Shown here piece by piece: positions 1 through 28,651 of a stretch of 28,651 bases of DNA; positions within the stretch are counted from its first letter, which is position 1; every line of letters begins with the position of its first letter. A program made the translations under genes and the position numbers. The notes below the pieces were generated by a model that ran no database searches, had not been told where the DNA came from, and was given only the letters and a program-made list of their open reading frames with translations. The stretch lies in IMG/VR virus record IMGVR_UViG_3300032287_002889, positions 1 to 28,651 of that record; one strand, given 5' to 3'. Source of the stretch: a virus.

Positions 1-240
1 AACACCCAAACACCAACCAATACATCCACACCAGCAGTAACACCAACACCTACCAACACACCAACAAACACCCAAACACCAACAAACACCCAAACACCAA
101 CCAATACATCCACACCAGCAGTAACACCAACACCTACCAACACACCAACAAACACCCAAACACCAACCAATACATCCACACCAGCAGTAACACCAACACC
201 TACCAACACACCAACAAACACCCAAACACCAACCAAGACT
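1..240 (+). repeat. In-frame minisatellite encoding a Thr/Pro/Asn linker
   Basis: The block beginning AATACATCCACACCAGCAG occurs at 19, 103 and 169. The spacings are 84 and 66 bp; the longer spacing has one extra 18-bp subunit (AACACCCAAACACCAACA-like). Both periods are multiples of three, so copy-number change would keep the reading frame and alter only stalk length. Copies are nearly identical at DNA level, which suggests recent expansion or homogenisation. The array starts before the window. Confidence 0.9.
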
Positions 241-348
241 CCAACACCCACTCCAACTACAACTTTATTGGGTATAGTTACACTTGTTGACGGATTGCAA
301 ATTTATACATACGGTGGAGATAGTATATTCCCATTCCCTTCACCTTAA
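1..348 (+). CDS. C-terminal end of a phage structural (tail) protein with a Thr/Pro/Asn repeat linker; 5' end outside window
   Basis: Frame 1 is open from the first base to TAA at 346-348, so this is the 3' end of a longer gene. The visible 115 residues are a low-complexity linker built from NTQTPT, NTSTPAV and TPTPTNTP blocks, followed by a 27-residue tail, LLGIVTLVDGLQIYTY and then a segment ending SIFPFPSP. The same kind of tail closes the next four large proteins, so this is probably another tail-associated structural protein with an extended flexible stalk before its C-terminal module. The body is unseen, so the specific role is unknown. The linker DNA is a minisatellite that could change length by slippage or recombination. 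Confidence 0.8.
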   Translation, partial: NTQTPTNTSTPAVTPTPTNTPTNTQTPTNTQTPTNTSTPAVTPTPTNTPTNTQTPTNTSTPAVTPTPTNTPTNTQTPTKTPTPTPTTTLLGIVTLVDGLQIYTYGGDSIFPFPSP

Positions 349-383
349 TAGTATATAAAAAATGACAGAATGGATATTAACAG

Positions 384-391
384 TTAAATAA
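384..391 (+). promoter_or_regulatory. Late-promoter-like motif TTAAATAA
   Basis: TTAAATAA lies 4 bases before the ATG at 396. It belongs to the T4-type late promoter family (TATAAATA) seen before many genes in this window. The short distance leaves almost no room for a leader or ribosome-binding site. Confidence 0.5.
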
Positions 392-395
392 TTCT

Positions 396-1454
396 ATGTC
401 TACCTTGACCATTGTTGTCACTGGCACACAAATATCTCCATTCAGTGCATCCGATACATATAATGTGTTACACGGAGGATATTTGTATGATCCAATGGCT
501 TCCCCATTGTCGTTTTTCTATCCGACAAGTGTTTTTGGTGGAGAGATTTCTAGTGTTTTTACGGAATCTATAAGTGGAGGAGATTTTGAACTTGCTTATG
601 ATGACTTACCAGACAATGAGTTAATATTAGAAGGTCATTATGTTTTTTGTAATTCAGAGGTAATATTTGATTTTTCAAAATTCGATCAAACAGAGTCGAA
701 AATAATTAAATTAGTTTTTGAACCTAATAATGATACTGAAAAACAAACATTTAATTATTATGTTTCCGCTAATCAGAATTTTTATCCTACTTTAAGTTCA
801 ATCAAAAGCGATTATTACCCAAGTGAAGATTTTTATACTCTTTTTACTCCAAAATTTACAATATATTATGAGGATGGAAATATAGTAAATGTAGTTGTTC
901 CTTTAACTTCAATACAATGTGGTATTTTTGATTCTTATAAAGATAAAACATTGGTGGAAAGTGTTCCTTTCTATAAGAGCGATTCCAATGTTCTTCTTTT
1001 CATAAATGACATAGAAGAGGATGACATTATATTAACAAATATATCCACTTCTTTGACATTTGATTTGGAACAATTAGATTCAGCCCTTCCTTTTGTGGAA
1101 GAAACACCATTAGCCGCACTAAATGCGGCATTGTTGGAACAACTTCTAACAACAACAGTAATAATTCCGGAGCCTCCTGTAAATGTAAACCCTGTTCAGC
1201 CCCCTACATTGATTGCTGGAAAAGGCATCGTCACCATAAAAGATGGAATTCAAATTACAGAAATAGAAGGTCAAGACATTTACCCGATTGGAGAACAAGG
1301 CATTGTAACCTTCTTGGCAGAGCAAATATATTCATTTAATAATGAAGAAATATATCCATTCTCCTCAAGTTCGGTTGAAAATCTTGTAAGATTTGTAAGC
1401 AATGACACTTTAATTAGATTTGGAAGTGGTGATGAAATTATCAAGTTCACTTAA
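396..1454 (+). CDS. Phage structural protein with three tandem C-terminal tail motifs
   Basis: This 352-residue protein has no recognised family. Residues 1-230 are beta-rich with many Ser, Asp and aromatic residues, and have no signal peptide or membrane segment. A short Pro-rich hinge (IPEPPVNVNPVQPP) at about residues 256-270 leads to residues 277-352, which hold three tandem copies of the motif shared by its neighbours: GIVTIKDGIQIT..DIYPI, GIVTFLAEQIYSF..EIYPF and NLVRFVSNDTLIRF..EIIKF. It sits in a same-strand run of structural genes between a repeat-linker protein and a 1102-residue protein, so a tail or tail-fibre role is inferred. The ATG is preceded by TTAAATAA with a 4-base gap and no Shine-Dalgarno site. 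Confidence 0.75.
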   Translation: MSTLTIVVTGTQISPFSASDTYNVLHGGYLYDPMASPLSFFYPTSVFGGEISSVFTESISGGDFELAYDDLPDNELILEGHYVFCNSEVIFDFSKFDQTESKIIKLVFEPNNDTEKQTFNYYVSANQNFYPTLSSIKSDYYPSEDFYTLFTPKFTIYYEDGNIVNVVVPLTSIQCGIFDSYKDKTLVESVPFYKSDSNVLLFINDIEEDDIILTNISTSLTFDLEQLDSALPFVEETPLAALNAALLEQLLTTTVIIPEPPVNVNPVQPPTLIAGKGIVTIKDGIQITEIEGQDIYPIGEQGIVTFLAEQIYSFNNEEIYPFSSSSVENLVRFVSNDTLIRFGSGDEIIKFT

Positions 1455-1465
1455 GCTCCCATGCC

Positions 1466-1473
1466 GATAAATA
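1466..1473 (+). promoter_or_regulatory. Late-promoter-like motif GATAAATA
   Basis: GATAAATA lies 15 bases before the ATG at 1489. A weak AAGGG at 1480-1484 could serve as a ribosome-binding site, making this one of the few genes here with room for a leader. Confidence 0.5.
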
Positions 1474-1488
1474 TTTGCTAAGGGTCAA

Positions 1489-4400
1489 ATGCTAACAAGA
1501 TTCATATCAGACAAAAGTTACGATACATTGAACGTCGAATATCCATTTGATGAAAATATGGATATAAAAAACATTCAATTGAATGTTGATGGAAATTTGA
1601 ATTATAACATAATTCCTAGTTTAAGACAAACAAAGGATATAAAAAGTAATAATTTCACTCTTAACATATTATCCAGAAACGATAATTTGCATGAATTTTT
1701 GGATTTCAAATCGGAATCCGATATTGCTAATAATATTTTTTACATATACAGTAACAACAATTCAGATATCGATGAAAATGCATCGTTTTGGAAAATAAAT
1801 GAAGACATCATAACGATTGAAACCTCATATGATGAACTAAGCAGAAAAAATATATTTTCTATCGATTTTTTAGACGAGGAAAAATGTAAAATATATCACG
1901 AAAGATATAATTTGAAATATGTTTTAGCGTATTCATTGTCAATGGGTTCTTTGAAGATTTTTCCTCTGACTGCCAATAACATAGATAGTTATCCTACAGA
2001 ATTCAATTATGTATCCAATGATAAAAATATAGTTTTTTATGTTCAAACCGAAATAGGGAATTTTGCATTAAAGAAAAGCGGAAGCAATATGATAATGGAA
2101 TATGCATCCAGCTTTACACAAGATAATAATTTTTATCTTAAAGGAAAAAATGATCCAATTCCTTTATCCAACGTTAATAACTGGGTATCCTATGAAAATA
2201 CTTTCAACAAAAACAATCTTTTAGTCAGTCAAGACAGAAGTCATTTTGACATAAAAAATAATCATCTTTTTACAACAACGATCAATTCCATAGTTTCATC
2301 TCTTCCAATAAATGTGATGACCCTAAAGAATCAATTAAACCAAGAAAACGATCAAAGCAGGGGAAATATAAATTTAGATGAAAATGAAACAACACTGAAG
2401 CAATATGAAGGAATTTTTACAGGCGGTGAAAGAGAATTCGGTTACGATAAAATAAATTTAGGATATACTATTCAAACGACTCCTTTCACATTTAAAAGTG
2501 GAAAAACCACATATTTTCATGTGCCTCACAGTGTATTCCCATATGAGAAATTAAATGTAAATTCCAGTAAATTGGCAGAAGCTGGTGCTGTGGGAGGAAG
2601 TAATCCGCTTAACAGCGATAAGATATGGAAAAAATTAAAGGATTATAAAAACACTTCTCCGTTTTCCAATCCCAGTGAAGAAAACACAGGACAATGGTTA
2701 TGTACTTGGCTTTCAGCGGGAAATCCCGATACTAGACCAATTTGGGTTGATAGATACTATAAACCCTCAAAAACGACACCATATGTTGCCATGTCCGCAA
2801 TCGCAACAGAAATAGTTTATAAAAACGGATTTGATTGTTTGGATTTGAAGGATGATGTTTCAGATGTTAAAAGTAGCTTAACATTTGAAAGTGGATGTTA
2901 TTATGCATATATGCATCTTGGAAAATTAGATTATGAGAATCTAATAGTTGAATCGCTTTCTTCCAAAATATACCACGATTCTTTGGATGTATATAAGAAT
3001 ACAAATTTCCTTTCAATAGATCCAGTCGATGGGGAGTATTCATTTTATGGGAAATCTTACGGATACATAGACTCCAATATAAAAATGGAACATAACGATG
3101 CCACATTTTCATTTTTCTTGGAAAAAGCGGACTGGAATGTGCCGACAGGGAATTTAATATTTGGAAATTATGTAAATGATGGTTTCGGTTTCTATAATTA
3201 CGCTTTAAATACACCCTATGTTCTTTTGAAAGATCAAAACGATAATCTTTCGATAATGAATAATAATTTGAAGTTAATCGATAAACTTTCAACTGAAAAT
3301 TTGACACTTTGTTCTATTGCTGGTGTTTCTAGAAGAAATGGTTTTGAAAACATTCACATCGTTACAAACGATTTTAGATTGCTGGAAGTTGATTTGAGAG
3401 GAACTATCGTGGACTCCAATTCCGCCATAGGAAACGCATTAAATCTCAAGTCCACAGATAAAATTCATTCCATGACAAATGACGAATACTATTGTTATGT
3501 GTCAACCTCTTCTGGAATAGCCGCAATTGATCTCAACAATAATAACATTTCAGTTGTTACCGAAAAGGCAAGCATAGGTAACGGAAATACATTTGAACTT
3601 TTGGTGGATTCAAATGAAAACATATATAAAGTATACGGGAAACAACCTATTTTGAGAGAAACAAATATATATTATTTGTCATCCAACAAAATAAATGTTT
3701 ATTCGACATCATTAAGTGCCGTATCAAATTATATCACAACTAATAGTGCGATAGATTGTTTTGGAATCACAAAAGACATGGAAACAAATATAGTTTCTAA
3801 AAATCAATTTTATGCATACTACAAAAATGATTTGGTTTTAAATTTCGCATTGTCAGCAATAGAAACCTATTCATTAAGTGCAATTCAATTGAGTTATTGT
3901 GAAAAATTCGAATATGGTAAATTGAGAAAATTTAAAAACATATTCTGCCAAAATGAAAGCGAATCTTATGTGATTCAGCTAGATGAGGCATACAATGAAA
4001 ACGTCATAAAACTTGATAAAAAATATGACATTGTTCAAAATAATTTGGATATAACAAATTATAATCATAATATTCAATGTCTTAGTGCCAAATACAGTGA
4101 AAATAATTACCACTTCAAAGTAAAACTATTGAACAAGGTTAACATGGAAGATTATACGGAAATAGTCTTTATAATAGATTCGAATGATCTCTCAACAGGA
4201 TATAGGCATTTCACATTCAGCATCGATTGTTACAATGGAGTTGCATCCTTTTATTTGGACGGTCAACTCTATGATAGAATAGAATTTGAAAGCAAAAAAT
4301 ATACTCTTTCTAATACATTCAGCGAAAGAATATTTTACGGATCAAATGGATATTTCAACGGCATTCCAGCTTTTAAATACATGAAAGATTCCAGTGATTT

Positions 4401-4797
4401 TGTTTGTTCTGGGTTTAAATTAAAAGAAAATCACATTATAAACAAAGCTATAGATAGAAATGAAGTAATTTATTTTTATTCAAAAGTGTATCCTCCAAAT
4501 GACTTGAAATATAATATGCCTTCTGGAAAAAGAAGCTTTATAGATAGCATGGATAAATTTTTCAATTTCAATATACCGATGTTCAAATCGAATCGTTTCA
4601 AATTAAAGATTGTTAACTCCGGTATAATTTATGAAGATTTACAAAAAGAAGTGGAATCTTATATTTCAGAAAAAATAGAAGAATATATTCCTCTTTATTC
4701 CAAACTGGATGGATTCGAATGGATAGATACAACATCCCAACCCGTTGTCTTGAAAGGGGACTACAACGTTTCAAACTCGTTGACAAATATAAAGTAA
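1489..4797 (+). CDS. Large phage tail/baseplate-associated structural protein with LamG-like and propeller-like regions
   Basis: This 1102-residue protein is the largest in the window. No catalytic motif is visible. Two segments look like concanavalin/LamG beta-sandwiches: about residues 515-580 (DATFSFFLEKADW, then GNYVNDGFGFYNYAL) and about 860-970 (FTFSIDCYNGVASFYLDGQL). Between them lie repeated beta-strand blocks such as IHIVTNDFRLLEVDL and YCYVSTSSGIAAIDL, typical of propeller blades. The C-terminus (about 1010-1102) is helical and charged. The stop codon is one base before the next ATG, so it is probably cotranscribed with the 585-residue propeller-like protein. A host-surface-facing tail role is inferred from context. 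The fold assignments come from reading the sequence and need a profile search. Confidence 0.7.
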   Translation: MLTRFISDKSYDTLNVEYPFDENMDIKNIQLNVDGNLNYNIIPSLRQTKDIKSNNFTLNILSRNDNLHEFLDFKSESDIANNIFYIYSNNNSDIDENASFWKINEDIITIETSYDELSRKNIFSIDFLDEEKCKIYHERYNLKYVLAYSLSMGSLKIFPLTANNIDSYPTEFNYVSNDKNIVFYVQTEIGNFALKKSGSNMIMEYASSFTQDNNFYLKGKNDPIPLSNVNNWVSYENTFNKNNLLVSQDRSHFDIKNNHLFTTTINSIVSSLPINVMTLKNQLNQENDQSRGNINLDENETTLKQYEGIFTGGEREFGYDKINLGYTIQTTPFTFKSGKTTYFHVPHSVFPYEKLNVNSSKLAEAGAVGGSNPLNSDKIWKKLKDYKNTSPFSNPSEENTGQWLCTWLSAGNPDTRPIWVDRYYKPSKTTPYVAMSAIATEIVYKNGFDCLDLKDDVSDVKSSLTFESGCYYAYMHLGKLDYENLIVESLSSKIYHDSLDVYKNTNFLSIDPVDGEYSFYGKSYGYIDSNIKMEHNDATFSFFLEKADWNVPTGNLIFGNYVNDGFGFYNYALNTPYVLLKDQNDNLSIMNNNLKLIDKLSTENLTLCSIAGVSRRNGFENIHIVTNDFRLLEVDLRGTIVDSNSAIGNALNLKSTDKIHSMTNDEYYCYVSTSSGIAAIDLNNNNISVVTEKASIGNGNTFELLVDSNENIYKVYGKQPILRETNIYYLSSNKINVYSTSLSAVSNYITTNSAIDCFGITKDMETNIVSKNQFYAYYKNDLVLNFALSAIETYSLSAIQLSYCEKFEYGKLRKFKNIFCQNESESYVIQLDEAYNENVIKLDKKYDIVQNNLDITNYNHNIQCLSAKYSENNYHFKVKLLNKVNMEDYTEIVFIIDSNDLSTGYRHFTFSIDCYNGVASFYLDGQLYDRIEFESKKYTLSNTFSERIFYGSNGYFNGIPAFKYMKDSSDFVCSGFKLKENHIINKAIDRNEVIYFYSKVYPPNDLKYNMPSGKRSFIDSMDKFFNFNIPMFKSNRFKLKIVNSGIIYEDLQKEVESYISEKIEEYIPLYSKLDGFEWIDTTSQPVVLKGDYNVSNSLTNIK

Positions 4798-4798
4798 C

Positions 4799-6556
4799 AT
4801 GATCAACATAAAAACAGAATTTGCAAAAAGCAATTACAATTACGATAGAAGGTTTGATGTTCGTGATGTATTACCTTTCCAGAATGAATATTTCATACAA
4901 CCAAATGAATTATCATATTACAAATCATTCAATATAAAATTATCATATTTGTATGATAATTTTCTTTATCTTTACAGTAGATGTTTTATTACAGATTTCA
5001 AAGTCCCAACATCCTATACCGGATTCATAGGTGTTACAGGAGATGATATTGGAATTTATCAAAACACAGATATTTCCGAACCATTCTCGGACGCTGGATT
5101 TGGTAACATAGACAATGCTAAAAATGCTGTTGTTGTAAAAAATGGAACATCGTATTATTTCTTTATAAACTGTCTTTCGGCTATCAATGTATTAAGATAC
5201 AGCGGAGAAAATAATTTCTGCCAAGCCTGTCCAAATATCATCACAACCGTAAATCCCGTATCTGGAGAATTGACCTTTCAAAAAATAAATGACATTTCAA
5301 TTTTTGATGGAAAATATCTATGTGTATCCGATGAGATTCTGGATGCTGTTTACAAGTATGACTTGGAGAGTTATTTCTCAAACGAAAATATCTATAAAAA
5401 TTCAACATCACCTTTCGGAAACAGATTGTTTTTACTAGATATAATTGGAGGAGAGGGAGATAGATATAACTCAATCAAATTCAATACTCCCCAAAAAATA
5501 GCAACACATAATGATTTGATTTTAGTTGAAGATTATGGTAATAAAATTTTTAAACTATACAACTCCGATTTAAATTTCCTTTCTTATAAAACATTTTTAA
5601 GCCTGTATTCATCGATAACAGGATTTCAAAACATCAAATTTAAAAACGATAGTACGATATATGGAATAACAAAAGATGGATATTATGTTTTTGATTTAAA
5701 CAATGAGAATTATCAAATAAATCTAAGCACATTCAAACCATTGTCTTCCTTTTTATACAATGGTGAAATTGTACTGGACATAGAGTTCTGTAATTACGAT
5801 AAAGACATCGTTTACATTTTAACAGACAAGGCATTAATTAAGAAATGGGACTACTCTGAAGAGATTATTGGTAGAAAAAACGCATTTGATCTTGGATCGA
5901 ACTCGGAATTCAAGTGGATGACAACAGCCGTTAAAAGCGCATCGTCTGATAATATCTACATTTATACATACAATTCAACAGCAAATGCCAATCAGATTTT
6001 AATATATTCCGATGAATTAAACACAATATCCATACTTGGAAATGAAGATTTCAATGTATATTCCAAAGAAGAAGTGTATGTAAAAAGAGACGAATGGAAT
6101 CAGGCATGGATATATGAAAAAAATCTAAAGAAAATTGCAAAAAATGTAGATATTCTTAAAAATAACATTCAATACAATTTAATAAGAAAAGATGGAAATT
6201 TCGGAAGTATTGATGATATTCAAAAAATATACAACCAATTTTCATTTGATACTGAATGGAGTAATTATACCTTGGATTTTGTAATAGGTGTTAATGAAAA
6301 CTTTCAATCATCTATTATCAACAGGGAAGTCCAAAAAGTATACGATTTTCAAGAAGAATCATTGAATTTCGTTTCATTGGATAATGATTTAAATTATTAC
6401 GAGTATATTGATATTCCCCCAAGCCCAACCCCAACTCCATATCCAACCCCAACCCCAACTCCAACAACATATACGATGAAGGGTCTTATAAGATTCGATA
6501 GCGAGGATCAAATGATAAGATTTGGAGACAGCGATCAACTCTTCCCCTTTGAATGA
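4799..6556 (+). CDS. Propeller-like phage structural protein with PT linker and C-terminal IRF/PF tail
   Basis: This 585-residue protein contains repeated beta-blade-like units, for example KINDISIFDGKYLCVSDEI, QKIATHNDLILVEDYGNKIF and KFKNDSTIYGITKDGYYVF, resembling an NHL/YncE-type propeller at about residues 140-430. A proline-threonine linker (SPTPTPYPTPTPTPTT) at about residues 541-558 is followed by the terminal motif GLIRFDSEDQMIRFGDSDQL ending in FPFE. There is a one-base gap to the preceding gene and no promoter or Shine-Dalgarno site, implying translational coupling or cotranscription. It is probably a tail-tip or fibre component. The function of the C-terminal tail is unknown. Confidence 0.7.
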   Translation: MINIKTEFAKSNYNYDRRFDVRDVLPFQNEYFIQPNELSYYKSFNIKLSYLYDNFLYLYSRCFITDFKVPTSYTGFIGVTGDDIGIYQNTDISEPFSDAGFGNIDNAKNAVVVKNGTSYYFFINCLSAINVLRYSGENNFCQACPNIITTVNPVSGELTFQKINDISIFDGKYLCVSDEILDAVYKYDLESYFSNENIYKNSTSPFGNRLFLLDIIGGEGDRYNSIKFNTPQKIATHNDLILVEDYGNKIFKLYNSDLNFLSYKTFLSLYSSITGFQNIKFKNDSTIYGITKDGYYVFDLNNENYQINLSTFKPLSSFLYNGEIVLDIEFCNYDKDIVYILTDKALIKKWDYSEEIIGRKNAFDLGSNSEFKWMTTAVKSASSDNIYIYTYNSTANANQILIYSDELNTISILGNEDFNVYSKEEVYVKRDEWNQAWIYEKNLKKIAKNVDILKNNIQYNLIRKDGNFGSIDDIQKIYNQFSFDTEWSNYTLDFVIGVNENFQSSIINREVQKVYDFQEESLNFVSLDNDLNYYEYIDIPPSPTPTPYPTPTPTPTTYTMKGLIRFDSEDQMIRFGDSDQLFPFE

Positions 6557-6562
6557 TAAATA
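6555..6562 (+). promoter_or_regulatory. Late-promoter-like motif GATAAATA
   Basis: GATAAATA overlaps the stop codon of the upstream 585-residue gene (TGATAAATA) and lies 6 bases before the ATG at 6569. By analogy with T4 late promoters, transcription would start at about the start codon. Confidence 0.5.
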
Positions 6563-6568
6563 TTAATT

Positions 6569-7468
6569 ATGGCTGGCTTTTTCAGACTTCACAACAAATT
6601 CCACAGATCTTCGCACCATACTCTTTCTAGTGCATCGGTACAAGATCAAGGACTTGATCCAATTGCAAGTCAGCAAGAGCCATTTAATGGTGTATTTTAC
6701 AACAATCTAACGGATCAAGAAAACAGTTATAATATTCTTACAAATTCCTACGATTGGTACAGCACATATTCAACCGTATGTTCTTTATCCACGAACTGGG
6801 ATTCCATAGGAACAACATATACAACAGTTTGCGGAAACTCTGCTAATTGGGATAAAGGCTATAGTGCCTATGTGACATTGTGTGCTGTCTCTGGAAATTA
6901 CGAGTCCGTATATAGTACTGTTTGCGCAAATAGTGCGAATTGGGGAAACGAGTATATTTTATATACCAATAGATCCCAAGAAAATACAAGATCAAAAACA
7001 TTCAGCGGATATACATTGACGGTAAATCCAGATGATACTGTCGATTGGAATTTAGACATAGCCCAAGTTGCATATTTAACATTGGATCGAAATGTACTAG
7101 TAAAAAGCCCATCTGGAAATTCCATGAAAAACGGTGGACTTTATAATCTTTTCGTGGTTCAAGCAAACCCATCAGGAGGATATACACTATCATTTGAAAG
7201 TGATTATATATTTCCAGTTGGAGTTGATATTTCAACTGACATTAATTTCGCATTATCTGGGGTTACAATATTCAACTTTTTTAGCGATGGTGCATTCATG
7301 TATGGTGATTTTTACAAAACAAATCTAATAGAACCAAGTCCGACACCGACTCCGCAATTAACCCCAACACCAACTCCAACACCAACTCAATTTGGATTGA
7401 TAACCTTTGTGAGCAACGATTCAATGGTGAGATTTGATAGTGGAGATGTACTGATACCATTCCCTTAA
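6569..7468 (+). CDS. Phage structural protein with Trp/Cys repeats (paralogue 1), PT linker and C-terminal IRF/PF tail
   Basis: This 299-residue protein is paralogous to the next gene. The N-terminus holds F-H-x-x-x-H-H-T (residues 11-18), then DPIAS and PFNGVFYNNL. Residues 57-130 contain repeats of about 17 residues with the core STVC/TTVC then NSANW (Trp at 63, 77, 94 and 125). A beta-rich domain follows (about 140-250), then a TPTPT linker and the tail GLITFVSNDSMVRFDSGDVL ending IPFP. The His/Cys/Trp pattern is conserved in the paralogue and may be structural, perhaps metal-binding or trimer-stacking. No family is recognised; the setting suggests a tail appendage or its adaptor. Confidence 0.75.
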   Translation: MAGFFRLHNKFHRSSHHTLSSASVQDQGLDPIASQQEPFNGVFYNNLTDQENSYNILTNSYDWYSTYSTVCSLSTNWDSIGTTYTTVCGNSANWDKGYSAYVTLCAVSGNYESVYSTVCANSANWGNEYILYTNRSQENTRSKTFSGYTLTVNPDDTVDWNLDIAQVAYLTLDRNVLVKSPSGNSMKNGGLYNLFVVQANPSGGYTLSFESDYIFPVGVDISTDINFALSGVTIFNFFSDGAFMYGDFYKTNLIEPSPTPTPQLTPTPTPTPTQFGLITFVSNDSMVRFDSGDVLIPFP

Positions 7469-7475
7469 ATGAAAG

Positions 7476-8399
7476 ATGAACAATTTAATATTTCACAACA
7501 ATTTTCATCGAAGCAACCACCACACGGTAGCTCTTTCTGGATATCCTGAGTCATCTAAAGATCCGATTGCAAGTATTAAATATCCCTTTCAAGGAATATT
7601 TTATAATGATCTTTATACAATTGATTCTAATTTCATAGCAAGCACAAACAGTTATGACTGGTGGAGCACACATACGAGCGTAAAGTCGAATTCGGCTATA
7701 TGGGAAAAATATTGGACAACATATACAACGGTTTGCTCCAATAGTGCAAATTGGAATGAATATTCCAAGGTTTATAGCATTTTCAATTCATTGTCATCTG
7801 ATTGGCAATCAACATATGTTACGTTGTGTGCAAATTTGAATTATTGGAATGCCGTATACGACGAGAACACGATGTATACTAACAAGGTGCAGCAATCCAC
7901 AAGACAGAAAACATTCAAGAATATTCAAATATCACCCTTGAATCCAATGAATATTGTTTTGAATTTGGATTCCGGACAAGTTTCCACTTATGTCACAGAT
8001 GACAATGCAAATTTTTCAGATTTCAATTTTGCAAAAAAAGGCGGAATATATTATTTGATTTTAATAACCGATGCGAGATCAAACCCAACATTCCAAATTA
8101 CATTCAATAGTGGAAGATTTCGGTTCACAGATGATCAAAACACTTATATTATAAATGGTGGAGTTTATTTGAGAAAATTTCAATTTATATCGGATGGAAT
8201 TTTTTTACATGGAAAATCCACGCTTTATGAACTCCAGGCACCACCTCCAACCGTAAATGGCTTGGTGACAATTGTTGATAGATTCCAAATAAGGACTATA
8301 GGTGGAATTGATATATACCCAATGGAAGATAGGGGAATTGTGAATTTTTCAGATAATCAAATATTTTCATTCAATGATGAAGCACTATATCCTTTTTGA
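7476..8399 (+). CDS. Phage structural protein with Trp/Cys repeats (paralogue 2) and two C-terminal IRF/PF motifs
   Basis: This 307-residue protein is a tandem paralogue of the previous one. It keeps F-H-x-x-x-H-H-T near residue 10, DPIAS, a PFQGIFYNDL segment and the repeats NSYDWWSTHTSV, TTYTTVCSNSANW and STYVTLCANLNYW. The linker is a short APPPTV rather than a TP run. Two tail motifs follow: GLVTIVDRFQIRTI..DIYPM and GIVNFSDNQIFSF..ALYPF, reaching the stop codon. The seven-base gap to the upstream stop and the absence of a clear promoter (only TTAAATGA at 7464) suggest cotranscription. Tandem duplication followed by linker and tail divergence is the simplest origin. Confidence 0.75.
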   Translation: MNNLIFHNNFHRSNHHTVALSGYPESSKDPIASIKYPFQGIFYNDLYTIDSNFIASTNSYDWWSTHTSVKSNSAIWEKYWTTYTTVCSNSANWNEYSKVYSIFNSLSSDWQSTYVTLCANLNYWNAVYDENTMYTNKVQQSTRQKTFKNIQISPLNPMNIVLNLDSGQVSTYVTDDNANFSDFNFAKKGGIYYLILITDARSNPTFQITFNSGRFRFTDDQNTYIINGGVYLRKFQFISDGIFLHGKSTLYELQAPPPTVNGLVTIVDRFQIRTIGGIDIYPMEDRGIVNFSDNQIFSFNDEALYPF

Positions 8400-8420
8400 T
8401 TTTTTTTTTTAAAAAATAAA
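8400..8420 (+). terminator. Possible intrinsic terminator (T/A tract) closing the large tail-gene block
   Basis: After the stop codon the DNA is a run of about eleven T followed by six A. The T/A tract can pair with itself, but there is no GC-rich stem, so termination is only suggested. It separates the IRF/PF gene block from the following adhesin cassette, which starts with its own late-type motif. Confidence 0.25.
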
Positions 8421-8429
8421 ACACCAAGA

Positions 8430-8437
8430 CTAAATAA
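8430..8437 (+). promoter_or_regulatory. Late-promoter-like motif CTAAATAA
   Basis: CTAAATAA lies 6 bases before the ATG at 8444. It is identical to the motifs before 11331 and, on the minus strand, before 16026 and 20233. Confidence 0.5.
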
Positions 8438-8443
8438 AAATAT

Positions 8444-8782
8444 ATGCCTAGTACATTCGACAATTTTACATTAGGAACCACAGCAGGAGGAGCCACACCA
8501 ATTCAAGCTGATGATTACGTTGTTGGATTTGATACAGCGGTATTGAATGGTGAAAGAAAGTGGAGAGTTTCCACACTTGCCCAAGCTGTTAGTGCTATTA
8601 TAGATTCCGAATTTGTCCCAACAGGCGGTGGAAATGATAAAGTTTTTTGGGAAAACGATAAAAACGTGACTTCCAATTACACTATAACACTAAATAAAAA
8701 CGCAATGACTGCTGGGCCAATTACAGTTAATTCTGGCGTTGTAGTAACAGTGCCAAGCGGCTCAACATGGACAGTAGTATAG
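8444..8782 (+). CDS. Short tail-fibre protein
   Basis: This 112-residue protein starts with the small-residue-rich MPSTFDNFTLGTTAGGATPI typical of modular phage tail-fibre N-termini. It ends with a beta-rich segment containing VFWENDKNVTSNYTITLNKN and VTVPSGSTWTVV. As I recall, this END-x-x-V-T-x-N-Y-T-I ... SGSTW ending recurs at the C-termini of fibre proteins in T4-like aquatic phages. It is first in a closely spaced six-gene adhesin cassette. No catalytic motif is present. Location on the distal fibre is inferred from family resemblance. Confidence 0.65.
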   Translation: MPSTFDNFTLGTTAGGATPIQADDYVVGFDTAVLNGERKWRVSTLAQAVSAIIDSEFVPTGGGNDKVFWENDKNVTSNYTITLNKNAMTAGPITVNSGVVVTVPSGSTWTVV

Positions 8783-8794
8783 AAAATTAAAATT

Positions 8795-9520
8795 ATGCCA
8801 GTAACAATTAACGGAACAACAGGAATTACGACACCAGCATTGGTCAACGGAACTGCGTTGGCTTTTCGCAATAAAATCATCAATGGTAATTTTGCAATTA
8901 ACCAACGAGCATATGTTTCTGGAACTGCAACGAGTGGTGCAAATCAATATACTTTGGATCGTTGGCGTGTAGTTACATCTGGTCAAAATCTTGCGTTTAC
9001 AGCAAGCTCCAATGGCAATATTGTTACTGCTCCCGCTGGTGGCATTGAGCAAGTTATTGAAAGCCTAAACATTGAAGGTGGCACATATACACTCTCATGG
9101 ACTGGAACTGCAACTGGAGCAGTAAATGGATCAGCAATATCCAATGGTGGACAAGTCACACTTCCTGCTAATACCAACGCAACAATTAAATTCTCAAGCG
9201 GAACAGTATCACTTGTCCAACTTGAAGAAGGATCAGTAGTAACTCCTTTTGAGAATCGTCCTATTGGAACTGAATTGGCTTTCTGTCAGAGGTATTATTT
9301 TTCACTGGCATCTATTTCTGGAAGTAGATGGGATGGTGCAGGTAGTTATTCAGATTTTACAATAGTATATCCTGTTCCAATGAGATCAATACCAACAGTT
9401 TCTGCAACATTTGCGACGGGGAATAGTGTTCCTACTGTTTTATATGACAGTGCTATTTTCAGAGCAACTGCTGGAAACCATGTTTCGGCGCAAAATGTTA
9501 ACTTTTTAGCAGAACTTTAA
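8795..9520 (+). CDS. Tail-fibre/receptor-binding protein with jelly-roll-like domain
   Basis: This 241-residue protein begins with a fibre-like MPVTINGTTGITTPALVNGT, then FRNKIINGNFAINQR at about residues 25-39. That N-G-N/D-F-x-x-x-Q-R motif is familiar from phage surface proteins that enter a carbohydrate-binding-like jelly roll. A beta-sandwich-like region at about 50-145 ends with VQLEEGSVVTPFENRPIGTE, and residues 155-241 (FCQRYYFSLAS and beyond) form the putative tip. It lies 12 bases after the previous gene, with no Shine-Dalgarno site. Base composition is visibly richer in GC than the upstream structural genes. Receptor specificity cannot be read from the sequence. Confidence 0.7.
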   Translation: MPVTINGTTGITTPALVNGTALAFRNKIINGNFAINQRAYVSGTATSGANQYTLDRWRVVTSGQNLAFTASSNGNIVTAPAGGIEQVIESLNIEGGTYTLSWTGTATGAVNGSAISNGGQVTLPANTNATIKFSSGTVSLVQLEEGSVVTPFENRPIGTELAFCQRYYFSLASISGSRWDGAGSYSDFTIVYPVPMRSIPTVSATFATGNSVPTVLYDSAIFRATAGNHVSAQNVNFLAEL

Positions 9521-9523
9521 TAT

Positions 9524-9817
9524 ATGAACTACAAACACATTTACGACTCTACGACGATTCTGCGACTCACGGATAACGCATTTATCCCTGCTGATCCTGC
9601 GAATACCGATTACCAAGCATATCTCACTTGGCTTGGTGAAGGTAACACTCCAGAACCCGCTGATCCTCCCGCGCCACCAGATATTGATGCACTTCGTCAT
9701 ACTGCTTATGTAGCTGAATCTGATCCAATCTTTTTCAAGTATCAACGAGACGAAGCTACCAAAGAAGAATGGATTGCTAAAGTAGAAGAGATTAAAGCTC
9801 GTTATCCAAGAAACTAA
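9524..9817 (+). CDS. Tail-fibre-associated small protein, possibly an assembly chaperone
   Basis: This 97-residue acidic protein has an N-terminal part with IYDSTTILRLTDNAFIPADP and DYQAYLTWLGEGNTPEPADP, which resembles phage tail-fibre assembly proteins. Its C-terminal helix contains ESDPIFFKYQRDEATKEEW and a V-x-E-I-K-A-R-Y-P ending, a module widespread among small proteins next to phage adhesins. It is three bases downstream of the fibre gene and six before the next, so it is part of the same transcript. GC is among the highest in the window. A chaperone role is inferred from context and resemblance. Confidence 0.65.
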   Translation: MNYKHIYDSTTILRLTDNAFIPADPANTDYQAYLTWLGEGNTPEPADPPAPPDIDALRHTAYVAESDPIFFKYQRDEATKEEWIAKVEEIKARYPRN

Positions 9818-9819
9818 TT

Positions 9820-10434
9820 ATGGCAACATCACTTACATTACAAAATGACTCCAGCCTTGATCAAGGATATATCAAGGTCAATGGAATTACAGCTGCTACT
9901 ATTACAGAAAATGGAATTACAGGAAACTTGGTTGGGAATGTGACTGGTTCACTTACTCAAGGGGGTTCGCTGACACTCGGAACTGCACAGACCGCATCTG
10001 GAACTGCTGTTGATTTTACTGGTATCCCAAGTTGGGCGAAGCGGATTACTGTGATGTTTAATGGTGTTTCATTAACAGGTACGGATAATATTCTTGTTCA
10101 ACTTGGAGATTCTGGCGGAATTGAAAATACTGGATATGATTCATGGTCAATGCAAATTAGCACAACTCCAGTTACTTCTGCAATTGTAAGCACAGTTGGA
10201 TTTATAATATATACATCCAGTAATACTGATGTAGTATCAGGAGCTATGTCAATCAATCTTATTAGCGGAAATACATGGACTGCATTTGGAAATGCTTCCT
10301 ATATTTCAACAAATAGAGGTTGTTCTTTTTCTGGTGGAAAAACATTATCATCTACTCTTGATAAGATAAGAATTACAAGAAGCGGCACAAACACATTTGA
10401 CGCTGGAACAATTAACATTTCTTACGAAGGATAA
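9820..10434 (+). CDS. Tail-fibre protein with C-terminal receptor-binding-like domain
   Basis: This 204-residue protein has N-terminal short repeats typical of fibre shafts (GYIKVNGITAATITENGITG, NLVGNVTGSL). From about residue 60 a common phage adhesin domain follows: FTGIPSWAKRITVMFNGVSL, then a Gly-rich QLGDSGGIENTGYDSW, ending with DKIRITRSGTNTFDAGTINI. As I recall, the P-x-W-A/V-K-R-I-T-V/I-M-F motif is frequent at the ends of fibres in aquatic phages. The gene is two bases after its neighbour. Receptor binding is inferred. Confidence 0.7.
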   Translation: MATSLTLQNDSSLDQGYIKVNGITAATITENGITGNLVGNVTGSLTQGGSLTLGTAQTASGTAVDFTGIPSWAKRITVMFNGVSLTGTDNILVQLGDSGGIENTGYDSWSMQISTTPVTSAIVSTVGFIIYTSSNTDVVSGAMSINLISGNTWTAFGNASYISTNRGCSFSGGKTLSSTLDKIRITRSGTNTFDAGTINISYEG

Positions 10435-10437
10435 CAT

Positions 10438-10878
10438 ATGCCAACAACAATCGACTCCGCAGGAATTACTTTTAACGACACGACTTCGCTGACGAGTGCG
10501 AATATCGGAACCGCACAACTTGTCAATGGTTCAGTCATCGCATCCAAACTTGGCACTAACGAGCAGAAGCAGATTTGCAAAGCATGGGTGAATTTCAATG
10601 GAACTACATCACCCGGAACTATCCGCTCCAGCTATAATGTTTCCAGCGTTACGAAGAATGGATTTGGCAACTATACTGTGAATTTTACTACTGCTCTGAC
10701 TGATGCAAATTATTCTGCAACCGCCACAACGCAAGCTGGAGCGGTAGCTCATTTTGCAGTCGGGGCATCAAAAGCTACTGGATCATATACTTTAGTTACT
10801 GGTTATGTTTCAAGTTTTGTTGCTGGATTTTTAGGATTTGATGTTGCAGACATATCAGTTCAAGTATTCGGAAACTAA
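10438..10878 (+). CDS. Short tail-fibre protein
   Basis: This 146-residue protein has the fibre-type N-terminus MPTTIDSAGITFNDTTSLTS followed by AQLVNGSVIASKLGTNEQKQ and a beta-domain beginning ICKAWVNFNGTTSPGTI and SYNVSSVTKNGFGNYTVNF. The last pattern (A-W-V-N-F-N-G-T, S-Y-N-V-S-S-V/I-T-x-N-G-x-G-x-Y-T-V-N-F) is widespread in phage fibre tips. A GAAGGA sequence at 10426-10431, six bases before the ATG, is one of the better Shine-Dalgarno candidates in the window, although it also encodes the end of the upstream protein. Confidence 0.7.
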   Translation: MPTTIDSAGITFNDTTSLTSANIGTAQLVNGSVIASKLGTNEQKQICKAWVNFNGTTSPGTIRSSYNVSSVTKNGFGNYTVNFTTALTDANYSATATTQAGAVAHFAVGASKATGSYTLVTGYVSSFVAGFLGFDVADISVQVFGN

Positions 10879-10882
10879 TTTT

Positions 10883-11299
10883 ATGTATATCACTTACCCA
10901 CAACCAAACGGACAAGTAGCAGTAGTCGTCCCATGCGGTGACATTAATAATGCCATCAAGGATGTTCCAGAAGGAGTTGAATACAAGATCGTTGTGTCGC
11001 TTGACATTGATAACGACTACTTCAACGCATACGAATTTGACGCTGAATCTGGCGCAAAGGTAAACATTGAGAAAGCGAAAGCTATTCATCTTGATAAGTT
11101 CCGCGCTGCTAGAACTTTACTTTTAGCTGCTCTTGATGTAGACTTCATGAGGGCTGATGAAGCTGAAGATTTAGAACTCAAAAAAGAAATTGCTTCTAAA
11201 AAACAAGCATTGAGGGATGTTACTAAAACAGAACTTCCAGATGATCTTGCTGGAATTAAAGCAACTTGGCCCGATATTCTTGGAACCAATCCTTTTTGA
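10883..11299 (+). CDS. Tail-fibre-associated protein with assembly-chaperone-like C-terminus
   Basis: The ATG at 10883 is chosen rather than an in-frame start at 10838, because the latter overlaps the preceding fibre gene by 41 bases. The protein has 138 residues. The N-terminal half (MYITYPQPNGQVAVVVPCGD) is beta-rich. The C-terminal half is helical: DKFRAARTLLLAALDVDFMR, then KQALRDVTKTELPDDL and a WPDIL ending. The pattern R-x-x-R-x-x-L-L-x-x-L-D-V ... K-Q-x-L-R-D ... W-P is typical of small proteins paired with phage tail fibres. It closes the higher-GC adhesin cassette. Confidence 0.65.
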   Translation: MYITYPQPNGQVAVVVPCGDINNAIKDVPEGVEYKIVVSLDIDNDYFNAYEFDAESGAKVNIEKAKAIHLDKFRAARTLLLAALDVDFMRADEAEDLELKKEIASKKQALRDVTKTELPDDLAGIKATWPDILGTNPF

Positions 11300-11317
11300 T
11301 TCTTTTCAACATTGCCA

Positions 11318-11325
11318 CTAAATAA
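11318..11325 (+). promoter_or_regulatory. Late-promoter-like motif CTAAATAA
   Basis: CTAAATAA lies 5 bases before the ATG at 11331, at the junction between the adhesin cassette and the head/neck genes. Confidence 0.5.
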
Positions 11326-11330
11326 TTAAT

Positions 11331-12347
11331 ATGGCAATGGACTGTACAACCTCTTTACCTGTTTCTTCTTTCTACAGCAGCAACCTCAATAGCATCATGG
11401 ATAGCTATGAGAGGGTTGGGCAAAGAATATGTAGAATGCTCGGAGCACCAATGATCAACTTGGAAATCCACGTTGACCAGTTAAATGAATTCATTTCCAT
11501 TGCAGCTGAGATGTTCACAAAATTTGCAGGATACACTAGAGAGTATTTGGTATTTGATTCCGACCTCTATGAGAAAGATAAAGGAATAAGACTCGATGTT
11601 TTATTCTCAATTTCTAGAGATTTCAATGCAAGACTTGAAATAGAAAATCCAAACAAAGATATACAAAAAGCATATACCATTGGTAAAATGGTTATTGGTG
11701 ATCCAAATGCGCCATGGATATATCAAGTTGCTAGACAAAACAGTGTTGGTAAAGATGTATTGGATTTAATGAACTCCTATGATTATCTTATGGATAGTTA
11801 TAGAAAGGTTATAGCTGTTAAAGACTTTGAAGAGGGATCATCTAGCGGCGTTAATACCCTATTTACAATAGAACAAACACTTGCCCAACAAACATATTTT
11901 TCCTACTCCATGGGAAACTATGGTTTTGATCTTGTTTCTTGGCACATATTGAAAAACTGGTTGGAAGACCGTGAAAAACTTCTTGCATTGAGACGTGACA
12001 TACAATTTGATGAGAGGACTCAATACATGAGAATAACCCCACAACCAAAGATGGGTTCTTCTCCTTCCAGATTCTATGGTGCAATAAGTTGCTATGTTGA
12101 AAGACCGCTATCTGATATCATCAAAGAACCTTGGGTCTATCAGTATGCAACGGCACTCACAAAGATTGCAATAGGAAATGTCAGAGGAAAGTATACCAAT
12201 ACCGCACTATTTGGTGGTGGAATTATAAATTATAACGATTTACTAACCCAAGGATTGACCGAGAAAAAGGAATTGGAATCAATGCTTTACAATGGTGCAT
12301 CGGCTGGGATGGGAGATTCTGAGCCAATTTTGATGATGGTTGGGTAA
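11331..12347 (+). CDS. T4-like neck-region structural protein (gp13/gp14 type suspected)
   Basis: This 338-residue protein belongs to a family I associate with T4-like aquatic phages. It has an early helical region with Y-E-R-V-x-x-R-I-x-R-M-L-G-A-P (residues 26-40), IAAEMFTKFAGYTREYLVFD and LYEKDKGIRLDVLFSI. A central block follows with FEEGSSSGVNTLFTIEQTLA, QQTYFSYSMGNYGFDL and DREKLLALRRDIQFDERTQ. The C-terminus has EPWVYQYATALTKIAIGNVR then GKYTNTALFGGGIINY, recalling the P-W-x-x-x-Y-A-T-A-x-x-K ... G motif of neck proteins. It precedes the gp4-like and gp21-like genes, supporting a head-tail connector role. The exact T4 equivalent is uncertain. Confidence 0.65.
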   Translation: MAMDCTTSLPVSSFYSSNLNSIMDSYERVGQRICRMLGAPMINLEIHVDQLNEFISIAAEMFTKFAGYTREYLVFDSDLYEKDKGIRLDVLFSISRDFNARLEIENPNKDIQKAYTIGKMVIGDPNAPWIYQVARQNSVGKDVLDLMNSYDYLMDSYRKVIAVKDFEEGSSSGVNTLFTIEQTLAQQTYFSYSMGNYGFDLVSWHILKNWLEDREKLLALRRDIQFDERTQYMRITPQPKMGSSPSRFYGAISCYVERPLSDIIKEPWVYQYATALTKIAIGNVRGKYTNTALFGGGIINYNDLLTQGLTEKKELESMLYNGASAGMGDSEPILMMVG

Positions 12348-12361
12348 AATTTTGATAATCA

Positions 12362-12553
12362 ATGTTTTCCGGTGTTCATATAGAATCCAATTTTAAATCT
12401 CAAGCTGGGTTGGGTGATCTATTTTCCCAGATGAAAGATATTTTAAATCATCATGCTCCTGAAAAAGAACCGGATTATAGTTCAGGGGGAATACATCCCA
12501 TGGTATCTGTAGATCAAGCGGCAAAAGAACTTCTAGAACTCTTGAAAAAGTGA
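12362..12553 (+). CDS. Small protein of unknown function upstream of the head-completion nuclease
   Basis: This 63-residue protein is not recognised. It is mostly helical, with QAGLGDLFSQMKDILNHHAP near the middle and a C-terminal helix DQAAKELLELLKK. Its TGA overlaps the GTG start of the next gene by four bases (GTGA), the usual geometry of translational coupling. It sits 14 bases after the neck gene and has no membrane segment. A small head or neck accessory role is plausible only from its position. Confidence 0.65.
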   Translation: MFSGVHIESNFKSQAGLGDLFSQMKDILNHHAPEKEPDYSSGGIHPMVSVDQAAKELLELLKK

Positions 12554-13029
12554 AACTCACAACAATCAATAAAAAGTTCAGACAAGGAATTTATAAACCC
12601 ATAAATTCCAAAAAATATAGAGGAAATGATTACCCCAGATTTCTATCTTCTTGGGAATTGAAACTATTTCGTTGGTGCGATATGAATGATGACATTGTAG
12701 AATGGTCATCTGAAGGAATTGCAATACCGTATGCGAATCCTGTAACTGGAAAAACATCTTGTTACTTTCCAGACGTTGCAATAAAAATGAAGAATGGAAA
12801 TGGTATAAAAAAATATCTTGTGGAGATAAAACCATACAGGCAAACAATAGATCCTAAGACTATTGATCAAGGTAGAAAAAGAAAGAAGACAATACTTTAC
12901 GAAAATTTGAATTATATAAAAAACCAAGCAAAGTGGTGCGCTGCGCGTGAATGGTGTAAAAAACAAAACTATGAATTTACGATTTTAACAGAAAAAGAGC
13001 TTGGAATTGAAAAGGACAGATATAAATAA
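12550..13029 (+). CDS. 4: T4 gp4-like head-completion protein, TnsA/PD-(D/E)xK nuclease fold
   Basis: This 159-residue protein carries the conserved order of T4 gp4: YRGNDYPRFLSSWELKLFRW (Glu36), YFPDVAI (Asp75) and LVEIKP (Glu92-Ile-Lys94). That gives a complete PD-(D/E)xK active site as in the TnsA endonuclease N-terminal domain. In T4, gp4 acts on the filled head before tail joining. The start is GTG at 12550, overlapping the upstream stop by four bases; no ATG lies closer to the conserved N-terminus. Its last codons (TAT AAA TAA) coincide with a TATAAATA late promoter for the protease gene. Family assignment is firm, and catalytic activity is inferred. Confidence 0.85.
   Translation: MKLTTINKKFRQGIYKPINSKKYRGNDYPRFLSSWELKLFRWCDMNDDIVEWSSEGIAIPYANPVTGKTSCYFPDVAIKMKNGNGIKKYLVEIKPYRQTIDPKTIDQGRKRKKTILYENLNYIKNQAKWCAAREWCKKQNYEFTILTEKELGIEKDRYK
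13021..13028 (+). promoter_or_regulatory. Late promoter, exact T4 consensus TATAAATA
   Basis: TATAAATA is identical to the T4 late promoter core and lies 9 bases before the ATG at 13038. It is embedded in the final Tyr-Lys-stop codons of the gp4-like gene. Confidence 0.65.
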
Positions 13030-13037
13030 ATATACTT

Positions 13038-13712
13038 ATGGCATTTAAACTATTAGTTGACCAATACGCTGAAAACGATGAATTCGAAATCGTTAAAGAA
13101 GAAACCAACAATAAATCAAAACCCTCCTACTATGTAACTGGTCCTTACATGATGTGCGAAGAAGTTAACAAAAATAAACGCATCTATGATCGTGAGGAAA
13201 TGAGAAGGGAAGTTCATCGTTATACTGATGAAATGATTAATGTAAAGCGTTCATTAGGAGAGCTAAATCACAGTTCTAATCCAGAGATCAACTTAGAAAG
13301 AGCTTGTCATTTAGTCACTGAATTGAGAAACGAAGGAAATGTCTATGTCGGTAGATCCAAGATTCTTTCAACCCCATGTGGATTGATCGTTCAGGCATTA
13401 ATTGACGATGGTGTTAGAGTTGGAATGTCAACCAAGGCTTTGGGGAAACTTAACGAACAATACAACGGCACAAATCGTGTAAGTGATTTTAGACTCGTTG
13501 GTGTTGACTGCGTTGCCGATCCATCTTGTCCAAAAGCATTTGTTAATGGTATTTTAGAATCCAAGGAATACGTTCTTGCGGAAGACGGTTCATTCGAGGA
13601 ATCATATGACAAATTCAAAGAGAGAATTTCACAACTTCCTAGAAAAAATGTGGAAGATTACCTCAAGGAACAAATCATAGATTTCTTTGGTAAGATTTCC
13701 AAAGTGATGTAA
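13038..13712 (+). CDS. 21: Prohead core protein protease (T4 gp21-like)
   Basis: This 224-residue protein is close in length to T4 gp21. It shows the family signatures: N-K-R-I-Y (residues 46-50), GELNHSS with His78, a G-x-S-K-I-L-S-T-P-C-G strand, and VGMSTKALG with the nucleophile Ser131. A conserved V-D-C-V-A-D-P-S region follows. The enzyme assembles inside the prohead, degrades scaffold and cuts head proteins after Glu in sites of the (L/I)-x-E type, then digests itself. This is the obvious protease for the short Glu-ending tags on the proteins encoded between 15358 and 28284. No major capsid gene is visible downstream, so the head genes are split compared with T4. Confidence 0.9.
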   Translation: MAFKLLVDQYAENDEFEIVKEETNNKSKPSYYVTGPYMMCEEVNKNKRIYDREEMRREVHRYTDEMINVKRSLGELNHSSNPEINLERACHLVTELRNEGNVYVGRSKILSTPCGLIVQALIDDGVRVGMSTKALGKLNEQYNGTNRVSDFRLVGVDCVADPSCPKAFVNGILESKEYVLAEDGSFEESYDKFKERISQLPRKNVEDYLKEQIIDFFGKISKVM

Positions 13713-14069
13713 TTATTTCTTCTTTCTTTTTCTCAATTTCATTCTTGAGAAAATTGCCATCATAAGAACAAATATATCATATGGCTTGAGTATTTGAGAT
13801 ATTTTAGACTCTACTTGGTATATCCATTTCTCATTCTTTTCCTCATATAGATCATGCAATACCTCATGAATTATTGTGGGTATTATTTCCTTTCTATGAT
13901 CTATCTCTATTAAATCCCCGTAATACCATAGACCTCTCACACCTCTCATTTTACGGAACTGAAAAAAGCCGTTAGGCTTCTGTTTGATTCTTTGCACGAC
14001 CCTTCTAAAGATATAGCGGAGCTTTTTCTTGTCCAGATTTTTCGGGTCCGTGTTTTTCACCATCCGCAT
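13713..14069 (-). CDS. Small HExxH metallopeptidase-like protein
   Basis: This 118-residue basic protein has TIIHEVLHDLY at residues 65-75, a textbook zinc-peptidase HExxH (His68, Glu69, His72). Glu87 in WIYQVES is a candidate third ligand, as in gluzincin-like or SprT-like folds. The N-terminus is rich in Lys/Arg (RYIFRRVVQRIKQK) and the last residues are RMKLRKRKKK, which suggests binding to nucleic acid or an acidic partner. It is convergent with the protease gene: the two stop codons abut at 13712/13713. An AATAAATA motif precedes the start. The substrate is unknown; a host protein or a virion protein is equally possible. Confidence 0.65.
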   Translation of the reverse strand: MRMVKNTDPKNLDKKKLRYIFRRVVQRIKQKPNGFFQFRKMRGVRGLWYYGDLIEIDHRKEIIPTIIHEVLHDLYEEKNEKWIYQVESKISQILKPYDIFVLMMAIFSRMKLRKRKKK

Positions 14070-14074
14070 ATTAC

Positions 14075-14082
14075 TATTTATT
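14075..14082 (-). promoter_or_regulatory. Late-promoter-like motif AATAAATA (minus strand)
   Basis: Reading the minus strand, AATAAATA lies 5 bases before the ATG at 14069. Confidence 0.45.
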
Positions 14083-14109
14083 CAAAAAAAGTCAAGTCCC
14101 CTCCTGAAA

Positions 14110-14129
14110 AGCCCTTTGAAACGGCTTCA
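14110..14129. other. Short inverted repeat between divergent genes
   Basis: AGCC at 14110-14113 and GGCT at 14123-14126 with flanking A/T pairs form a 5-bp stem around a 9-base loop. It lies between divergent genes and could be a weak terminator or protein site. There is no long T tract on either strand. Confidence 0.2.
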
Positions 14130-14135
14130 ATAAAC

Positions 14136-14143
14136 CATAAATA
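14136..14143 (+). promoter_or_regulatory. Late-promoter-like motif CATAAATA
   Basis: CATAAATA lies 16 bases before the ATG at 14160 and probably drives the following small plus-strand operon. Confidence 0.5.
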
Positions 14144-14159
14144 ATAACATACACTCTAT

Positions 14160-14792
14160 ATGTATTTTAATGCGGAACACTTGACACTAATAATCGTTGC
14201 ACTGATCACTGGTCTTATATCTCCACTCACATTACAACTAATGCAGTATTTGATGCGAAAAAAGACAGAAAAGAAGAAGCACACACTTAATCAAAACGAG
14301 GCCATAAAAAAGGATGAACTCGTTACATCCAAGCTCAGGGCATTGATGGAGAAATACATGTGTGACCGTGTATGGGTTGCAGAGTTCCATAATGGAGGTC
14401 ACACTTATTCTGGTAAAAGTTTCCAAAGATTTTCCACAACATATGAAGTCGTAGAACACGGTGTGTCTTCTGAGGCAATACATACTCAAAATATACCAAC
14501 ATCTGTTTTCTCAGATTTCTTCAAAGAATTAGAGAATTCCACTCACGTTTTATGTATGGATGTCAGTAAACATGGTAAAAGAAAAGAAGACTTAATACAT
14601 CAAAGCGTTCAAAACTTTTTCTCAAAAAGAGGGACAACCAGTTACATATGTCTTCAAATAAAAGACATATCTGGTAATTTTGTAGGATTTCTCTGCTTGG
14701 AGGGAGTCATTAGAAAAATAAATTTAACAGAAGAAGACATTGAAATATTGGCACTGGCTTCTTCCAATCTTGCAGGATACTTGGAGGTCTAA
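14160..14792 (+). CDS. Membrane-anchored GAF-like domain protein
   Basis: This 210-residue protein has an N-terminal hydrophobic helix (residues 8-32, LTLIIVALITGLISPLTLQL) followed by a Lys-rich cytoplasmic-type segment and a single soluble domain. The domain contains CDRVWVAEFHNGGHTYSGKS, later YICLQIKDISGNFVGFLCLE and a final helix EEDIEILALASSNLAGYLEV. This arrangement (beta-strand, ligand-loop region, G-F-L-x-x-E strand, then a closing helix) is that of a GAF domain. Similar F-H-N-G-G proteins occur in phages. It might sense a small molecule at the host membrane, or be a membrane-anchored virion factor; neither is shown. It is transcribed away from the peptidase gene. Confidence 0.6.
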   Translation: MYFNAEHLTLIIVALITGLISPLTLQLMQYLMRKKTEKKKHTLNQNEAIKKDELVTSKLRALMEKYMCDRVWVAEFHNGGHTYSGKSFQRFSTTYEVVEHGVSSEAIHTQNIPTSVFSDFFKELENSTHVLCMDVSKHGKRKEDLIHQSVQNFFSKRGTTSYICLQIKDISGNFVGFLCLEGVIRKINLTEEDIEILALASSNLAGYLEV

Positions 14793-14800
14793 TACACGCT

Positions 14801-14878
14801 ATGGAATATTTTCTCACATATTGCATTGGTTGGGTTATAGGAGAAGCGATTCGTTCCTATTTCACAATTAATAGTTGA
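14801..14878 (+). CDS. Very small hydrophobic peptide (25 residues)
   Basis: An ATG at 14801 opens a 25-codon frame, MEYFLTYCIGWVIGEAIRSY then FTINS, ending with TGA at 14876-14878. The first 18 residues are hydrophobic/aromatic and could insert in a membrane. It fills most of the 106-base gap between the GAF-like gene and the next, eight bases after the upstream stop. There is no obvious ribosome-binding site. Small membrane peptides are common in phages, but a chance ORF cannot be excluded. Confidence 0.35.
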   Translation: MEYFLTYCIGWVIGEAIRSYFTINS

Positions 14879-14898
14879 ATTTCAAAAATATACACACA

Positions 14899-15357
14899 AT
14901 GTCAAAGAAACCTTCCATTGTGATAATTGTATTGAAAGAGAAGGATGATGCTCCAATGTATAGTTTGGAGTTTCTGGAAGAGAGTGATAATATACTACCA
15001 ATAACAATACATAAGAAAAAAGAGAAGAAATTGTTAAACAAAAAAGAAGAAAAGATTCTCAAAAAGATATTTGAACAAAAGCCAAAACTTGTAACACTCG
15101 TTCAAGAAAACAAAAACACAAAAAAGATTTCAATAGAAACAAGTTCCAATTTAAAGAAACAAATTATTTCTAATCAGAAAATAACAAAGAATGGAAAGAT
15201 AACAGATAATCAAATAATTGAAATCATAAGAAAATTTGGTAATTCTTATTGTATTTTGGAAATACCTTCTAGTATGGAACTTGTGGATAAAATCATGTTG
15301 GAGAAAAAGATAATGGAAAATATTATAAAGTATTTGTTTTCCAATTCTTATATTTGA
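14899..15357 (+). CDS. Lysine-rich protein of unknown function
   Basis: This is a 152-residue protein if started at the ATG at 14899; an in-frame TTG at 14875 would add eight residues and overlap the small upstream ORF. It starts MSKKPSIVIIVLKEKDDAPM and is dominated by Lys, Glu, Ile and Asn (HKKKEKKLLNKKEEKILKKI). A C-terminal part, ITDNQIIEIIRKFGNSYCIL, looks folded. No family is recognised. It is convergent with the DUF5661-like gene, with stops abutting at 15357/15358 within TGATCA. Confidence 0.6.
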   Translation: MSKKPSIVIIVLKEKDDAPMYSLEFLEESDNILPITIHKKKEKKLLNKKEEKILKKIFEQKPKLVTLVQENKNTKKISIETSSNLKKQIISNQKITKNGKITDNQIIEIIRKFGNSYCILEIPSSMELVDKIMLEKKIMENIIKYLFSNSYI

Positions 15358-15600
15358 TCAATCCAAACCGCATTCCTTCATCTTGGAATAGTATTTTGGA
15401 TTTTCCGCAAGATGATCCATGGCAGTTTTTCTTTGCATTTTAACATTATCCTTGAAATGTTCTTTTTCTACTTCAATACCCATTTCAAGTTCTTTTTCCA
15501 AATCCTTAATGTCAACATTGTGTTTATTTGCAATGTCCTCCAAAGACATATCTTTAGACAAACCCTCCATTACTTTCTCAAATAGTTTTTGGAATCTCAT
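15358..15600 (-). CDS. DUF5661-like small protein
   Basis: This 80-residue acidic helical protein matches the pattern I know for DUF5661: EDIANKHNVDIKDLEKELEM, then G-I-E-V-E-K-E-H, and the ending AMDHLAENPKYYSKMKECGL. The conserved E-x-x-M-G-I-x-V-E-x-E-H ... A-x-D-H-L-x-E-x-P-x-Y-Y core is intact. Function of the family is unknown. Here the N-terminus MRFQKLFEKVMEGL resembles the packaging-type tag of the neighbours (M-R-x-F/Q-x-K-x-F-E). It follows the 140-residue gene by three bases and is therefore in the same minus-strand operon. Confidence 0.7.
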   Translation of the reverse strand: MRFQKLFEKVMEGLSKDMSLEDIANKHNVDIKDLEKELEMGIEVEKEHFKDNVKMQRKTAMDHLAENPKYYSKMKECGLD

Positions 15601-15603
15601 GAT

Positions 15604-16026
15604 TTAAAAAATTAATTTGGCAGCGATTGGTTTCATGTCCGATCCCAATTTGACTTCCAAGGTCTGAGGGAAAACTTGCCCATATTGTCCAACGGAAAAT
15701 TCAGTATCGACCTCTGGTAGAATAGAAAGATCAATATCAACCGGAGTTTCGGAATAATCGTGTCCAACAACTTCAATTGTAAAGGGACTTGCAGAAACAA
15801 AGCTTGCATTGATTTCCTTGATTCCATAGGAGCGATAATCAGGCTCGATTCGGTATCTGACCATGACGGACTTGGGTTTATTTACATCAAATATATCTTC
15901 TGTATTGAATTGAAGATCAATATCCAATTCAATCTCGGATTGAAATATATCATCAACTTGTTCTTTGATTATTCCCTTGGATTTCAAATATATGTTTTCC
16001 AATAAAACTTGGTCTTTGTTTCGCAT
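15604..16026 (-). CDS. Tagged protein of unknown function (MRNKDQVLLEN family N-terminus)
   Basis: This 140-residue protein starts MRNKDQVLLENIYLKSKGII, closely matching the N-termini of the proteins starting at 23516, 27371 and 28284, although their bodies are unrelated. After the tag the sequence is beta-rich (residues 30-140), for example SVMVRYRIEPDYRSYGIKEI and VFPQTLEVKLGSDMKPIAAK. There are no catalytic motifs or membrane segments. It carries a CTAAATAA late-type motif four bases upstream. I infer a small packaged head protein with a cleavable N-terminal tag ending near the Glu at position 10. Confidence 0.65.
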   Translation of the reverse strand: MRNKDQVLLENIYLKSKGIIKEQVDDIFQSEIELDIDLQFNTEDIFDVNKPKSVMVRYRIEPDYRSYGIKEINASFVSASPFTIEVVGHDYSETPVDIDLSILPEVDTEFSVGQYGQVFPQTLEVKLGSDMKPIAAKLIF

Positions 16027-16030
16027 GATA

Positions 16031-16038
16031 TTATTTAG
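16031..16038 (-). promoter_or_regulatory. Late-promoter-like motif CTAAATAA (minus strand)
   Basis: On the minus strand CTAAATAA lies four bases before the ATG at 16026 and contains the TAA stop codon of the upstream 844-residue gene. Confidence 0.5.
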
Positions 16039-18569
16039 AGTCTAAAAACTTTCTTTCTTAGTAATCCTATTGTCTTCATTGCATCGTGGTTCACAGATAC
16101 GCTTCCATATCTTTTGAATTCCAATTCCTTTAATCCCATGTCAACAATTTCCTCTGGACTATATCTTTCCCTATACCTAATAAGAACCGCTTCATTATAA
16201 CCAAAACTATTATAATTCATGGACTTTTGTTTTTTATTTAAAACAAAAATTATTTCATCATTGTGAGTTCTGATATAAAATGTTATAATGTAATCTTTGT
16301 CTGCGTCTTGGTACTTTTGTCTTATTTCCCAATCTCCTCTTTCATCTTTTTTTAATTTGATATTGAATCTCTTGGAGATACCTTCCAAGACTGGAGGAGC
16401 TTCCTTTTTTCCTTTAGGAAGCATATTCATGTCAGATATGGTTTTTTTCAATGCGTCTATAAGTTTTTCATGCACGTCATTTAAATAAACTTCAATTTCT
16501 TTTCTATTATCATAATCCGTTTCCGACTCTATCTTAATTCTTATTTTTTCATAGGATGGAGGGTAAACATATAATGTATAACTATTATCTTCTGGACGCA
16601 ATTTCAATAATTTAGAACCCCAGTGATCCTTGCTTTTCTCTGGTCTTAGTTCTGGAAAATTTTTAATGAAAAAAGAATATATTTTATTGTTGGGATCATC
16701 CTGTGTCCCTTGTTCCAGTATTTCCATTGCGGATGATTCCAGATATATAATTTGATTCGGTTCGTTGGAATGGATTATACCATCCCCTTCATCATATAAT
16801 ACATTGTATCCTGTCTTCTTAAACAAATTATTCCAAGATACATTCTTTGAATGCTCTCCATATATTTGTTTTCTCATCACTTCCAATGTTCCCCAAAACC
16901 TATGACCAACATCCATTTTTCCACTTCTATGATATACGTTTTGATTGCGATATGCGTTCTCACCTATTCCCATCTTCCTTAGTATATCAATAGCATCTTG
17001 CTCGCTCATTGTCGATAGGTTTAATATATTCGCTCTTGATGATGGTTTAACTATATAATAATCAACAAATTCTCTGAAACTCGGATTATTTTCCAAATTT
17101 CCACCCAATACATAATCCTTTGGAAATGCGTATATTCCAATTGGATCGTTATGAAATGGTTTTACGGTGATTCCAATATGGGGAGCTTTTTTATTATTAA
17201 CTCTATCATATGGAACACCTTTTGAAAAATGAACACCCACCATTGGATCATCGTATTTCTCCAATGCATCATAAACTTTTGGCATCATTTCCCTCGTCCA
17301 TTCGTTGAGGAGATTTATTTTTTCCTTTAACATCAAATACTTTTTGAATGTAACGTCTTCGTTTACTTTTATTTGTTGTTCTTCTGGATGAATTATTTCA
17401 CAATCTTTTGGAATATAATTTAACCTTTTCAGAAATTTTTTTGGGATAATTATTCTCTTCGCATCATGAACTGCAACTGTTCCATAACAATCTTTAAGAC
17501 TTCTTAAATCAATTGTTGTAGCGGAAGGACAAAAAACATGTCCTCCCAAAGTTTCTAGATTTTTTAAATCGAGAGACACTGCACTATGACAATCTATACC
17601 ATTTTTTAAAAATTTTAAATTACTTAAATTTATTTTTTTAGCAGCGGAAACAGAAATATTCCCGTTACATTCTTTAAGTTTATTTAAATCTACCGTTTCC
17701 GTTCCAGTAAGAATCATATTGTAACTACTTGATTCAAGATTACCTAAATCTATTTTTGTTGCACTACCAGCATTTATACCCCCACATGTTTTAAGTTTTT
17801 TTAAAATAACTTTTGGTGCATGGCTTAAATCTATAAAACCTGAACACGATTCAAGATTTTTTAAAAAATAAGTTTCACCAGTATAGAATGGTAAACTTAT
17901 GCTTTCATCCAAATGTTTTTCGAATTTTAGTTTTTCTATTAATTTTTTTCTTGTTTTTCTTATATTATCTATTTTTTCATCATCTATATCATATCCAGAA
18001 TCTTCTTTTCTTTTAATTGATGATATATCTGGATTTAATCTTTTCCAAGAGTTTCCATTATCTTCAGTATAAGAAAAAGGTATAAAGTTTCTTCTGTTCC
18101 ATATTACAGCCACCTTGCCATCTCTTTCTCCAGTAAAAATTATTCCATTGTATCCTTTAAGTTTACATTCTCTCCATATTTGTCTCGCTATTATGGATGT
18201 ATATGGATTTTCGCTTTCAATCTGGCTTTTAACCGCTTTACTATGCGTTCCTATTTTTCTCAAATGAATTTCAAAATCTCCTCTTGGATTTGCTAAACGA
18301 TATATGTCTTCATCCAATATCGCAAAACCATTTAAATCAACCTTTCCTTTTAAAATGAAATCACCATATTTTTCCATGTTAGGTTTTAATTGTTCATCCA
18401 AATCATAACAACAATACAAACCCCTACCATACATGGCAGATTGGTTGGAAGATGGTTTGATGCCATACTTTACAATATCGGAATCCTCTGGATTTTTTTT
18501 CGTCCTGTGATAAACCCAACCAGTATTACCCACTATCTTCTCGACTAAAAATTTTCTAAAAGTGATCAT
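16035..18569 (-). CDS. Large modular protein: tag, ADP-ribosyltransferase-like domain, 20-residue LRR-like solenoid, internal tag, second ART-like domain
   Basis: This is an 844-residue protein. Residues 1-12 (MITFRKFLVEKI) form the tag. Residues 15-170 look like a PARP/PolyVal-type ADP-ribosyltransferase: YHRT with His21, GIKPSS, MYGRGLY with Tyr47/Tyr52, and VAVIWNRRNFIPF; a catalytic Glu is not certain. Residues about 235-375 contain six or seven repeats with an exact 20-residue period (DL/NL at 275, 295, 315, 335, 355), a leucine-rich-repeat-like solenoid. Residues 407-417 (TFKKYLMLKEK) are an internal copy of the tag. Residues 444-612 resemble a second ART-like module: VGVHFSKGVPYDR, NDPIGIYAFPKDYVL and GDGIIHSNEPNQIIYLES. 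The last 220 residues are unrecognised. Its ATG overlaps the stop of the upstream paralogue by four bases. Injected host-modifying function is inferred by analogy with T4 Alt. Confidence 0.65.
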   Translation of the reverse strand: MITFRKFLVEKIVGNTGWVYHRTKKNPEDSDIVKYGIKPSSNQSAMYGRGLYCCYDLDEQLKPNMEKYGDFILKGKVDLNGFAILDEDIYRLANPRGDFEIHLRKIGTHSKAVKSQIESENPYTSIIARQIWRECKLKGYNGIIFTGERDGKVAVIWNRRNFIPFSYTEDNGNSWKRLNPDISSIKRKEDSGYDIDDEKIDNIRKTRKKLIEKLKFEKHLDESISLPFYTGETYFLKNLESCSGFIDLSHAPKVILKKLKTCGGINAGSATKIDLGNLESSSYNMILTGTETVDLNKLKECNGNISVSAAKKINLSNLKFLKNGIDCHSAVSLDLKNLETLGGHVFCPSATTIDLRSLKDCYGTVAVHDAKRIIIPKKFLKRLNYIPKDCEIIHPEEQQIKVNEDVTFKKYLMLKEKINLLNEWTREMMPKVYDALEKYDDPMVGVHFSKGVPYDRVNNKKAPHIGITVKPFHNDPIGIYAFPKDYVLGGNLENNPSFREFVDYYIVKPSSRANILNLSTMSEQDAIDILRKMGIGENAYRNQNVYHRSGKMDVGHRFWGTLEVMRKQIYGEHSKNVSWNNLFKKTGYNVLYDEGDGIIHSNEPNQIIYLESSAMEILEQGTQDDPNNKIYSFFIKNFPELRPEKSKDHWGSKLLKLRPEDNSYTLYVYPPSYEKIRIKIESETDYDNRKEIEVYLNDVHEKLIDALKKTISDMNMLPKGKKEAPPVLEGISKRFNIKLKKDERGDWEIRQKYQDADKDYIITFYIRTHNDEIIFVLNKKQKSMNYNSFGYNEAVLIRYRERYSPEEIVDMGLKELEFKRYGSVSVNHDAMKTIGLLRKKVFRL

Positions 18570-20233
18570 CCTAGTATCTTCTCCTTTACTTTATCCCCAA
18601 ACATTTCTCTCAATTTGGCATAATACTCTGGAGTTCCAACAAGATATTTAACGACAACTCCAACGTCTGGATATTGTAGCTTTATACCACCGTCTTTTTG
18701 ATATTCAAGTATCTCCGCTCCACCCAATACTTCTGGTGGTATACTTCTCTTTAATACTTGTCTCTCAAGGAAGTTTGGTTCTCTCATTCCTCTTCTTACA
18801 GCAATATCTTTTATATCTTTACTTACCATACCCCAAAGAGGCATTTTCATCGATATAAGATCATTTATTCCCTTGAGTTTTGATCTATTGTCTCCTGCCA
18901 TTCCAACAAGTTTTACAAGACCAGATCTTTGTCTTCTTATTGCAACATATCCCTTCTCATCACCATAGAACTCCCAATTCCTCGCCCTCCCCATAAACTT
19001 GTCATAACTCCAACTATTTCCTGTTGACTTATCATATTCGTTCTTGAATATTTCATATGCGGAGTCAAGAGGAATCTGAACAAGACTTTCTTTCAACATC
19101 AAATACTTTTTGAATGATGTATTCTCATTCACTTTTATTTGAGGCGTATCTTCTGGATGAATTATTTCACAATCAGAAGGAACATCAATCAAATTATTTA
19201 TAAGATGTTTTGGGATGATTATTTTTTTTGCACTAGGAGCAACAATCTCCCCCGTGTTAAAATTTGGTAAGTTAACTTCTGTCGCATTATCGAGATAAAT
19301 TGAACTACAATATTTTAAATTTGGTAAGTTAATTTTGTCTATGATCGTAGCATAAATATTCGAACATATCTGTAAATTTGGTAGGTTTATTTCTGTTGCA
19401 TTACCAACCTCAATAAGCCCACATTTCTGTAAATTGGGTAGGTTAATTTTTTGCACATAAGAGGCTATAATATTCCGACATTTCTGTAAATTTGGTAGGT
19501 TTATTTCTGTTTCATTATACATAATAATATTCCCAATTTTTTTTAATTTTTTCAAAAAAACAATTCCTTTATAATCAGGTGGAACAATCAATTTTTCAAG
19601 TTCTTCCTTATCTGAAATTTCTTTTAATAATTTACTAAAATTAATTTTTTCATCATCTTTATCATATTCTGGATCATGTGGTCTTTTAATAGATGCGATA
19701 TCTGGTGTCAATTTTGCCCAATTTTTTCCCTCGTCTTCCGTGTATTGGAAAGGTATGAAGTTTCTCCTGTTCCATATGACAGCAACCTTTCCATCACTTC
19801 TTCCTGTAAACACTATTCCATTATATCCTTTTTGTTTACATTTCTTCCATATGTTTTTAGCTATTTCTGAGGTATATGGGCTTTCATCTTTTACACTTTC
19901 CATGTTGGTTCCAATTTGCTCCAAATGCTTTTGAAAGTTTCCCTTCGGGTTTGCCAACCAATATACATCAGAATCAAGTATCGCAAAACCATTTAAGTCT
20001 ATCTTACCCTTTAAAATATATGAACCATATCTTGTCATGTTTGGTTTCATTTGTTGATCCAAGTCGTAACAAGTATATAAACCCCTACCATACATGGCGG
20101 ATTCGTTGGAAGATGCTTTGATACCATATTTCACTATGTCATATTTGCTTGGGTTATCCGGTGTCCTGTGATAAACCCAACCAGTATTACCAAATACCCT
20201 TTCCAATAAAACGTGATCTTTGAATTGCAACAT
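18566..20233 (-). CDS. Modular paralogue: tag, ADP-ribosyltransferase-like domain, 19-residue LRR-like solenoid, internal tag, unknown C-terminal domain
   Basis: This 555-residue protein is paralogous to the downstream gene over its first ~370 residues: MLQFKDHVLLERVFGNTGWV, YHRT with His22, YGRGLY (48-53), VIWNRRNFIPF. Its solenoid (residues 240-325) has EINLPNLQKC-type repeats of exactly 19 residues (INL at 244, 263, 282, 301, 320), one shorter than the partner. Both proteins then share IPK...VPSDCEIIHPED and an internal tag (SFKKYLMLKE, 373-382). The C-terminal 170 residues differ from the paralogue: EFYGDEKGYVAIRRQRSGLV and LVGMAGDNRSKLKGINDLI suggest a divergent acetyltransferase-like fold, uncertain. 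The two genes form a minus-strand operon with a four-base overlap (18566-18569), driven by CTAAATAA at 20241-20248. Confidence 0.65.
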   Translation of the reverse strand: MLQFKDHVLLERVFGNTGWVYHRTPDNPSKYDIVKYGIKASSNESAMYGRGLYTCYDLDQQMKPNMTRYGSYILKGKIDLNGFAILDSDVYWLANPKGNFQKHLEQIGTNMESVKDESPYTSEIAKNIWKKCKQKGYNGIVFTGRSDGKVAVIWNRRNFIPFQYTEDEGKNWAKLTPDIASIKRPHDPEYDKDDEKINFSKLLKEISDKEELEKLIVPPDYKGIVFLKKLKKIGNIIMYNETEINLPNLQKCRNIIASYVQKINLPNLQKCGLIEVGNATEINLPNLQICSNIYATIIDKINLPNLKYCSSIYLDNATEVNLPNFNTGEIVAPSAKKIIIPKHLINNLIDVPSDCEIIHPEDTPQIKVNENTSFKKYLMLKESLVQIPLDSAYEIFKNEYDKSTGNSWSYDKFMGRARNWEFYGDEKGYVAIRRQRSGLVKLVGMAGDNRSKLKGINDLISMKMPLWGMVSKDIKDIAVRRGMREPNFLERQVLKRSIPPEVLGGAEILEYQKDGGIKLQYPDVGVVVKYLVGTPEYYAKLREMFGDKVKEKILG

Positions 20234-20240
20234 TATTGAA

Positions 20241-20248
20241 TTATTTAG
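20241..20248 (-). promoter_or_regulatory. Late-promoter-like motif CTAAATAA (minus strand)
   Basis: On the minus strand CTAAATAA lies seven bases before the ATG at 20233 and would drive the two-gene ART/LRR operon. Confidence 0.5.
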
Positions 20249-20297
20249 AAAAAACGCGATGTAGCTTCAAGGAATTTCCACCCGAAGTTTTTTTCTT

Positions 20298-20325
20298 TTG
20301 ACAAACAATTAAAAACATATACAAT
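20298..20325 (+). promoter_or_regulatory. Sigma70-like promoter TTGACA-N16-TACAAT
   Basis: TTGACA at 20298-20303 and TACAAT at 20320-20325 are separated by 16 bases, an excellent match to the bacterial housekeeping consensus. The ATG at 20333 is only seven bases after the -10 box, so the transcript would be leaderless. It differs in type from the TAAATAA motifs of the neighbouring genes, which suggests early transcription by host polymerase. Confidence 0.6.
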
Positions 20326-20332
20326 ACTACAA

Positions 20333-20824
20333 ATGGTGGAAATAGAAATCAAAAAAGAATGGATTGAGAATTCAAAGAAAAAGGCAAAGGAGATGGGAAG
20401 GCTCAGACATTCCATACTAAAGGGTCAGGGAAACATTACAGGATTCTTGGGCGAGTATATGGTATCAGACTTTCTAAAAGCAAAAATAGAAAACACCTAT
20501 GACTATGATCTCATTAAAAGTGGATTGAAAATAGATGTGAAGAGCAAGAAATGCACAAGCATACCAAGACCGGAATATGATTGTTCTGTTCCTGCATACA
20601 ATACAAGACAAAAGTGTGACTACTATGTATTCACTAGAATCATGGATGACTTCCATACAGGATGGATATGTGGGATTATATCCAAGGAGAATTTTTTCAA
20701 GAATGCAAGGCTATACAAAAAGGGAGAAGTTGACAAGAGCAACTGGATGGAATTCAAAGAGGATTCCTATAATATGAAGATCAAGGACTTGTTGGACTTG
20801 GGGAAGTTGGTGAAGGTATCCTAA
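20333..20824 (+). CDS. PD-(D/E)xK nuclease-like protein
   Basis: This is a 163-residue protein. ITGFLGEYMVSDFLKA (Glu41) followed by LIKSGLKIDVKSKK (Asp68-x-Lys70) is the arrangement of a PD-(D/E)xK-fold endonuclease: helix Glu, then strand Asp and the D-x-K motif. A later segment CDYYVFTRI and GWICGIISKENFF fits the final core strands. It probably cuts or processes DNA, phage or host, during replication or host takeover; the specific substrate is unknown. Unlike its neighbours it has no packaging-type tag, lies on the opposite strand and has a sigma70-like promoter. Its stop codon overlaps that of the convergent 190-residue gene. Confidence 0.65.
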   Translation: MVEIEIKKEWIENSKKKAKEMGRLRHSILKGQGNITGFLGEYMVSDFLKAKIENTYDYDLIKSGLKIDVKSKKCTSIPRPEYDCSVPAYNTRQKCDYYVFTRIMDDFHTGWICGIISKENFFKNARLYKKGEVDKSNWMEFKEDSYNMKIKDLLDLGKLVKVS

Positions 20825-21393
20825 GATCCTTGCTCAAGATCCTGAATCATTTCCTTCATAAGATCATCATCACCATAACCAATGTTAAAGGGAGTCTCAT
20901 TCATCAGACCTTCATTGCCAACCTTCTGGTATGCCCAGACATATTTTAGATTACCTTTTGTTTTCTTGGAACCACCATCTTCATCTTCCGATTCATCATC
21001 ATCCCTTTCACCGTAAGGATCATAGTCTGGGTCTTCGTATCTATTAAGACCATAGGGAACACCATTCACATTTGCAACATATTCATAATCATTGTGCAAT
21101 TCTGAAGTATTGTCACTTGTAACTTTCTTGAACTTCAAGGCATTGGGAGGAATTTTTGATATCAGATTTTTTGCATCCCAATAACAAACCCCTCTGTAAT
21201 TATTGAGTCTATTATTTTCTGCATCATAAGAAACGGAATCCATAGCCTCGTAATATTCATCGCTTCCCTTTTTTATACCAACAAGAACAGAATCAAGATA
21301 GTTTGCAAATTCAACAGGACTCATTGCGGATATCTCTTCACTTGTTTTTACCGCATTCTCTTTTAATAGAATATATTTTTTAAAGGAAATCAT
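20821..21393 (-). CDS. Tagged acidic protein of unknown function
   Basis: This 190-residue protein has the N-terminal tag MISFKKYILLKENAV, nearly identical to the internal tags of the two ART/LRR proteins (FKKYLMLKE). The body starts with EEISAMSPVEFANYLDSVLV, contains VCYWDAKNLISKIPPNALKF, and has a highly acidic stretch (EDPDYDPYGERDDDESEDED) at about residues 120-140. No family is recognised. Its ATG overlaps the stop codon of the 708-residue gene by four bases (21390-21393), so both are made from one late transcript. Confidence 0.65.
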   Translation of the reverse strand: MISFKKYILLKENAVKTSEEISAMSPVEFANYLDSVLVGIKKGSDEYYEAMDSVSYDAENNRLNNYRGVCYWDAKNLISKIPPNALKFKKVTSDNTSELHNDYEYVANVNGVPYGLNRYEDPDYDPYGERDDDESEDEDGGSKKTKGNLKYVWAYQKVGNEGLMNETPFNIGYGDDDLMKEMIQDLEQGS

Positions 21394-23516
21394 AAAAAGT
21401 ATTTCGAATAAACCCTTTTCAAGTTTTCAGTAGATGTATTCTTCACATTGAATATCTCATACATGACAATGTATCTTGCCGCATTGAAAAGATCCTCAAC
21501 TGAATTGTCCAAGAATATCAAAAGATCATAAAGTTCTTTTGTTAATACAGATTCGTCATAATAAATGTTTAGAGTGAAATTTGCATAGGATGTCCCCTCT
21601 TTCAATGATGAGAGGTTGTTGTCTGTTTGCAAGGAAAGAGACACCTCACACCTTATACCATATTCTTCCAATGTCTTTCTCCCTTGAACAGATTCCAAGA
21701 ATCCCTTGAAAGTCATTTGGTTTGGATTTTCTTTTGGCGTCACTCTATATACCGTATTTAAATAATTAGACAAGAATCTGGGATACTTTTGGTTTAAATA
21801 TTGATTAGTTTTTATTGGATTGTATTCAAGTATCCCACCAGTCGGCGTTGGGACCGGACCCAATGTATCGGTAGTATATAGATTGGAATCACTGAAATCC
21901 ATATCGAAATTTTTAAGATTGGATTCCAGATCCTCATCCTCGATTATATTTGATGTTTCGATGTTTTTAATGAACCCGTTTTTCATCAATGCTTTTTTGA
22001 ACGCCTTGACTATCCCATCATACTCTCCATCATACCTATCAATCTCTTCCAAGAAATTTCTATAGTCATCGGTATTGAAAGATGAAGAAGAACAATCATC
22101 TCCAAAACAACAATTTAAATATATATCCTTATCATTTCTTCCGATATATATTCCGCTCCACATTGTATCTGCGAAATCTGTTGGATCGAAATCTTTAAAA
22201 TCTCTTATGAATTTTGATAATCTTCTAGCCAAATTTTCCTTGTCTTTAAAACTATAAGGGAGTTCCTTGTCCCATCTATTTTCGCTAGAAGGATTGTATC
22301 TTCCTAATTGTTTAAATTCATAGTATTCATTTAAATCATCTCCCATAAGGAAAAAATCATCAGATAATTCCCCCAATTCATCAGTTGATATTGATAATGA
22401 TCCCCATGCACTGTAATAAGGATCTTCACCGTCCCCATCGTTATCCATGTCATAGGATGCTGAAAAATTTTCAAAACTATATCTATTTTGGAAATTCCTT
22501 AACTCTTCATCGAACTGATCCCATCTGCTTTGAGATTCATCTTGAGAATCGTGTTCCAAAGATCCGTAAAAAGTATCAGTATCAAACATTTGATTGAAAA
22601 CGTGTGAATCACTGGAATCCGAATAACTCCCACCTGTTCTAACCCAACCCTTTCTTTTAAATTCAGATGAAACTTTATCCAAATCGTTTTCCCCGAATTG
22701 CTTTTCTTTGAAAAAGCTTTTAACGGTATCATAAAAACCAGATATTCTATCTCCATATATTCTTGTTTCTGGAACTCCTATGCTTATATTTGGATCTTCC
22801 TCATACCTATATCTTCTAATTCTCAATCTAGATATAGGATCAATACCCTCAATTCCCCTATCTTTATCTCTAAAAATTTCATCATATTGAAATGCCTCTT
22901 CGGATATTTTTCCCAAGTCCTCTGTCTTAACAAGATATGCTATTGGACCACCTGTCTTTGCCTCTTGAATGGCACAATGGAAATATTGACCACCCTGAGA
23001 GTGGCATGATTTTATAGACCCGACATCGGACATTCTCAAGACATCTATGGGGCTTCTTGAGACGACAACAGTATATTTTCCCATGCTTTGCATTTCAGGA
23101 ATATTGGAAGAATAATTCGCAAACCAATCCAGCATTTTTTTCTTTTCTTCTTCTGGAATATTGAGTGAGGATATCGCTCTCCCAAGATTTATTTTTTGGT
23201 ATTTCACCCCACCACCGTATTTTGGATCGACTTCTATTTTTTTAACAACTTCTTTTTTATCAGGATCAAAGTGGCTGAAATTTTTAATTTGTGATATTTG
23301 ATTGATTATTTGTGAATATTCGCCAGTCCCTTTAAGGGGAACCTTGATTCTCAACTTATCTCCAAATATGTTATTGAAAGGAAGCTCTTTATCAGAAACA
23401 GCGTCTTTTATTTCATCCACAAATCTTTGGGAAATTTCATTGATAACGGATCTTCCAAAAGAAGAAACATTATTAAGATAAAGACTTTCTAAAATGAATG
23501 AATCATTGTCACGCAT
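21390..23516 (-). CDS. Large tagged protein with a conserved phage SCHS/CA domain
   Basis: This 708-residue protein starts with MRDNDSFILESLYLNNV, the second type of tag. Residues 150-200 contain VVVSRSPIDVLRMSDVG, then S-C-H-S (170-173), GGQYFHCAIQEAKTGGPIAY and LVKTEDLG. As I recall, this block is conserved in several large T4-like phages without known function; its Cys/His content hints at an active site or a metal site. The middle (about 280-480) is rich in Asp, Ser and Tyr. MTFKGFLES at about 601-609 resembles the other tag type and may mark a domain boundary. It is first of a two-gene minus operon, with TTAAATAA upstream. A packaged enzyme or head protein is inferred. Confidence 0.65.
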   Translation of the reverse strand: MRDNDSFILESLYLNNVSSFGRSVINEISQRFVDEIKDAVSDKELPFNNIFGDKLRIKVPLKGTGEYSQIINQISQIKNFSHFDPDKKEVVKKIEVDPKYGGGVKYQKINLGRAISSLNIPEEEKKKMLDWFANYSSNIPEMQSMGKYTVVVSRSPIDVLRMSDVGSIKSCHSQGGQYFHCAIQEAKTGGPIAYLVKTEDLGKISEEAFQYDEIFRDKDRGIEGIDPISRLRIRRYRYEEDPNISIGVPETRIYGDRISGFYDTVKSFFKEKQFGENDLDKVSSEFKRKGWVRTGGSYSDSSDSHVFNQMFDTDTFYGSLEHDSQDESQSRWDQFDEELRNFQNRYSFENFSASYDMDNDGDGEDPYYSAWGSLSISTDELGELSDDFFLMGDDLNEYYEFKQLGRYNPSSENRWDKELPYSFKDKENLARRLSKFIRDFKDFDPTDFADTMWSGIYIGRNDKDIYLNCCFGDDCSSSSFNTDDYRNFLEEIDRYDGEYDGIVKAFKKALMKNGFIKNIETSNIIEDEDLESNLKNFDMDFSDSNLYTTDTLGPVPTPTGGILEYNPIKTNQYLNQKYPRFLSNYLNTVYRVTPKENPNQMTFKGFLESVQGRKTLEEYGIRCEVSLSLQTDNNLSSLKEGTSYANFTLNIYYDESVLTKELYDLLIFLDNSVEDLFNAARYIVMYEIFNVKNTSTENLKRVYSKYFL

Positions 23517-23520
23517 AAAA

Positions 23521-23528
23521 TTATTTAA
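23521..23528 (-). promoter_or_regulatory. Late-promoter-like motif TTAAATAA (minus strand)
   Basis: On the minus strand TTAAATAA lies four bases before the ATG at 23516 and directly follows the stop codon of the upstream 207-residue gene. Confidence 0.5.
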
Positions 23529-24152
23529 TCAGGACTTGAGTCTGTCACGGACGAAGTTGAAAATCTCCATCTTGTCGGAATCTATCTCGGAGTTTATTAT
23601 CTCCCTGCCATCTACCCTGAGACCAACAAGCTTGTCGATGCCATATGTTCTCCACTTCAATGGTGCAGAACCGGAACTTGGTATGAGGTAATTCTTTGCC
23701 TCATCCTTTTCTATGTAATGGATTTCCCCGCTTTTCTCACGGACGACAAATAGACTTGTGGATTGGTTGATCTGTGTCTGGTCGAACATGAGAAGAGGAA
23801 GACCCCTCTTGGATATGCCAATACTTCTGGAAATTCTTTCTGCGACCACACTGCTGGACTGTGCCTCGAAGTCACCCTCTCCACCCTGCTTTACTATTTC
23901 CCTGTTCATCTTTTTCTCGTAATCAGTAAGTTCGGCAACTGTTTGTGTGATTTTATAAAGAGAGGCAAAGGGGAATCCTGTCTTCCTATACTTGGGTATT
24001 GTGACAGAAGTGAAACTTATGGGAATGATTCTATCCCCACCCCTTGTTTCCGTCTCCACAATGAAGTCCATGATATCCTGTATTGTCATTTCCTGTCCAC
24101 CCGATCCAAGACCGAATGCCATCTCTTGCAAGTATTTTTTGAATGTTCGCAT
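23529..24152 (-). CDS. Tagged protein of unknown function with T4-CTS-like N-terminus
   Basis: This 207-residue protein starts MRTFKKYLQEMAFGLGSGGQ, the copy most similar to the T4 internal-protein leader (MKTYQEFIAEA): a basic second residue, Thr3, an aromatic fourth, then hydrophobic residues and Glu10. The body contains IPISFTSVTIPKYRKTGFPF, an E/Q-rich helix, GISKRGLPLLMFDQTQINQS and WRTYGIDKLVGLRVDGREII. No known family is recognised. DNA in this gene looks slightly richer in GC than its neighbours. It is transcribed divergently from the 501-residue gene from an overlapping palindromic promoter. Confidence 0.65.
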   Translation of the reverse strand: MRTFKKYLQEMAFGLGSGGQEMTIQDIMDFIVETETRGGDRIIPISFTSVTIPKYRKTGFPFASLYKITQTVAELTDYEKKMNREIVKQGGEGDFEAQSSSVVAERISRSIGISKRGLPLLMFDQTQINQSTSLFVVREKSGEIHYIEKDEAKNYLIPSSGSAPLKWRTYGIDKLVGLRVDGREIINSEIDSDKMEIFNFVRDRLKS

Positions 24153-24157
24153 ATGTT

Positions 24158-24169
24158 TATTTATAAATA
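24158..24169. promoter_or_regulatory. Palindromic bidirectional late promoter TATTTATAAATA
   Basis: The 12 bases TATTTATAAATA equal their own reverse complement. TATAAATA can be read on the plus strand (24162-24169, ten bases before ATG 24180) and on the minus strand (24165-24158, five bases before ATG 24152). One palindrome therefore serves both divergent tagged genes within a 27-base intergenic region. Confidence 0.6.
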
Positions 24170-24179
24170 ATTGGAAAAA

Positions 24180-25685
24180 ATGATAAAGTTCAAGGAATAT
24201 GTTTTAAAAGAAGAGAAAGAAGTATTCGGACCACCAAACGAAGAAAAGTTTGAGATGTGGGATAGGGTGAAAAGAAAAGAAATGTCCGAAGATGAATTTT
24301 TAAAATTAATTGGTTTTGAGAGAGTTAAACCAAATAGTAGATTTGATGTTGAAGATGAATCAAAAAAGGATCATGGTTTCTTCAATGTTAATGAATATTT
24401 TCAGAATAATTTGATACATAGAAAGAGCTTTTGGGAAGATGGTGAAATTTGGGAAAAATGGTGGGAATGGAGTGAAAATGGGATTCCTAAAAAACATTGG
24501 GATAATAGAGGGAATGAGAAAGTTATAGATGAAAAAATCGATGAAGAGGGAAGATTGACCAAAATTAACATACTTAAAGAGTATGGTAATTTTAGACAAA
24601 AAAGAATAGAGGTGTTTGCAAAGAAAAGAGGTGATAAGCGCGATCCAGAATATTATTACTACGAGAATGAAAAGGGAGTTAAGGATGAATCAAAATTTGA
24701 ATACAAATACGATGAAAATTCAAATTTAGTATATTTCAAGCAAACGATTATCGTGGCTGACTATGTTCCAAAAAACGATACATACGAAAAAGTAATGGAA
24801 TATTGGGAAAACGGTAAATTGAAAAATGAAAACATATATGAAAACGGAGAATTGAATGTCAAAAGAAGTTCGAGCTATACACAAAACGGAACACAAAAAT
24901 TAGCAGATGTAGTTACAAATGCAGCAAAAGAAAGAGCAAAGGAATACAACGAAAAATATCATGGGATATTCTTACATTCCGTATCAAAGTATGACGTGAG
25001 GCAATTGATCGAAATAAAAGAAGAAGGTCAAAAGGCGGAAATATGTGTATCGACATTGAGAAGCAATACGGTATTTCAATCTGGAGTTGGTAGGATTGTT
25101 ATTGTAGGATTTGGGAATATAAGGGAACTATATGATTACGATTCCTATAGTGAGAGAGATGAAGATGGGACCAGATATGCTACAAAGACATTGGGGGACT
25201 CGCTTCGTTCAGGTCTACACGATATGGGCAAAGACTACGAGGGTTATAACGAGGAATACCACTATGATGAGGGTTTCATGGACTTCTCAAATGCGGAAGT
25301 TGTTGCTGTATTTGCTGATTATAATAATGTAATAAACAATTGGGTCTGTTTGAATGATGGTGGGCATATGTATTCCGATACGATTGTATATAAAAGAGAG
25401 TTACCTAAAATATATAAAGAATATAAAAACTATGTGTCAGATCGAGTCGATAAAATAAAAGCAATATCTTTCAAGGAATGCATAAAGAAAATCGATCCAA
25501 ATATAAAGGTTATAGGATTGGACAAGTTTAATCAATTACAAAACTCTGAGGAACTAATGAGATTGATGTATAAACTCAAGGAAGAAAAAGAAGCATCTGA
25601 TATAATGGATAAGCCCCTTCAACCCTACGAAGAGAAAACAAATTTCAAGACATTCAAAAATTATATAATTGAAAAAACCCTATAG
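24180..25685 (+). CDS. Tagged protein with YwqK/MORN-like repeats and a second tag at its C-terminus
   Basis: The ATG at 24180 is chosen over an in-frame TTG at 24171 because the protein then begins MIKFKEYVLKEEKEV, matching the neighbouring tags. It has 501 residues. The N-terminal half has WEDGEIWEKWWEWSENGIPK, YEYKYDE-type and YWENGKLKNENIYENGELN segments, resembling YwqK/MORN-like repeats. The C-terminal half has a distinct domain with ICVSTLRSNTVFQSGVGRIV, IVGFGNIRELYDYDSYSERD and FSNAEVVAVFADYNN. The final 14 residues, NFKTFKNYIIEKTL, are another tag-like copy at the very end. It is the only tagged protein on the plus strand here. No function can be named. Confidence 0.65.
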   Translation: MIKFKEYVLKEEKEVFGPPNEEKFEMWDRVKRKEMSEDEFLKLIGFERVKPNSRFDVEDESKKDHGFFNVNEYFQNNLIHRKSFWEDGEIWEKWWEWSENGIPKKHWDNRGNEKVIDEKIDEEGRLTKINILKEYGNFRQKRIEVFAKKRGDKRDPEYYYYENEKGVKDESKFEYKYDENSNLVYFKQTIIVADYVPKNDTYEKVMEYWENGKLKNENIYENGELNVKRSSSYTQNGTQKLADVVTNAAKERAKEYNEKYHGIFLHSVSKYDVRQLIEIKEEGQKAEICVSTLRSNTVFQSGVGRIVIVGFGNIRELYDYDSYSERDEDGTRYATKTLGDSLRSGLHDMGKDYEGYNEEYHYDEGFMDFSNAEVVAVFADYNNVINNWVCLNDGGHMYSDTIVYKRELPKIYKEYKNYVSDRVDKIKAISFKECIKKIDPNIKVIGLDKFNQLQNSEELMRLMYKLKEEKEASDIMDKPLQPYEEKTNFKTFKNYIIEKTL

Positions 25686-25704
25686 GGAAAATCCTTGAAA
25701 TAAA

Positions 25705-25732
25705 TTGACAAAAAAATAAAATGCTTTAGGAT
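25705..25732 (+). promoter_or_regulatory. Sigma70-like promoter TTGACA-N16-TAGGAT
   Basis: TTGACA at 25705-25710 and TAGGAT at 25727-25732 (four of six matches to TATAAT) are 16 bases apart, nine bases before the ATG at 25742. AGAGAG between the -10 box and the ATG could help ribosome binding. Confidence 0.45.
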
Positions 25733-25741
25733 AGAGAGAAT

Positions 25742-26293
25742 ATGGAAAAATATCCAGAGCAAAAGGAGTGGTCAGATATAAATGGATTTGAGGGATTATA
25801 TCAAATTAGAATGATAGAAGAGGAACCATGGGTGGAAATTAAAAGTCTTCTTAGACATAAAAGAGAATTAAAATTTGAGAAATCAAGCAAAGGATATTAT
25901 ATTGTAAAACTTTATAAAAAAAATCAACCTTATAGGAGATATCAAAAAAAGGTTCATAGACTTGTGGCATTGCAATATATTCCAAATTTAGAAAACAAAT
26001 ACACTGTAAATCACAAGAACGGAATCAAGACAGACAATAGAATAGAGAACTTGGAATGGCTCACTATATTGGAAAATAATATACATGCGCGTGAAAATGG
26101 TCTTATTGATAATAGAGGAGAAAGGCATTTCAATTTCAAAGGAAAAATAGGAGTATATAAAGATGGTGCTCTAATTGATACTATTACAGGAAGAAAGGAA
26201 ATGATTCTAAAGGGATGGGGGAAAACGCATGTATATAAAGCGGTAAAAGGGGAAATCAAATCATATAAGGGACATACATTTAAAAGATTGTGA
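25742..26293 (+). CDS. HNH homing endonuclease with NUMOD4 domain
   Basis: This is a 183-residue protein. Residues 5-20 (PEQKEWSDINGFEGLYQI) are a NUMOD4 DNA-binding motif. The HNH core is VHRLVALQYIPN (residues 71-82) followed by VNHKNGIKTDNRIENLEWLT, which holds the expected His, Asn and Asn/Glu residues. A C-terminal part with GRKEMILKGWGKTHVYKAVK looks like a helix-turn-helix DNA-binding repeat of the NUMOD/IENR type. The protein is a free-standing selfish nuclease between two convergent cargo genes, with its own sigma70-like promoter. It carries no tag, so it is an insertion unrelated to its neighbours' role. Confidence 0.88.
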   Translation: MEKYPEQKEWSDINGFEGLYQIRMIEEEPWVEIKSLLRHKRELKFEKSSKGYYIVKLYKKNQPYRRYQKKVHRLVALQYIPNLENKYTVNHKNGIKTDNRIENLEWLTILENNIHARENGLIDNRGERHFNFKGKIGVYKDGALIDTITGRKEMILKGWGKTHVYKAVKGEIKSYKGHTFKRL

Positions 26294-26390
26294 AAATTCT
26301 CTATATGGGAAATATCTAAAAAATTTTGAAAAAAAAAATTTTATGAAATATGGGGAATTTGAAAAAGCCCCCCTATGTGTGTGAAAAAAA
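26294..26390. terminator. Convergent intergenic region with possible hairpin terminator
   Basis: Between the HNH gene and the convergent minus-strand gene lies an A/T-rich stretch. It contains GGGG (26352-26355) and a C6 run (26368-26373) that can pair across a 12-base loop, with A/T tracts on both sides. CCCCCTATGTGT at 26369-26380 recurs at 27456-27467. Confidence 0.3.
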
Positions 26391-27371
26391 TTATTGATTT
26401 ATATAAGGATTGGATTCGATTAGTTTAGTTATGGTATCGTTTATTTCATCTATAATATCTATTTTTTCACTATGGTTTTTAATTTCGGAATCATTCAAAC
26501 GGGAATTGAAAAGAACAAAATATAATTGTTTTATATATTCATCAGATGGCATATCGTGAATCCTCATACATAGCTTTTCAATTTTTCCAAGCAATTCCGA
26601 ATCGAAACTTGTGATGGAATGTATAACAAGCTTGGGCATCCAATCTTCCAATAGAGAATCCTTTACTATCTTCGAGAGCGGTTCCCTGTTTTGTTTTATT
26701 TCCAAGGATTCCATGTGTTTTTTGGCAGGATCAGCATATAGATCAAAACACAATTCAACGTAAAGGTTGAAAAACATTTTCTTTAAAAAAGACATTGTGC
26801 TTGGATAATTCCCAAGCCTGTTTAAAGTATATACAAGACCTGAATAATCCTTATCCAATTCGGAACAAATACCATCATCCTTTTTTTCCATGTTATCTAT
26901 CATGACATCACCCTTTCCGTTTTTAGATAGATATCCCGTTAAGTTGCTTGAAAGAAATTCGTCTATTTTCTTTATAAACTGCGAAGTGTCGTATACTTCA
27001 CTAAATGGCCCGAATGTTAAAAGTGATTCAGAGGAATTTGTAATTTTTTCCGTATCCATATTATGTTTTTTACCAAATCCTGAAAAATCCATTCCTTGTT
27101 TCGAATCTATATTGGAATTCTTTATTTTTTCAGAAAAATCCCTATCGGTTGCCAATTTCTCAAGGACATCCATTAGATAATCATCAACATTGGAAAAAAA
27201 CCCTTGAATATCGACATATATGGAACCATCATGAAACAATTGAATTATTGATATATTGCCATCGTCTGTTTCTATATGTCTGTCATTTGTTTGATTGACC
27301 CTTTGGACATTTTCTCTCAAAACAATTTTTTCATACAATGATTCTAATATTATTTGGTCCTTGTTTTTCAT
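26391..27371 (-). CDS. Tagged protein of unknown function
   Basis: This 326-residue protein has the N-terminus MKNKDQIILESLYEKIVLRE, of the second tag type. The first 120 residues are mixed, with ISIIQLFHDGSIYVDIQGFF. The rest is mainly helical, including GYLSKNGKGDVMIDNMEKKD, LSKIVKDSLLEDWMPKLVIH and a C-terminal helix IIDEINDTITKLIESNPYIN. No domain is recognised. CATAAATA lies six bases upstream, preceded by the 40-bp repeat shared with the gene to its right. A head-packaged protein is inferred from the tag only. Confidence 0.6.
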   Translation of the reverse strand: MKNKDQIILESLYEKIVLRENVQRVNQTNDRHIETDDGNISIIQLFHDGSIYVDIQGFFSNVDDYLMDVLEKLATDRDFSEKIKNSNIDSKQGMDFSGFGKKHNMDTEKITNSSESLLTFGPFSEVYDTSQFIKKIDEFLSSNLTGYLSKNGKGDVMIDNMEKKDDGICSELDKDYSGLVYTLNRLGNYPSTMSFLKKMFFNLYVELCFDLYADPAKKHMESLEIKQNREPLSKIVKDSLLEDWMPKLVIHSITSFDSELLGKIEKLCMRIHDMPSDEYIKQLYFVLFNSRLNDSEIKNHSEKIDIIDEINDTITKLIESNPYINQ

Positions 27372-27377
27372 TCTATA

Positions 27378-27385
27378 TATTTATG
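27378..27385 (-). promoter_or_regulatory. Late-promoter-like motif CATAAATA (minus strand)
   Basis: On the minus strand CATAAATA lies six bases before the ATG at 27371, just downstream of the terminator-like hairpin of the 40-bp repeat. Confidence 0.5.
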
Positions 27386-27388
27386 TGT

Positions 27389-27428
27389 AAAAAGCCAATG
27401 GCTGAATTTATGGGAAATTTTTGAAAAA
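27389..27428 (-). repeat. 40-bp intergenic repeat, copy A, with terminator-like hairpin
   Basis: Bases 27389-27428 match 28299-28338 at 39 of 40 positions (the difference is at 27413/28323). Read on the minus strand, it holds AGCC-ATT-GGCT followed by TTTTT, a small intrinsic-terminator-like hairpin, immediately before the CATAAATA promoter. It could insulate the upstream gene's transcript from the next promoter. Confidence 0.75.
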
Positions 27429-27437
27429 ATGTTGAAA

Positions 27438-27460
27438 GTACACACCCCCCCCCCACCCCC
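27438..27460. other. C-tract (G-tract on minus strand) at the 3' end of the GNAT-like gene
   Basis: The plus strand has a C-run of ten, an A and five more C, preceded by GTACACA. The minus strand is thus G5-T-G10-T-G-T-G. The TAG stop of the upstream gene overlaps its edge. The tract may slip in sequencing, or pair with other G-runs; a related but shorter tract is at 28349-28365. Confidence 0.6.
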
Positions 27461-28284
27461 TATGTGTTTTTTAATTTAACACTATATGAATTTTTACTAT
27501 TATCGAAATTTACTGTCAAGTTATTAACAGGAATTGGTCTATTCACCCCATCGTAATAGTATATTAAATTCCCCTCATAGCTCCCAATAGCATGATATCC
27601 TTTTGAAACTCTTGGATCAAATGTATATTCCTTTTCTATATTTCTTTTCGAATATGCATAGAAAAAACTCTCCAAATCACTCCAATCGTTCGTGGGGTGA
27701 TTCCAGCCACCTTTATCCGTAATTATATTATTTATATCATCTTCTATTCTTTTGATATCACTTTGATCAACACTTATCGACTTTGGTTCGATTTTCGACC
27801 TATCTTCACTTTTCCTTGGTCGATATCCGTTTCTACCTTGAAATATAAAACCTCTTTTTTGGTACCAAGATTTTAATTCCTCTGGAGAAAGACCCATTTT
27901 CCCGCCTCCTCTCACCACATCCTCCGGATCTATTGTCAAACCTATTGAAATATCATGTTTATCGGCTTCCGCAACTATTCTATCAAGCTCCTTGCTTGCG
28001 GCACCTTTGTTTCTTTTTTCTACATCTTCAACACCAATATAATTGAGTTCAATGTCACCAGCATATTCTTCTCCATCGAATTCCACAAGAGGGGCTTCGT
28101 CTTTAAACGATACTTCAACCCCTTCATCATTTATATAATTACCAGCATCTCCCCTTAAAGGATTGTATAGTGTTTGTTGTTTTCCACTACTGAGAATTTT
28201 TATAAATTCAAAAGCATCCATATTTTCTTTAATCAATATATTAAAATAAATGGATTCCAAAATAATACTGTCATTATCTCTCAT
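27460..28284 (-). CDS. Tagged GNAT-like acetyltransferase
   Basis: The ATG at 28284 is preferred over one at 28290 because the protein then begins MRDNDSIILESIYFN, identical in seven of the first eight residues to the 708-residue protein, and because it leaves a normal distance to the late motif. It has 274 residues. After the tag, IELNYIGVEDVEKRNKGAAS then KELDRIVAEADKHDISIGL, and later LSPEELKSWYQKRGFIFQGR, reproduce GNAT motifs: the central strand, the R-x-x-G-x-G/A acetyl-CoA loop (here R-N-K-G-A-A, slightly degenerate) and the W-Y-x-x-x-G-F ending. The last 120 residues are unrecognised. An injected acetyltransferase acting on a host or phage target is inferred. Confidence 0.65.
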   Translation of the reverse strand: MRDNDSIILESIYFNILIKENMDAFEFIKILSSGKQQTLYNPLRGDAGNYINDEGVEVSFKDEAPLVEFDGEEYAGDIELNYIGVEDVEKRNKGAASKELDRIVAEADKHDISIGLTIDPEDVVRGGGKMGLSPEELKSWYQKRGFIFQGRNGYRPRKSEDRSKIEPKSISVDQSDIKRIEDDINNIITDKGGWNHPTNDWSDLESFFYAYSKRNIEKEYTFDPRVSKGYHAIGSYEGNLIYYYDGVNRPIPVNNLTVNFDNSKNSYSVKLKNT

Positions 28285-28292
28285 AGTCATAT

Positions 28293-28300
28293 TTATTTAA
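28293..28300 (-). promoter_or_regulatory. Late-promoter-like motif TTAAATAA (minus strand)
   Basis: On the minus strand TTAAATAA lies eight bases before the ATG at 28284 and overlaps the end of the 40-bp repeat by two bases. Confidence 0.45.
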
Positions 28301-28338
28301 AAAGCCAATGGCTGAATTTATGCGAAATTTTTGAAAAA
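28299..28338 (-). repeat. 40-bp intergenic repeat, copy B, with terminator-like hairpin
   Basis: This copy differs from copy A (27389-27428) at one position. It again carries AGCC-ATT-GGCT-TTTT on the minus strand, followed directly by a late-type motif and a tagged gene. Both copies have a C-tract on their far side, so the repeated unit is a composite of G-tract, A/T spacer, hairpin and promoter. Confidence 0.75.
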
Positions 28339-28516
28339 TATTTTTTTGCACACACCCCCACCCCATTTTTTTTTATACGCCTATTATACCAAATTTTGGT
28401 GCTTCCCCCTATTGGCACACTTCCTGCTGGTAGCAGTTCCCGTGCCAACATATTCCCCATACACCGCAATTCCCATGCCAACCATACACCATATGGCACA
28501 AGCACCCCTAGCATAA

Positions 28517-28651
28517 ACCATGCCATGTATGGGGGATGCCCCATTCAGAAACCATGCCATGTATGGGGGATGCCCCATTCAGAAACCATGCCATGTATGG
28601 GGGATGCCCCATTCAGAAACCATGCCATGTATGGGGGATGCCCCATTCAGA
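28517..28651. repeat. 34-bp tandem repeat array with internal hairpin, at least four copies
   Basis: Units begin with ACCATGCCATGTATGGGGGA at 28517, 28551, 28585 and 28619; the last is cut by the window end. Copies are identical as far as seen. Each contains ATGGGG-GATG-CCCCAT, a perfect six-base stem with a four-base loop. There are no spacers, so it is not a CRISPR array. The period is not a multiple of three, so it does not encode a repeated peptide in one frame. Confidence 0.9.

What the first reader, a model, noticed from the sequence alone, without database searches (positions are those of the whole stretch)
15358..28284. A block of unrelated proteins sharing T4-type capsid-targeting tags: candidate phage cargo (injected effector) locus
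Ten proteins with unrelated bodies begin with one of two short, similar tags. Type A: MITFRKFLVE, MLQFKDHVLLE, MISFKKYILLKE, MRTFKKYLQE, MIKFKEYVLKE and, weaker, MRFQKLFE. Type B: MRNKDQVLLE, MRDNDSFILE, MRDNDSIILE, MKNKDQIILE. T4 internal head proteins carry MKTYQEFIAE-type leaders that direct them into the prohead and are cut after Glu by gp21. A gp21-type protease is encoded 1.6 kb away at 13038-13712. The tagged set includes ADP-ribosyltransferase-like and GNAT-like proteins, which are plausible host-modifying cargo as with T4 Alt. I know of no description of such a clustered cargo locus with two tag classes.
Basis: partly seen in the sequence, partly recalled or inferred. Interest (0 to 1): 0.92.

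Follow-up and report, generated by a model that had tools for sequence, protein, structure and literature searches.

The report
Phage head-cargo locus with swappable tags
A T4-like environmental phage carries a cluster of otherwise unrelated genes whose proteins all begin with short "address labels" that very probably load them into the virus head for injection into the next bacterium, and one of the two label types appears not to have been described before.

Summary
All ten named N-termini exist, and 10 of the 13 ORFs (60 aa or more) right of 15.3 kb are tagged, against 0.55 (type A) and about 0 (type B) expected in the window. Two of the ten bodies are paralogues, so there are nine body families, not ten.

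Type A matches the experimentally mapped T4 capsid-targeting sequence: aromatic at 4 and 7, aliphatic at 8, then LxE.

Type B (M[RK]xKDQILLExxYxxhhxxE) is not in T4 and I found no description of it. Scans of IMG/VR found it on 135 proteins in 67 unrelated body families; a codon-permuted decoy of the first pattern gave 1 stretch against 48. Large phages carrying it encode gp21.

Three body families carry tag A in one phage and tag B in another; in one the swap junction falls exactly after Glu. One swapped family has a predicted ADP-ribosyltransferase fold. Several proteins also keep an internal A tag where two tagged genes have fused, suggesting cargo polyproteins cut by gp21.

Most likely this is an expanded T4 internal-protein (injected effector) locus: a known kind, with a new tag class and polyprotein layout. 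Virion loading and cleavage are inferred, not shown.

The parts
13038..13712 (+). gp21-type prohead protease
   Evidence: Pfam Peptidase_S77 E=1.1e-28; phrog_207 head maturation protease
15358..15600 (-). 80-aa DUF5661 protein with a degenerate tag MRFQKLFE; homologue in G010 has a full type A tag
   Evidence: Pfam DUF5661 E=3e-14; tag comparison
15604..16026 (-). 140-aa cargo, type B tag MRNKDQVLLENIYLKSKGIIKE
16035..18569 (-). 844-aa cargo: type A tag MITFRKFLVE, possible ART domain, leucine-rich-like repeats, internal type A tag, 430-aa C-terminal module
17310..17357 (-). internal type A tag DVTFKKYLMLKE in the 844-aa protein; the module after it is a separate tagged gene in L018 (8557) and L017 (9393)
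18566..20233 (-). 555-aa cargo: type A tag MLQFKDHVLLE, possible ART domain, repeats, internal tag, alternative C-terminal module
19073..19123 (-). internal type A tag NTSFKKYLMLKE in the 555-aa protein
20821..21393 (-). 190-aa cargo, type A tag MISFKKYILLKE
21390..23516 (-). 708-aa cargo, type B tag MRDNDSFILESLY; internal A-like tag MTFKGFLES at residues 601-610
23529..24152 (-). 207-aa cargo, type A tag MRTFKKYLQE
24158..24169 (.). back-to-back late-promoter-like TAAATA motifs (palindrome) between the divergent 207- and 504-aa genes
24180..25685 (+). cargo of about 500 aa, type A tag MIKFKEYVLKE at the N-terminus and a second one, FKTFKNYIIEK, at the C-terminus (25644-25676); has a B-tagged homologue in L042
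26391..27371 (-). 326-aa cargo, type B tag MKNKDQIILESLYEKIVLRE
27460..28284 (-). 274-aa cargo, type B tag MRDNDSIILESIYFNILIKE
16032..16037 (-). late-promoter-like TAAATA before the 140-aa gene (others at 20242-20247, 23522-23527, 27378-27383, 28290-28299)

Best explanation
This is a capsid-cargo (internal protein) locus of a T4-like phage. Late in infection the tagged genes are expressed. The N-terminal tag binds the prohead core and carries the protein into the assembling head. The gp21 protease cuts after the tag's final LxE, freeing the mature protein, which stays in the head with the DNA and is injected into the next host, where the cargo acts at once against host defences or to reprogramme the cell. 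Type A is the T4 capsid-targeting sequence; type B is a second, interchangeable signal for the same route. Proteins with internal tags are cargo polyproteins that gp21 would split. Shown here: the tags, their statistics, tag swaps, fusions, promoter-like motifs, presence of gp21, and a predicted ART fold for one relative family. Inferred: targeting, cleavage, injection and function.
For: Type A register equals the T4 IPIII determinants (residues 4 and 7 for targeting, 8 and 10 for processing; PMC9026906). In whole T4 a regex of that shape returns IPII, IPIII, gp61.1 and one other ORF. Unrelated bodies share tags: 17 families in this phage group, 67 for type B in IMG/VR; decoy of the first B pattern 1 against 48 stretches. 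Same body, swapped tag in three families: GP88-like, ART-like and the window's 504-aa family. A second [LIVFM]xE site lies at residues 15-27 of 100 of 135 type B proteins against 22% of random body windows. gp23 of related phages carries the same kind of site, IEE/LEE/LRE before Ala. TAAATA lies upstream of 28 of 44 tagged genes, 2.5% in random 40-mers. All six tag-bearing records over 140 kb encode Peptidase_S77. In the ART model tag residues 1-19 are disordered and the body is folded. Internal tags are 14.7-fold enriched in tagged proteins.
Against: No virion proteomics or N-terminal sequencing. Type B lacks the aromatic residues that matter in T4. Binding to the prohead core (gp22) is untested. 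The S-WAM2 and Cr30 genomes have no strict A tags, so the signal is not universal in T4-like phages. TAAATA is also present before 41% of untagged genes here, so late expression does not separate cargo from other late genes. Bodies in the window have almost no recognisable domain.
Confidence: 0.78

Rival explanations
1. Only type A is a capsid-targeting signal; type B directs proteins elsewhere (for example tail, baseplate, membrane or a host structure).
For: Type B has no aromatic residues at positions 4 and 7, and T4 has no type B.
Against: Homologous bodies carry A in one phage and B in another in three families; A- and B-tagged genes lie side by side in the window, G024, G023 and G013; both tags end at an LxE site.
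Confidence: 0.18
2. The tags are conserved at the DNA level as recombination or promoter cassettes, and the peptide itself has no targeting role.
For: Promoter plus tag is up to 97% identical upstream of unrelated bodies, with identity falling to background after about +60 nt.
Against: Across families upstream identity is only 0.30-0.47 while tag codons stay conserved; the peptide is kept with synonymous changes, and internal tags lie far from any start codon.
Confidence: 0.08
3. Many of the tagged proteins are structural components of the prohead core rather than injected effectors.
For: T4 core proteins are also cut by gp21 (PMC9026906).
Against: Bodies turn over between close relatives and include enzyme-like domains: ART fold, methyltransferase, poly(A) polymerase head, HD, peptidase M91.
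Confidence: 0.1
4. The shared N-termini are chance matches in lysine-rich proteins.
For: Type A is short.
Against: Interior rates predict 0.55 A and 0 B in the window, against 7 and 4 seen; decoy scan.
Confidence: 0.01

Closest known systems
T4 internal proteins IPI, IPII, IPIII and their capsid targeting sequence
   Same: Short N-terminal leader on unrelated bodies, same residue register for type A, gp21 in the genome, hypervariable accessory genes with T4-type late-promoter-like motifs
   Different: Second tag class B; up to ten tagged genes in 13 kb; proteins up to 844 aa; internal and C-terminal tags
T4 Alt (injected ADP-ribosyltransferase)
   Same: ART-fold cargo is among the tagged families of the relatives; Alt is processed by gp21 at both ends (PMC9026906)
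   Different: The relatives' ART is PARP-like/ART-PolyVal-like by fold search, not shown to be an Alt homologue; ART status of the window proteins unproven
Polyvalent proteins (PMC5512222)
   Same: Predicted injected multidomain proteins with ART and peptidase-type domains
   Different: Those are single long chains found by domain content; here each module carries its own tag and predicted cut site
phiKZ-like giant phage ejection proteins (SPN3US)
   Same: Propeptides removed after Glu by a gp21 relative (PMC9026906)
   Different: No shared tag sequence was tested or seen here

Membership tests
T4-type internal proteins (CTS-bearing) | N-terminal leader with aromatic residues at 4 and 7, aliphatic at 8, Glu at or near 10 | tested here: met
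   Type A: aromatic at 4 and aliphatic at 8 throughout, position 7 aromatic (His once), LxE at 9-13; T4 leaders fetched
T4-type internal proteins (CTS-bearing) | Same leader features in type B | tested here: not met
   Type B is M[RK]xKDQILLExxY, no aromatic at 4 or 7; membership is therefore not claimed for type B by sequence
T4-type internal proteins (CTS-bearing) | gp21-family prohead protease in the same genome | tested here: met
   Window; all six records over 140 kb
T4-type internal proteins (CTS-bearing) | Leader shared by otherwise unrelated proteins | tested here: met
   17 and 67 families
T4-type internal proteins (CTS-bearing) | Late expression | tested here: inconclusive
   TAAATA motif upstream of 28 of 44, enriched over random and over other genes (p=0.004), but no transcription data
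T4-type internal proteins (CTS-bearing) | Present in virions with leader removed; injected | not testable with these tools
   Needs virion proteomics
ADP-ribosyltransferase fold (relatives' family 11) | ART fold | tested here: met
   AF2 pLDDT 82; Foldseek hits are a cyanophage A4 ejectosome protein, PARPs and KptA, probability about 1, best E 2e-4
ADP-ribosyltransferase fold (window 844- and 555-aa proteins) | ART fold | tested here: inconclusive
   hhalign to family 11 E=0.0011, probability 21%; model too poor
GNAT (window) | Acetyltransferase domain match | tested here: not met
   No Pfam match to E=1; PHROG of unknown function

The most novel reading that the evidence does not exclude
Type B is a previously undescribed capsid-entry signal, functionally interchangeable with the T4 capsid-targeting sequence, that marks a very large pool of injected phage effectors, some of them delivered as polyproteins that the prohead protease cuts at internal tags.
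Probability: 0.62. Interest if true: 0.88.

Novelty: new variant of a known kind. Interest (0 to 1): 0.8.

Why it matters
If right, a twelve-residue signature lets anyone list the injected effectors of uncultivated T4-like phages straight from sequence. At least 67 body families appear in one database under one tag class, most without a known domain. Since T4 internal proteins turned out to be specific inhibitors of restriction systems, this would be a rich and directly testable source of anti-defence and host-takeover proteins, and a ready set of delivery tags.

Tried and rejected
tblastn of the window bodies against cultured phages gave almost nothing, so most bodies are new. tblastn of the type B consensus against cultured phages found no match (a 20-aa query and the low-complexity filter limit this). 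AlphaFold2 on the 844-aa protein was too poor to classify the N-terminal domain. PADLOC found nothing in the window cargo. PDB profile search of the window ART-like domain gave only chance hits. Relatives of the 708-aa protein were not found in IMG/VR. I rejected chance, and I do not file type B as a T4 capsid-targeting sequence by sequence. A literature search for KDQILLE found no paper (open-access library only). The original paper on T-even internal-protein polymorphism (Repoila 1994) is not held, so I rely on its citation in PMC12373910.

Full report
WHAT IS THERE. The window is a whole 28,651-base IMG/VR record, a fragment of a T4-like phage. Left to right it holds tail-fibre-like genes, a gp13-like neck protein, a gp4-like head closure protein and a gp21 prohead protease, then from 15.3 kb a block in which 10 of 13 ORFs carry a short N-terminal tag. 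The automatic count of 10 there includes the clear tags and one ORF at the right edge (28174-28650) that matches the loose regex but is not one of the ten, while the weak-tagged 80-aa gene is not matched by it. Two bodies (844 and 555 aa) are paralogues, so the block has nine body families. The untagged genes in the block are an HNH endonuclease (25742-26293) and a 163-aa protein (20333-20824).

NOT CHANCE. Using the interior of the same proteins as control, the window should show 0.55 N-terminal type A matches and no type B; it shows 7 and 4 (the 7 are the five clear A tags, gp21's own N-terminus and the right-edge ORF). Ten relatives found through gp21 (86-96% identity) and two found through a cargo gene bring the number of unrelated tagged body families in this phage group to 17. 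Some relatives are near-identical, so pooled p-values are too small; the family count is the safer number.

TYPE A IS THE T4 SIGNAL. In T4 IPIII (MKTYQEFIAE, read from the record) mutational work placed targeting at residues 4 and 7 and processing at 8 and 10 (PMC9026906). Type A tags have Phe at 4, Tyr/Phe (His once) at 7, Ile/Leu/Val at 8 and a Glu preceded two residues earlier by an aliphatic residue at 9-13 (four genes that begin MM must be read from the first Met). T4 IPI starts MKTFKEF, the same core. A regex of this shape run over whole T4 returns four ORFs: IPII, IPIII, gp61.1 and one other (identity of gp61.1).

TYPE B IS SOMETHING ELSE, AND IS WIDESPREAD. A DNA pattern for MRx[KN]DQ--LE--Y found 48 stretches in IMG/VR; the same codons in permuted order found one. 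A second pattern, MKxKDxILLExxY, found 83 stretches (no decoy was run for it). Together they give 135 proteins over 60 aa in 67 unrelated body families, and none is a closed frame shorter than 40 aa. Positions the patterns left free are also conserved: residue 6 is Gln in 68 of 82. In 100 of 135 a second [LIVFM]xE site lies at residues 15-27, against 22% of random windows in the bodies, as expected for a leader that ends at a protease site. Contigs G024, G023 and G013 carry B-tagged genes in dense clusters with A-tagged ones among them. Every tag-bearing record over 140 kb encodes a gp21 relative. No cultured phage matched the type B consensus.

SAME DESTINATION. Three body families wear tag A in one phage and tag B in another. 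Family 10 (Pfam GP88): MMTFKKYLELVKE|AFDPEMGT (G003) against MRTKDQLVLESLYTNIAIKE|AFDPSLGS (L032, L040); homology resumes directly after the Glu. Family 11: MLSFKQFLESKEESDFSYPL against MRNKDQILLENLYDSISNDKFSYPL. Family 7, which includes the window's 504-aa protein: A in the window, B in L042 (38.6% identity over 251 aa). Tag exchange on conserved bodies is the main reason to think both tags do the same job.

PROTEASE SITE. The nearest complete major capsid proteins (gp23 of G019, G015, G040) carry CIEE|AGG, CLEE|AGN and CLRE|ANV about 60-80 residues in, where T4 gp23 carries FLTE|AEI. These cut positions are read from the sequence and by analogy with T4, not measured. The gp23 N-terminus of the window's own group was not recovered (G010 ends inside gp23).

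POLYPROTEINS. The 844- and 555-aa proteins run tag A, conserved N-terminal domain, leucine-rich-like repeats, the sequence EIIHPE..IKV, an internal tag FKKYLMLKE, then one of two unrelated C-terminal modules. The 430-aa module is a separate gene with its own N-terminal tag in L018 and L017 (MITFRKYILLNEWTRE). In G013 a B-tagged 658-aa protein has the same kind of repeats, EIIHPEDQEVKV, the internal tag FKDYLLE, then DUF5661, which in the window is a free 80-aa gene. Strict internal A tags occur 14 times in 29.7 thousand residues of tagged proteins and 7 times in 217.7 thousand of untagged ones (homologues counted separately, and one 'untagged' case is a truncated member of family 7). The window's 504-aa protein ends in FKTFKNYIIEK; T4 Alt is likewise cut at its C-terminus by gp21 (PMC9026906).

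EXPRESSION AND SHUFFLING. TAAATA, the core of the T4-type late promoter (general knowledge), lies upstream of 28 of 44 tagged genes in this group, 41% of other genes and 2.5% of random 40-mers. In B-tag phages unrelated bodies can share up to 97% identical upstream DNA plus tag, with identity falling to background about 60 nt into the gene, so new bodies appear to be joined onto a promoter-and-tag cassette. In the window the 326- and 274-aa genes share such an upstream sequence.

WHAT THE CARGO DOES. Family 11 is predicted to fold as an ADP-ribosyltransferase: model pLDDT 82 with the tag disordered; best PDB hit is a cyanophage A4 ejectosome protein, followed by PARPs and KptA; phage hits include ART-PolyVal proteins. 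Other tagged bodies match a methyltransferase, poly(A) polymerase head, HD, peptidase M91 and GP88 (several are weak and under the curated cut-off). In the window itself only DUF5661 is recognised; the ART assignment of the 844/555 pair is suggestive and the GNAT assignment unsupported. By analogy with T4 Ip1-3, which inhibit distinct GmrSD restriction enzymes (PMC12373910), anti-defence is a likely role for many. This is inference.

NOVELTY. Injected, CTS-tagged, clustered and variable internal proteins are known from T-even phages (PMC12373910; PMC9026906). New here, as far as the open literature and the databases searched show, are tag class B, its interchange with class A, the number of cargo families, and internally tagged fusions. 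I rate it a new variant of a known kind.

Noticed in passing
NC_000866 18966-19130 (L176): T4 gp61.1, an uncharacterised 54-aa protein, begins MKTFKEFIKE and so looks like an unrecognised T4 internal protein.
   Followed up: partly
G017 97447-98994 and G035 147021-148568: The gp21 gene of these B-tag phages reads as a 614-aa frame with the Peptidase_S77 match split in two, suggesting an intein or other in-frame insertion.
   Followed up: no
L004 4002-5159, L010 and L011 10710-11846: A gene of about 380 aa that looks like a Hint/intein-type element (ILSEEGWKDARDIQKGENVYTLN) sits directly downstream of gp21 in some relatives.
   Followed up: no
window 24158-24169: A palindromic TTTATTTATAAATAA that could act as a two-way late promoter between divergent tagged genes.
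   Followed up: partly
window 28515-28651 and 1-248: Perfect 34-bp tandem repeat at the right edge and an 84/66-bp repeat array at the left edge; the record ends inside repeats at both sides.
   Followed up: no
window 25742-26293: Free-standing HNH endonuclease inserted among the cargo genes, also present in relatives.
   Followed up: no
window 13713-14069: 118-aa protein with an HEVLH zinc-protease-like motif, conserved directly after gp21 on the opposite strand.
   Followed up: no
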